From NCBI GenBank assembly GCA_030490835.1, contig CM059972.1, positions 36,683,452-36,747,451 of the forward strand: a stretch of 64,000 bases of DNA, given 5' to 3'. The notes under the pieces are model-generated. The model saw nothing but the letters and a program-made list of their open reading frames with translations. It was not told the DNA's origin and made no database searches. The position numbers and the translations under genes are program-made. The stretch comes from Annona cherimola. Lineage: Eukaryota; Streptophyta; Magnoliopsida; Magnoliales; Annonaceae. Shown here piece after piece: positions 1 to 64,000 of this stretch. Position 1 is the stretch's first letter. Every line of letters begins with the position of its first letter.

Positions 1-2735
1 TCATATCACTTAGAATTTGAAGATGAGCACCTATAGGCTACAAGATCTTTTGGACACATATGTGCCAAATTTTAGTTCATGCAAAATTTTAGATTTCAAG
101 CACGAGAGGAATCAAAGTTCTTCAACAAAGGGAAATCACCAAAAAGAACTCCAACAAGGCTAAGAACATCCAACACAAGCAAAGTAGGTGCCAAGGAAAG
201 AAGAACATGACTAAGGTCAAATGCTACAAGTATAATTATTGAACCACTTTGCTCGTGATTGCAATGAGCTATAGAGGGTGTTGTCTAATTTTACTCTTAC
301 TCTACTTCCATTTATGTAAGTAGCTCGAAAAACTTAAAGAATATCATCCTTTGTGGATTGTAGACTCGGAGCAACCAACCATATAGTTAAAAACTAAGGA
401 ACTTTCATAGAGTATCATCGAATTTTAGTTATGCTGTAGTAGATATATGTGGAAAATAACTCAAAGGTGAAAGTAGAAGTAATTAAAATTGAATGGTGGT
501 TGAATCTTGCTCCTGTAGGATGTCTTATACAAACTAAAAATTTAGTAAATTTTAATCTTTATTCTATCTTTGCTTAGCCAAGGATTTTTATTGAATTTTC
601 ATTATGATTGTGTTGATATAAATGATGATGGTTTCTTGGTTATGAATATTGATTGCAATAGATATATCATATGGTAGTTGTTTTCTTATGTTACATCTTT
701 TAACACTTGTATAGATTCAAATGTATGATATGTTAGATTCAGTCACATTGGATAAGAAAGAATGAATCGATTAATTAGAGAAGGCCTTCTGGCTCCACTT
801 GCTAACATTGACTTATTCACTTGTGAAAATTGTCTACCTCGAAAAGCAATAAGGAAACCATTTAGCAAAGCAACTAGAGCTGATTTTCCATTGTAACTGG
901 TCATTCCAACATTTATGATCCAACAAATGTGGGGGTGAGACATGGGGTCTCATATTTCATTATGTTTATAGATGATTACACGCGATTTGGTTAAGTTTTC
1001 TTAATCTTTGATAAGTCAAAAACATTAAATTACTTTAGATATTACATAAGTATGATTAATAACCAATTGAATCAAAAGATCAAAGCATGAAGAATTGATT
1101 GTGGATGTGAGTACTTATTTGAGTAGTTTCAAATTTTTTGTGATGAAAGGATAGCTAAAAAACTAACTATTCTGGTACTTCACAATAAAATGGCATTGTA
1201 GATAGAAGAAATCACACTCTATCAGATAGAGTTTGGTCTATATTGGTGTAGACAAATTTTCTAATATCTTATTAGGGAGATGCACTATTTTCTATTACTC
1301 ATATGCTAAATCTTGCACCTTTTAAATTAGTTACTTTTATTGCTTATAAATTATTGACAGGGCAAAAACCTAATTTGAGTAATTTTCTGTCATTGGGATT
1401 AACAGCTCCCTTCCACAATCCTTCTTATAAATATAGGACTAAAAGAAGAGAAATATATGTTATTAGATACTTAGAATGCTCTAAAAAGTATATATTCATT
1501 AGTGAACATGATGATGGAAATGTGATTAAAACATGACATACCACATTCTAGGAGAATGACTTTTCAAGCCGAGTAAGGTTGATAAGGGTATTATGAGCTG
1601 GGAGATCCTGAAGGTAGTGGCGCTCACAACCAATTAGAAAACTGAATGCTTGTCTCAACATCTTAAGTAGAGTGGGAGCGACATACCTGAAGAGCATCAA
1701 ACTCAGAGTAGTTATCATAAAAGTATCCCACATCATCATTTTGCGATTGAGGGAAAACTTTTATGATTATGTCTCAAGATGATGAGGAGCCTAAAGGAAT
1801 CTTCACGATGATTATCCTAGGAGTCCAAGAATGCTCGTGAGGCTCTCTTAGACCTAACTAAGGAGGATAGTAAAAAGGCAATGGAGAGGAGTTGAGGTTT
1901 ACGAGGGCTAATCAAGTCTCAAACTTGGAGGATCTTCTATCTAGATGTAAAGCGATTAAGAACAAACGAGTTTTCAAGATTAAGCATAGAGTAGATAAAT
2001 CAATTGAGAGATACAAGGCTTACCTAATAGCTAATGGTTATACCCGATAGGAGGGTATAGACTATGAGAAAACCTTCTTTTCACTTGTAAGATTTACTTC
2101 AATTCACCTCATTCGTGTGATTATTACACCTTTAGATCTAGATTTACACCATATAGATGTGAAAATAGCATTTCTCAATGGAAAGCTAACGAATAAATCT
2201 ACATAAAATAACCTATAAGTTTTGAGAAAGAAGGCTAAGAGCACAAAATTTGCAAGATCCAACAACCATTTATACCATTAAATAGCATCAAGATATTGGT
2301 ATTTGAGATTTCCTCAAGTCATAATATCTTCAAGGTTTACTATGATTGATAAAGACCATCATTTTTATATAAAGCAGTCTAATGGTAATTTTATAACTCT
2401 ATCTCTTTATGTTAATAACATTTTACTTATAAGAAGTGATTTAAGATATCTTGTAACTATTAAAAAATGATTGTCCTCCAATTTTGAAATGAAAGACGTA
2501 GGCGAAGTAGACTATATACTTGGAATTAAAATTTAAAGAGTTCGTTCAAAAAGGCTATTGAGTATTTCCCAAGAAACATACATAAATAAAAATTTTGAAC
2601 GATTCAATATACAAAATCACAAACCCATTAACAATCTTATTGAAAAAATTAAAGCGCTAAACCTTGATATGTGTTACAAAACTCCAACACAAAGATGAGA
2701 AATGAAAATGTTCCTTATGAAGTTACAGTTGGAAA
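1..2735 (+). pseudogene. Decayed Ty1/copia gag-pol
   Basis: Conceptual translation in shifting frames follows the copia order. A basic gag tail with a zinc-knuckle remnant ending HFARDC lies near 230-265, and a protease motif resembling DSGATNH at about 355-388 is broken by a missing base. A GAG-pre-integrase segment (HIG..RMNRL, CENC) covers about 738-850 and integrase core remnants about 880-1300. The integrase C-terminal region lies at about 1300-1560 and reverse transcriptase at about 2030-2560. The RT active site, normally YVDD, reads YVNN near 2410, consistent with two G-to-A changes. There are many stops and frameshifts and no long ORF. The reading frame is interrupted at 2735/2736 by element A, in the stretch just after RT. 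The upstream part and LTR lie outside the window. Copia origin is clear from motif order; the exact lineage is not assigned. It is unrelated in sequence to elements A-C. Confidence 0.85.
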
Positions 2736-2871
2736 TGTTGGAAACATGTGGAAAATAAGCCAAGTTTATGTTTTGATGATTCACAAATCAATTTGAGTAT
2801 GTTTTGGTTACTAACATGTTTGTGAAAATGATTAAAGGATATAAAAATGAAGAAAATAAAGCATGACAGGT

Positions 2872-3164
2872 CAAGTCGATTTCCAAGTCAACTCAAGAGG
2901 CGACTTCAAAAAGCATTCTCTGTCCAGAGTTGAAATCGGGGACGAGAGTTGTCGAAGTCGCATCCCAAGTCGACTCCACATGCGACTTGGGTGAAGTTGC
3001 AGACCAAGTCGACTCCAGCAGCGACTTCGAAACGTCATTTCCTTCCAGAGTTGAAATCGAGAACGAGAGCTGCCGAAGTCGCATCCCAAGTCGACTCCGC
3101 ATGCGACTTAGGTGAAGTCGCAGACCAAGTCTACTCCAGCTTCGACTTCAGTGCGAAACTTGGA
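2872..3164 (+). repeat. Symmetric AGTCGACT box cluster 1 with 121-bp tandem duplication (LTR A)
   Basis: Units have the form AAGTCGCA-n-CAAGTCGACTCC-n-GCGACTT: a self-complementary AGTCGACT centre flanked by AAGTCGC and GCGACTT arms that pair with each other. A block starting 'tccagagttgaaatcg' at 2923 is repeated at 3044 with few changes, so the cluster has grown by a 121-bp tandem duplication. It is CpG-rich in an AT-rich background. Confidence 0.85.
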
Positions 3165-3457
3165 GATTATGTCAACTCAAATCAAATGAAGATCAAATGA
3201 AGCTCAAATGAAGCTAAAATGAAGACCAAAGCAATTAGGATTGCATGAATCCGTCATGTTGAACCATGAACACATACTCGAATACCTTCCATGCATCCCA
3301 AGACTCAAGACTCAAGACATGGAGTCAAATATTTTTAAGATAGAAGAATTATAAAGAGTCTTAAGTAAAATCAAGGGAATAACATTAATTTAAAGAATAT
3401 CAAGAGAACAAAGTCATCTCCAAGAGTTTCAAGTTCATCAAGCAAGCTGAGGAAGTG

Positions 3458-3630
3458 AAGTCGCACCCGAAGTCGACTTCACCTGCGACTTGGGTCAAGT
3501 CGAGGATCAAGTCGACCCAGACTGGAACTTGAAGAAGTTGCGGAGAGCCGAAATCGCACCCGAAGTAAACTCCATCTGCGACTTGGGCAAAGTCGCACCC
3601 GAAATCGACTCCACCTGCGACTTGGGTCGC
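3458..3630 (+). repeat. Symmetric AGTCGACT box cluster 2 (LTR A)
   Basis: Second cluster of the same boxes, ending about 80 bp upstream of the TATA box. The whole LTR has five exact GTCGAC cores; others are decayed by one base (for example AAATCGACT, AAGTCTACT). The spacing to the TATA box matches LTRs B and C. Confidence 0.85.
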
Positions 3631-3708
3631 AACGGTCAAAATTTTTTCGAACGTTGGCGCATTAAATGCGCGCCACCTACTTCCGAATGTTCGGATTCCC
3701 TCACAAAT

Positions 3709-3715
3709 TATATAA
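3709..3715 (+). promoter_or_regulatory. TATA box, LTR A
   Basis: TATATAA inside 'aaattatataaggc', downstream of both box clusters. The aligned position in C reads TATAAAAG and in B a weaker TTATAG, which supports this as the core promoter. Start of transcription would be about 25-35 bp downstream. Confidence 0.7.
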
Positions 3716-4350
3716 GGCATTCAAAATGAACGAGGAGGGTAGCTGAGAATTCATTGAATGAGCATAACTCCCATCTCTAAGAGCATTAAGTGATCAAGCC
3801 AACATCTAGAAGAAGAACCTTGCTTTCAAACTGCCAAGAGCTGCTTGTTGAATCATTAAGCCTACACTATAAGTTCTTCTCTGCGCCAAATCTGCCTCTA
3901 CACAACAGTAATGTGTAGATACTTTCTTTTGTTATTTCTTGTTGTATTGAACTTGATTTAGTTTGGGTAACTAAGATCAAGTGTAAGCAAAGTAGTGTGT
4001 GATTGGAGTGGAACTCATCACCTACTTATGCTGTGAATTGTTGATGCCCCTTAGAGCTGGAATCTAGAAGAGAGCAGTGACTCTAGTTGTATTTGTGAAA
4101 TACATAGTGGAACCCAAGTCACAAGAGGTGTAAGCTTGGAAGAGTGGAGTAGGGAAGGTTGCCCGAACCACTATAAAATCTTGTTTTGTTGATATTTATT
4201 TCTGCTCTCTGCACTATATTGTTTTCTATTTGTTTCTTCATAAAAGGGGACTAGATTAATCCGGGATAAAGTTTCTGATTAAGTTGAATTTTAAATACCC
4301 AATTCACCCCTCTCCTCTTGGGTAATTGCCATTAACTCGGGACCAACAAG

Positions 4351-4362
4351 TGGTATCAAAGC
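4351..4362 (+). other. Primer-binding site, element A
   Basis: TGGTATCAAAGC lies two bases after the LTR. It matches the initiator tRNA-Met complement TGGTATCAGAGC except for one G-to-A change, the same variant seen in element B. Confidence 0.85.
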
Positions 4363-4396
4363 AGGTCATTGAGTTTTACCAAAGAGATCTTTTGAT

Positions 4397-6268
4397 ATGG
4401 CATCCCAATTGACTTCCGTTCCCGCATTTGCCGAAGGCCAATCTTTTACTAGGCCACCATTGTTTGATGGGAACAATTTTGGCTATTGAAAGCTACGTAT
4501 GAAACAACTCATCATGGCTACAGATATGGACTCTTGGATTGCAATCCAAGATGGTGTAACCTTGCCTATTGATGAAAGAGCTTCCAAATGGACCGATGAG
4601 GAAGTAAAAACTGTTAAGAGCAACGCTAAACCTATGAACTCACTGTTTTGTGCTCTTACCGCTTCCGAATATGATAGAGTATCCTCTTGTTTAATTGCAA
4701 AAGAAATATGGGATACATTAACATCTATCTATGAAGGAACTTCTCAAGTCCAAGGGACAAGAAGAAATATTTTGATTGGAGAGTTGGAAAGCTTTAGAAT
4801 GCTAGAAACAGAAAATATTTCTGAAATGTTTGCTAGATTCTCTAAAATTACTAATACCTTGAAAGGACTTGAAAAAGCAATTTCTGAATCGGAGCAGTTC
4901 ATGAAGATTCTAAGGGCGCTACCCGAATCATGGACTCCAAAAATTACTGCAATAGAAGAAGCTAATGACCTAAACACATTGAAGCTAGAAGATCTTATTA
5001 GCTCGTTGATGTCACATGAGATAATCAAGAAAAGAAATGAAGATCACCATAAAGGCAAAAGAGCCATTGCATTGAAAGTTGCACATAACTCGGATGAGTC
5101 CACCTCCTCATCTCACAACGATGATGAAGATATTGCTCTACTTACTCCCAAATTTCGAAAGTTTGTGAGAAAAGAAAAGAACTTGAAAGACTTTAAAGAG
5201 AGACCACGAAAAGAGAAGAAGAAGGAGGCCACAAAATGTTATAGATGAGGCGGTATGAGACATATGCAAGCTCAATGTCCTACACCGGAAGAATGATCAA
5301 AGGATCATCAAGAAAGGAAGGAAAGATATGAAAGCCAGAGATTCAAAAAGCCTAAGGGAAGATAAATGTACGTGAATGAAGAAACGTCATCAACAAGTAG
5401 CTCTTCAACAGATGATTTTGAAGCGGAAAATTGTGCAAGATTATGTTGCATGGCGCGGATTGGGCAAGAAGAAAATTTGCTATGCTTAAACACAACAGAA
5501 GTTTTGGAAGAGAAACCCACCTCAACAAAATGCACAAGTAATGAAGAGGTAACTTTCATATTTTGTCATTCTCAATCTACTTATTCTTCTATTCAAGAAT
5601 GTCTCAAATGTGTTGAATTAGAGGAATTACAACATGCATATGATTCATTATATGAGGAAATCAAAAAATTAGAAAATAAGTTATCATTAAAGAGACAACA
5701 ATGCAATTCCATTATTATTGTAAATGGAAAACTAGCAGAAAAAACAACAAAACTGAAAGAAGAAAATGAACTACTATTGAAAGAAGTGGAAAAATTGAAA
5801 AAGGAGAATGAATCCTTAAATGAATCATTAGCTAAGTTCTCTAATCCAGGAGAAAATGTGAAAATATTTCTGAACATGACCTCTCAAACCAATAGAAGAG
5901 GTCTTGGATACTCCACATTTGAGCAAGGAGAAAGTAGCAAATCAAGCGCACCAAAACTTGAGAAAAATCAAGCTAAAACTGCACCTATTTACAAACCCAA
6001 AGGAAAACAAGTTGCTTGGACTAAAAGGCCAACTTTTGAACCACTACATACTTAGAGGCCTACTCCTAGATTACCAATGGCTTGCAATTTTTGCAACAAG
6101 ATGGGTCACAAAAGTTATAGATACAACTTTAAGAAATTGTATGACCATGGTGCAAAATTAGTTTGGGTTCCAAGAAACACAAGATTTGGGCTTTCAAAGA
6201 TAGAACAACAAAGATTAAATCAGTTTACTAACCCAAATGGACCTATAAAATGGGTACCAAAGAGATAA
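4397..6268 (+). pseudogene. gag: Gag of element A, nonsense-mutated
   Basis: The frame opens at ATG 4397 (MASQLTSVPAFAEG...) and stays in one frame to the stop after IKWVPKR at 6268, about 620 codons, as in element C. Copia-type capsid region covers about residues 25-210. The first CCHC knuckle has lost its second Cys (CYR-stop-GG at 5246), and GSGH has become GMRH. A coiled-coil-like Lys/Glu/Leu-rich stretch follows, and a second knuckle starting CNFCNKMGH near 6084 has its last Cys changed to Tyr (SYRYN). In-frame stops are at 4487 (Trp to TGA), 5246, 5294, 5363 and 6053 (Trp to TAG). There is no frameshift, only substitutions. It is disabled. Pol follows in the +1 frame. Confidence 0.9.
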
Positions 6269-6275
6269 GATTTAT

Positions 6276-8873
6276 TTGTTCATTATTCAGATATGTTTCA
6301 AGGCAAAGGCAAGCAACGTTTGGTTCATGGATAGTGGTTGCTCAAGGCATATGACCGGTGAAAGAAGTTTATTTCATAAACTCAAGCCTTACAACGATGG
6401 AACTGTTGCCTTTGGAAACAACGAGAAAGGTAAAATTAAAGGTAAAGGAAATATTTATACTATTTCAAATGCATGTATGGAGGATGTTTTATTTGTTGAA
6501 GGACTCAAGCACAATTTAATGAGTATTAGTCAATTATGTGACAAAGGATACAAGTTTGTGTTTGAATCATCTATATGCAATGTGTTTGATGGAGAACATA
6601 TCATGTTTAGTGGAAAAAGACATGGAAATGTTTATTTGGTTTCACTTAATGAATTAGATGGTCAATATCTAATGGCCATTGACAATGATCCATGGGTTTG
6701 GCATAAGAGGCTTGGGCATATAAACATGACAAATATTAAGACCCTATAGAAGAAAAGTTTGGTAGAAGGATTGCCAAAATTGAAATATAACAAAGATAAA
6801 ATTTGCAAGACATGTCAATTGTCAAAACAACCTAAAATGCCCTTCTCTACCAAAAAGGAGATTTCCACCACTAGGCCACTTGAATTACTACACATGGATC
6901 TATATGGCCATCAGACATTTTAACCATTAGTAGAAAGAATTATGTGTTTGTAATAGTTGATGATTTTTCAAGATTCGCATGGGTAATTCTCTTAGCTAGC
7001 AAAGATGAAGCCTTCTCTATGTTTGCAACTTTTGTAAACTTGGTGCAAAATGAAAAACAAAGTACTATTATGACCATTAGAAGTGATCATGGTGGTGAGT
7101 TTGAAAATAAACGATTTATAGAATTATGTAATGAAAAAGGAATTCACCACACATTTTCTGCACCAAGAACTCCACAACAAAATGGAGTGGTTGAAAGGAA
7201 AAATAGAACCATACAAGAGATGGTTTGAACAATGCTAAATGAGAGTAAATTATCTAAGAAATTTTGGGGTGAAGCTATAAGTACAGCTTGTTATGTGTTG
7301 AACCAAGTCACCATTAGAGCAATCTTGAAAAAGACCCCATATGAGCTATGGAAAGGTAGAAAACCAAATATCTCATATTTTCATGCCTTTGGTTGCACAT
7401 GTTATGTTTTGAACAATGGAAAAACCAACTTGGGAAAACTAGATGCTAAGAGTGATGAGGCAATATTCCTTGGTTACTCATCAAATAGCAAAGCATATAG
7501 AGTCTTCAATAAAAGAACCAAGTTGTAGAAGAGTCAATACATGTTATTTTTTATGAATTTAACCCATGCTCCAAAAGAAAAGATGATTTAAGTGATGCAG
7601 ATGATATCACAAGTAACCTTGAAAAAATTGCATGTGGAGAAGCAAGAAGAATCCATGGAGGAAAGGGTAAGTGAAGGTAATAATTTCTATAAACCTCCAA
7701 CTGATTTAAAGTTCAAAAATGACCATCCAATTGAGCAAATTATAGGGAATATTTATGAAGGTGTAAAAACTAGAAGGTCAAAACAAAATATTTGTGGACA
7801 ATACGCCTTTGTATCCAAAATTGAACCATCCACTATTGACCAAGCTCTTGATGATGAAAACTGGATCATAGCAATGCAAGAAGAGCTAAATCAACTTGAA
7901 AGAAACCAAGTTTGGCATCTTGTTCCAAGACCAAAACACCATATTGTCATTGGCACAAAATGTGTCTTTAGGAACAAATTAGATGAAAGTGGACTTGTGG
8001 TGAGAAACAAAGCTAGACTTGTGGCAAAAGGATACTCACAAGAAGAAGGAATAGACTTTGAAGAATTCTATGCCCCAGTTGCTAGATTAGAGGCCATTCG
8101 GATTTCACTAGCTTTTGCATCTCACATGAACTTTAAGTTGTTTCAAATGGATGTTAAAAGTGCATTTTTGAATGACTTTATAAATGAAGAGGTGTATGTT
8201 GAACAACCACCTGGATTTGAAGAGAAAGATCAATCTAAATTTGTATACAAATTAACCAAGGCATTATATGGATTAAAACAAGCTCCAAGGGCTTGGTATG
8301 AAAGATTAAGAAAATTTCTGATTGATCATGATTTTCAAAAGGGAAAGGTAGACACCACTTTGTTTATCAAGTATAAAGAAAAAGATATCTTGATTATTCA
8401 AATTTATGTTGATGATATTATTTTTGGTGCTACTAATGAGATTCTTTGTCAAGAATTTTCTGAGCTTATGCAGAAAGAATTTGAGATGAGTATGATAGGA
8501 GAGCTAAAATTTTTTCTTGGACTACAAATTAAGCAATCAAGTGAAGGGATCTTCATAAACCAGTCCAAGTATATGAAAGAAATGTTGAAGAAATTTGGTA
8601 TGTAAAATAGCAAAGGGGCAAACACGCCTATGAGCTCAACCATTAAAATTGACAAAGACGAGAAATGCAAACCAATTGATTTAAAGTTATATAGAAGCAT
8701 GATAGGCTCTTTATTATATTTAACTGCTTCTAGACCCAATATACTGTTTAGTGTTTGCATGTGCTCTAGATTTCAATCATGTCCAAAAGAATCACACTTG
8801 GTAGCTGTAAAAAGAATTTTCAGATATTTAGTAGATACTACCAACATAGGACTTTGGTATCCAAAGGGTTCTA
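6276..8873 (+). pseudogene. pol: Pol of element A (protease-integrase-RT-partial RNase H)
   Basis: Pol lies in the +1 frame relative to gag. Order: protease WFMDSGCSRHMTG near 6320 with an intact D-S-G; GAG-pre-integrase WHKRLGH near 6700; integrase core with LHMDLYG, IRSDHGGEF and NGVVERKNR; RT with [10 protein letters not shown] near 8140 and an intact YVDD near 8406; RNase H beginning only. Lesions: Trp to TAG at 6747; a 1-base loss near 6907 shifting the frame; a stop at 7226; a 1-base loss near 7516; a stop at 8603. The protein ends by truncation at 8873, so the catalytic part of RNase H is absent. No in-frame ATG is seen at the start, so expression must depend on frameshifting, readthrough or splicing. 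Confidence 0.9.
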
Positions 8874-9286
8874 ACTTATACCAATATTGATTGAAGCAGA
8901 AACTGACAGATGCAAAAATTAGTATTAAGTGATACATTTTTACAAAACAAATGACTCATCTTATAGATAGCAAAGAGATAACCTTATTTGAAAGTTGGAT
9001 TTGTAGTACATCCAGTGGTAGTGTAACACATCTATGTTGTGTAGATTTTGTTATTTATTATTTTGTGATATCGATGAATACAGTAACATGATTGAATAAA
9101 TGAGAAATATTCAATCAAAAGTATGTTAACAAAGTCAGAGATCCGCCTTTTCCATGGACAATCACCTTTGAAGCTTTGGGAACATTCAAAGATGAGAAAG
9201 ATTAGGTAAGATACATATTCTGTGTGAGCGTGATGATAAAATAACAAAACTAGAGTTATCACTGCTTATTTTAGACTAGTTTTCAA
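8874..9286 (+). other. Unassigned AT-rich stretch
   Basis: Starts where homology of element A to B and C ends and stops where the LTR of element T is judged to start. I see no ORF of note, no copia RNase H continuation and no clear terminal repeat. It could be an old host or transposon remnant, or filler at a deletion junction. The broken copia at 1-2735 does not visibly resume here. Confidence 0.5.
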
Positions 9287-10671
9287 TGTTAGTCCGAGAG
9301 AATTTGATGAATTTGCATTACTTTAGCTTAGTTTTCATCCTTTTTGTATTTCATGCACTGCATTTAGATTTCATGTATTTTTAGTATAATTTAAGCAAAT
9401 TATATGATTTTAGATTTTTTTGTAATTTCATCTCATCATTTAGGAGTGTACATTTACATTTTTCTTGTTGCTTTTGTAGGCAAAGGAGGGTAACTAATAC
9501 TTGGGAATATGGTGGGGGTGAAGATGAAAACAAGCAGTGGCGAAGCAAGACATCATCTTAGAATCAAACAAATTGGTGCCCCGACCTCGATTTTCAGTGC
9601 CTAGGCGCTAGATCAACGCCATTGCAGAAAGTCCGAGAAATCCTAATTCGGTAAGTGGTCAGAGAGTCAGCGCCTAGGAGCCAATCATTCGATGCCACAA
9701 TTCCGACCCCCACACGAGTGAATTTCAGCACGTATCTTGGGCTATGTGAAGGGGGGTACAAATAGAACACTTAGAGTTCAAAGAAAAATAGAGGGGGGAC
9801 TCGTGGAGGCAACCACAAGTGGAAAGAAAGAGGGAGCTCAAGCCTAGGGTGATTGGAAGTGACGATCAAACTTTGTTTGGTGGAAACTTGTAAGTTTCAT
9901 CTTATCTTTCTTATTCTCTATGTATTTTACTTTTTCTCTCTTACTGGGATGTATTTAATCTTTGTTTCTATGGGATTTGATTTCCTGTTCATGGGCTAAA
10001 CTTCAAGAGATGGGATGTTGAGATGAATTGACTCTAACTCCTATTAAATTGGTTTTTGATGACTTGAATGTAAATTATAGTTGTTGTATACATGTGTGTG
10101 TGTGGATTTACCTTGCATGGGGTGTTTAATGCTTTTTACAAACCTAGCTATCTTGTAAGATGATCTAACTGCTAGATTCATGCTTGTAACAAATGATTCT
10201 AGGTAACATTCATATGTAAGGCATAGGTATCTAACTTTGATAGGGAGGAATGTTAAAATGGATAGGAATATACCATTTAACCATATATAATTATAAGCAA
10301 GTTATGAGCAAATTAATCCCACCATACTCTTTTGCATAGGAACATAACAATAAGGTGTTGTGAAATTAGCTTTATTTATGTTGTAAGGCAAATATAAAGA
10401 TTTATGAACTTGGATTCGTAAATCCCTGCATCATTAAGCAAATAAGAACTAATTTAATATGGTTAGACTTGAAGATTCCCAATTGTCCGTCTATCATAAC
10501 AAACCTTAAGAATCCCTACCCAACTCTGCTTATCCATTAGCCCCAAACTCGTTCTATTTATTTTTATGCAAACAATCATTCAAATGCTTTATCCTTCCAA
10601 GGCAATCGAATTTAAAAGACATAATTAGTTTAGTCTAGTCCTCATGGGAATGATACTTTATTCACTTTTTA
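9287..10671 (+). repeat. LTR of Athila/Tat-like element T, left piece
   Basis: Taken to start at TGTTAGTCCGAGAGAA. It contains a CpG-rich block with a 'gtgcctaggcgc' dyad near 9597, a TATA-like TACAAATAG at 9757-9765, and ends '...ctcatgggaatgatactttattcac', a sequence typical of the 3' part of Athila/Tat LTRs. It is interrupted by G1 at 10671/10672 and continues at 59541. Joined with 59541-59597 and 63649-63668 it gives an LTR of about 1.46 kb. The left boundary is the weak point. It is non-coding. Confidence 0.65.
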
Positions 10672-11504
10672 TGTGAAACCCAGCTTTCTCAAGCAATATA
10701 CGCATTGTAAACCCTAGATTTTTGTAATAATTTTTATGATGAATAAAAATTCATGAATTATATCTGTGGATATATGTACTGAAGATTAAAATAATGCAAT
10801 TAATAATTTAACCATGTGAATAGCGCACTTGAATAGTAACCAAGGATTAAGACACTTGATTAAGACTTAATCACTTGGATTAACCTAATCACAAAAAGAA
10901 AAAAAGAGATTTACTCACTACAGGACGAAATAGCAATTCTTTTTTATATTTTAATACAGTTTTGGATTTTAGTGGAAAATTAAAGAAAAATTCGTAATTT
11001 GCAATCCGGACGTCGGATTTAGATGAAATTTTTATGGATGGTTAAAAATTCATGATGAACATAATGAATAGTTTAAAATGTGATGAAAATTACAAATTAA
11101 GGGTCAAGATGAAACGTCAAATGAAGATCAAAAAGTAACTTAACGTTTCATTAATTTTACTTTTGAGTTTTTATTAAATATAAATAATTTAAAAATAAAA
11201 AAATAAATGAAAAGCAGCAATGGCAGGGGCATGAGCAGGGGGTGGTTGGAGTTTTGACCAAAATCAATGGTCCTTATTCATCATCATCAAAGATCAAGGG
11301 CTAGGATTAAATTAGCTTAAATTAATTAATTTTAAAAATAATAAATAATAAAAAAAATAAGGCTGCCATAGGGGGGCTGGAGCAACTATAGGGTGGGCTG
11401 TACATGGCTCCAAGCACCTTTTAGAAATTCGAAAAAAAATACATTTACAATTTAATACCTTGAGCAAAGGAGAGTAAATTATAATTTCATGAAAGATCAA
11501 ACCC

Positions 11505-11513
11505 TATAAATAG
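11505..11513 (+). promoter_or_regulatory. TATA box, G1 5' LTR
   Basis: TATAAATAG in 'accctataaataggggcagg'. It is conserved in the 3' LTR at 57854-57862. A purine-rich leader follows, as expected near a start site about 30 bp downstream. Confidence 0.8.
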
Positions 11514-11658
11514 GGGCAGGGGTGGACGTCCAAATGCACATTCATCCCAGCTCCACTTGAGCAATTCCAAGCTCCCAAACCCCCCACACATCCAATGAAA
11601 GAAGAGGAGAAAGATAGAGAGAGAAAGTGTGAGAAAAAGAGGGATATCTCCACTTCGG

Positions 11659-12883
11659 GTAAGTGAATTCTATCCAAATTTCTTTTGGATGTTAAGTAGG
11701 GAAAAACCATGCTTAGATAATTCCTAATCATGAGAAAATAAGTATAGTTATAATGCTTAATTGGAATTATGTCGAAACATCAAAAATTTGGAGCAAAGAT
11801 CGAGCATAAGGAAAGATAGCATATGATATGTGTAAATAATGCTCCAAATTTGATAAACGATGATTTGGGATGAATGATTATGATAAATATGATGTTGAAA
11901 TGATGATATATTAATCTCATGATTTTTGGAATTAAGGATTATGCTTAAGTAAAATTATGTTGATTTTTAGTATATAGAGAAAATGATTTATTTAGCCAAG
12001 TTAATGATAGTAAATTCAAAATTTGTGAATTGTCCTATGATATACTAAACATAAGTTATGTCATGTTATTTTTTATTTTTAGAAAAAATGTCAATTTTTG
12101 GAACCCATGAACAGTAACCAACACGCTGTGAACAGTAACCTCGGATGAATAGTGATTTGCTACAGTAATATGTTACATTAACTATGAACAGTAAACAGCA
12201 TGATTTTGGAGAAAATTTGAGATTAATATTTAAATATAAGGATGAAATTTTTGAAAGACCTATAGATAGAAAAATCCATATAAAGAGATAATGCCCGAAT
12301 ATTATAAAGCATGCATGGGAAGTAGCTTGAACAAAATAAATGAAATATCCTTTTTCTTTAAATAGGAAAAGAAAAAGAAAAAGTCGAGGTCACCAAGTAA
12401 GGAGGTAAGCAAGTTATATATTTTGCAAATTATTTCCAAAATGTTTGAAATTGTTTGTGAATTGCTTTATGAAATTTATTTAAGGTTGACCATACCTATA
12501 ACTGCTTTACGTGAACTGAAGTACGTTTGTTAAATTGTTTATTAAATGCTTTTTATAAAATTATTTATGATTTACAAATATCATGTCGACATGTGTATGT
12601 AAATGAGCATGTGCACGAGGAATAGGTCATAGTTGAGGTAGTAAGCGGACCGGATGTCCCCCTCGTTATTGCCAAGTCGCTTATATAGGCCCAGGCCGGC
12701 GGCGACCTCCCTGAGATGGGAGCATGTATGGGATGAGCGCCTGGCTAGCGTCGCATTTAAAGGAATGTGATGAATGCTATGAATGCATTGCATTTGCATT
12801 TTATGAAATGCATGAAAATGATTGAAAAATTATGTATGGATTGCAGTATTATTACTCACCTATGCTTTTTCAACAACAGACAG
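11659..12883 (+). other. Candidate intron / 39-nt exon / intron in G1 5' LTR
   Basis: A donor-like GG|GTAAGTG starts at 11659. An acceptor-like tract 'tttttctttaaatag' ends at 12365, giving a first candidate intron of 707 nt. A 39-nt block (12366-12404, AAG-rich) is followed by a donor-like GGAG|GTAAGC at 12405, and an acceptor-like 'tttttcaacaacagacag' ends at 12883. The 3' LTR keeps the first donor (58008), the first acceptor (58693) and the last acceptor (59218), but the second donor has changed to GATAAGC. The same arrangement appears in S1 and G2. It is inferred from sequence only; no transcript evidence is available. Confidence 0.45.
12634..12726 (+). repeat. GC-rich block conserved among Tekay-like LTRs (G1)
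   Basis: Contains GAGGTAGTAAGCGGAC, GTCCCCCTCG, TGCCAAGTCGCT and a GGCGGCGACCTCCC / GATGGGAGCA segment. Recognisable counterparts occur in G2 (18957-19070, minus), S1 (about 52419-52475) and S2 (about 62870-62925), although the rest of these LTRs has little similarity. In a very AT-rich LTR it stands out as a CpG-rich island. Function unknown; it could be structured RNA. Confidence 0.6.
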
Positions 12884-13210
12884 GAAATGATGATGAAGGC
12901 AGCATGTAAAACATTATGTAGTTTTGATATAAATGTTGTATATGTAAATTTTATGTAAATACAATGATGAAAATTTTGGAATGGGAAAGAATATCTTTTC
13001 AATGTTGATGTTTATGAACAAGACTTTGGTTATGGCTATGACATGTGAAATATATTTCAAGTTGGATGAATGATGACAGTTTTCCATGTGTTGATGTTAA
13101 AAAAAAATCCTGCCGTGTGATCAGGGTAACAATTCTGAGTCACGTTTACCAATCAAAAATGATCCTAGAGTAAGGCTTCCAGGCACCCTGGTTCGGGGCG
13201 CCATAGAAGT

Positions 13211-13222
13211 TGGTATCAGAGC
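13211..13222 (+). other. Primer-binding site, G1
   Basis: TGGTATCAGAGC, exact complement of the initiator tRNA-Met 3' end, five bases after the LTR. This is usual for Tekay elements. Confidence 0.9.
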
Positions 13223-13323
13223 ATGGATTGGTAAATAGGCAGAAAAGAAAAGAAAGGATCAAGCTAGAATACATGAAATCATGATTATGATTTATTAATT
13301 TATCATTGATAATTTATATATAG

Positions 13324-14085
13324 ATGGTAGATAGAGGAAAGGCTCCACTAAGTGCAAGGGAACTAGAAGAAGAGTAGGAACGGGAACGGGCTTAGAAGTG
13401 AGTTAACAGATGGTTAACCTCCCAAGAAGGTTTAACCATGAGACCCCTAGTTCCCACTAGTTACCAGGCACTTCCATATATTAGGGGACCAGAAGCACGT
13501 CGCCCTCCAGTACCTACAATCTTTCCTAGCCAACCACCAGGGTTTTCGGTATTATCCGAAATCCACCGGGCAGAGTCCTCTAGCTAAGCCCTTGCACCCC
13601 CAGACTCTCCCGAATATACCCCAGCCAACCCACTGCCTAGGCCATCAGTGGTCACCGATTGGGTCATTGAGGAGGACCTAGAAAGGTATTGGCAAAGAAG
13701 AGCTGCCCCAGTCCCACCTAATCCAGGGCCATGGTATAGATTTGATGCAGGATATATTCAGTTCCGACATGGAACACCATTGGCCTAGATAGATCGCAGG
13801 GAGAGAGAGGCTGCCCAGGAACGCCGGGAAGCTCTGGCCAAGGGAGAGGAAGTAATGGAGCAACCCCCTCCTAAACAACCTGGTGAGGTCATCCTACGGG
13901 TCATAAAGTTAGAGGTAATGCCCGAAGCCCCACCTCCCACTCCTCCAGCAAACGATGATGAGGACCCCATAGAACGGTCCGATAGTGAAGAGGATAACGA
14001 GAACTCAGGACCTCAAGACTGGTCTGATACCAGTACAGTCACTGAGGAACCTACACAGGTACCCTTCAGTCTCAGAAGGTTCTGA
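13324..14085 (+). pseudogene. Extra ORF upstream of G1 gag, unknown product
   Basis: One frame from ATG 13324 to TGA 14085, about 253 codons, carries five stops at 13375, 13393, 13399, 13585 and 13786. Each can be explained by one C-to-T change from CAG, CAA or CGA. Between the stops the translation is rich in proline with charged tracts: an Arg/Glu-rich helix-like stretch around 13790-13850 and an acidic tail (NDDEDP, SDSEEDNEN) before the end. I recognise no domain, signal peptide or membrane segment. The frame is otherwise undamaged over 760 bp, which argues that it was coding. It may be an N-terminal extension of gag or an accessory ORF. A 264-bp non-coding spacer follows before gag. Confidence 0.55.
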
Positions 14086-14349
14086 GGTTAAGGAGAAGGG
14101 GAAGATAAAAGGCATTAGGATCAGAAAGACACCGCCACCCGCCAAGACATCTTATTATTTTTTTATAAATATATAAATATTATTGGAACAGGTACATAAG
14201 GCTAAGTTAGCCTATGTATTTGACTTATGTATAAATGGTTTGCTGATGATTTATGATAATTTATGTGAATTATGTGATCATGTGATTTTGTGTTTGAATT
14301 TATTTAAGTATATCATGATGAATATTGATGTTATACTAATGAATGTTTT

Positions 14350-15620
14350 ATGAAGTTGAAAATGCCGCTCACAAGAGCTAAAGCGAGAGCTAACAAAGGA
14401 AAGACCCCAATGGAAGAATCAGTTGATCAAGCAAGGGGTGAAGCTAGTAAAAGAATTTATAGGGCAGAATCCAAAGAGCAATCCTCTAGGACCCGCCCAC
14501 GGCAAAAGGAAAGCCCTAGACCTCAAGCAGAGGTCAATATAGAAGAAAGAATAGCTGCAGCAATCGAGAAAGCTACGTAGCAATGGACAGCACAGGCTGC
14601 TGGTCTATTACAAGAGATGTGGAACTAGCAGGCCCCGCCATCAAGAGGAGACGGGGAAAGACCAGGTCCCTCGGCCAACCCCGGCACGTCAAGGGGAATG
14701 GAGGATAGCCTCCTTGAGGCCGACAGAAAGGCTATCAATGCCTTTCTTGCCTAGCACCCGCCCAAGTTTGCAGGGGAACCAGACCCCCTCATTGCAGAGC
14801 AATGGATTACAGAAATCAAGAAATTATTCAGAATATCGCCCTGCAATGATCAGCAGAAAGTGTTGTGTGCTACCCACCTACTGGTAAAAGATGTCTATGA
14901 ATGGTGGGAAACACTAATGGTCACCATGCCACATCCTGAGCAAGTTACGTGACATGAATTTTTAGAAGAATTTAATAAAAAATATCTTCCTATAGGGCTA
15001 CAGAGCCAAAGGGTGATAGAGTTTGAGAAACTCTACCAAGGCAGAATGGCAGTTACGGAGTACGCTACAAAGTTCAACGCCTTGGTAAGATACGTGTCAT
15101 GGATCGCCAATGTGCCAGAGAATAAGGCACAAAGGTTCCAGAGGGGATTACGGCCCCAGCTAAGAGAGGGGTTAGCCCCGTTACTAATAAAAGACTATGC
15201 CTCTAGCACTGAGAGGGCTAGGGCATTGAAAATGGAGTCAATGAGGACTCAAGAGCTTAGGCAAGCTCAAAAATAATTCTTTTTAGCCTCCAAGGAAGGT
15301 GAGGCAAATAAAGGAAAAAGGGTAATCGCCGAGAAAAAGAAGATCGACGACAAAACAAAGAGCACCCTGACTTGCAAAACTTGCCATAAACGCCATTCGG
15401 GCGAATGTTTACAAGGATCGGGGAAATGCTACAAGTGTGGCCAAGCTGGTCATATGGCCTGAGACTGCGGGACCGACGAAGCCAAAATAATAAAGTGCTT
15501 CCTCTGTGGTCAAGTTGGACACATTTCACCCAACTATCCAAATAAGCCACAAGGAGCACCAGCCTGAGGGAGGCCGGCCCAGCAAAAGGTCCCCGCCATC
15601 GCCAATCGGCCTGGTACTAC
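14350..15620 (+). pseudogene. gag: Gag of G1
   Basis: The frame starts MKLKM/MPLTRAKARANKG at 14350. A capsid-type region begins near HPPKFAGEPDPLIAEQWI (about 14756) and passes through VYEWWE, FNKKYLP and a YATKFNALVRYV segment typical of gypsy gag. Two knuckles near the end are CYKCGQAGHMA-stop-DC and CFLCGQVGHISPNY, the second lacking its final Cys. Stops: 14578 (CAG to TAG), two more CAG to TAG before 14760, TGG to TGA near 14951, CAA to TAA at 15274, and CGA to TGA near 15461 and 15565. All are C-to-T or G-to-A type. Gag and pol share one frame here, as expected for a chromovirus. Confidence 0.88.
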
Positions 15621-17494
15621 TGCCAACCCAGTGCGTGTCCAAGCCCTCACTCAAACGGAGTCACAAGAAATGGAGGAAAAAGTGATTACAGGTATGATTT
15701 ACATTTTAGGAAATTCTGCAGTAGCTTTATTTGATTCTGGAGCTACACATTCATTTATATCATACCAATTCGTAATCACACACGTACTTCGGGTAGAAGA
15801 AACCAGTAATACTATACATGCATAATTTGACAAGTATATAGATTGACAAGTATAAATCAAATTTGCAAGGCGTGTCCTATTAGGATAGGAACAAAAATAT
15901 TGGAAGCTGATCTCATCCTATTACTAATGACAAAGTTTGATGTCATACTAAGGATGGATTGGCTAAGTCAATGGGATGCGACAATTGATTGTAGAAATAA
16001 AAAGGTGCAATTTGAAGCACCAAAAGATGAAATAGAGATCAGTAAAATAAGACAGTCAGAAAATACAAATAAGGATGGTGTCAGCTATGAAAGCTGCTAA
16101 GCTGATAGGCCAACAATGTACAGCCTATCCGGTCTCTATAAACACAATAAAAAGAGATGGGGTACCTATGAAACAAATTCCAGTGGTAAAGGAATTTCCA
16201 AATATTTTTCCAAATGAGTTATGTAATTTACCACCAGAAAGAGAAATGGATATGGAAATAGAAATTATCCCAAGAACAGCCCCAATATCTAAGGCCCCAT
16301 ATAAGATGGCACCAGCCGAATTGGCTGAGTTGAAAGTACAAATCCAAGATTTATTAGATAAAGGATTTATTAGACCCGTGCATCACCTTGGGGAGCTCCA
16401 GTACTATTTGTAAGGAAAAAAGATGAGACTTTGAGACTTTGTATTGATTACAGAGAATTGAATAAAGTAATGGTAAAAAATAAGTACCCACTCCCAAGAA
16501 TAGATGATCTTTTTGATCAGTTAAATGGAGCTTCTGTATTTTCAAAAATTGATTTACAGTCAGGATACCACCAGTTGAGGATATGTCCAAAGGACATCCA
16601 TAAAACAACATTCAGAACAAGATATGGGCATTATGAATTCTTAGTCATGCCATTTGGACTAACGAATGCCCCAGCTGTGTTTATGGATATGATGAACAGG
16701 ATTTTTCGAGAATTTATGGATCAATTTGTAGTGGTATTCATTGATGACATATTGATTTATTCAAAGACAGAAGAAGAGCATAAGAAACATTTGAGGATAG
16801 TATTAGAAATTCTCCGAAGAGAGAAATTATATGCTAAATTCAAGAAATGTGAGCTTTGGTTGAAACAGGTAGCCTTTCTCGGCCACATGATATCCGAGAA
16901 GGGAGTACAGGTAGATCCTCAAAAGATTGAGGCAATAACAAAGTGGCCACAGCAAACAAATATCACAAAAATAAGAAGTTTTCTAGGGCTAGCTGGCTAC
17001 TATAAGAGATTTGTTGAAGGATTCTCACAATTATCAGCTCCACTCACAAAGTTGACAAGGAAAAGAGTTAGGTATGAATGGACACAGGAATGTGAGAATA
17101 GCTTCCAAGAGTTAAAGAAAAGACTGGTAAAAGCGCCAATTCTAACACTGCCTACGGAGAAGGAAGAGTTTGTGATCTATAGTGATTTCTCAAAGAAAGG
17201 ATTAGGATGTGTACTGATGTAAAATGAAAAAGTTATATCATACGCATCCAGGCAATTCAAGCCAAATGAGGTAAACTATCCAACCCATGACTTAGAATTG
17301 GCAGTAGTAGTCTTTGCCTTGAAAATTTGGAGACATTATTTGTATGGAGTTAAATGTGAGGTCTATACTGATCACAAAAGCCTCAAGTACACTTTTACTC
17401 AAAAGGAGTTAAACATGAGGCAAAGAAGATGGCTCGAGTTACTTAAGGATTACGACCTCAACATGTTATATCATCTAGGCAAAGCCAATATAGT
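15621..17494 (+). pseudogene. pol: G1 pol, first part: protease, RT, RNase H
   Basis: Protease: ALFDSGATHSFIS near 15724 with intact D-S-G. A repeat of 'gacaagtata' near 15826-15855 accompanies a frame change. The segment MDWLSQWDATIDC follows, as in Tekay. RT runs from about 16200 to 16900 with [29 protein letters not shown] and an intact FIDD near 16740; an indel near 16385 changes frame just before it. RNase H contains a motif with SDFSKKGLG, where Ala has become Phe, then CAA to TAA at 17219, then YTDHKSLKY. The reading frame is cut at 17494 within GKANIV-ADALS by G2 and resumes at 55407. It is disabled by at least three frame changes and stops. Confidence 0.9.
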
Positions 17495-18066
17495 TGTGGC
17501 GCCCCAAACCGAGACGTCACTTCCTTACCTCAAGACTTTATTGATTGGTAAATGTGAATCAGGATTGTTGCCCTAACACGCGGCGGGTTCTTAATTGGAA
17601 CTCGTCCAATTTTTTTTCCAATTCATTCCTTTTATCAATCGTCATTCATTTCATTCCACACTACATCTTTCATTATACAAGCACCATTACACCTGTAATA
17701 AAATTTCATAATTCTTTCATAGCATTCATCATGCTTTTCTACAATAACATTTACATTTCGTACATACATCCATACAAGCATTGGATCACATAGAATTTAC
17801 AATTCTACATAAGTTCACATATACATCAACATATCTCAGAACTTTAATCAGGCTATCACATTCCATTCCTTATAGCCCACATGGCTACCATCACATACCT
17901 TTCCTTTATTGCTAAAATTTGCATCGTCTTGAGTTTCCCGGTACCTGTCTATGGTTTGGGAAAACAAAACATGAGTGACAACTCAATAAGTAAGCATTTT
18001 ATGTTTTAAGGGCAAGGCTTCCTTTAAAACCTTTTTCTTAAACATCCTAAACACCTCTTTACTTGA

Positions 18067-18840
18067 GGACATATATGTCCTAAAACATTATCATAAAATC
18101 CTTGTTCATAAGGATAGTTCCATGTCCTTGAACATTCTCATAAAACATCATTCTTAAAATCATTCATAAGCCACATCTGGGCTTGTTAAGGCAAAACATA
18201 TACGTTTTACCTTCTTTAATTAATTTCCTATAATCTTAGATGAACATTTCTAATGTTCAAAGACCTTTACATGAAATCATCTTTCATTAGTGGACATTGT
18301 ACGTCCAAAATATTTTTCTCATAACTCCTTTGGCAAAGGAGGTCATTATCATGTCCTGAAAACATCATACACATAAGCCTTTCTCAGTAAAGGACATTTC
18401 TATGTCTAAAAATATTTTTCATCTTAAACTCCTTTAGCCAAGAGACATTTGATGTTTCAAAGCATTTTTGACATAACTTTTTGACAATGGACATTCATAT
18501 GTCCTAAAACACATTCCATCAAAGTACTTAAGCATTGGACATTCTCATGTCCATAAACATGTACCATTCAATTCTTTTGAAAATGGACATTCTTATGTCC
18601 AAAACCAAGTTTCACATAAATCCTTTTCATAATCTCTGTCTTGGGGCTTGTTTATAGCAAACAAGGCAAATAAAATATATAAACCATTTTCATAAATGCA
18701 TTTTCATAAAAACATTTCCCTTCATTTTTGTTATTTACACTTTTGTGTAAAACACCCTATCTTTAGGGTAACCATCTCATAAAAATTTTTTTAGGATAAC
18801 TTTCATAAAAACATACTTCACGTCCCAATCTTTGGGCTTT
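18067..18840 (-). repeat. Tandem array of short hairpins, G2 3' LTR
   Basis: A run of perfect short inverted repeats at roughly 50-bp spacing, with different stems. Examples: GGACATATATGTCC 18067-18080; ATCCTT..AAGGAT 18098-18115; GAACAT..ATGTTC 18242-18258; CTCCTTT..AAAGGAG 18325-18341; GGACAT..ATGTCC at 18489-18504, 18537-18552 and 18585-18600; CTTGTTT..AAACAAG 18647-18665; TTTACAC..GTGTAAA 18734-18751; ACCCTA..TAGGGT 18754-18769. A-rich linkers such as 'taaaacat' separate them. The array is conserved in the other LTR at 46186-46918. Confidence 0.8.
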
Positions 18841-18956
18841 TCAAAAGAAAAACATAAGAAAATGCATTTCTCTCCATCCAGTAGTGACATTTAGCAAGTG
18901 ATCATTCTACCTTTTGGAAGAGAATCCATACTTAACAGCACGTTATCCAAACGACT

Positions 18957-19070
18957 GTTCTTTCGTCCTGCTCCCATCTCAGGGAGGGCGCCGCTGGCCT
19001 CGTGTCATCCCTTAGCGACTTGGCCATATGTAGAGTGGGCCCCGGCCATCCCGACCATGCTCTAAAACCG
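18957..19070 (-). repeat. GC-rich block conserved among Tekay-like LTRs (G2)
   Basis: The minus-strand reading includes GCCAAGTCGCTAAGGGATG and GGCGCCCTCCCTGAGATGGG, matching the G1 block at 12634-12726 in order and spacing. The other LTR copy is at about 47080-47195. Confidence 0.6.
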
Positions 19071-19107
19071 GCCTATTCCGTGTACTGGTGCACCATACAT
19101 ATTCTGA

Positions 19108-19285
19108 CAGACCGCGGTCGGTTTGGTTTAAAATATCACAGACCGCAGCCCATGACCTTTTAAACTAGGGTCACAAATCGCGGCCTGCAACCATACTCAC
19201 AACACATCATAGATCGAAGCCTATATCTATAAAAATTATTTTCAAAAACACATCACAGACCGTAGTCCATGTCAACTTTTAAAGC
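19108..19285 (-). repeat. CACAGACCGCAG subrepeats, G2 3' LTR
   Basis: Five related units at irregular spacing: GACAGACCGCGGTC, CACAGACCGCAGCC, CACAAATCGCGGCC, CATAGATCGAAGCC and CACAGACCGTAGTC. The cores form short dyads (GACCGCGGTC). The right LTR has the same set at about 47227-47395. Confidence 0.65.
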
Positions 19286-19846
19286 AAGCGTACTCACTTG
19301 AAACAAGTTGTCATTTGAAATTTAGTTTTAGAATGACCTTCCTTAAATTCTTTTAAAACCATTTTGAGTAAAATATTTTGATAAATATTTGAAACGTTTG
19401 AGAAACAATACATCTTAAAAACCCCTATAATAAAATAATTTCAAAACCTTTGGATTTCCAACAATAAACCATATATCTCTCTAATATTTTCTTGGTTTCC
19501 ATTTCGGGGCCTTTTGCTTACATAGTTATGCAATTATACCATCCCCTTCTCCACAACCTAAAAATTTAAATTATTGTCCTCATATCTATTATACTATTTT
19601 TACATAAAGAGGAATTGTACAGTCTTTTGCATGCCATTTAGCAACTTGAAATTAAACCATTTCATGAAATCCCCTATTACGTTGGTCATCCTTAAATCCC
19701 ATTCAACAACATTCATATAAACATTTTTGAAGACATTTTCATCATAGATTTCCTTATCTAAAGGAAATGAAAACCTTTCGAATATCATGTGAAAACGAAT
19801 GGACTATGTCCAAATCATTGTTGATATTTAATTATCATAACATAAC

Positions 19847-21551
19847 TATTGGTCCCGAGTTGATGGCAATTACCCAAGAGGGGAGGGGTGAATTGGGTAT
19901 TTAAAAATTTATAACTTAAACAGAAACTTTACCCCGGATTAATCTAGTCCCCTTAATGAAGAAACGAAATGGAAAGCAATATAATGTAGAGAGCAGAAAT
20001 ATAAATCAAGCACACAAGATTTTTATAGTGGTTCGGGCAACCTCCCTACTCCACTCTTCCAAGCTCACACTCCTTGTGACTTGGGTTCCACTATTCTATT
20101 CTCTCAATAGTGTTAGAGCCACTGCTCTCTTCTAGATTCCAGCTCTAGGGGGCATAAACAACACACTGCACAAGTAGGTGATGAGTCTCACTCCAATCAC
20201 ACACTACTTTGCATACACTTGATCTTAGCTACCCAAGCTAAATCAAGCTTAATACAATTAAACGAAATAACAAAAGAAGTCTACACTTTACAGATGTGTA
20301 GAAGCGATTTGGCGCAGAGAAGAACTTGTAATATAGGCTTTGAAGATTCAGAGATTGAGCTCTAGCATTTTGAAGCAGAGTTCTTCTTCTTTGAATGGCT
20401 TGATCTCTTTGAAGCTCTTGGATATAGGAGTTAAGCACACTTAATGATTCTCAGCTACTTCCCTCGTCCACAATAACTTCCTTCTATAATTGTGGAGGAA
20501 ATCCGAACGTTTGAAGGTGGTTGGCGCGCATTAAATGCGCCAACGTTCGAAAATTATCCGACCGTTGCGACCCAAGTCGCATGCGGAGTCGACTTCGGAT
20601 GCGACTTCGCCCAAGTCGCAGATGGAGTCGACTTCGGGTGCGACTTCGCCTCTCCGTCGCAACTTCAAGTTCCAGGTCGGGTCGACTTGGGTATCGACTT
20701 GACCCAAGTCGCAGGTGAAGTCGACTTCGGGTGCGACTTCACCTTTTCAGGTTCCAAGTCTGAGTCTTGAGTTGACTTTGGCTTCAGACTTTAACTCAAG
20801 TCGATCATGGAGTCGACTTGGGTTGCGACTTGACTTGGTCTTTGCAAAATATGCTTTGATCCTCATTGATTTGCTTCTATCTTGTTTGGCTTTCTTCCTT
20901 TAGTTGCTTTCATTCTAGAATGGATCCTTATACTTGTAGATCTTGTGATTCTTTGAAGAGCTTGACTTTGATTCTTCTTGAATTAGCTTGAACCTTGTGA
21001 ATCTTTGAAGAACTTGAATCTTGCATGGTAGATTCATGCACCTTGCTTGCTTTTGATTCATATTGATCTTCATGACTAGATTATTTCTTCATCTTGGAGC
21101 ATGCTTGAATCTGCATCTTTGATCTTGGAAAAACTCAAGTCGCACTTGGGGTCGACTTCGTCCGCAACTTCGCCCAAGTCGCAACTGGAGTCGACTTCGT
21201 TTGCGACTTCGGTATACTTCTGTCCCAAATTCAACTCTGGACGGTTTTTCCCGACTGAAGTCGATGCTGGAGTCGACTTCGTTTCCGACTTGGCTTCCCA
21301 AGTCGCAAGTGGAGTCGACTTCGCCTGCAACTTCACCTGTTCTTCTCCCATTTTCAACTCTGGACAGTTTTGGCTCTTTGAAGTCGTTCTTGGAGTCGAC
21401 TTGGAGAACTACTTGGCCTTCCATGCTCTCTTTCCTTTAAATGTATATACCTTAAACATTTCCCCAAACATGTTAGTAGCCAAGACATTCTCAAATGGAT
21501 TTGTTAATCATCAAAATATAGTTTTAGCTAGTTTTCCACATATTTCCAACA
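19847..21551 (-). repeat. 3' LTR of element B (1705 bp)
   Basis: On the minus strand it starts TGTTGGAAAT at 21551 and ends CCAATA at 19847. AGTCGACT boxes lie at 20568-20840 and 21134-21410, with ten exact GTCGAC cores. A weak TATA equivalent (ATTATAG) is at 20484-20490. Small ORFs such as 21101-21574 are readings of the box repeats, not genes. Confidence 0.92.
20568..21410 (-). repeat. Two symmetric AGTCGACT box clusters, LTR B (3')
   Basis: Clusters 20568-20840 and 21134-21410 are separated by AT-rich sequence, the same two-cluster plan as in A and C. Arms pair as AAGTCGCA...TGCGACTT around GAGTCGACTTC. Copies in the 5' LTR are at 27527-27799 and 28094-28370. Confidence 0.85.
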
Positions 21552-21827
21552 ATCTCCCCCTTTTTGTTGATTGACAAAATCGATTTGAGTGTATACCTTT
21601 CATTTACTTAAAAACATGATAAGTTTGCATTTGAAGTGTTATCATACATATGCTCATGCAAACTTTCAATAAAAATATTCAACAAACATATCCTACTCTT
21701 CTCCCCAAACATATCCTACTCTTCTCCCCCTCAAATCCTACTCGTCTCCCCCTTTTTGTCAATATATCAAAAAATTAGAGGGTAAAGAGATAGGTGGGTT
21801 TGCTCCCCCTAAACAGGTGCTCCCCCT
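21552..21827 (-). promoter_or_regulatory. Cluster of polypurine tract copies, element B
   Basis: The terminal tract next to the LTR reads CAAAAAGGGGGAGAT on the minus strand (21552-21566). Further copies occur near 21709-21716, 21721-21731, 21744-21758, 21801-21810 and 21819-21827 as complements of GGGGGAG. Repeated polypurine tracts before the 3' LTR are known from Sireviruses. The stretch has no ORF. Confidence 0.8.
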
Positions 21828-21836
21828 AAGTTTATG

Positions 21837-24800
21837 CTAAATTAATTCAATCATTCTCATGTCATTTCTAATCTTATAAAATGCTTCTTTTGCTAGGGGC
21901 TTTGTAAATATGTCTGCAACTTGATCCTCTGTTCTTACATATACCAAACATATGTCATGATTTTCTACATGTTCTCTAATGAAATGGTGTCTAAGGTCTA
22001 TATGTTTGGTCCTAGAATGCAATACTGGATTCTTGGTTAGACATATGGCACTAGTATTATCACATCCGATGGGTATATCTTTAAAATCCATGCCATAGTC
22101 CCTAAGTTGTTGTTTCATCCAAAGTAATTGGGCACAACAGCTCCCGGCGGCAATGTATTCGGCTTCCGCCGTAGATAGAGCAACACTAGTTTGTTTTCTT
22201 GAAAACCATGAAACCAACATGTTCCCAAGAAATTGACATGTTCCACTAATGCTTTTTCTATCTACTTTGTAACCGGCAAAATCCGCATCCGAGTAGCCGA
22301 TTAGATCAAAATTAGAGCCCTTTGGATACCAAAGTCCTATATTGGTAGTGTCAACTAGGTATCTGAAAATTCTTTTCACAGCTACCAAGTGTGATTCTTT
22401 TGGACATGATTGAAATCTAGAGCACATACACACACTAAACAATATATCAGGCCTAGAGGCAGTTAAATACAACAATGAACCTATCATGCTTCTATACAAT
22501 TTTAAATCAACTATTTTTCCTTTTTCATCTTTGTCGATTTTGATTGTTGAGCTCATTGGCGTGTTTGCTCCTTTGCTATTTTCCATGCCAAACTTCTTCA
22601 GCATTTCTTTGATATACTTGGACTGGTTAATGAAGATTCCTTCATTTAATTGCTTGATTTGCAGTCCAAGGAAGAAGTTTAGTTCTCCCATCATGCTCAT
22701 TTCAAATTCTTTCTGCATAAGCTCAGAAAATTCTTGACAAAGAGTTTCATTAGTAGCACCAAAAATGATATCATCAACATAAATTTGAATGATCAAAATG
22801 TCTTTTTCTTTATACTTGATAAACAAAGTGGTGTCTACCTTTCCTTTTTGAAAATCATGATCAATCAGAAATTTGCTTAGTCTATCATACCAAGCCCTTG
22901 GAGCTTGTTTTAATCCATATAATGCTTTGGTTAACTTGTACACAAATTTAGATTGATCTTTCTCCTCAAATCCAGGTGGTTGTTCAACATACACCTCTTC
23001 ATTTATATATCCATTCAAAAATGCACTTTTAACATCCATTTGAAACAATTTAAAGTTCATATGAGATGCAAAAGCTAATAAGATGCGAATTGCTTCCAAT
23101 CTAGCAACCGGGGCATAGGATTCCTCAAAATCTATTCCTTCTTCTTGTGAGTATCCTTTTGCCACAAGTCTAGCTTTGTTTCTCAGTACAAGTCCACTTT
23201 CATCTAATTTGTTCCTAAAGACCCACTTGGTGCCAATAACAGTACAATCGTTTGGTCTAGGAACAAGGTGCCAAACTTGATTTCTTTCAAATTGATTTAG
23301 CTCTTCTTGCATAGCTATAATCCAGTTCTCATCATCAAGAGCTTGATCAATATTAGAAGGTTCAATTTTAGATACAAAGGCGTATTGTCCACAAACATTT
23401 TGTTTTGATCTTCTAGTTTTTACACCTTCATATACATTCCCTATAACTTGTTCAATTGGATGGGCGTGTTTGAATTTCAAATCAGTTGGAGGTTTATAAT
23501 TATTACCTTCACTTACCCTTTCCTCCATTGAATCTTCTTGCTTTTCCACATGCAGTTTTTCAAAATTGCTTGCTACATCATCTGCATCACTTAAATCATC
23601 TTTTCTTTTGTAGCATGAGTTAGTTTCATCAAAAACAACATGTATGGACTCTTCTACAACTTGGTTTCGTTTATTGAATACTCTATATGCTTTGCTATTT
23701 GATGAGTACCCAAGGAATATTGCCTCATCACTTTTAGCATCTAATTTTCCCAAGTTGGTTTTTCCATTGTTCAAAACATAGCATGTGCATCCAAAAGCAT
23801 GAAAATAAAAAATATTCGGTTTCCTTCCTTTCCATAGTTCATATGGGGTCTTTTTCAAGATTGCTCTAATGGTAACTCGATTCAAAACATGACAAGCTGT
23901 ACTCACAGCTTCACCTCAAAATTTCTTGGATAATTTGCTCTCATTTAGCATTGTTCTAGCCATCTCTTGTATAGTTCTGTTTTTCCTTTCAACTGCTCCA
24001 TTTTGTTGTGGAGTTCTTTGTGCAGAAAATGTGTGATGAATTCCTTTTTCATTACATAATTCTATGAATCGTTTGTTTTCAAATTCACCACCATGATCAC
24101 TTCTTATAGTCATAATAGTACTTTGTTTTTCATTTTGCACCAAATTTACAAAAGTTGAAAACATAGGGAAGGCTTCATCTTTGCTAGCTAAGAGAATTAT
24201 CCATGTGAATCTTGAAAAATCATCAACAATAACAAATACAAATTTCTTTCCACCAATGGTTAAAATATCGGATGACCCATATAGATCCATGTGTAGCAAT
24301 TCAAGTGGCCTAGTGGTGGAGATTTCCTTTTTGGTAGAGAAAGGCATTTTAGGTTGTTTAGATAATTGACATGCCTTACAAATTTTGTCTTTGTCATATT
24401 TCAACTTTGGCAAGCCTTCTACCAAACTTTTCTTCCATAGGGTCTTTATATTTCTCATGTTTATATGTCCAAGCCTTTTATGCCAAACCCATGGATCATT
24501 ATCAATGGCCATTAGACATTGACCATCTAGTTCATCAAGTGAAACCAAATATACATTTCCATGTCTTTTTCCACTAAACATGATATGTTCTCCATCAAAT
24601 ACATTACATATAGATGATTCAAACACAACCTTGTATCCTTTATCACATAATTGACTAATACTCATTAGGTTATGCTTGAGTCCTTCAACAAACAAAACAT
24701 CTTCCATGCATGCATTTGAAATGCTATAAATGTTTCCTTTACCTTTAATTTTACCTTTCTCGTTATTACCAAAGGCAACCGTTCCATCGTTGCAAGACTT

Positions 24801-24890
24801 AAGTTTATGAAATAGACTTCTTTCTCCGGTCATATGCCTTGAACAACAGCTGTCCATGAACCATACATTGTTTGCCTTTGCCTTGAACAA
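21837..24890 (-). pseudogene. pol: Pol of element B, one stop
   Basis: One frame of 1018 codons, read from 24890 to 21837, is broken only by TGA at 23916-23918, where Trp is expected before GEA. Domains: protease, where the active-site D-S-G reads D-S-C (codon 24846-24848, GGT to TGT); GAG-pre-integrase WHKRLGH; integrase core with LHMDLYG, IRSDHGGEF and NGAVERKNR, all three acidic residues present; RT with [10 protein letters not shown] and YVDD; RNase H with [23 protein letters not shown] and [15 protein letters not shown]. It ends MRMIELI-stop at 21837. Apart from two point changes it is the best-preserved pol here. The protease change alone should stop processing. Confidence 0.92.
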
Positions 24891-24914
24891 ATCTGAAAAA
24901 TAAAAAGGTAAATC

Positions 24915-26757
24915 TCATCTCTTTGGTACCCATTTTATGGGTCCATTTGGGTTAGTAATATTATTCAATCTTTGTTGCTCTAACTTAGAAAGCCCAAATC
25001 TTGTGTTCCTTGGAACCCAAACTAATTTTGCTCCATGGTCATATAATTTCTTAAAGTTACACTTATAGGCTTTATGACCCATTTTATTGCAGAAATTGCA
25101 AGCCATTGGTAATCTAGGAGTAGGCCTCCAAGTATATTTTGATTCAAATGTTGGCCTTCTAGTCCACATAATATTTTTCCTTCTTGGCTTGTATATCGGT
25201 GCAGTTTTAGTTTGATATTTTTCAAGTATTGGCACATTCGATTTGCCACTTTCTTTTTGCTCAAATGTATGATATCCAAGGCCTTTTTATTTGTTTGAGC
25301 AGTCATGTTCAGAAACATCTTTACATTTTCTCCAGGATTAGAGAATTTGCTAATGATTCATTTAATGATTTGTTCTCCTTTTTCAATTTTTCTATCTCTT
25401 TTATCAATGATTCATTTTCTTCTTTCAGTTTTGTTGATTTTTCAGCTAGTTTTCCATTTTCAATAATAATGAAGTTACATTGTTGTCTCTTCAATGTTAA
25501 CTTGTTTCCTAGCTTTTTGATTTCCTCATATAATGAATCATAAGCTTGTACATTTTGTTGAGAAGAAGAATAATTTGATTGAGAATAGCAAGGTTTGGAA
25601 GTTACCTCTTCATTGCTTGTACATTTTGTTGAGATGGTTTGTTCTTCCAAAACTTCAGTTGTGTTCAAACAAAATAAGTCTTCTTCTTGTTCGATCCGTG
25701 CCATGCAGCATATTCTTACGCAGTTTGCTGCATCGTTATCATCGGTTGAAGAGCTGCTTGTTGATGAAGTCTCTTCATTAACATACATGCCTCTTCCCTT
25801 TGGCCTTTGGTATTTTCTGCCTTCATGTCCTTCCTTCCTCTCTTGATACTCTTTTGATTTTTCTTCCGGCGTAGGACATTGAGCTTGTATGTGTCCTATC
25901 CCGCCGCATTTGTAGTACTTCGTTGGCTCCTTCTTCTTCTCTCTCCGTGTTCTTTCTTTGAAGTCCTTGAAGTTCCTTTCTTTTCTCATAAATTTTTGGA
26001 ATTTGCGAGTGAGAAGTGCAATATCTTCATTATCATTATGAGACGAGGAGGTAGACTCTTCTGAGTTGTGTGCCGCTTTTAACGCAATGATTTTCTTCCC
26101 TTTGTGATTGTCTTCGTTTATTCTCTTAATTAGCTCATGTGACATTAATGAGCTAATTAGATCTTCTAGCTTTAGTGTATTTAGGTCTTTAGCTTCTTCA
26201 ATTGCCGTAATCTTTGGAGTCCAAGATTCCGGTAGAGCTTTTAGTATCTTCATGACCTGTTCAGATTCAGAAATAGCCCTTCCAAGACCTTTCAATGCGT
26301 TAGTAATTTTAGAAAATCTTGCAAACATCTCAGAAACGTTTTCAGTTTCTAACATTCTAAAGCTTTCCAATTCTCCTATCAAAATATTTCTCCTAGTCCC
26401 TTGGACTTGAGAAGTTCCTTCATAGATAGATGTTAAAGTATCCCATATCTCTTTAGCGGTTAGGCACGAGGATACTCTATCATATTCAGAGGCCGTAAGA
26501 GCACAAAATAAAGAGTTCATAGCCTTAGCATTGCTCTTGACGGTTCTTACTTCCTCTTCGGTCCATTTGGAAGCTCTTTCATCAATTGTCAAAGTTACAC
26601 CGTCTTGGATTGCAATCCAAGAGTCCATATCGGTAGCCACAATGAGTTGCTTCATACGAAGCTTCCAATAACCGAAATTGTTCCCATCAAACAATGGTGG
26701 CCTAGTAAATGATTGGCCCTCTGCAAAAGCGGGAACGGAAGTAGATTGGGATGCCAT
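24915..26757 (-). pseudogene. gag: Gag of element B, frameshifted
   Basis: ATG at 26757 (MASQSTSVPAFAEG). The first frame runs about 478 codons, to 25321, through the capsid region and the first knuckle, which reads YYKCGGIGHIQAQC, so its first Cys is Tyr. A frameshift near 25350 then ends it (SLILEKM). The correct frame is partly recovered downstream, with a second shift near 25280, and includes an intact second knuckle CNFCNKMGHKAYKC, ending IKWVPKR at 24915. Length without lesions would match the 600-codon gag of C. Non-functional. Confidence 0.9.
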
Positions 26758-26792
26758 GATAATAGGATCTCTTTGGTTTATCTCAAAGACCC

Positions 26793-26804
26793 GCTTTGAT
26801 ACCA
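26793..26804 (-). other. Primer-binding site, element B
   Basis: The minus strand reads TGGTATCAAAGC two bases after the 5' LTR; one mismatch to the initiator tRNA-Met complement, as in element A. Confidence 0.85.
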
Positions 26805-26806
26805 CT

Positions 26807-28510
26807 TGTTGGTCCGAGTTGATGGCAATTACCCAAGAGGGGAGGGGTGAATTGGGTATTTAAAAATTTATAACTTAAACAGAAACTTTACCCCGGAATA
26901 ATCTAGTCCCCTTAATGAAGAAACGAAATGGAAAGCAATATAATGTAGAGAGTAGAAATATAAATCAAGCACACAAGATTTTTATAGTGGTTCGGGCAAC
27001 CTCCCTACTCCACTCTTCCAAGCTCACACTCCTTGTGACTTGGGTTCCACTATTGTATTCTCTCAATAGTGTTAGAGCCACTGCTCTCTTCTAGATTTCA
27101 GCTCTAGGGGGCATAAACAACACACTGCACAAGTAGGTGATGAGTCTCACTCCAATAACACACTACTTTGCATACACTTGATCTTAGCTACCCAAGCTAA
27201 ATCAAGCTTAATACAATTAAACGAAATAACAAAAGAAGTCTACACTTTACAGATGTGTAGAAGCGATTTGGCGCAGAGAAGAACTTGTAATATAGGCTTT
27301 GAAGATTCAGAGATTGAGCTCTAGCATTTTGAAGCAGAGTTCTTCTTCTTTGAATGGCTTGATCTCTTTGAAGCTCTTGGATATAGGAGTTAAGCACACT
27401 TAATGATTCTCAGCTACTTCCCTCGTCCACAATAACTCCCTTCTATAATTGTGGAGGGAATCCGAACGTTTGAAGGTGGTTGGCGCGCATTAAATGCGCC
27501 AACGTTCGAAAATTATCCGACCGTTGCGACCCAAGTCGCATGCGGAGATGACTTCGGATGCGACTTCGCCCAAGTCGTAGATGGAGTCGACTTCGGGTGC
27601 GACTTCGCCTCTCCGTCGCAACTTGAAGTTCCAGGTCGGGTCGACTTGGGTATCGACTTGACCCAAGTCGCAGGTGAAGTCGACTTCGGGTGCGACTTCA
27701 CCTTTTCAGGTTCCAAGTCTTAGTCTTGAGTCGACTTTGGCTTCAGACTTTAACTCAAGTCGATCATGGAGTCGACTTGGGTTGCGACTTGACTTGGTCT
27801 TTGCAAAATATGCTTTGATCCTCATTGATTTGCTTCTATCTTGTTTGGCTTTCTTCCTTTAGTTGCTTTCATTCTAGAATGGCTACTTATACTTGTAGAT
27901 CTTGTGATTCTTTGAAGAGCTTGACTTTGATTCTTCTTGAATTAGCTTGAACCTTGTGAATCTTTGAAGAACTTGAATCTTGCATGGTAGATTCATGCAC
28001 CTTGCTTGCTTTTGATTCATATTGATCTTCATGACTTGATTATTTCTTCATCTTGGAGCATGCTTGAATCTGCATCTTTGATCTTGGAAAAACTCAAGTC
28101 GCACTTGGGGTCGACTTCGTCCGCAACTTCGCCCAAGTCGCAACTGGAGTCGACTTCGTTTGCGACTTCGGTATACTTCTGTCCCAAATTCAACTCTGGA
28201 CGGTTTTTCCCGACTGAAGTCGATGCTGGAGTCGACTTCGTTTCCGACTTGGCTTCCCAAGTCGCAAGTGGAGTCGACTTCGCCTGCGACTTCACCTGTT
28301 CTTCTCCCATTTTCAACTCTGGACAGTTTTGGCTCTTTGAAGTCGTTCTTGGAGTCGACTTGGAGAACGACTTGGCCTTCCATGCTCTCTTTTCTTTAAA
28401 TGTATATGCCTTAAACATTTCCCCAAACATGTTAGTAGCCAAGACATTCTCAAATGGATTTGTTAATCATCAAAATATAGTTTTAGCTAGTTTTCCACAT
28501 ATTTCCAACA
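26807..28510 (-). repeat. 5' LTR of element B (1704 bp)
   Basis: TGTTGG...CCAACA ends are intact on this copy. It carries both AGTCGACT box clusters (27527-27799 and 28094-28370). Two substitutions have destroyed one core (GAGATGAC for GAGTCGAC) relative to the 3' LTR. Confidence 0.92.
27443..27450 (-). promoter_or_regulatory. TATA-like element, LTR B
   Basis: AATTATAG on the minus strand, at the same place as TATATAA in A and TATAAAAG in C. It is a weak match, so promoter strength may be lower in B. Confidence 0.45.
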
Positions 28511-28630
28511 ATAACAAAACTAATCTTGTTCATAAATCAAATCTTCTTTTTCTTTCTCTTTTATAACATGATTATTTATCATAAAACATCATAAGAGAAA
28601 TTCAAAACTTATTTACATTTGTTACTTTAT

Positions 28631-28942
28631 GAAAAAGGAAAAAATTCCTTTTTTCTTATAAAATACTTTTGAAACAACATCAGAAAGAACTTGCTTACTT
28701 AAAAGAAAATTCTTAAAACCATCGACATAAAACATAAAATCCTGTGAAATTAACATTATGGAGAACTTGCTTACTCATAAGCAAATTCCTTAATCCTATT
28801 AACATAAAGCATTGCTAATCTATGACAACATTTGTGATAATTATTTTTATCTTAAAAATGTTGCTTGCTTCCCATGAAACAAACCTTGGGGCTTTTCTTT
28901 AAAGCCATCATTTTCCAAAGCTTGTGGCTTTGCATTAAAGCC
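28631..28942 (-). repeat. Hairpin array, second group, G2 3' LTR
   Basis: Further short perfect inverted repeats with A-rich linkers: GAAAAAGGAA..TTCCTTTTTTC 28631-28655; TTGCTTA..TAAGCAA 28767-28784; GGCTTT..AAAGCC 28890-28906; GGCTTT..AAAGCC 28926-28942. In the uninterrupted LTR this group lies about 1 kb from the first group, within the same predicted second intron. Confidence 0.75.
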
Positions 28943-29057
28943 ATCATTTTCAAAACTTGTGCTTGCCCTTTCGTTAAAACATAATCATAAAAGCATTGAC
29001 ATAATTATCATTTCAACATATAGAGAAAAATCCATAATTTGAAAGGTTCGCATGCTT

Positions 29058-30625
29058 ACTTGAGATCGTTATAATCCTTTTCCTCCATTCTTTTTCTTGC
29101 CTTTGCCTAGATAAATGAAAATAACATTTCATTTATATGCAACACCTCAAATGCTTGCATCCCTTAGGGTTTTCCAACTTACATAAATCGATTTGGATTT
29201 ACATTATACTAGCTTAACCCTTTTGTCTTTCAAGTGGGATGTTCATACATATCAACATAGCCTATACATCACATTATCTATTCATTCCTTTCATTTTTAA
29301 TACCCTTATGTAGGGTAAACGTTTCAACATATTATAAACTTTTATTTAATCCACATATGGGGGTTCCTTACCTCTCATTTATCATTTAACATCCATTCTT
29401 TATATTTTTCACATTGGGTCTCATCTAAGGCACCTATTCATGAGTTAGGGCTACTAATCTAAATTTCAAAATTTTGAGATTTTATAATTTTCTGAAAACA
29501 GCCTTATACTTCCTCATTTTACCATGTTTTCCTTTCATTTTTGCATCTTAGCTACTCATACATGGTCATCCTCCCTTCTTGCCATCCATACTTCCCATAT
29601 TTACTCACTTGAACATGCATATATTATGTGTAATTCAAGTTCATATAAAACAACACTTTGTTTTGACATTTTATCACATTTCCATCCATTTTTTGCATTT
29701 TATCAAATCTTATTTAGTCATTTCTCATCTTTGTCATACATACCCTTTATGTGCTTCCCATTTCTTACACATAGATTATGTGTTTCTTAATATTTTTCAA
29801 AACAACCACTTTGCCTTCTATTTGGCATAATTAATCCACTTAATTAGCACATGATTTAAGTTATTTTCATGGAATCTTAAAGTCTTAATCATAGAGTTTC
29901 AAAAAAGCAACTTTGGCACCCTCCTTTCATGCTTTCAATGTCTAACTTGACACATTGTTCATAACAGATTTTTAATCTATTAATTCCTGCATTTAATCAT
30001 GCTTTTCTCATCCCATATTTAGGGTATTTTCACATATTTAAAACCCATAATTTAGTCGCCTCAAAACAGCAACTTTCCATACCCATTTTGGGTACCCATA
30101 TGGACGTCCATAACATGGTCCCTTAAAAATCAGATTTTCACAAATCTCTTCCATCCAAGGTTGGACGTCCCATATAACCTAGCTTTAGGGTATTTTATCC
30201 TTTAATTCACCCAAATATTAATTGGGTTTAATCCATGCATCATATCCATCTCAAGAGTGAGAATCCAAACCCGTAGACAACTCTAGGTTCCACCCTTCCT
30301 AGGGTCCTTAATCCATACCCAAATCAACGTATGGAAAGCATAAATTCATGAATCATAAGCTAATCATGAAAGATGATTAAAAAAGCAACATAATAAGGGA
30401 ATTTCATAAAATTCCAGCTAGGGTTATTAATCCCAATCATGCTTAACACGTCACTTAGCCTCCTTGAATCCCTTATATTCATTACTTTCATTCAATTCTC
30501 ATTTAATACCCTAATTAAGGGCATCGTAACTCATCATTTAAGGGTTATTATGGTTCAAATTCATGACCCATGAAAGGAGGTCAAAAATTTGGAATTCAAG
30601 AACCCAAAGCTTAACCCATACTTAC
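29058..30625 (-). other. Candidate intron and 47-nt exon, G2 3' LTR
   Basis: On the minus strand a donor-like CAA|GTAAGTATGG begins at 30625. An acceptor-like tract 'tcatttatctag' ends at 29107 before GCAAAGGCAAG. A 47-nt block 29106-29060 follows, then donor-like CAA|GTAAGC at 29059. The other LTR has the same exon length (48556-48510) and a perfect CAG|GTAAGCAAG donor at 48509. A matching acceptor, CCATAGACAG|G, is at 17945. No transcript evidence. Confidence 0.45.
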
Positions 30626-31956
30626 TTGAAAACTAGAATTTCTTGGCTTGGATCATTTCCCACTCGATTTCCTCCCTTTCCTTCCTCTTTTCCTTCTTTT
30701 TTTTTTCTTCTCCTTTCTCCCCTTGCTTGGCCGTGCTTGCTGCTGTCCTTGGGAGAGAATTTTCTCTCTCCACTTTTGCCCAAGATGAACCGTTCACATA
30801 CCCCTCTCCTTTCTTTTGTAATTTGCAATTTGTGGGGCCTACTTTTACACCTCATTTGTAGGGTAATTTATGAGTCCCTTATTCCTTAATAAGTTGGCAA
30901 CATTTCACCCATGAAAAATCATATTTTTACATAACTTTTAATTATCAAAATCTGCCTCAATTAATGCCCATGTTGTTGTCCACTATTCACGTCACTATTC
31001 ACATGGGTTTTTTTGGCATTTTGTGGCTGATATTTTCAGCCCATTTAATCCCTCATTAACTATGATAGAGGTTAGGCTAATTATATGGACATTTTAGGAA
31101 TTTTAAAAAATAAAAAAAATCTGATTTTTGGGTGCTAATCCACCCATCTCTTGCCACACTTGCTATGCTAGTTTGAGCACTTTCTTTAGCTCATTAATTC
31201 CAGCAGCATAGCCAACGAATTTCCACACATATTTAAGCATAAAATAACCTGCATTTCACCTGCATTTGACACCTATTTGGTCCATTAAAAATTACATTTA
31301 GTTCATGCACCTTCTGCCTTAAATGCATGGTACTCTTGGGTGTAAAAGTCAACTGCATACACCTTTTTCTATTCAGGTATTTTCCCAGCATAATTTTCTT
31401 AATCTAATCCTTCTAAAATTTTAATCTCATAATTTTATTCAACCATTTCAAATTTCATCTCAATCCGATTTTTTTAGCTCAAGTTATAGCAATTTGAACT
31501 TAATGGTTGAATTTGAAATATGATCAATTAATTGTCTCACTAATTTCATCAGGGATTTTCAAAATCCAATAATCCCATAAGATCAAACCCATCATCATCT
31601 ATTCCCCTTTCAAATTTCACTTGAATCTGCCTTATAGGCGTTGAGTTATGAATTTTCTATGATTTTCCAACATAATTCAATAATTTCTATTTTAATCTCC
31701 ATTAATTATATCATGGAAATTAAAAAATATATTCGTGCCACATTAGCATGTTCTAATCCTCATTAAGCCCCTCGGGTCATACCGACTCACTTTGGGCTCC
31801 GACAATTAAATTTTTAATCACCGTTTCCAATAGAAACCTTAATTCAAAATGTGGCATAATTCACAAAAATCATTCAAAATCCATTTAATACATATACACA
31901 TCATAATTACATTCCCAATACATATATATGAGTTCTACTTGGGTTCGGGTATCACA

Positions 31957-31975
31957 ATCCTCCCTCCTTTATAAC
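31957..31975 (-). promoter_or_regulatory. Polypurine tract, G2
   Basis: The minus strand reads TTATAAAGGAGGGAGGAT directly before the LTR start TGTGATACCC. The G1 tract before 57019 is similar. This fixes 17495-31956 as the 3' LTR. Confidence 0.85.
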
Positions 31976-33731
31976 AGGTTTCGTCCCAAAACCTATTACA
32001 TTTCAAATGTTGGGGGTAAAGCTCATATAAATTTGCTAACTTATCTTCTTCCTCCAATATTTCAACGGTTCACTATGCTTCCACTGCGCTACTCTGTCCT
32101 AGTGGCATTTTTGGCCTTGGTCCAATAGACCTATCACTTGTCTCTACTATTTCCTGTTTCCTGTTCCCATATGGACATCTCACTGAAATTGTTCATTTCT
32201 TTATGCCATTCATTTCTTATTCTTATGGTAGGCATACTATTATTCTTATACATAGAGAAATTATAGAATTTCTCATCTTATCATAGGGTAAGATCTAGGC
32301 TACCCATTCATTCATAAAAATCTATAACAATCATTTTTACATATCATCAATATAACATAATACATTCATTTTATAATATAAAGCAAAAGTTGCTCTCATA
32401 TAGAGTTTCATATATGAAATTTCATACATGTCTTAGCAAAAAATACTTTTGCTAAGTTATCCATTCTTTCTCCTCTTATAATGTCTACCACTAGATTTTA
32501 CCATCATAGACTATCCATTAGGAATACCGGTACTAAACCAGTCTAAAATATTTTCTTCCTTATCTCCCTTTCCAGTTTTCATAAACTAGTGAGGGTCCTT
32601 ATCATTTTCAATTTTTTTTTCTAATCTCATTTCTTATGAGTATCATAGAGAGATAATTTCTCTCGTACCTATCTTCTGATCACATCAGAATTGAAGAGAA
32701 TTCCAACAATCATTCTTGCCTTCATTTTTTTCATTTATCTACCATTCCTTGCTATGATACACCAACTTCTGTGGCTATGTGTAATCTTCTTTTCCTTCCA
32801 TACATGCTAACTAGGCATAGTTTGCTACATTTTTCTGCATTAAGTTACAGAGACTTCCTATCAACTATAGCTATCGATTGAGTTGATCTTTCTCACTCTT
32901 TTCTTTTCCTACATCAGATTCCTTAATCTTTAAGGTCAAGTTATCCTTGCCCTAATTGTACATGTTCATTATCAACATGTGTTATATGCTGATATCCTGT
33001 TGGAAGATATTTCTTATCATTTCTTCTAGATTACCTTCTTTGATTATGACATAATAGTCATTAGGGTTTCCTATCATTGATAAGCATTGTCAATCAATGT
33101 TTTGACATTACATTTGACTACATGTTCAAACCTTGAACATGTTCTTAGGTTCAGTCATCCACCGCTCAGCTTGAACAAAATCTAATTCACCTGTGAACTT
33201 AGGTGGATGCTCAACTAGAAAGGTGTTGATAACCTCCCTACTTGCTCTTATCATAACTTCATCAATCTTTAAGGATTTTGGTACTAGGTTAAGAGTCATT
33301 ACTTGTACCGGTCCGTCTTTTCGCCTTCTTCTAATTGGTCCTATTGGGCCTTTCATATTTCTATCTCCTTATCATTCATTCTTATATGAAGTAAGGCCTA
33401 CATCGTCCTGTTTCCTTCCTATCTTCTTGTCTAGTCCTATTGGGGAAAATCCAAAGATTTTGAACCATTTCTATCATTTAGGCTACCCAACCTCGGGTGG
33501 CTTATACCACGGCTTCTTTTTATAGCCGTAGTTATCTATTCTTTCTACTTGTGAGGTATTACCTATAGCAATAGTACCTTCAATCCTTTGACTTAGGGTT
33601 TATATTTTTCCGTCGTTAACGAGCTCATGGACTCACTTGTCCTAGTCATTTAGATTTGCTACTGTCTTTTCTTCTTTCCTATGGACTCCTATCGGCAACT
33701 GCCTTTCCCATGTTCAAAACTAAGGTGATAG
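31976..33731 (-). other. G2 internal region, 3' part
   Basis: Apart from the gag scrap at 33126-33356 I see no coding sequence: no protease, RT, RNase H or integrase motif in any frame. It is AT-rich with frequent stops. The piece nearest the LTR reads like the usual end of a gypsy element ('aggttttgggacgaaacc' before the polypurine tract), so pol has been lost between gag and this tail. It is interrupted at 33731 by C. Confidence 0.7.
33126..33356 (-). pseudogene. gag: Gag fragment of G2
   Basis: 76 codons from ATG 33356. The C-terminal half, with FLVEHPPKFTGELDFVQAERWM, matches the G1 gag segment HPPKFAGEPDPLIAEQWI and the start of a gypsy capsid domain. It stops right after MFKV; the continuation shows no further gag. 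The first half has a basic patch (RRRRK). A usual gag is over 300 residues, so this cannot form a capsid alone. It supports G2 being a deleted Tekay-like element. Confidence 0.75.
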
Positions 33732-33858
33732 TGTTGGAAACAATGTTTAAAACAATAAAAATGACCAAATCTTGAGTTTTGATGATTAACAAGAACTAAT
33801 TTTGAGTATATAAAAAGTACTAATATGTTTGCTAAATGTTTAAGGAAAGCAAAGAGGT

Positions 33859-34149
33859 CAAGTCGATCTCCAAGTCGACTTGGACTTCGACTTGGGTGAA
33901 GTCGATCCCAAAGTCGACTCAAATATCGACTTGAGAATGAATCCCAAAAAGCAACAGGTGAAGTCGCAGGTCAAGTCGACTCCACTTGCGACTTGGGAAG
34001 TCAAGTCGCAGACGAAGTCGACTCCAGCATCGACTTGGAGTATCCAGAGCTGAAAAGTGGAAACGAACATAACGAAGTCGCAAACGAAGTCGACTCCAGG
34101 TGCGACTTGGGTGAAGTCGCAGGCCAGGTCGACTCCATCCACGACTTGA
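33859..34149 (+). repeat. Symmetric AGTCGACT box cluster 1 (LTR C)
   Basis: Six exact GTCGAC cores flanked by AAGTCGCA / GCGACTTGG arms. The copy in the 3' LTR is at 43035-43325 and differs at one site (GGTGAAGTC to GATGAAGTC). Confidence 0.88.
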
Positions 34150-34467
34150 GATGTTCAAACTTTCAAAGATGCAGTTTTCAAGATATTCAAGAGGATTTAT
34201 CACTCAAGTCCAAGGAATCAAGATGAAAAACAAATGAGTCAATTTCAAAGTTAAGAATCATGTTCTACATTCAAATCAAGTCTATCAAGCTCAAAGCAAA
34301 TCTTCAAGCTAGCTTCCAAATGAAGTAAAATCCAAGTCATGAAGACCAAGTGAGTCTAAAGCAAAGCAAGGAACATACATATATTGTGCAAGGACTCAAA
34401 GCTTTCAAATGGTTTGCAAGATTCAAGACATTTCAAGAAGATCAAGGCGTTTCTGCAATAGACCAAG

Positions 34468-34640
34468 CCAAGTCGCAACCCAAGTCGACTTCAGGATCGA
34501 CTTGAGTTAAAGTCTGAAAGCCAAGTCGACCCAAGTCTCAGACTTGAGTTTCTGAAGAACCCAAGTCGCAGGCCAAGTCGACTCCATGTACGACTTGGAA
34601 GCCAAGTCGCAGGCCAAGTCGACTTCATCTTCGACTTGGA
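34468..34640 (+). repeat. Symmetric AGTCGACT box cluster 2 (LTR C)
   Basis: Four exact GTCGAC cores, ending about 80 bp upstream of the TATA box. The copy in the 3' LTR is at 43644-43816. Confidence 0.88.
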
Positions 34641-34721
34641 GAATAACGGTCAAATTTTTGAACGTTGGAGTTCATTTATTGCACGCCAACCACTTCTACA
34701 ACGTTCATATTTTCCTCAATC

Positions 34722-34729
34722 TATAAAAG
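34722..34729 (+). promoter_or_regulatory. TATA box, LTR C
   Basis: TATAAAAG in 'caatctataaaagg', a strong match. Conserved at 43898-43905 in the 3' LTR. Box clusters lie immediately upstream. Confidence 0.85.
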
Positions 34730-35071
34730 GATATTCAAATGAACGTGAGAAGACAAGAGACACTACTCTAATGATCATAGAGAGGAAAGAAGTGCAAGAA
34801 AGACTTTCAAATCCCTTTTCTCCATATTTGAGTGTTTCAAAGGAAGAAAGAGCTTCAAACTGCAAGTTGCTTCAACGATCATCATCCCAGCTGTCTTTGA
34901 TTTCTTCCTCGAGCTCAAAACTGCCTACACAAATCTGTAAAGTGTAGTTTTTATTCATTTCTTTATTTGGTTGTATAAATCTTGATTTAGCTTGGGTAGC
35001 TAAGATCAAGTGTATGCAAAGTAGGGTGTGATTGGAGTGAGACTCATCACCTACTTGTGCAAATGATTGTA

Positions 35072-35216
35072 TATGCCCCCTAGAGCTTTGAATCTAGAAG
35101 AGAGCAAGTGACTCTAGTTGTGTATGCCCCCTAGAGCTTTGAATCTAGAAGAGAGCAAGTGGCTCTAGTTGTGTATGCCCCCTAGAGCTTTGAATCTAGA
35201 AGAGAGCGGTGACTCT
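35072..35216 (+). repeat. Three 51-bp tandem repeats in leader of LTR C
   Basis: Units starting 'tatgccccctagagc' at 35072, 35123 and 35174; the last is partial. The same three units are in the 3' LTR at 44248, 44299 and 44350. LTRs A and B have a single copy, so the triplication arose in the C lineage before its insertion. Confidence 0.9.
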
Positions 35217-35482
35217 AAGTGTATTCTTGGAATACATAAGTGGAACCCAAGTCACAACGGAGTGTGAGCTTGGAAGAGTGGAGTAGGGAAGGTTTGCCCG
35301 AACCACTATAAAATCTTGTGTTCTACTTATTTTTACTGCTTTATCTTATTTGCTCTCCATTCGCTTAAAAAGGGGATTAACTTTTTCAAGGGGTTAAGAT
35401 TTTTGATTTACTGAAAGAAATTTTAAAGAACCCAATTCACCCCTCCCCTCTTGGGTTTAGCCATCAACTCGGGACCAACAAG

Positions 35483-35494
35483 TGGTATCAGAGA
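35483..35494 (+). other. Primer-binding site, element C
   Basis: TGGTATCAGAGA, two bases after the LTR; 11 of 12 bases match the initiator tRNA-Met complement. Confidence 0.85.
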
Positions 35495-35528
35495 AGGTCT
35501 TTGAGTTTACCAAAGAGATCTTATTGAA

Positions 35529-37331
35529 ATGGCATCACAATCTACTTCCGTTCCCGCATTTGCTGAAGGCCAATCCTTTACAAGGCCACCGTTGTTTGAT
35601 GGGAACAATTTTGGATATTGGAAGCTTCGTATGAAGCAACTCATCATGGCTACCGATATGGACTCTTGGATTGCTATCCAAGATGGAGTAATATTGCCTA
35701 CCGATGAACGAGCTTCCAAATGGACCGATGAGGAAGTAAGAATAGTGAAGAGCAATGCCAAAGCTATGAACTCCTTATTTTGTGCTCTCACTGCTTCCGA
35801 GTATGATAGAGTATCCTCTTGCTTAACCGCCAAAGAGATATGGGATACACTAACCTCTATCTACGAAGGAACTTCTCAAGTCCAAGGGACGAGAAGGAAT
35901 ATTTTGATTGGAGAACTAGAGAACTTTAGAATGCTAGAAACAGAAAATATTTCTGAAATGTTTGCTAGATTCTCTAATATTACTAATGCTTTAAAAGGTC
36001 TTGGAAAAGCAATATCTGAATCTGAGCAGGTCATGAAGATTTTAAGAGCTCTACCCGAATCATGGACTCCAAAGATCACTGCAATTGAAGAAGCCAAAGA
36101 CCTCAACACGCTGAAGCTTGAAAACTTAATTAGCTCACTTATGTCACATGAGCTAATTAAGAAAAGGAATGAAGATCAACACAGGGGCAAAAGAGCAATT
36201 GCCTTAAAAGCCGCACAAGACACCGATGACACATCTTCTTCTCAAAATAACGACGAGATTGCTCTACTCACAAAACGATTCAGAAAATTTGTGAGGAAAG
36301 GCAAAAATTTCAGAAGCTTCAAAGAAAGAACTCCCCGAGAGAAGAAGAAAGAATCAACCAAGTGCTACCGATGCGGCGGTTCGGGACATATGCAAGCCCA
36401 ATGTCCAACTCCCGAAGAAAACAAGGCAAAAGAACAAAGAAGGGATCGAGGGGACAATAGAAGATTTCAGAAATATAAAGGAAGAGGCATGTACGTGAAT
36501 GACGAGGAATCTACAACGAGTAGCTCCTCAACCGACGAAATCGAAGCGGAAGAATGTGCGAGAATTTGCTGTATGGCACAAATCGAGCAAGGAGAACAAA
36601 CTACCTCAACAAAATGCACAAGCAATGAAGAGGTAAGTTCCAAACTCTCCCTTCCTAATTCAAGTTATTCTTCCTCTCATGAATGTCTCAAATGTGCTGA
36701 ATTAGATGAGCTACAAATGGCATATGATTCATTATATGAAGAAATAAAGAAATTAGGAAGCAAGTTTACAATTAAGAAAAGACAATGTGATGCAACAATA
36801 ATTGTAAATGGTAAACTTGCAGAAAGATTAGACAAATTGAAAGATGAAAATGATCTGCAAAAAAAGAAGAACAAATCATTAAATGAATCATTAGCTAAGT
36901 TCTCTAATCCAGGAGAAAGCGTCAAAATGTTTTTGAATATGACCTCCCAAACACATAAAAGAGGTCTTGGGTATCATACATTTGAGCAAGGAGAAAGTAG
37001 CAAATCAAATGTACAAATATTTGAGAAACATCAAACTAAAAATGCATCTATATACAAGCCACAAAAGAAAAATTTTAAGTGGACTAGAAGACCAATAATG
37101 GAACCATTGCATACTTGGAGGCCTACTCCAAGATTACCTATGGCTTGTAATTTCTGCAATAAAATGGGGCACAAAACTTACAAATGTAATTTTAAGAAAT
37201 TATATGACCATGGTGCAAAATTAGTTTGGGTTCCAAGAAACACAAGATTTGGGCTTTCAAAGTTAGAACAACAAAGAATGATCTATATTACTAACCCAAA
37301 TGGACCCATAAAATGGGTACCAAGAAGATAA
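35529..37331 (+). CDS. gag: Gag of element C, intact, 600 aa
   Basis: Open from ATG 35529 (MASQSTSVPAFAEG) to TAA 37331. The start is the first ATG after the primer site and is shared with A and B. A copia-type capsid domain spans about residues 25-210 (NNFGYWKLRMKQL, EIWDTLTSIYEG). A basic linker leads to CCHC knuckle CYRCGGSGHMQAQC near residue 278. A Ser/Thr-rich acidic segment and a coiled-coil-like region of about 390-460 rich in Lys, Glu and Leu follow, then a second knuckle CNFCNKMGHKTYKC near 540, and the end IKWVPRR. Two knuckles flanking a coiled coil make this longer than most copia gags. It would form virus-like particles in the cytoplasm and bind element RNA. It is the only undamaged gag in the window. 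Confidence 0.93.
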   Translation: MASQSTSVPAFAEGQSFTRPPLFDGNNFGYWKLRMKQLIMATDMDSWIAIQDGVILPTDERASKWTDEEVRIVKSNAKAMNSLFCALTASEYDRVSSCLTAKEIWDTLTSIYEGTSQVQGTRRNILIGELENFRMLETENISEMFARFSNITNALKGLGKAISESEQVMKILRALPESWTPKITAIEEAKDLNTLKLENLISSLMSHELIKKRNEDQHRGKRAIALKAAQDTDDTSSSQNNDEIALLTKRFRKFVRKGKNFRSFKERTPREKKKESTKCYRCGGSGHMQAQCPTPEENKAKEQRRDRGDNRRFQKYKGRGMYVNDEESTTSSSSTDEIEAEECARICCMAQIEQGEQTTSTKCTSNEEVSSKLSLPNSSYSSSHECLKCAELDELQMAYDSLYEEIKKLGSKFTIKKRQCDATIIVNGKLAERLDKLKDENDLQKKKNKSLNESLAKFSNPGESVKMFLNMTSQTHKRGLGYHTFEQGESSKSNVQIFEKHQTKNASIYKPQKKNFKWTRRPIMEPLHTWRPTPRLPMACNFCNKMGHKTYKCNFKKLYDHGAKLVWVPRNTRFGLSKLEQQRMIYITNPNGPIKWVPRR

Positions 37332-37353
37332 GATTTATTTGCTTATTTTTCAG
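37332..37353 (+). promoter_or_regulatory. Splice-acceptor-like tract at gag/pol junction
   Basis: Just after the gag stop the sequence reads TTTATTTGCTTATTTTTCAG, a pyrimidine-rich run with terminal CAG at 37351-37353. Element A has CATTATTCAG ending at 6290 and B has CTTTTTATTTTTCAG ending at 24893 on the minus strand. In A and C pol is in the +1 frame, so an RNA event is needed for its expression. A donor is not identified. Confidence 0.4.
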
Positions 37354-40300
37354 ACATGTCTTAAGGCAAAGGCAAACAATGAATGGTTTATGGATAGCGG
37401 TTGTTCAAGGCATATGACCGGTGAAAGAAGTTTGTTTCATAAACTTAAGCCTTGCAACGATGGAATGGTTGCCTTTGGAAATAATGAAAAAGGTAAAATT
37501 AAAGGTAAAAGAAATATACTTAGTACCTCAAATGCATGCATGGAAGATGTTTTGTTTGTTGAAGGACTCAAACACAATTTAATGATTATTAGCCAATTAT
37601 GTGATAAAGGATATAAAGTTGTGTTTGAATCATCTATATGTAATGTATTTGATGGAGAATATATCATGTTTAGTGGTAAACGACATGGAAATGTTTATTT
37701 GGTTTCACTTGATGAATTGAATGGTCAATGTCTTATGGCCATTGATAATGATCCATGGGTTTGGCATAAAAGGCTTGGACATGTAAACATGGGAAATATA
37801 AAGACCCTTTGGAAAAAGAATTTGGTAGAAGGATTACCAAAGTTGAAATATGACAAAGACAAAATTTGTAAGGCATGTCAAATATCAAAACAACCCAAAA
37901 TGCCTTTCTCTACCAAAAGGGAAATTTCCACCACTAGGCCACTTGAATTGCTACATATGGATCTATATGGGCCATCTGACATTTCAACCATTGGTGGAAA
38001 GAAATATGTATTTGTCATAGTTGATGATTTTTCAAGATTCACTTGGATAATTCTTTTAGCTAGTAAAGATGAAGCCTTCTCTATGTTTGCAACTTTTGTG
38101 AATTTGGTGCAAAATGAAAAACAAAGTACTATTGTGACCATAAGAAGCGATCATGGTGGCGAATTCGAAAACAAACGATTCATGGAATTTTGTAATGAAA
38201 AAGGAATTCACCACACATTTTCTGCACCAAGAACTCCACAACAAAATGGAGTAGTTGAAAGGAAAAATAGAACTATACAAGAGATGGCTAGAACTATGCT
38301 AAATGAGAGCAATCTATCCAAGAAATTTTGGGGTGAAGCTGTGAGTACAGCTTGTCATGTTTTGAACCGTGTTACCATTCGAGCAATCTTGAAAAAGACT
38401 CCATATGAACTTTGGAAAGGAAGGAAACCAAATATATCTTATTTTCATATTTTTGGATGTACATGTTATGTTTTGAACAATGGAAAAGCCAACTTGGGAA
38501 AATTAGATGCCAAAAGTGATGAGGCTATATTCCTTGGTTATTCATCAAATAGCAAAGCATATAGAGTATTCAATAAACGAAATCAAGTTGTAGAAGAATC
38601 CATACATGTTGTATTTGATGAATTTAACCAAACTCCGAGAAAGGAGGATGAACTAAGTGATGCAGATGAGACGAAAGGCAAAGAACAATCAAAGGAACTA
38701 GAGCTCAAGTCTGAAAATCTCATGGAGGAAGAGGTAAGTGAAGGTAATGAATATTACAAACCTCCAACTGATTTAAAGTTCAAAAATGCTCATCCAATTG
38801 AGCAGGTTATTGGAAACATATATGAAGGAGTAAAAACTAGAAGATCAAAACAAAACGTTTATGGCCAATATGCGTTTGTATCGAAAATTGAACCAAATAC
38901 CATTGAACAAGCTCTTAATGATGAACATTGGGTTATTTCAATGCAAGAAGAGCTAAATCAATTCGAAAGAAACAATGTATGACATTTAGTTCCTAGACCA
39001 AACAATCATACAGTCATTGGTACAAAATGGGTATTTAGGAACAAATTAGACGAAAGCGGTCTTGTAATTAGAAACAAGGCAAGATTAGTAGCCAAAGGGT
39101 ATTCCCAAGAAGAAGGAATTGATTTTGAAGAATCATATGCACCCGTGGCTAGATTAGAAGCCATACGTATCTTATTAGCATTCGCTTCACATATGAATTT
39201 CAAATTGTTCCAAATGGATGTGAAGAGTGCATTTTTGAATGGCTATTTGAATGAAGAAGTATATGTTGAACAACTCCCTAGTTTTGAAGATAAGGATCAA
39301 TCAAAATATGTGTATAAATTGACCAAAGCACTATATGGATTAAAACAAGCTCCAAGAGCTTGGTATGAAAGGTTGAACAAATTCTTGATTGATCATGAAT
39401 TTCAAAGAGGGAAAGTAGACACTACTTTGTTCATCAAATATAAAAATAGCAATATTTTAATTGTACAAATTTATGTAGATGACATAATCTTCGGTGCTAC
39501 TGACGAAAATCTATGCCAAGAATTTTCTAAGATTATGCAGAATGAATTCGAAATGAGCATGATGGGAGAATTAAATTTCTTCCTTGGACTACAAATCAAG
39601 CAACAAAGTGAATGAATATTTTTGAATCAGTCCAAGTATGTCAAAGAAATGCTCAAGAAATTCGGAATGCAGAATAGCAAAGGGGCAAACACTCCAATGA
39701 GCTCTACAATCAAGATCGACACGGACGAAAACGGTAAAAGTATCGATCAAAAGCTCTATAGAAGCATGATTGGATCCTTGTTATATTTAACTGCTTCTAG
39801 ACCCGATATCTTATTCAGTGTTTGTATGTGCTCTAGATTTCAAGCATGTCCCAAAGAATCACATCTACTTGCTGTAAAAAGAATTTTTAAATATTTGATA
39901 AAAACTACAAACCTTGGACTATGGTATCCAAAGGGGTCAACCTTTGATCTAATCGGCTATTCGGATGCAGACTTTGCCGGATATAAAGTAGATAGAAAAA
40001 GTACCAGTGGAACTTGTCAATTTCTTGGACATATGCTAGTTTCATGGCATTCAAGAAAACAAACAAGTGTTGCACTATCTACTGCGGAAGCCGAATACAT
40101 AGCCGCCGGTAGTTGTTGTGCCCAATTACTTTAGATGAAACAGCAATTAAAGGATTATGGTATTGATTATGTTGATATTCCTATTAGATGTGATAATACA
40201 AGTGCAATTTGTTTGACTAAAAATCCTGTATTGCATTCTAGAACCAAACATATTGATGTGAGACATCATTTTATTCGTGAACATGTTGAAAATCATGATG

Positions 40301-40416
40301 TGTGCTTAGAATATGTGAAAACAGAAGACCAAATTGCTGATATCTTTACCAAACCTCTAGCCAAAGATTCATTTTATAAGATTAGGAATGATATGGGGAT
40401 GATAGAGCTTAACTAG
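37339..40416 (+). pseudogene. pol: Pol of element C, three stops in one frame
   Basis: A single frame of about 1026 codons, +1 relative to gag, has stops at 38980 (Trp TGG to TGA), 39613 (Gly GGA to TGA) and 40132 (Trp TGG to TAG) and no frameshift. Protease WFMDSGCSRHMTG with Asp at 37393; GAG-pre-integrase WHKRLGHVN; integrase LHMDLYG, IRSDHGGEF and NGVVERKNR, all catalytic residues present; [12 protein letters not shown] and YVDD at 39472-39483; RNase [24 protein letters not shown] and [15 protein letters not shown]. It ends GMIELN with TAG at 40414. Protease and integrase lie upstream of the first stop, RT and RNase H are split. With few LTR changes but three stops, the source copy may already have been defective. 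Confidence 0.93.
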
Positions 40417-40451
40417 GAAAAATTCATAAGAAAATTAAATTGGAAAATGTC

Positions 40452-40620
40452 AAGTCGATGAGTCAAGTCGACTCCAGGGACGCCAGGTCGACTCCGCTTT
40501 AGAAGCGAAGTCGACTCCGCTAGGGTCGAAGTCGACTCCGCCTCCAGGCGAAGTCGACTCCAGAAGGACCGAAGTCGACTTCGCCTAGGGCAAGTCGACT
40601 CCGCGCGCGCGACCGTCTGA
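40452..40620 (+). repeat. Internal AGTCGACT box array between pol and env-position ORF
   Basis: Seven exact GTCGAC cores in about 170 bp, in contexts AAGTCGACTCCGC and AAGTCGACTTCGCC, ending in a GCGCGCGCG run. The boxes are the same type as the LTR boxes, but the flanks differ (TCCGC instead of TCCAC) and no LTR sequence surrounds them, so this is not a stray LTR piece. It sits directly upstream of a CT-rich leader. Confidence 0.85.
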
Positions 40621-40926
40621 CTTCCGAGCCTCCTTCTCTTTTTCTTCTCTCCTCTCTTCTTTCTTCCTCATTTTTCCGGCCTCCCTGTTTTTCTCCTCTC
40701 CTCCGGCGACAACCCTTTTCTTCCGGCGATTTTCTCCTCCTCCATCTCCGGCAAACCTTTCCGGCGAATCCCTTTCTCTCTCTCCGGTTTTCTTCTCTAT
40801 TTCTCTCTCTTTCTCTCTTCATTGCTTTCTCAGTTTCTTTTCTCATTTCTCCTCCCATTCTCAAAAATCTCTCAAGTTCTTTCTAGTCTTCATTTTCCTA
40901 TTCCAAACTCCAAAACTCCCATCTCA
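40621..40926 (+). promoter_or_regulatory. CT-rich leader of env-position ORF, possible internal promoter
   Basis: About 300 bp of pyrimidine-rich sequence with repeats of TCCGGC(G) and TTCTCTCTC, resembling the Y-patch and CT-rich 5' leaders of plant genes. No TATA box is seen between the box array and the ORF. The minus-strand ORF at 40520-40864 is the purine-rich complement and low in complexity. Promoter activity is inferred from the layout only. Confidence 0.4.
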
Positions 40927-42156
40927 ATGGCCCCGAAGAAAGCCGTCTCCAAACCATCAAAAAAGCCTGTGCCTAGACCTCCCACATCTCACACTGAGGA
41001 AGAAGTCCCTAGGAGAGCTAGGACACCTGCAAAACGGGTTCGAGAAGAACCCTCAACTTCTACGGGTAGAAGGGTTCGGTTCCAAGCTTCTACTCACACA
41101 TCGGAACAAGCTACAAGGTCGGAAAGCCAACCTCATGCCCAAGCTTCACAGAGCACACAATCCGGGACAAGCAAAAGAGGCACTGCGGCTGGGAAAGCCC
41201 AAGTATTGAAGATGCCCACTACCTACTTCAAAACCGAGCTCCAACATAGCCGTTTCTACAAAAAATTCTACGAACGGAAGGTATTCATACCCAAGATTAT
41301 AGATTTCAATTTCTTGAAAGAATATGGATCCGACATAGAAGATCTATTGGATTTTCAAGGATGGACCAATTTGCTAAAGGAAGACGAAAGGGTCTATCCA
41401 GATCTTACTCGAATGTTTTATTATCTTTGGGATGAAGAATATTTTGGAACCTTCGTAAAAGGAGTCGAAATGGATCTTGGAATTGGGATAGTTGCAGGAC
41501 CGACTGAAGTAATGAGTCACTTAGGACACATACTTGGAGTCCCGTACGAGGATGAGCCTATCCCAGAAGACCTCACTTTGGATCAAATGTATAATCAGCT
41601 CACTCGGAGCAACAAGTACCATCCGGGAATCAAATTCCTTCGGTACATGGATTTGTCACCCAGACTTCGGGTACTAAGGCTTCTCATTGCCCACTGCATC
41701 TACCCAAAGGGCGGTGGAAGAAATCAATTGAATCCACAGGAAGCTGGGATATTATGGAAAGTGGCCAACAGGGTCAAAGTGAGCATACCCAAATTATTTC
41801 TAGAAGCCTTGGCAAGTAGAAAGGACAACCCACGAGGAGTCCTCCCTTATGGCACGTGGATCACAAAGATCCTAGAATTCTTCAAAGTGGATATTGAAGG
41901 CGAGCCTTTCGAAGTGCTCAAATCCACAAATGCCATAAATAAAGCTCTCATCCAGAGAATGAAGATAAATCTGCTTGAACTAAGGCATGAAGCTACAGAA
42001 GAAGAACAAGCAGACAATGCACAAGCTGAGGGGGAGCAACCTCCCATGGCTTCACCTGCACGGGCCGCTTCTCCTCCATCGCACGGATCTTACTCTCCAC
42101 AAGGGTCCGTTGCAAGAGAACGGGGCCTCCCACCTCTTCTGAGGAGGTCACCCTAA
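40927..42156 (+). CDS. Env-position ORF with plant-transposon-protein-like domain, 409 aa
   Basis: Start chosen at ATG 40927 (MAPKKAVSKPSKK) because upstream codons are CT-rich leader. Residues 1-90 are basic and Ser/Pro-rich with a nuclear-localisation-like KRVREEPST...RRVRF. From about residue 105 (RFYKKFYERKVF, DLTRMFYYLWDEE, VKGVEMDLG, HLGHILGVPYEDE) it resembles the 'putative plant transposon protein' domain found in many plant element ORFs. It carries no hydrophobic signal peptide or membrane segment, so it does not look like a membrane envelope although it lies where Sireviruses carry their env-like gene. The end at 42156 is probably an indel artefact: another frame continues. It shares the pol frame, but TGA codons at 40459 and 40618 block simple readthrough. 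Confidence 0.7.
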   Translation: MAPKKAVSKPSKKPVPRPPTSHTEEEVPRRARTPAKRVREEPSTSTGRRVRFQASTHTSEQATRSESQPHAQASQSTQSGTSKRGTAAGKAQVLKMPTTYFKTELQHSRFYKKFYERKVFIPKIIDFNFLKEYGSDIEDLLDFQGWTNLLKEDERVYPDLTRMFYYLWDEEYFGTFVKGVEMDLGIGIVAGPTEVMSHLGHILGVPYEDEPIPEDLTLDQMYNQLTRSNKYHPGIKFLRYMDLSPRLRVLRLLIAHCIYPKGGGRNQLNPQEAGILWKVANRVKVSIPKLFLEALASRKDNPRGVLPYGTWITKILEFFKVDIEGEPFEVLKSTNAINKALIQRMKINLLELRHEATEEEQADNAQAEGEQPPMASPARAASPPSHGSYSPQGSVARERGLPPLLRRSP

Positions 42157-42509
42157 AAGATTTAAAAGCTGAAATTGTTGCTATAAGGACCGAAATGGGC
42201 TATCAAGAAGACCGGATGACAAGTCTTATCACCGGCGTTCACAATGCCCTCGAGGATATGCACTCCCGGCAAGACAGAATCGAACGGGAAATGCGACATA
42301 TTAGATATCATCTTGCCTCCGGCCATCACAAGAAGAGGCCCATGCCTGAACTCGATCCCTACGAGTCAGGTTCAGTTCACAGAGAAGCAACTCCAGATCA
42401 CGCTTCTCTTGTCTATTCATCCGCCCATCATTGTCCCATCAAACCAACTAAATCTGTCTATCCCATCTCTCAATTTCAATTTACCAAGTCTTTAGTACTT
42501 TTTGAATGA
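42124..42509 (+). pseudogene. C-terminal coiled-coil part of env-position ORF, shifted frame
   Basis: Reading one frame over from 42124, the translation runs PPTSSEEVTLKDLKAEIVAI..., then EDRMTSLITGVHNALEDMHSRQDRIEREMRH-type heptads and a His/Lys-rich tail to the stop at 42509. This coiled coil is the usual C-terminal part of such ORFs, so a single indel near 42105-42125 probably separates it from the main ORF. The joined product would be about 527 residues. Confidence 0.55.
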
Positions 42510-42511
42510 TT

Positions 42512-42907
42512 GCCAAAAAGGGGGAGAAAGATAGGTTAGATTTGAGTGTTTTTATTTTTGGGTTGGGTAGTTTGTATCTAGGATAGTTTCATTTATGTGC
42601 TTCATTATACTTTGTAATGAAACTTCATATATATATGAAATGATGTTTGATATGATAATTGGTTTATGATTGATATATGATTGATATTAAAACAGAGTTT
42701 GAATGAATGATATATTTGATCAATGATTACAATACAAAGTACTCTTAATGATTAATAAAGTATTCAACATGATTTGCTTGAAATGTATTCAAAAAGCTCT
42801 GACCTATAAGATAAATGCTCTGTTTTTCAAAAGACATATGAACATGATTAATGCTTGAAAGGTATCAACTCAAATGAAGTTTTGTCAATCATCAAAAAGG
42901 GGGAGAT
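42512..42907 (+). promoter_or_regulatory. Polypurine tract copies and 3' spacer, element C
   Basis: An upstream copy, CCAAAAAGGGGGAGAAAG, lies at about 42513-42530, and the terminal tract AAAAAGGGGGAGAT at 42894-42907 touches the 3' LTR. The 360 bp between are AT-rich without ORFs. A CAATC / GATTG inverted pair flanks the terminal tract, as in B. Confidence 0.8.
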
Positions 42908-44656
42908 TGTTGGAAACAATGTTTAAAACAATAAAATTGACCAAATCTTGAGTTTTGATGATTAACAAGAACTAATTTTGAGTATATAAAAAGTACTAAT
43001 ATGTTTGCTAAATGTTTAAGGAAAGCAAAGAGGTCAAGTCGATCTCCAAGTCGACTTGGACTTCGACTTGGATGAAGTCGATCCCAAAGTCGACTCAAAT
43101 ATCGACTTGAGAATGAATCCCAAAAAGCAACAGGTGAAGTCGCAGGTCAAGTCGACTCCACTTGCGACTTGGGAAGTCAAGTCGCAGACGAAGTCGACTC
43201 CAGCATCGACTTGGAGTATCCAGAGCTGAAAAGTGGAAACGAACATAACGAAGTCGCAAACGAAGTCGACTCCAGGTGCGACTTGGGTGAAGTCGCAGGC
43301 CAGGTCGACTCCATCCACGACTTGAGATGTTCAAACTTTCAAAGATGCAGTTTTCAAGATATTCAAGAGGATTTATCACTCAAGTCCAAGGAATCAAGAT
43401 GAAAAACAAATGAGTCAATTTCAAAGTTAAGAATCATGTTCTACATTCAAATCAAGTCTATCAAGCTCAAAGCAAATCTTCAAGCTAGCTTCCAAATGAA
43501 GTAAAATCCAAGTCATGAAGACCAAGTGAGTCCAAAGCAAAGCAAGGAACATACATATATTGTGCAAGGACTCAAAGCTTTCAAATGGTTTGCAAGATTC
43601 AAGATATTTCAAGAAGATCAAGGCGTTTCTGCAATAGACCAAGCCAAGTCGCAACCCAAGTCGACTTCAGGATCGACTTGAGTTAAAGTCTGAAAGCCAA
43701 GTCGACCCAAGTCTCAGACTTGAGTTTCTGAAGAACCCAAGTCGCAGGCCAAGTCGACTCCATGTACGACTTGGAAGCCAAGTCGCAGGCCAAGTCGACT
43801 TCATCTTCGACTTGGAGAATAACGGTCAAATTTTTGAACGTTGGAGTTCATTTATTGCACGCCAACCACTTCTACAACGTTCATATTTTCCTCAATCTAT
43901 AAAAGGACATTCAAATGAACGTGAGAAGACAAGAGACACTACTCTAAGGATCATAGAGAGAAAAGAAGTGCAAGAAAGACTTTCAAATCCCTTTTCTCCA
44001 TATTTGAGTGTTTCAAAGGAAGAAAGAGCTTCAAACTGCAAGTTGCTTCAACGATCATCATCCCAGCTGTCTTTGATTTCTTCCTCGAGCTCAAAACTGC
44101 CTACACAAATCTGTAAAGTGTAGTTTTTATTCATTTCTTTATTTGGTTGTATAAATCTTGATTTAGCTTGGGTAGCTAAGATCAAGTGTATGCAAAGTAG
44201 GGTGTGATTGGAGTGAGACTCATCACCTACTTGTGCAAATGATTGTATATGCCCCCTAGAGCTTTGAATCTAGAAGAGAGCAAGTGGCTCTAGTTGTGTA
44301 TGCCCCCTAGAGCTTTGAATCTAGAAGAGAGCAAGTGGCTCTAGTTGTGTATGCCCCCTAGAGCTTTGAATCTAGAAGAGAGCGGTGACTCTAAGTGTAT
44401 TCTTGGAATACATAAGTGGAACCCAAGTCACAACGGAGTGTGAGCTTGGAAGAGTGGAGTAGGGAAGGTTTGCCCGAACCACTATAAAATCTTGTGTTCT
44501 ACTTATTTTTACTGCTTTATCTTATTTGCTCTCCATTCGCTTAAAAAGGGGATTAACTTTTTCAAGGGGTTAAGATTTTTGATTTACTGAAAGAAATTTT
44601 AAAGAACCCAATTCACCCCTCCCCTCTTGGGTTTAGCCATCAACTCGGGACCAACA
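42908..44656 (+). repeat. 3' LTR of element C (1749 bp)
   Basis: Same length as the 5' LTR, with box clusters 43035-43325 and 43644-43816, TATA box 43898-43905, and three 51-bp repeats from 44248. The differences from the 5' LTR are mostly transitions. Confidence 0.95.
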
Positions 44657-45596
44657 GATAGGCATGTTGTAGAATGCAACATATAAAAGTATGTCAATAG
44701 CATTTCTTATCATAATATTCATTCATATCACACATAGTCTATATGATCATTTCTAATAATAGAATCATCATACATAGTAAATTTTATAATCTAGAAAGAT
44801 CAATGATCTTTCCTTTTTCATATACACTTAGCACTTGAATAAAATCAAATGCATTCATATTTTCATAACATCAAACATCATACATTAGGAGTAAAAAAAA
44901 ACTCCCCTTTTCCTACCTTTCTCATTTCTATCTTCTCTTTTCATGGCGTAAGGTTACTTTTCCTTACACATACAGATTATGCCTACATAACCTGTCAATT
45001 TAGTATAACTATAAATTCTTAAACTAGCAATTAATTAGAAAGTTGGTACCTTGGTGCCTTCCATATGTCTACTATAGCTCTGCATCTTAGACATATATAT
45101 CATATAGCACCGTCTTGTGCTATCTTATGTAAGATATGGTAAAGCCTTAGATATGGGGGGTCTCTATGTACGGTTCCATTATTCAACCCATCATCTGTTT
45201 TGATTCCCTTCTATCCTTTATCTTTCCTTAAATTCTACTACCCCCTGCTTCATCTCATTGTCCTCATATCATTTTTCCTTCGTATACCATCTACACTATG
45301 AAATATAGCAAACCAGCTATATTTCCTTAAATGGTCATATCATTGCGTATCATTTTTTCTTCATAGACTATCTACACCATGAAATATAGCAAACCAGCTA
45401 TATTTCCTTAAGTAACCATAATCTTGTGTCATAATGACGCACAATATAAGACAATACATATCGTATATGTCTTATAATCTCAATCAATCTCTTTCATCAT
45501 TTTATATTTTTCTTCTATATCTATCTATCAATCCTTGCTGAAATATCATGTTTGTGATATCAAATCTTTTCTTACCACGCCTATTTACCAATCCAT
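44657..45596 (-). other. G2 internal region, 5' part (leader)
   Basis: Starts with the GATAG duplication. On the minus strand it is the untranslated leader between the primer site and the gag scrap. No ORF or domain is seen. It contains a tandem duplication at 45265-45420. AT-rich. Confidence 0.7.
45265..45420 (-). repeat. 81-bp tandem duplication in G2 leader
   Basis: The unit with 'gaaatatagcaaaccagc' is present twice, offset by 81 bp (45265 and 45346), with a few differences. Within each unit 'atatagc...gctatat' forms a short inverted repeat. Confidence 0.8.
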
Positions 45597-45608
45597 GCTC
45601 TGATACCA
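45597..45608 (-). other. Primer-binding site, G2
   Basis: The minus strand reads TGGTATCAGAGC followed by ATGGATTGG, the same as in G1 (13211), six bases from the LTR. It identifies 45615-55401 as the 5' LTR and sets the orientation. Confidence 0.9.
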
Positions 45609-45614
45609 ACTTCT

Positions 45615-48600
45615 GTGGCACCCCAAACCGAGATGTCACTTCCTTACCTCAAGATCTTATTGATTGGTAAATGTGAATCAGGATTGTTTCCCTGATCATG
45701 AGGCGGGTTCTTAATTGGAACTCGTCCATTTTTTTTCCAATTCATTCCTTTTATCTATCATTATTGATTTCATTCCACACTACATCTTTCATCATACAAG
45801 CACCATTACACCTGTAATAAAATTTTATAATTCTTTCATAACATTCATCATGCTTTTCTACAATAACATTTACATTTCGTACATACATCCATACAAGCAT
45901 TGGATCACATAGAATTTATAATTCTATATAAGTTCACATATACATAAACATACCTTGGATCTTTAATCAGGCTATCACATTCCATTCCTTATAGCCCACA
46001 TGGCTACCATCACGTACCTTTCCTTTATTGCTTAAATTTGCATCCTCTTGAGTTTCCAGGTTCCAGTCTATGGTTTGGGAAAACAAAACGTGAGTGACAA
46101 CTCAGTAAGCAAGCATTTTATGTTTTAAGGGCAAGGCTTCCTTTAAAACATTTTTCTTAAACATCTTGAATATCTTTTTACTTGAGGACATATATATGTC
46201 CTAAAACATTATCATAAAATCCTTGTTCATAAGGACAGTTCCATGTCCTTGAACAGTCTCATAAAACATCATTCTTAAAATCATTCACAAGCCACGACTG
46301 GGCTTATTAAGGCAAAATATATACGTTTTACCTTCTTTAATTAATTTCCTTTAATCTTAGATAACATTTCTAATGTTCAAAGACCTTTACATAAAATCAT
46401 CTTTCATTAGTGGACGTTTTATGTCCAAAACATTTTCCTCATATCTCCTTTGGCAAAGGAGGACATTATCATGTCCTGAAAACATCATACACATAAGCCT
46501 TTCTCAATAAAGGACATTTCTATGTCCAAAAATATTTTTCGTCTTAAACTCCTTTAGCCAAGAGACATTTGATGTCTCAAAGCATTTTTGACATAACTTT
46601 TTGACAATGGACATTCATATGTCCTAAAACACATTCCATCAAAGTACTTAAGCATTGGACATTCTCATGTTAATAAACATGTACCATTCAAATCCTTTGG
46701 AAATGGACATTCTTATATCCAAAACCAAGTTTCATATAAATCCTTTTCATAATCCCCATCTTGGGGCTTGTTTATAGCAAACAAGGCAAATAAAATACGT
46801 AAACCATTTTCATAAATGCATTTGCATAAAAACATTTCCTTTCATTTCTGTTATTTACACTTTTGTGTAAAACACCCTATGTTTAGGGTAACTATCTCAT
46901 AAAAATCCTTTTAGGATAACTTTCATAAAAACATACTTCACGTCCCAATCTTTGGGCTTTTCAAAAGCAAAACATAAGAAAATGCATTTCTCTCCATCCA
47001 GTAGTGACAATTAGCAAGTGATAATTCTACCTTTTGGAAGAGAATCCATACTTAACAGCACGCTATCCAAGCGGCTGTTCTTTCATCCTGCTCCCATCTC
47101 AGGGAGGGCGCCGTTGGCCTCCTGCCATCCCTTAGCGACTTGGTCATATGTAAAGTGGGTCCCGACCATCCCGATCGTGCTCTACAACCAGCCTATTCCG
47201 TGTACTAGTGCACCATACATATTCTGACAGACCGCAGTCTGTTTGGTTTAAAATATCACAGACCACAGCCCATGACCTTTTAAACCGGGGTCACAAACTG
47301 CAGCCTGCAAGTATACCCACAACACATCATAGATCGAAGTCTATATCATTAAAAATTGTTTTCAAAAATACATCACAGACCGCAGTCTGTGTCAACTGTA
47401 AAGCAAGCGTACTCACTTTAAACAAGTTGTCATTTGAAATTTAGTTTTAGGATGACCTTCCTTAAATTTTTTAAAAATCATTTTGAGTAAAATATTTTGA
47501 TAAATATTTGAAACATTTGAGAAATAATACATCTTAAAAAACCCTATAATAAAAGAATTTCAAAACCTTTGGATTTCCAACAATAAACCATATCTCTCTC
47601 TAATATTTTCTTAGTTTCCATTTCAGGGCCTTTTGCTTACATAGTTATGCAATTATACCATCACCTTCTCCACAACCTAAAAATTTAAATTATTGTCCTC
47701 ATATCTATTATACTATTTTTATATAAAGGAGAATTGCACAGTCTTTTGTATGTCATTTAGCAACTTGAAATTAAATCATTTCATGAAATCCCCTATTACA
47801 TTGGTCATCCTTAAATCCCATTCAACAAATTCATATAAACATTTTTGAAGACATATTCATCATAGATTTCCTTATCTAAAGAAAATAAAAACTTTTCGAA
47901 TATCATGTCAAAACATATGGAATATGTCCAAATCATTGTTGATATTTAGTTATCATAACATAACAAAACTAATCTTTTTCATAAATCAAATCTTCTTTTT
48001 CTTTCTCTTTTATAACAGGATTATTTATCATAAAACATCATAAGAGAAATTCAAAACTTATTTACATTTGTTACTTTGTGAAAAAGGGTAAAATTCCTTT
48101 TTTTCTTATAAAATACTTTTGAAACAACATCAGAAAGAACTTGCTTACTTAAAAGCAAATTCTTAAAACCATGGACATAAAACATAAAATCCTGTGAAAT
48201 TAACATTATGGAGAACTTGCTTACTCATAAGCAAATTCCTCAATCCTATTAACATAAAGCATTGCTAATCCATGACAACATTTGTGATAAAATTTTTTAT
48301 CTTAAAAATGTTGCTTGCTTCCCATGAAGCAAACCTTGAGGCTTTTCCTTAAAGCCATCATTTTCCAAAGCTTGTGGCTTTGTATTAAAGCCGTCATTTT
48401 CAAAACTTGTACTTTCCCATTCGTTAAAACATAATTATAAAAGCATTGACATAATTATCATTTCAACATATAGAGAAAAATCCATAATTTAAAAGGTTCC
48501 CTTGCTTACCTGAGATCGTCATAATCCTTTTCCTCCATTCTTTTCCTTGCCTTTGCCTAGATAAATGAAAATAACATTTCATTTATATGCATCACCTCAA

Positions 48601-49172
48601 ATGCTTGCATTCCTTAGGGTTTTCCAACTTACATAAATCCATTTGGATTTACATTATACTAGCTTAACCCTCTTGTATTTCAAGTGGGATGTTCATACAT
48701 ATCAACATAGCCTATACATCGCATTATCCATTCATTCCTTTCATTTTTAATACCCTTATGTAGGGTAAATGTTTCAACATATTATAAACTTTTATTTAAT
48801 CCACATATGGGGGTTCCTTACCTCCCATTTATCAATTAACATCCATTCTTTATATTTTTCACATTGGTGCTCATCTAAGGCACCTATTCATGAGTTACGG
48901 CTACTAATCTAAATTTCAAATTTTTGAGATTTTATAATTTTCTTAAAACAGCCTTATACTTCCTCATTTTACCATGTTTTCCTTTCATTTTTGCATCTTA
49001 GCTACTCATACATGGTCATCCTCCCTTCTTGCCATCCATACTTCCCATATTTACTCACTTGAACATGCATATATTATGTGTAATTCAAGTTCATATAAAA
49101 CAACACTTTGTTTTGGCATTTTATCACATTTCCATACATTTTTTTGCGTTTTATCAAATTTTATTTAGTCAT
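45615..49172 (-). repeat. G2 5' LTR, inner-numbered part (before S1)
   Basis: Pairs with 17495-19846 plus 28516-29726. Holds hairpin arrays at 46186-46918 (for example GGACATATATATGTCC, two bases longer than its partner but still perfectly paired) and about 48085-48395, the GC block about 47080-47195, the CAGACCGC subrepeats about 47227-47395, and the candidate 47-nt exon at 48510-48556. Split by S1 at 49172/49173. Confidence 0.9.
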
Positions 49173-52100
49173 TGTGAAACCCCAACCTAAATAAGATTCA
49201 ATGTGTGCATTGAACATGTACATGGGACTTATATATGATTAAATGGAAATTTTGGTTGATTTTAGGATTTTATGATATGTTGCAATTAGGGTTTAATTAA
49301 GAAGGGTGATTAAAGATTTAATTGCCGGAGCCCATTATGAGTCAAGGTGACTAAAGGGGCATAATGAGGATTAAAATATACTAATGTGGTATGAATGTTT
49401 AGTTAATTTCCATGATTTAATTAATGGAGATTAAAATGGAAATTGTGGAATTATGTTGGATAACACTAGAAAATTCATAACTCAGCGCCTGTAAGGCGAA
49501 TTCAAGTGAAATTTGAAATGGTAGTTGATGATGTTGGTCTTGTTATGGGATTATTGGATTATGAAAATCCTTGATGGAATTAGTGTTATGATTTATTGAT
49601 CATATTTCAATTTCACCCGTTAACTTTAAACGGCTATAACGGGAGCTAAGAAAATCGGACTGAGATGAAATTCGAAATGGTTGAATGAAATTATGAGATG
49701 CAAATTTTGGAAGTCTTAGATTAAGCTTAAAATTTTGGAAAAATTCCTGCATTAGAAAAGGTGTATACCGTTGACTTTTATACCTCAAAAAGTACCATGC
49801 ATTTAAGGCAAAAGGTGCATGAATTGAATGCAATTTTTAATGGTCCAAATAGGTGACAAATGCAGGTGAAATGCAAGTTATTTTATGATTAAAAATGTGT
49901 GGAAATTCGTGGTATATGCTGCTGGAATTAATGAGCTAGAGGTGAGCTCAAAGGGAGCTAGGCAAGGTGGCAATGCATGGACGTTCCAAGCAGTTGCTGT
50001 TTGGATTTTTATGAATTTTTATTTTATAAATGATGGATATATATAGCTGAAATGTTGGGATGTATAAATAAGAATTTAATTATGTGAAAAAAAATCCAAG
50101 AAAATTCGCGATTTGCAGCTGCCATGAAAGGTGGAAAAAATGAACAGCTTGATTACACATATGGACGTTCCATGTTTGATGCTGCTGTAATAATTTTTCT
50201 TAATTTTTTTAACACCAAATTAATATATGAATTAAGGGGAATTAGGTGTATAAATTACCCACATTTGGGATTTTTAAATAATTGGAAAATTGCTGGAAAA
50301 AGGGGCTGCAAGGGACGTGATTTTGAGGGACAGCTGTAGGGTTGAGATGTGAGCAGATTTTTAGTTTTATTAAAAGGTGTAAAAATTATTTTACTTGGAT
50401 AAGATTAATCCAGCACATTAAGAGGATAAGGAGTCATTAATTGGCTGTGGAAAACAAGCTCCAAAGGTGGGGCCCACTACTGGCAATTCCAGCTCCACAA
50501 AGGCATGCCCGTTCACATGAAAAGAGGGTTGGAAAATTTCTTACGTGCTGGAAATTCTTCCCCAAGCAACAGAAGCTTTCACGTCCCTTTAGAGCCAGCA
50601 AGAAGAAGAGAAAACCAAGGGAAAATAAGGGGAATTTGAGGAGGAAAATCATTTCCAAATGATGAGGGTTTGATCTCCATTAACCAAGTAAATATATCGG
50701 TTGATTGAGCTTTTCATTTTGGGTTTTAAACCCTAAAATTTTGAATATGGAATGGATGCTTAAATAATGTTTAAAGTGATGATTCAACATGCTTTTTAAT
50801 GAATATGGAATGAGTTTTAGCTTGCATGCATGAAATTCCATGATTTAGATGATGAAAAGTGAAGTTTCGAATGATATATGATGTTATAAATTAAATTATG
50901 GACGGAACAGTAAATGGATTAATTTTAGAATGAAAAGTTTTGGGAAAAATAATGATTGTGTTATTAAGGAAATACCCAATTTTCAGCTTAAAAGGATAAG
51001 TAATTTTTAAATTAAAAATCCGAGAAGATTAACCCAAACAGGGTAAAATGGGTGACAGGATCAGCTGTAGAAAAGGATTTTTAATAATTTTTATGAAAGG
51101 AAATTTAGTCTAAAAAGTTTATGGAATATATAAGACATAATTATGATCACAATAAAAAAATAAAAAATAGGTTTTTATAGGTATAAATATACCCAATAAT
51201 TTACGTGATTAAGGCTGACTGAAAATGGATGTTGCTGTCCAGCAAGGTAAAAATACCAAAATAAATATAAATTCTTAATTTTTTATGCTGAAAATATTTA
51301 TTTGGTTAATTCATGTAGTTATGAAATTATGATAGAAATTTCAGATAAAAAATAGTTGATTTGGTATTAATTCAAGTTTTTGAGATTTCAGTACGCCTGA
51401 TTTCAGCATGTGGATAGTTTGAGAAAAAATCAAAAAGAAATATGAAAAATATGTAGAAATGATCCAAATTGATATATGTGTTAAATAATTAAATATGAAT
51501 TAATAAAAATGGGATTATATTCTGAAATTTCGGATTTATATCATTGCCTAAGGTTATGTGTCAAAAGACACGTTAAACGGGTAAAAACGGGTTCCAAACT
51601 TGCTGTTTTGGAAACCTATGGTAAATAGATTTAAATCCCATGAAAATACCCTAAACGCATGGGTAATTAAGGTTAATTAACCCGCTGAAATATGGATTAA
51701 ATTTCTGAGTTAGCAAATTTTATGAAATGCATTATGTATATGTGCTAAAGGGGCTTATGTAAAGGGATAAAGGTGAATAGGTGATGAATGACTTATGAAA
51801 AACGATTTTGTGCAAAAATGCATGAAATTGAGATGAATTCCATAATTTTACATCTGTTTTGAGTTTTATGTGATTGAAATGGATACCCTAATTATGGAGT
51901 TATATATGTTATGTGTTAGCCGATGATATGTGCAAAATGTGCTATATATGAGCATAATGACTTGTGAAGTCAAATAAATGATATATGTTAATGAAAATGG
52001 GTTGAAAAACTGAGTTAAATGCAAGCAAAGAAAATATATGAATGTTATATCATTCTTATATGTATAGGCAAAGGCAAAGGGATAAGCGAAATGGAAAGCT

Positions 52101-53172
52101 AAGCAAGCAAGGTAAGCAAGTAGCTTTCTAAATGATTTTGGTTTTCATTACAAGGTGTTTAAGGATGACCATTCCTTGTCGATATGAGTATTGAAATGTT
52201 TATTTCTGTTGAAATAAATGATTGTTTCTAGTTTCGCAATTATGCTTGAAATGTGATGAAACACGAATTTATACAATGTTTCATTGAAATGGTGTTTAAA
52301 AAGGGATGGTGCAAAGAATTCTCTACACGAGAATGACAAGTTCCATGTGTAAGGGGGTATATGATGCCGGGGTGACTAAAAGTCATGCATGGAATGGAAA
52401 TCAAGTAGGCTAGTCGAGGTAGTAAGTGGACAAGGAGTCCCCCTTGACGTTGCCAAGTCGGAAGGTTCGGCGCCAAGGATGGAAATGATCATGTCATGAA
52501 AGAGGGTTCCCCGTGCTAGCGTACCGTCACATGAAGGATAACGTCATCAATGAAAATGATAAATTTGCACATTCAATATTTATGAAGTGTTTATAAAATG
52601 TGTATGAATGATTTATGAAAAGGTTTTTGCTCCATAGGTAGTTGATCACTTGATAAGTGTCTCTACTGAAGGGAGAAAAATGCTTTTAAATAAATATGCT
52701 TTCAAAATGAATTGCCTGTAAAATATAAGCTTGCTTATTGAGTTTCGACTCACGTTTTCATTTTCCAAACCCATAAACAGGTGAAAGATGAGACCTGGCA
52801 AAGGAGCAGGAGCCATCCATTGAAGAAATGGGAAGACATTATAAGTTTCATGTTAATGAAAAACTTATGTCATATGATTGTAAATACTTTGATGTTTTGT
52901 ATTGACATCTATGATGATACATGCAGTAACATCTGATTTATGAGATCGTTTGAATTATGTTATGAAAATCATGTCTAGTTATGACATTATTGGATGGAAA
53001 TGACTCAGATATGCATGAGACAAAAATAAGGAGGAATTAAACTCCTATGAAATATATTTACTTGGATAAATATCCGTTAAAACCTGTCGTGTGACAGGGC
53101 AACAATCCTGATCACGTTTACCAGTCGAACGATCTTGAGGTAAGGTTGTGACGCTCAGGCTGGGGCGTTACA
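49173..53172 (+). mobile_element. S1: solo LTR, 4000 bp, Tekay-like family
   Basis: TGTGAAACCCC...GGCGTTACA flanked by exact GTCAT duplications (49168-49172, 53173-53177); the uninterrupted site is visible in the other G2 LTR near 29715. No internal sequence, primer site or polypurine tract, so it is the product of LTR-LTR recombination. Its 3' half matches S2 in the GC block, the 'gatggtgcaaagaattctct' segment and the last 90 bp. Plus orientation follows from the terminal 'acaatcctgatcacgtttacc' block shared with G1, G2 and S2. Short ORFs inside are chance. Confidence 0.92.
50688..52780 (+). other. Candidate intron / 44-nt exon / intron in S1
   Basis: A donor-like CCAAG|GTAAAT-type site lies at 50688 (weak). 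An acceptor-like 'cattcttatatgtatag' ends at 52067 before GCAAAGGCAAAG. A 44-nt block 52068-52111 ends in a strong donor CAAG|GTAAGCAAG at 52112, and an acceptor 'ttttccaaacccataaacag' ends at 52780. S2 keeps the first donor (60934, AA|GTAAGTATGG) and first acceptor (62445), but its second donor is decayed. Confidence 0.4.
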
Positions 53173-55401
53173 GTCATTTCTCATCTTTGTCATACATACC
53201 CTTTATGTGCTTCCCATTTCTTACACATAGATTATGTGTTTCTTAATATTTTTCAAAACAACCACTTTGCCTTCTATTTGGCATAATTAATCCACTTAAT
53301 TAGCACATGATTTAAGGTATTTTCATGGAATCTTAAAGTCTTAATCATAGGGTTCCAAAATAGCAACTTTGGCACCCACCTTTCATGATTTCAATGTCTA
53401 ACTTGACAAATTGTTCATATCAGATTTTTAATCTATTAATTCTTGCATTTAATCATGCTTTTATCATCCCATATTTAGGGTATTTTCACATATTTAAAAC
53501 CCATAATTTAGTCGCCTCAAAACAACAACTTTCCATACCCGTTTTGGGTACCCGTATGGACGTCCATGGTCCCTTAAAAATCAGATTTTCACAAATCTCT
53601 TCCATCCAAGGTTGGACGTCCCGTATACCCTAGCTTTAGGGTATTTTACCTTTTAATTCACCCACATATTAATTGGGTTTAATCCATGCATCATATCCAT
53701 CTCAAGAGTGAGAATCCAAACCCGTAGACAACTCTAGGTTCCACCCTTCCTAGGGTCCTTAATCCATACCCAAATCAACGTATGGAAAGCATAAACTCAT
53801 GAATCATAAGCTAATCATGAAAGATGATTAAAACAGCAACATAATAAGGGAATTTCATAAAATTCCAGCTAGGGTTATTCATCCTAATCATGCTTAACAC
53901 GTCACTTAGCCTCCTTGAATCCCTTATATTCATTACTTTCATTCAATTCTCATTTAATACCCTAATTAAGGGCATCATAACTCATCATTTAAGGGTTATT
54001 ATGGATCAAATTCATGACCCATGAAAGGAGGTGAAAAATTTGGAATTCAAGAACCCAAAGCTTAACCCATACTTGAAAACTAGAATTTCTTGGCTTGGAT
54101 CCTTTTCCACTTGATTTCCTCCCTTTCCTTCCTCTTTTCCTTCTTTTTTTTTCTCCTTTCTCCCCTTGCTTGGCCGTGCTTGCTGCTGCCCTTGGGAGAG
54201 AATTTTCTCTCTCCACTTTTGCCCAAAATGAACCGTTCACATGCCCCTCTCCTCTCTTTTGTAATTTGCAATTTGTGGGGCCTACTTTTACACCTCATGT
54301 GTAGGGTAATTTATGAGTCCCTTATTCCTTAATGAGTTGGCAACATTTCACCCATGAAAAATCATATTTTTACATGATTTTTAATTATCAAAATCTGCCT
54401 CAATTAATGCCCATGTTGCTGTCCACTATTCACGTCACTATTCACATGGGTTTTTTTGGCATTTTGTGGCTGATATTTTCAGCCCATTTAATCCCTCATT
54501 AACTATGCTAGAGGTTAGGCTAATTACATGGACATTTTAGGATTTTTAAAAAATCAAAAAAATCAGATTTTTCGGTGCTAATCCACCCATCTCTTGCCAC
54601 ACTTGCTATGCTAGTTTGAGCACTTTCTTTAGCTCATTAATTCCAGCAGCATAGCCAACGAATTTCCACACATATTTATGCATAAAATAACCTGCATTTC
54701 ACCTGCATTTGACACCTATTTGGTCCATTAAAAATTGCATTTAGTTCATGCACCTTTTGCCTTAAATGCATGGTACTCTTGGGTGTAAAAGTCAACTGCA
54801 TACACCTTTTTCTATTCAGGAATTTTCCCAGCATAATTTTCTTAATCTAATCCTTCAAAAATTTTAATCTCATAATTTTATTCAACCTTGTCAAATTTCA
54901 TCTCAATCCGATTTTTTTAGCTCAAGTTATAGCAATTTGAAGTTAATGGTTGAATTTGAAATATGATCAATTAATTGTCTCACTAATTACATCAAGGATT
55001 TTCATAATCCAATAATCCCATAAGATCAAGGCCATCATCATCTATTCTCCTTTCCAATTTCACTTGAATCCGCCTTACAGGCGTTGAGTTATGAATTTTC
55101 TATAATTTTCCAACATAATTCCATAATTTCCATTTTAATCTCCATTAATTATATCATGAAAATTAAAATAAATATTCATGCCACATTAGCATGTTCTAAT
55201 CCTCATTAAGCCCATCGGGTCATACCGAATCACTTTGGGCTCCGGCGATTAAATTTTTAATCACCGTTTCCAATAGAAATCTTAATTCAAAATGTGGCAT
55301 AATTCACGAAAATCATTCAAAATCCATTTAATACATATACACATCATAATTACATTCCCAATACATATATATATGAGTCCTACTTGGGTCCGAGTATCAC
55401 A
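53173..55401 (-). repeat. G2 5' LTR, outer-numbered part (after S1)
   Basis: Starts with the GTCAT duplication, pairs with 29727-31956 and ends GAGTATCACA at 55401, followed by the ATAGT duplication. Relative to its partner the first donor has lost 4 bases (CAAGTATGG for CAAGTAAGTATGG near 54075). The purine-rich leader lies at about 54100-54220 on the minus strand. Confidence 0.9.
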
Positions 55402-56982
55402 ATAGTAGCCGATGCGCTAAGTAGAAATATTAGCTTAGCACATCTCATCACAAAGAAAGAAAGACTACTACAAGAATTGAGACAACTAGAATTAATTGTA
55501 AGCCCACCTGGGGTACAAGTTAGATTGTCTCAATTATAAATTCAGTCAGATTTATTTGTGCAAATTAAAATGGCTCAAGAAGAAAATGGGGATTTAAAAT
55601 GTTATGTGGAGAAAATGATCGAGAAAAATCTCAATGAATATATACAAGATGAACATGGAATGTACAGATATAAGGGTCGCCTGTGTATACCCAATCGAGA
55701 GGAAATAAAGGAACAGATATTGAAAGAAGAACATTTCTCTCCATTTTTGATGCATCCAGGTAGCACTAAGATGTATCAAGACATCAAAAGAATATATTGG
55801 TGGAATAACATGAAGAGAGAAATTGCTGAGTATGTGGCTAAGTGCCTAACATGTCAAAGGGGTTAAGGCTAATCACCAAAGAACCCCTAGAAAATTGCAG
55901 TCGCTAGAAGTCCCAGAATGGAAATGGGATGATATTACTATGGATTTTATTGAAGGGTTTCCAAGAACCCAAAATGGAAATGATGCTATTTGGGTAATAG
56001 TTGATAGATTATCAAAGGTAGCTCATTTCCTAGCCATCAAGAAAATTTTTACTGCTGAGCGACTGACTAAGATTTGTTATAAGGAGATAGTGAGACTGCA
56101 TGGAGTACCTAAGTCAATAGTTTCCGATCTAGATTCCAATTTTACGTATCGATTTTGGAAAAGTTTACATCAAACCTTAGGTACATGGCTAAAATTCAGT
56201 ACAACATTTCATCCTCAAACTGATGGGCAGACAAAAAGGGTGAATCAAATAGTTGAGGATATGCTAAGGATGTGCGCAGTAGAATTTGGAGGATCATGGG
56301 ATGAATAGTTGGCTATGGCAGAATTTGCTTATAACAATAGTTATCAAGCAAGTATTTAAATGGCCCCATTTGAGGCTTTATATGGCCAGAAATGCAGAAC
56401 TCCTCTAAACTAGGATGAAGTGGAAGAAAGAAAGTTAGCTTCGGACTTCTCAAAAAGAATGGTAGAAAAAGTCCAAGTGATTCGCTAGTGTATACTCACA
56501 GCCTAGAGCAGGCAAAAGAGTTACACGATTGCAAAAGAAGGGATTTGAATATTCAAGTTGGGGATCACATGTTTGTCAATGTAACGCCATTCAAAGGAGT
56601 CACCTGGTTTGGAAAGAGGGGAAAACTAAACCCAAGATATGTTGGGCCCTTTGAAGTTCTGAAAAAGATAGGCAATCTAGCCTATAGAATAGCCCTGCCA
56701 CCAGCCCTAAGTGTCATCCACTATGTGTTTCACATCTCCATGCTAAGAAAATATATTTCTGATCCTACCCATGCGTTGATAGAAGAAAATTTGCCAATCC
56801 AAGAACACTTGAACTATGAGGAAAGGTCGATTAAAATATTGGATTTCAAGGTAAAGAAGTTTCGGAACATAGAGATCGAGTATGTAAAGGTACAATGGAA
56901 TTGATATTCAAAGTCCGAAGCCACTTGGGAGTTACGAGAAGAGGTCGAAAGGAAATATCCTCAATTGTTCAATGAAAGATAG
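55402..56982 (+). pseudogene. pol: G1 pol, second part: integrase and chromodomain
   Basis: Resumes with ADALSRN. H2C2 zinc region: ...HPGSTKMY...CLTC near 55750-55855. An extra G in the run at 55858-55861 shifts the frame. The integrase core starts near 55915: ITMDFIEGF with the first Asp and VSDLDSNF with the second; the catalytic Glu of the usual DGQ(S/T)ER motif is Lys (DGQTKRVN near 56224), one G-to-A change. Stops: 56306, near 56357, and Trp to TAG near 56410; a frame change follows near 56485. The C-terminal part 56488-56982 has GPFEVLKKIGNLAYRIALPP and a chromodomain-like tail, from ILDFKVKKFRN to EATWELREEVERKYPQLF, interrupted by a stop at 56902. It ends TAG 56980. Confidence 0.9.
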
Positions 56983-57003
56983 GTTTCAGAACGAAACCTA
57001 TTA

Positions 57004-57018
57004 TAAGGGGGGGAGGAT
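57004..57018 (+). promoter_or_regulatory. Polypurine tract, G1
   Basis: AAGGGGGGGAGGAT directly before the LTR start TGTGAAACCC. It matches the G2 tract in type and position. Confidence 0.88.
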
Positions 57019-59540
57019 TGTGAAACCCAGCTTTCTCAGGCAATTTACGCATTGTAAACCCTAGATTTTTGTAATAATTTTTATGATGAATAAAAATTCA
57101 TGAATTATATTTGTGGATATGTGTATTGGAGATTAAAATAATGCAATTAAGAATTTAACCTACGCGAATAGTGCGCGTGAACAGTAACTGGGGATTAAGA
57201 CACGTGATTAAGAGTTAATCACTTGGATTAACCTAATCACAAAAAGACAAAAAGGAGATTTCATCACTACAGGACGAAATAGCAATTTTTTTATATTTTA
57301 ATATAATTTTGGATTTTAGTGGAAAATTAAAGAAAAATTCGTAATTTGCAATCCGGATGTTGGATTTAGATGAAATTTTTTATGGATGGTTTAAAATTCA
57401 TGATGAACATAATGAATGGTTTAATATGTGATGAAAATCACAAATTAAGGGTCAAGATGAAACGTCAAATGAAGATAAAAAATAACTTAACTTTTCATTA
57501 ATTTTACTTTTGACTTTTTATTAAATATAAATAATTAAAAAATAAAAAAATTAAATGAAAAGCAGCAATGTCAGGGGCGTGACCAGGGGGTGGTTGAATT
57601 TTTGACCAAAATCAATGGTCCACATTCATCATCATCAAAGATAAAGGGCTAGGATTAAATTAGCTTATATTAATTAATTTTAAAAATAATAAATAATAAA
57701 TAAAAATAGGGCTACCATAGGGGGGCTGGAGCAGATGAAGTGTGGGTTGCACATGGCTCCAAGAACCTTTTGGAAATTAGAAAAAAAATACATTTACAAT
57801 TTAATACCTTGAGCAAAGGGGGGTAAATTATAATTTCATGAAAAATCAAACCCTATAAATAGGGGCAGGGGTGGACGTCCAAATGCACATTCATCCCAGC
57901 TCCACTTGAGCAATTCCAAGCTCCCAAACCCCCCACACGTCCAAGGAAAGAAGAGGAGAAAGTTAGAGCGAGAAAGTGTGAGAAAAAGAAGGATATCTCC
58001 ACTTTGGGTAAGTGAATTCTATCCAAATTTCTTTTGGATGTTAAGTAGGGTAAAACCATGCTTAGATAATTCCTAAGCATGAGAAAAAAGTATAGTTATA
58101 ATGCTTAATTGGAATTATGCCAAAACATCAAAAATTTGGAGCAAAGATAGAGCATTCGGGAAGATAGCATATGGTATGTGTAAATAATGCTCCAAATTTG
58201 ATAAATGATGATTTGGGATGAATGATTATGATAAATATGATGTTGTGATGATGATATATTAATCTCATAATTTTTGGAATTAAGGATTATGCTTAAGTAA
58301 AATTATGTTGATTTTTAATATATGGAGAAAATGATTTATTTAGCCAAGTTAATGATGGTAAATTCAAAATTTGTGAATTGTCCCATGATATACTAAACAA
58401 AAGCTATGTCATGATATTTTTTATTTTTGGAACCCATGAACAGTAACCAACACTCTGTGAACAGTAACCTCTGATGAACAGTGATTTGCTACAGTAATCT
58501 ACCACAGTAACTATGAACAGTAAACAGCTTATTTTGGAGAAAATTTGAGATTAATATTTAAATATAAGGATGGAATTTTTGAAAGACCTATGGATAGAAA
58601 AATCCATATAAAGGGATAATGGCCGAATATTATAAAACATGCATGGGAAGCAGCTTGAACAGAATAAATGAAATATCCTTTTTTCTTGAATAGGAAAAGA
58701 AAAAGAAAAATTTGAGGACACCAACTAAGGAGATAAGCAAGTTATATATTTTGCAAATTATTTCCAAAATATTTGAAATTGTTTGTGAATTGCTTTATGA
58801 AAATTTATTTAAGGTTGACCATACCTACAACTGCTTTACATGAACTAAAGTACGTTTGTTAAATTGTTTATTAAATGCTTTTTATGAAATTGTTTATGAT
58901 TTACAAATATCATGCCGGCATGTGTATGTAAATGAGCATGTGCACGAGGAATAGGCCATAGTTGAGATAGTAAGCGGACCGGATGTCTCCCTCGTTATTG
59001 CCAAGTTGCTTATATAGGCCCAGGCCGGCAACGACCTCCCTAAGATGAGAGCATGTATGGGATGGGCACCTGGCTAGCGTTGCATCTAAAGGAATGTCAT
59101 GAATACTATGAATGCATTGCATTTGCATTTTATGAAATGCATGAAAATTATTGAAAAATTATGTATGGCTTGCTTGCTGAGTATTATTACTCACCCATGC
59201 TTTTTCAACAACAGACAGGAAATGATGATGAAGGCAGCATGCAAAATATTATTTAGTTTTGATATAAATGTTGTATATGTAAATTTTATGTAAAGACAAT
59301 GATGAAAATTTTGGTATGGGAAATAATATCTTTTCAATGTTGATGTTTATGAACAAGACTTTGGTTATGGCTATGATATGTGAAATATATTTCAAGTTGG
59401 ATGAATGATGACAGTTTTCCATGTATTGATGTTAACAAAAAATCCCGCCGTGTGATCAGGGCAACAATCTTGAGTCACATTTACCAATCAAAAACGATCC
59501 CGGAGTAAGGCTTCTAGGCACCCTGGTTTGGGGCGCCACA
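57019..59540 (+). repeat. G1 3' LTR (2522 bp)
   Basis: Pairs with 10672-13205 throughout, with differences clearly more frequent than in B or C. TATA box TATAAATAG at 57854-57862. Donor-like GGGTAAGTG at 58008, acceptor end 58693 and last acceptor end 59218 are kept. It ends GGCGCCACA. The AAG-rich exon block is present, but its donor is lost. Confidence 0.92.
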
Positions 59541-59597
59541 CTTTATTACTTGATCAGCACATATACTTGCATTAAAATGGGCATTTTAATTAAACAC
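59541..59597 (+). repeat. LTR of element T, middle piece
   Basis: 'ctttattacttgatcagcac' continues the LTR left at 10671. It ends with AACAC, the duplication made by S2. Non-coding. Confidence 0.65.
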
Positions 59598-62500
59598 TGT
59601 GACACCCAGACCCAGGTAGGTCTATAAATATGATACATGTATTATTTAAATGAATTATGAATGATTTATGACTTTTATGATTTAATGATATTTTGTAATT
59701 AAGAATGGTGATTAAGATTAATCGCCAAAGCCCAATGTGAGTCAGAATGACTAAAGGGGCTTAAGGAGGATTAGAATATGCTAATGTGGTATGAATATTT
59801 ATTTTAATTTTCATAATTTAATTAATGAAGATTAAAAGGAAAATTATGGAATTATGTTGGAAATCGTAGAAAATTCATAACTTAACGCCTATAAGGCGAA
59901 ATGAGATGAAATTTGAAAGGTAACCTCATGATTTTGGGCTCAACCTTATGAATGGATTGGATTAAGACAAAGGTGATGATATTAAGGTGCTAATTATTTG
60001 TTATTAATCTCACAGTCTAAGGTTATTTTCAAATATTCATAACTTGACGTAGAAAAGTCGATTTGAGATGAAATTTGAAACGATTAAATAAAATTATAAA
60101 ATATATGGTATGGAAGGATTGGATTAGGATCATTACCATGGGAATATACTTAATCAAAAAAAGGTGCCTAGCATTGACTTTGTGCACCCTAGACTACCAT
60201 AGCGTTTATGTTATAGCAAGTGAGTTAAATGACTTAGTTTAATGCTATGCAAGGTGTCAAATGGAGGTGAATGGAGCTGGATTTTATGGATTTATTTAAA
60301 GGTCAAATCCATGGAAAATTAAGGGTTTAAATGCATTGGTTTAATGCCTAAGTTTAGCTCAAAATGGAGCATAGGTTATGTGGCATGACCATGGATGTCC
60401 AAGGGAAAATGGGGCATGAGATTTGGATTTTTAAAAATCCTAAAATGCATATCTAAATAGACTAAAGCCTAGGTGAAGTAAATGAACACTTAAATGTGTG
60501 AAAATTGAGGCATAAAATTGTCAAAAAGCAAGCCTAAGTGGTGACGCCCCTAGTGGACAGCAATGCATTCCATTAATGAGTGGATTTTAATGATTTTTGA
60601 TAAATGGAAAATAGGTATTTTACTTGGATATAAATTAGCCAAGTCATCAAGGGATAAGATGACATTAAAATACCCTATCTATGATGTGTCAAAATAGGCC
60701 CCACAAGAAGGAAAAAAATCAGCAAGTATAAAAAGGGGGGAAGCATCACATGAACGTCCATTTGGGGAGAGGAAATTCTCAAAGGGAGAAAAATCTCCAA
60801 AGGGGCAGCAGAAAGTCATGTCCAAGGGGGAAGGAAGAAGGAAGGAAAAGAAGAAGAAAAAGAGAGAAAAGGGTGGAAGGAAAGAGGAGAAACCAATTTA
60901 GGGAAGCTAGGATTCAAAGTTTCCTAGAATTAAGTAAGTATGGATTAAGTTTTGGATTCTTGAAACCTAAGTTTCTTCTCTCAAATCATGAGCCATGAAT
61001 ACAGTTCATAATGAGATCTTAAAGGATGAGTTGTGATGCCTTGATGAAGGTATCAAATGATTTTTGAATGGTATAAATGAAATCAAGAGTTCAAGAGGGT
61101 TAAAAGGGATGTTAGGGTTATTTTTTAGATGAAATCTATCTTGAAAATTCTCAAAACCCTAAATCATGTTGCTGTTTGGTTTGAGCATGATGATTATAAT
61201 GTAATTCATGTTCTTTTAGATTACATATGTTGATTTGAGCATTTGTTAATGATTTTAGCAAAAATGGATATTAGGGTTTCAAGTATTACCCGATTTTTCC
61301 ATTTTTGAGTTAAAAATGATGCAAAGAGGAGCTTAAATGGTTTATGGATGAATTTTAGGGTAAAGTACCCTAAATTAAGGACCCTTTTGACTTCCTAAGT
61401 GGGATGGATGAGTTTGCCTTAAATCTAATTTTTTAGGGTATATGTATGGAACGTTGGGGGCCAAAACGGGTACTTTACATGTGATTTTTGTTGCTATTTG
61501 TAAATAAATGATTTATGGATGTTATGGAGGGTAAATTACCTTAGGATTAAGGTACTTTGAGTTTTCGAAAGCGCTTGGAAAGATTTTCCCTAAATCTGAT
61601 TGTTAAGGATATGTGTATGGACACGTTGAAACGGGTCAAAATGGATGCCCTATATGCTTGAAAATATTGCTGTTTTGGAAGCAACTAATTTATGAATTTT
61701 AAATATGTGATATTACCCTAAATTTGGGTTAAGAAAATCATGCTTAATTTCTGGAACTTATGGATTATAAATCTGTTAAGATTCAAGTTTTGAAAGAGGC
61801 ATTGAAAAGATGAAAAATGGGTCCTAACGTTGCAGTTTTGGAACCTTATGATGAATGGATTGAAAATCAGAAATTAGACCCTAAATTAAATGTGAATTAA
61901 GGGGTTTAACATGCTGAATAAGGACACAAGTTGCTGACTTGAGAAATTTCAAGAAACACCTAAGTTATGTGTTGTAAGATGGGTGTATGTGGAAGGCTAA
62001 GTATGAATAAATAGTAAATGATTTATATGAATTGCTAAAATGAAAAAATACATGAATATATGATGAAATGCATGTTTAAGTTTTTTTTTTGATGATTGAG
62101 GATAATATCAAAATTTAAGATTAATATGTGAAGCCTAAGACGTCGAACATATGCTAAGGATGAGCACAGACGTATAGAATGTGAAAAATATATGAAAAAT
62201 GATAAATGAAAGGTAATGAACCTCCATATGATGATATATGGATGGTTGTTATGTATATGAATGAATATCCTATCTATGGGTTTAGAATATATTATGGAAT
62301 GGATAGTATGATGCACAAGTGAGTGCGATGTATGTATACTCAACTTGGAATTCAAGTGGGTTATGTATGTAAATGGATTATGGGTCAGAAAACTAAGCAA
62401 GAAAATGAAAATGTTATGAATGAAATGCTATTCTTATGTGTATAGGCAAAGGCAAAGAAAAGTAGATACGGAAAGCTAAGGCGGAACAAGGAAGCAAGCA

Positions 62501-63648
62501 GCTTTCTAAATGACTCCTGTTTTATCAAAAGATGATAAGATGATTGTTAATGATATTCTAAAGTTTTGAACCAGTGTACAATTGATTTATGAAATTATTT
62601 CCTAGTTATTTAAGGATGGCCATTCCTTTACTTTAATATGTGTTGAAATGTTACTTCAATTATGATAAATGAATTGCTTACTGTTTTGCAATTATTCATG
62701 ATAAATGATGAAACATGGATTTAAACGATGTTTCATTGAACCGATGTTTAAAAGGGATGGTGCAAAGAATTCTCTACATAAGAATGACAAGTTACCATAT
62801 GTAAGAGGTATATAATGCCCGGGTGACTAAAAGTCATGCATGGAATGGAAATCAAGTAGGCTAGTCAAGGCAGAAGCAAGACAAGAGGTCCGCCCTTGAC
62901 GTTGCCAAGTCGGAAGGTCTGGCGCTAAGGATGGAAAGGATCATGCTATGAAAGTATGTTCCCCGAGCTAGGTACCCTCACATGAAAGATTATTTCATGA
63001 ATGAAAATGATGCATTTGCACATCCAATGTTTATGAAATGCCCAAAAATTGGGATTAAACTGGTTTACATGAATGGTTTACGAAGGGTTTATGAAAAGGT
63101 TTCTATTCCAATTGGTAGTTGATCACTTGTTAAGTGTCTTCTACCGAATGGAGAGAAATGCTTTTAAACAGTGTTGCCTTTAAAATGAATTGCCTGAAAT
63201 CCCTATAACTTGCTTATTGAGTTTCGACTCATACCTTCAAGGATAAATGAATTTCTATGAGTTACCTGTGTATAAACCTATGGGTTGAATGGTTGTATGA
63301 ATGATGACATTAAATAGTTGTTTAATATTGTGTATGAATTATGTTATGGTTTTGTGACCATAGAAGGCGAAAAATTATTATGGACCAATGTTAAGGTATG
63401 TTTAATCATATTATGAAGGAGCAATGAATTTTATGATATAAGAGATGTATTTCTCAAATGGTTTAATGACCTAAAAAGGCATTTGATGGAATTTAGAATG
63501 TATAAATGGTATAAACTCCTAAGGAGTTAAGTTTAAGTGAATAAATATCCAATAAAGCCTGTCGTGTGATAAGGCAATAATCCTGATCATGTTTACCAAT
63601 CGTTAAGGTCATAAAGTAAGGTTGTCATGCTCGGGCTAGGGCGCCACA
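59598..63648 (+). mobile_element. S2: solo LTR, 4051 bp, same family as S1
   Basis: TGTGACACCC...GCGCCACA with exact AACAC duplications (59593-59597, 63649-63653). TATAAAAAG at 60727-60735 is followed by a purine-rich leader (60750-60900), a donor AA|GTAAGTATGG at 60934 and an acceptor ending 62445. The block 'gatggtgcaaagaattctct' and the GC-rich block at about 62870-62925 match S1. No internal region. The ORFs at 60750-60998 (purine leader) and 62035-62400 (minus) show no recognisable protein. Confidence 0.92.
60727..60735 (+). promoter_or_regulatory. TATA box, S2
   Basis: TATAAAAAG in 'gcaagtataaaaaggg', about 30 bp before the purine-rich leader. G2 has a decayed counterpart (ATTACAAAAG, minus, near 30810). 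S1 has none obvious. Confidence 0.7.
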
Positions 63649-63668
63649 AACACACACTCAACTCATCA
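63649..63668 (+). repeat. LTR of element T, right end
   Basis: Last piece of the T LTR after the AACAC duplication, ending ...CATCA. The primer site begins six bases later. T must continue past the window. Confidence 0.6.
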
Positions 63669-63674
63669 AGTTTT

Positions 63675-63692
63675 TGACGCTGATGCCGAGGA
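63675..63692 (+). other. Primer-binding site of element T (decayed)
   Basis: TGACGCTGATGCCGAGGA resembles the TGGCGCCGTTGCCGGGGA block found after Athila/Tat LTRs, with several substitutions, most of C-to-T or G-to-A type. Position after the LTR end fits. Confidence 0.7.
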
Positions 63693-63847
63693 TTAGCGCT
63701 AAATTTATTAGTCTTTAATTTCTATTGCCTTTTTATAAAATTTGTAAATATATTCGTTTATATTTTTCATTTTAGTGCAGTTGAATTGATCTTTGCAGGG
63801 CTTATTGCTTTTACATGTGATAAAGTTAGGAGGAAAAAGATAAAATT

Positions 63848-64000
63848 ATGTCATTCAATCCTGAACCTAAAAAACAAAACTTGAGAAGGTGTCGTAGGAG
63901 TAGAGAGGCTCGAATTTAAAATATCCAAATGGAGCACGCAGGAGGTTGAGATGAAAAAATTAATGGAAATCAGTAGGGGGAACCAACAGGTTGACGTCCC
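63848..64000 (+). pseudogene. gag: Gag start of element T (Athila/Tat-like), truncated by window
   Basis: ATG 63848 opens MSFNPEPKKQNLRRCRRSREARI, then TAA at 63917. The continuation is Arg/Lys/Glu-rich with more stops. A short basic start with an Arg-Arg cluster is usual for Athila/Tat gag. The 150-bp leader from the primer site to this ATG is pyrimidine-rich and non-coding. Only about 150 bp is visible, so the call rests mainly on the primer site and LTR. Confidence 0.5.

Follow-up and report, generated by a model that had tools for sequence, protein, structure and literature searches.

The long terminal repeats (LTRs) of G2, a minus-strand retrotransposon in the Annona cherimola window (the whole stretch of 64,000 nucleotides that we analysed), carry a degenerate tandem array of palindromic units, an assignment in which we have high confidence and which we call zone A. 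The arms of these units stay matched while the sequence around them has drifted, and the explanation that we favour, still tentatively and at somewhat less than even chance, is that base-pairing of the arms is itself a selected property of the units.

G2 shows the hallmarks of an LTR retrotransposon, namely TGTG..CACA ends, a 5-bp target-site duplication (ATAGT, 17490-17494 and 55402-55406), a primer-binding site and a polypurine tract. The primer-binding site TGGTATCAGAGCATGG (45593..45608), which we take to be initiator-Met-like, lies 5 bases past the LTR and its position fixes the minus orientation of the element, and the polypurine tract AAAGGAGGGAGGAT (31957..31970) adjoins the 3' LTR. 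The LTR measures about 5.8 kb. LTR1, the 3' LTR, runs from its sense 3' end at 17495 to 19848 (17495..19848) and resumes at 28513..31956, where the sense 5' end TGTGAT lies at 31956; it is interrupted by a nested Ty1/copia-type element (RVT_2; 19849..28512) with 1.7-kb LTRs of its own (19849-21553 and 26809-28512), which is outside the feature. The sequence-only reading that preceded this work had taken 18067-28942 as one string of hairpins, a span that the nested element splits. LTR2, the 5' LTR, keeps zone A and a second zone, zone B, uninterrupted in its sense 3' part (45614..49173), and its sense 5' part (53172..55401) lies on the far side of an insert (49174-53171). The LTR parts, primer-binding site, polypurine tract, nested element, both zones and the gag remnant described below are all on the minus strand.

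The interior of about 2.7 kb lacks pol in this copy, and its longest minus-strand frame is an 80-aa stretch (33126..33368) which, from its likeness, we presume to be a gag remnant; over 49 aa it shares 45% identity with 14689-14835, a stretch that from its position belongs to an element with a Ty3-type pol (RVT_1, RT_RNaseH_2), and a Pfam search of the 80 aa gave no match. The family is abundant, apparently non-autonomous and, by the proxy of this remnant, Ty3-type. Large retrotransposon derivatives (LARDs) are non-autonomous and combine long LTRs with an interior that is structured but non-coding. With its 5.8-kb LTR and a pol-less interior of about 2.7 kb that has gag only as a remnant, this copy of G2 would fit such a description, but its structured part is in the LTR and not in the interior.

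In LTR1, zone A (18066..18836) comprises ten GGACAT-loop-ATGTCC-like units, whose cores start at 18067, 18112, 18242, 18292, 18341, 18392, 18443, 18489, 18537 and 18585, together with further palindromes at 18168, 18193, 18325, 18647, 18734, 18754 and 18824; in LTR2 it occupies 46185..46956, which places it some 570-1345 bp inside the LTR as measured from the sense 3' end. Each unit is a palindrome with arms of 6-7 bp and a loop of 2-5 bases, repeated with a period of about 48-50 bp (core-to-core spacings in LTR1 of 45, 130, 50, 49, 51, 51, 46, 48 and 48 bp), so the spacing of about 50 bp noted earlier is right for the GGACAT units, mostly 45-54 bp apart, and does not extend to all hairpins. 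When units were recognised by likeness to GGACAT..ATGTCC at 9 of 12 positions, ten cores were found in each of copies W1 and W2 and in the relative D59, against 1.3 (W1) and 1.1 (D59) in shuffled sequence. Autocorrelation peaks at 48-50 bp in D59 (z 8.0) and more weakly in W1 (z 4.3).

Stems of at least 6 bp were counted against dinucleotide shuffles, and the two top hairpin densities in a scan of the 64-kb window fell at 18001-18800 (11 stems vs 1.7 shuffled, z 8.0) and 46001-46800 (9 vs 1.3, z 8.2), each with 30 shuffles and loops of up to 8 bases. With loops of up to 12 bases, 18067-18900 held 11 stems, where 100 shuffles averaged 3.0 (sd 1.5) and never exceeded 7, and 46186-46918 in LTR2 held 11 against 2.9, which bears out both the excess of stems and its retention in the other LTR. 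The remark that one palindrome differs in length and is still paired also proved accurate: 18066-18081 (16 bp) and 46185-46202 (18 bp) are separated by a 2-bp AT indel in the loop, and the stem is unaffected. Folding energy, which also supports pairing, had z scores of -6.1 (sense) and -5.4 (antisense) with 20 shuffles each. The hairpin string was not found in the other LTRs of the window, where the G1 copies reached only z 1.7 and 1.3, and the insert 49174-53171 was mostly below z 2 with the exception of 49201-50000 (z 4.1).

Zone B lies at 28632..28943 in LTR1, with AAAAAGGAA..TTCCTTTTT, a single intact TTGCTT..AAGCAA and a pair of GGCTTT..AAAGCC palindromes, of which the last sits in a 36-bp tandem repeat (28880-28961), and at 48081..48395 in LTR2, where GGCTTT..AAAGCC is joined by TTGCTT..AAGCAA-type stems at three places (48141, 48217 and 48315). 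Its stem excess is weaker for 28631-28942 alone (5 vs 1.9, z 2.5, a count of 5 being reached by shuffled sequence too in the best of 100 trials), though the corresponding window in LTR2, 48001-48800, holds 10 against 2.2 shuffled. The figure of about 20 hairpins depends on the cut-off, the LTR1 zones having 11 and 5 stems of at least 6 bp and more at 5 bp. The stems had been described as mostly different in sequence, the pattern and not the sequence being repeated; instead, ten stems of zone A are one tandem repeat and zone B has repeated palindromes, so that the repetition is largely one of sequence, through tandem duplication.

Next, we compared 20 units from two related LTR families, G2 and D59, using the commonest state in each family and leaving out an eleventh G2 core, outside the array, with 4 of 7 positions paired. 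Units differ from each other at 0.485 and 0.512 in the flanks and 0.444 in the loops, against 0.106 and 0.089 in the arms, a conservation of the arms that is inflated by recognition through likeness to GGACAT..ATGTCC; arm matching is not inflated in this way. The inner six arm positions are paired in 119 of 120 cases, compared with 108.8 (sd 1.6) after column permutation (0/10000 as high), and the outer pair in 14 of 20 compared with 7.6 (10/10000). In the single copies W1 and D59, 120 of 140 positions are paired vs 108.1 (sd 2.6; 0/5000). Six departures from GGACAT are matched on the other arm and one is unmatched, but the six go back to a smaller number of independent events, since one kind of A-to-G change accounts for four of them and three of these four lie in neighbouring D59 units. 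Because the arm changes are matched in 6 of 7 cases and pairing reaches 119/120, a base-pairing or a copying process is favoured over independent half-sites.

Variation within families was studied in the best 40 matches per search, a non-random sample (3744-4008 candidates at first look), and from the 40 places of a second search just the 11 absent from the first were added. Stems in G2 zone A have 0.120 shared variants per site vs 0.205 (sd 0.021) with a shifted stem mask (0/784), singletons being similar in stems and elsewhere (0.412 vs 0.424). Shared variants were also low in stems of zone A with the 11 extra copies (0.182 vs 0.251, sd 0.025; 4/923) and in stems of 46966-48800 (0.203 vs 0.278, sd 0.030; 7/1774). 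By shared against single variants, GGACAT stems (18/49) and other stems (8/35) are both below the never-stem sites of zone A (97/189). Leave-one-out detection gave 10.7 stems per copy vs 2.6-3.4 under three non-complementary pairing rules, with shared:single ratios in stems and rest of 0.28/0.51 for the real rule and 0.83/0.46, 0.43/0.47 and 0.38/0.48 for the sham rules. Array-downstream stems found in G2 also diverge less from D59 (0.124 vs 0.175, sd 0.021; 5/1514); in the reverse direction, stems that were found in D59 show no significant conservation toward G2 (0.144; 182/1514).

The zone A contrast between stems and the rest varies with the detecting copy (p 0.29 for W2, 0.001 for W1, 0.78 for L033, 0.002 for L055), variants being lower in stems for 38 of 39 detectors under the real rule and for 29 of 39 under one sham rule. 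Stem detection in the same copies pushes shared variants somewhat low. In a first stem-versus-linker contrast (p 2e-6) the stems came from the same copies; since such detection is biased and stems are crowded in the query region, leave-one-out detection, sham rules and mask shifts were used in its place. In the D59 family, stems show no depletion (0.153 vs 0.170, sd 0.030; 206/698, or 129/698 with 5-bp stems), and one sham rule lies below the real rule (0.106, 35/698; with 5-bp stems 0.102, 4/698).

Compensatory changes, for which the sequence-only reading had proposed a check, are present on one level only: arms co-vary between array units, but no excess was found among family copies, where double-changed cells numbered 9 vs 16.4 permuted and 5 vs 10.5 permuted. 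That reading had itself named a lack of such changes among copies as counting against it, and this is what the within-family level gives. Among copies, 707 cells had a single change and 38 had a double Watson-Crick change, of 15 different kinds (40 rows, one duplicate). Selection on the sense RNA, sought through G-U tolerance, gave no signal in 39 copies nor with both families pooled (shared/singleton 37/54 sense, 35/46 antisense, p 0.76), and a difference between bases that 30 copies had hinted at (5 shared and 33 single variants at stem C, 12 and 26 at stem G) failed to hold.

If pairing is the selected property, the arms would be held because they pair, forming a row of small hairpins in the transcript or in single-stranded cDNA; the array may expand and be renewed through unequal tandem duplication, and its hairpins could serve as a structural landing site in many copies, for instance for Gag, packaging, dimerisation or RNA handling. 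A fuller version, a hairpin-string minisatellite in which within-unit pairing is selected and a multivalent hairpin row in LTR RNA or cDNA is read by the machinery of the element, for example in Gag capture by a non-autonomous element, is speculative and we consider it rather doubtful. The arm sequence is conserved as well, which speaks against pairing alone and is compatible with protein binding; against pairing also stand the lack of excess compensation among family copies, the stem constraint seen in G2 and absent in the sister family D59, and the fact that G-U tolerance singles out no RNA strand.

The palindromes could instead act in the DNA as cis-regulatory dyad sites, clustered in a putative LTR promoter region and bound by a dimeric protein, with hairpin potential as a by-product, which we regard as possible although on balance unlikely. 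The commonest arm base is found in 0.8-1.0 of the 20 units at each position, RNA-strand asymmetry is absent, the nearest arrays in print have dyad symmetry and are depicted upstream of the TATA box (PMC2829016), and in several TE families the cis-regulatory regions consist of arrayed repeats that are sometimes palindromic (PMC10760457). A dimer, however, needs no identical variant in its two half-sites, and yet the departures are matched; stems of other sequence in G2 are likewise low in shared variants, and the promoter placement is putative. Less probable still is a mutational origin with no selection on pairing, in which a palindromic unit was tandem-duplicated and template switching or hairpin-guided repair repeatedly copies one arm from the other. 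According to PMC8794818, template switching can generate perfect stems in a single step and contribute to keeping them, the D59 family is without stem constraint and point-change compensation within families is not in excess, but the arms keep their sequence while the flanks differ by about 50%, so that arm-to-arm copying alone is insufficient, and G2 stems are low in shared variants and not in singletons. That the string is a source of host small RNAs or a silencing target is very improbable: in maize, palindrome clusters of Sirevirus LTRs are reported to draw small RNAs (Bousios 2016, cited by PMC10760457), but the stems here are just 5-10 bp, and by the miRNA-like threshold used in that paper (110-nt windows below -40 kcal/mol) zone A has 0 of 143 windows per strand per LTR and zone B 0 of 59, in contrast to 59/319 (plus) and 36/319 (minus) in the nested copia LTR 19849-21553, which makes a miRNA-like form of the small-RNA production suggested earlier unlikely.

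The nearest described kind of structure is the palindromic repeated motif of Sirevirus LTRs (Ty1/copia; OPIE-2, PREM-2, Osr9 and others; PMC2829016, Table 3), called there a Sirevirus-specific feature and proposed to have a cis-regulatory role, so the array is not without a described equivalent, as had been supposed. In Sireviruses a short palindrome occurs eight times or more per element, with many of the copies clustering in the LTR, where G2 has ten; dyad symmetry and a short spacer are shared, and the Osr9 motif has a GGAC..GTCC-like core. Sirevirus motifs (bar Tnd-1), however, have CGG-CCG as their signature and reach 66-100% likeness inside an element, whereas G2 has GGACAT/ATGTCC arms and variants that lack CGG and enclose loops of 2-5 bases, set in degenerate tandem units of 48 bp, and is Ty3-type, by proxy of the gag remnant, rather than Ty1/copia. 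The cis-regulatory arrays of other TE families (cited in PMC10760457) are by description likewise tandem or clustered palindromic repeats, sometimes palindromic in part of the families. The small-RNA hot spots of maize LTRs (Bousios 2016, cited in the same paper) also lie in a hairpin-rich LTR of an abundant plant retrotransposon, but zone A folds far more weakly (minimum about -30 kcal/mol per 110 nt), and maize Ty3 elements are reported there to be generally without an obvious peak. In the portions of the literature searched, no hairpin array with selected pairing is described for a Ty3 LTR.

Since Sirevirus-like clusters are now met in a family that is abundant and apparently Ty3-type, this palindrome array suggests that such arrays arise repeatedly. 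Its units differ at about half of their flanking positions and yet keep matched arms, which makes it a natural experiment for distinguishing pairing from the binding of a dimeric protein. Matched arms amid drifted sequence suggest that pairing itself may matter to the element.

The hairpins lie in the LTRs of G2, a minus-strand LTR retrotransposon (17495-55401) with TGTG..CACA LTRs of about 5.8 kb and the TSD ATAGT at each end, in a plant-like host genome of 792 Mb. The PBS (45593-45608) and polypurine tract (31957-31970) flank an interior of about 2.7 kb after subtraction of insertions. A nested copia-type element with an RVT_2 domain (19849-28512) splits the 3' LTR (LTR1), another insert (49174-53171) splits the 5' LTR (LTR2), and a copia-type element with integrase domains (33732-44656), related to the first, occupies the interior. 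The longest minus-strand frame left there is an 80-aa gag-like remnant, 45% identical over 49 aligned aa to the frame 14689-14835, which is assigned by position to the neighbouring element G1, whose frame 16374-17219 carries Ty3-type RVT_1 and RT_RNaseH_2; G2 is therefore called Ty3-type by proxy. The LTRs diverge by a K2P of 0.048, with a difference of 6.2% between 17496-19846 and 45615-47964 and of 3.4-3.8% in the other two LTR parts. The G2 family is abundant, and the best 40 of at least 3744 first-look candidates were scored.

Stem density exceeded that of shuffled sequence in both LTRs, which bears out the hairpin excess proposed by the sequence-only reading. The intervals 18001-18800 and 46001-46800 contained 11 and 9 stems of at least 6 bp, compared to 1.7 and 1.3 after shuffling, the top two densities of the scan, and folding was better than in shuffles on both strands (z -6.1 sense, z -5.4 antisense; 20 shuffles each). 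The second hairpin zone (zone B, 28632-28943 and 48081-48395) was weaker alone (stem excess z 2.5; folding z -2.1). The stem scan of the window found no comparable string in the insert 49174-53171 or in a related stretch further right (59704-63643), both of which have part of their sequence in common with the 5' region of the G2 LTR, inverted.

Other palindromes were also present. Two identical 26-base hairpins with 10-bp stems and GAAATATAGC arms (45300-45325 and 45381-45406, 81 bp apart) fall within G2's untranslated leader, some 190-290 nt past the PBS, and the region shortly after the PBS often houses packaging or dimerisation signals. The G2 interior also has two perfect 10-bp stems (32432-32456 and 33120-33142) close to the gag-like remnant. 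The nested copia-type LTRs (19849-21553, 26809-28512, 33732-35480 and 42908-44656) carry tandem repeats with GTCGAC palindromes, and the one of these four that was scanned, 19849-21553, folds strongly, with 59/319 plus-strand and 36/319 minus-strand windows below -40 kcal/mol. These elements may be Sirevirus-like, and a 511-codon open frame (40621-42153, plus strand) downstream of the pol region in 33732-44656 might, by analogy with some Sireviruses, be an env-like gene.

The main hairpin string (zone A, 18066-18836 and 46185-46956) is a degenerate tandem array. Each G2 LTR has ten GGACAT-loop-ATGTCC-like cores spaced 45-51 bp apart, plus a single gap of about 130 bp, and D59, a relative (in L059) with about 80% identity to G2 across the rest of the LTR, has ten cores 48-54 bp apart, gapless and with sharper periodicity than G2 (z 8.0 at 48 bp). 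The remaining zone A hairpins (18168, 18325, 18647, 18734, 18754 and 18824) do not obviously belong to that unit. Zone B adds two repeated palindromes, GGCTTT..AAAGCC and TTGCTT..AAGCAA, the latter present three times in LTR2 and once intact in LTR1. The view that the pattern and not the sequence is repeated is thus only partly right.

That the arms remain matched from unit to unit of the array is well supported by a comparison of 20 units in their commonest state, taken from 50 copies of G2 and, for D59, from 39 distinct ones among 40 rows. Units differed by 0.485 and 0.512 in flanks and 0.444 in loops, versus 0.106 and 0.089 in arms. Inner-arm positions were paired in 119/120 cases, compared to 108.8 (sd 1.6) when permuted (0/10000 as high), in a test that leaves relatedness among units in place; the outer pair matched in 14/20 units versus 7.6 (10/10000). 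Departures from GGACAT were matched on the other arm in 6/7 cases, not all independent, as one A-to-G change accounts for four of them and occurs three times in adjacent units. Matched variants are not required by binding of a dimeric protein, but they are by pairing or by a process that copies one arm onto the other. Template switching, the subject of PMC8794818, supplies the latter alternative.

Evidence for selection on the stems is mixed. We infer that shared variants (in at least three copies) mostly predate insertions and that singletons mostly postdate them. Zone A stems of G2 had 0.120 shared variants per site versus 0.205 (sd 0.021) with shifted masks (0/784), with ordinary singletons (0.412 versus 0.424); with 11 added copies the values were 0.182 versus 0.251 (sd 0.025; 4/923). 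Values were low in GGACAT stems and in the other stems. In leave-one-out detection the stem ratio was 0.28 versus 0.51 elsewhere, lower in 38/39 detectors. Under three sham (non-complementary) pairing rules the corresponding ratios were 0.83/0.46, 0.43/0.47 and 0.38/0.48, and stems had the smaller value for 4/39, 22/39 and 29/39 detectors, respectively. The D59 family lacked this depletion (0.153 versus 0.170, sd 0.030; 206/698) and one sham rule fell below the real rule there (0.106; 35/698), so that constraint is supported in the G2 family only. Changes leaving G-U pairs showed no sense-RNA preference (sense 37 shared/54 single versus antisense 35/46, p 0.76). Compensatory changes among copies of a family were not in excess, double changes being not above permutation (9 versus 16.4, sd 3.4, and 5 versus 10.5, sd 3.0), as would be expected of copies decaying after insertion.

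Palindromic repeated motifs are known from Sireviruses, where, according to PMC2829016, 8-32 dyad-symmetric copies per element, most with a CGG-CCG core, cluster in the LTR, and some elements carry them before the env gene as well; the paper depicts the motifs upstream of the TATA box. PMC10760457 describes hairpin peaks in maize copia LTRs and no obvious one in Ty3 elements, notes that other TE families have palindromic arrays of a cis-regulatory kind and cites Bousios 2016 for small RNAs on LTR palindrome clusters. Our literature search, with most subscription journals outside its reach, found no equivalent array in a Ty3 LTR. The G2 feature is a real palindromic tandem array, a variant of the Sirevirus LTR arrays but in a Ty3-type LTR.
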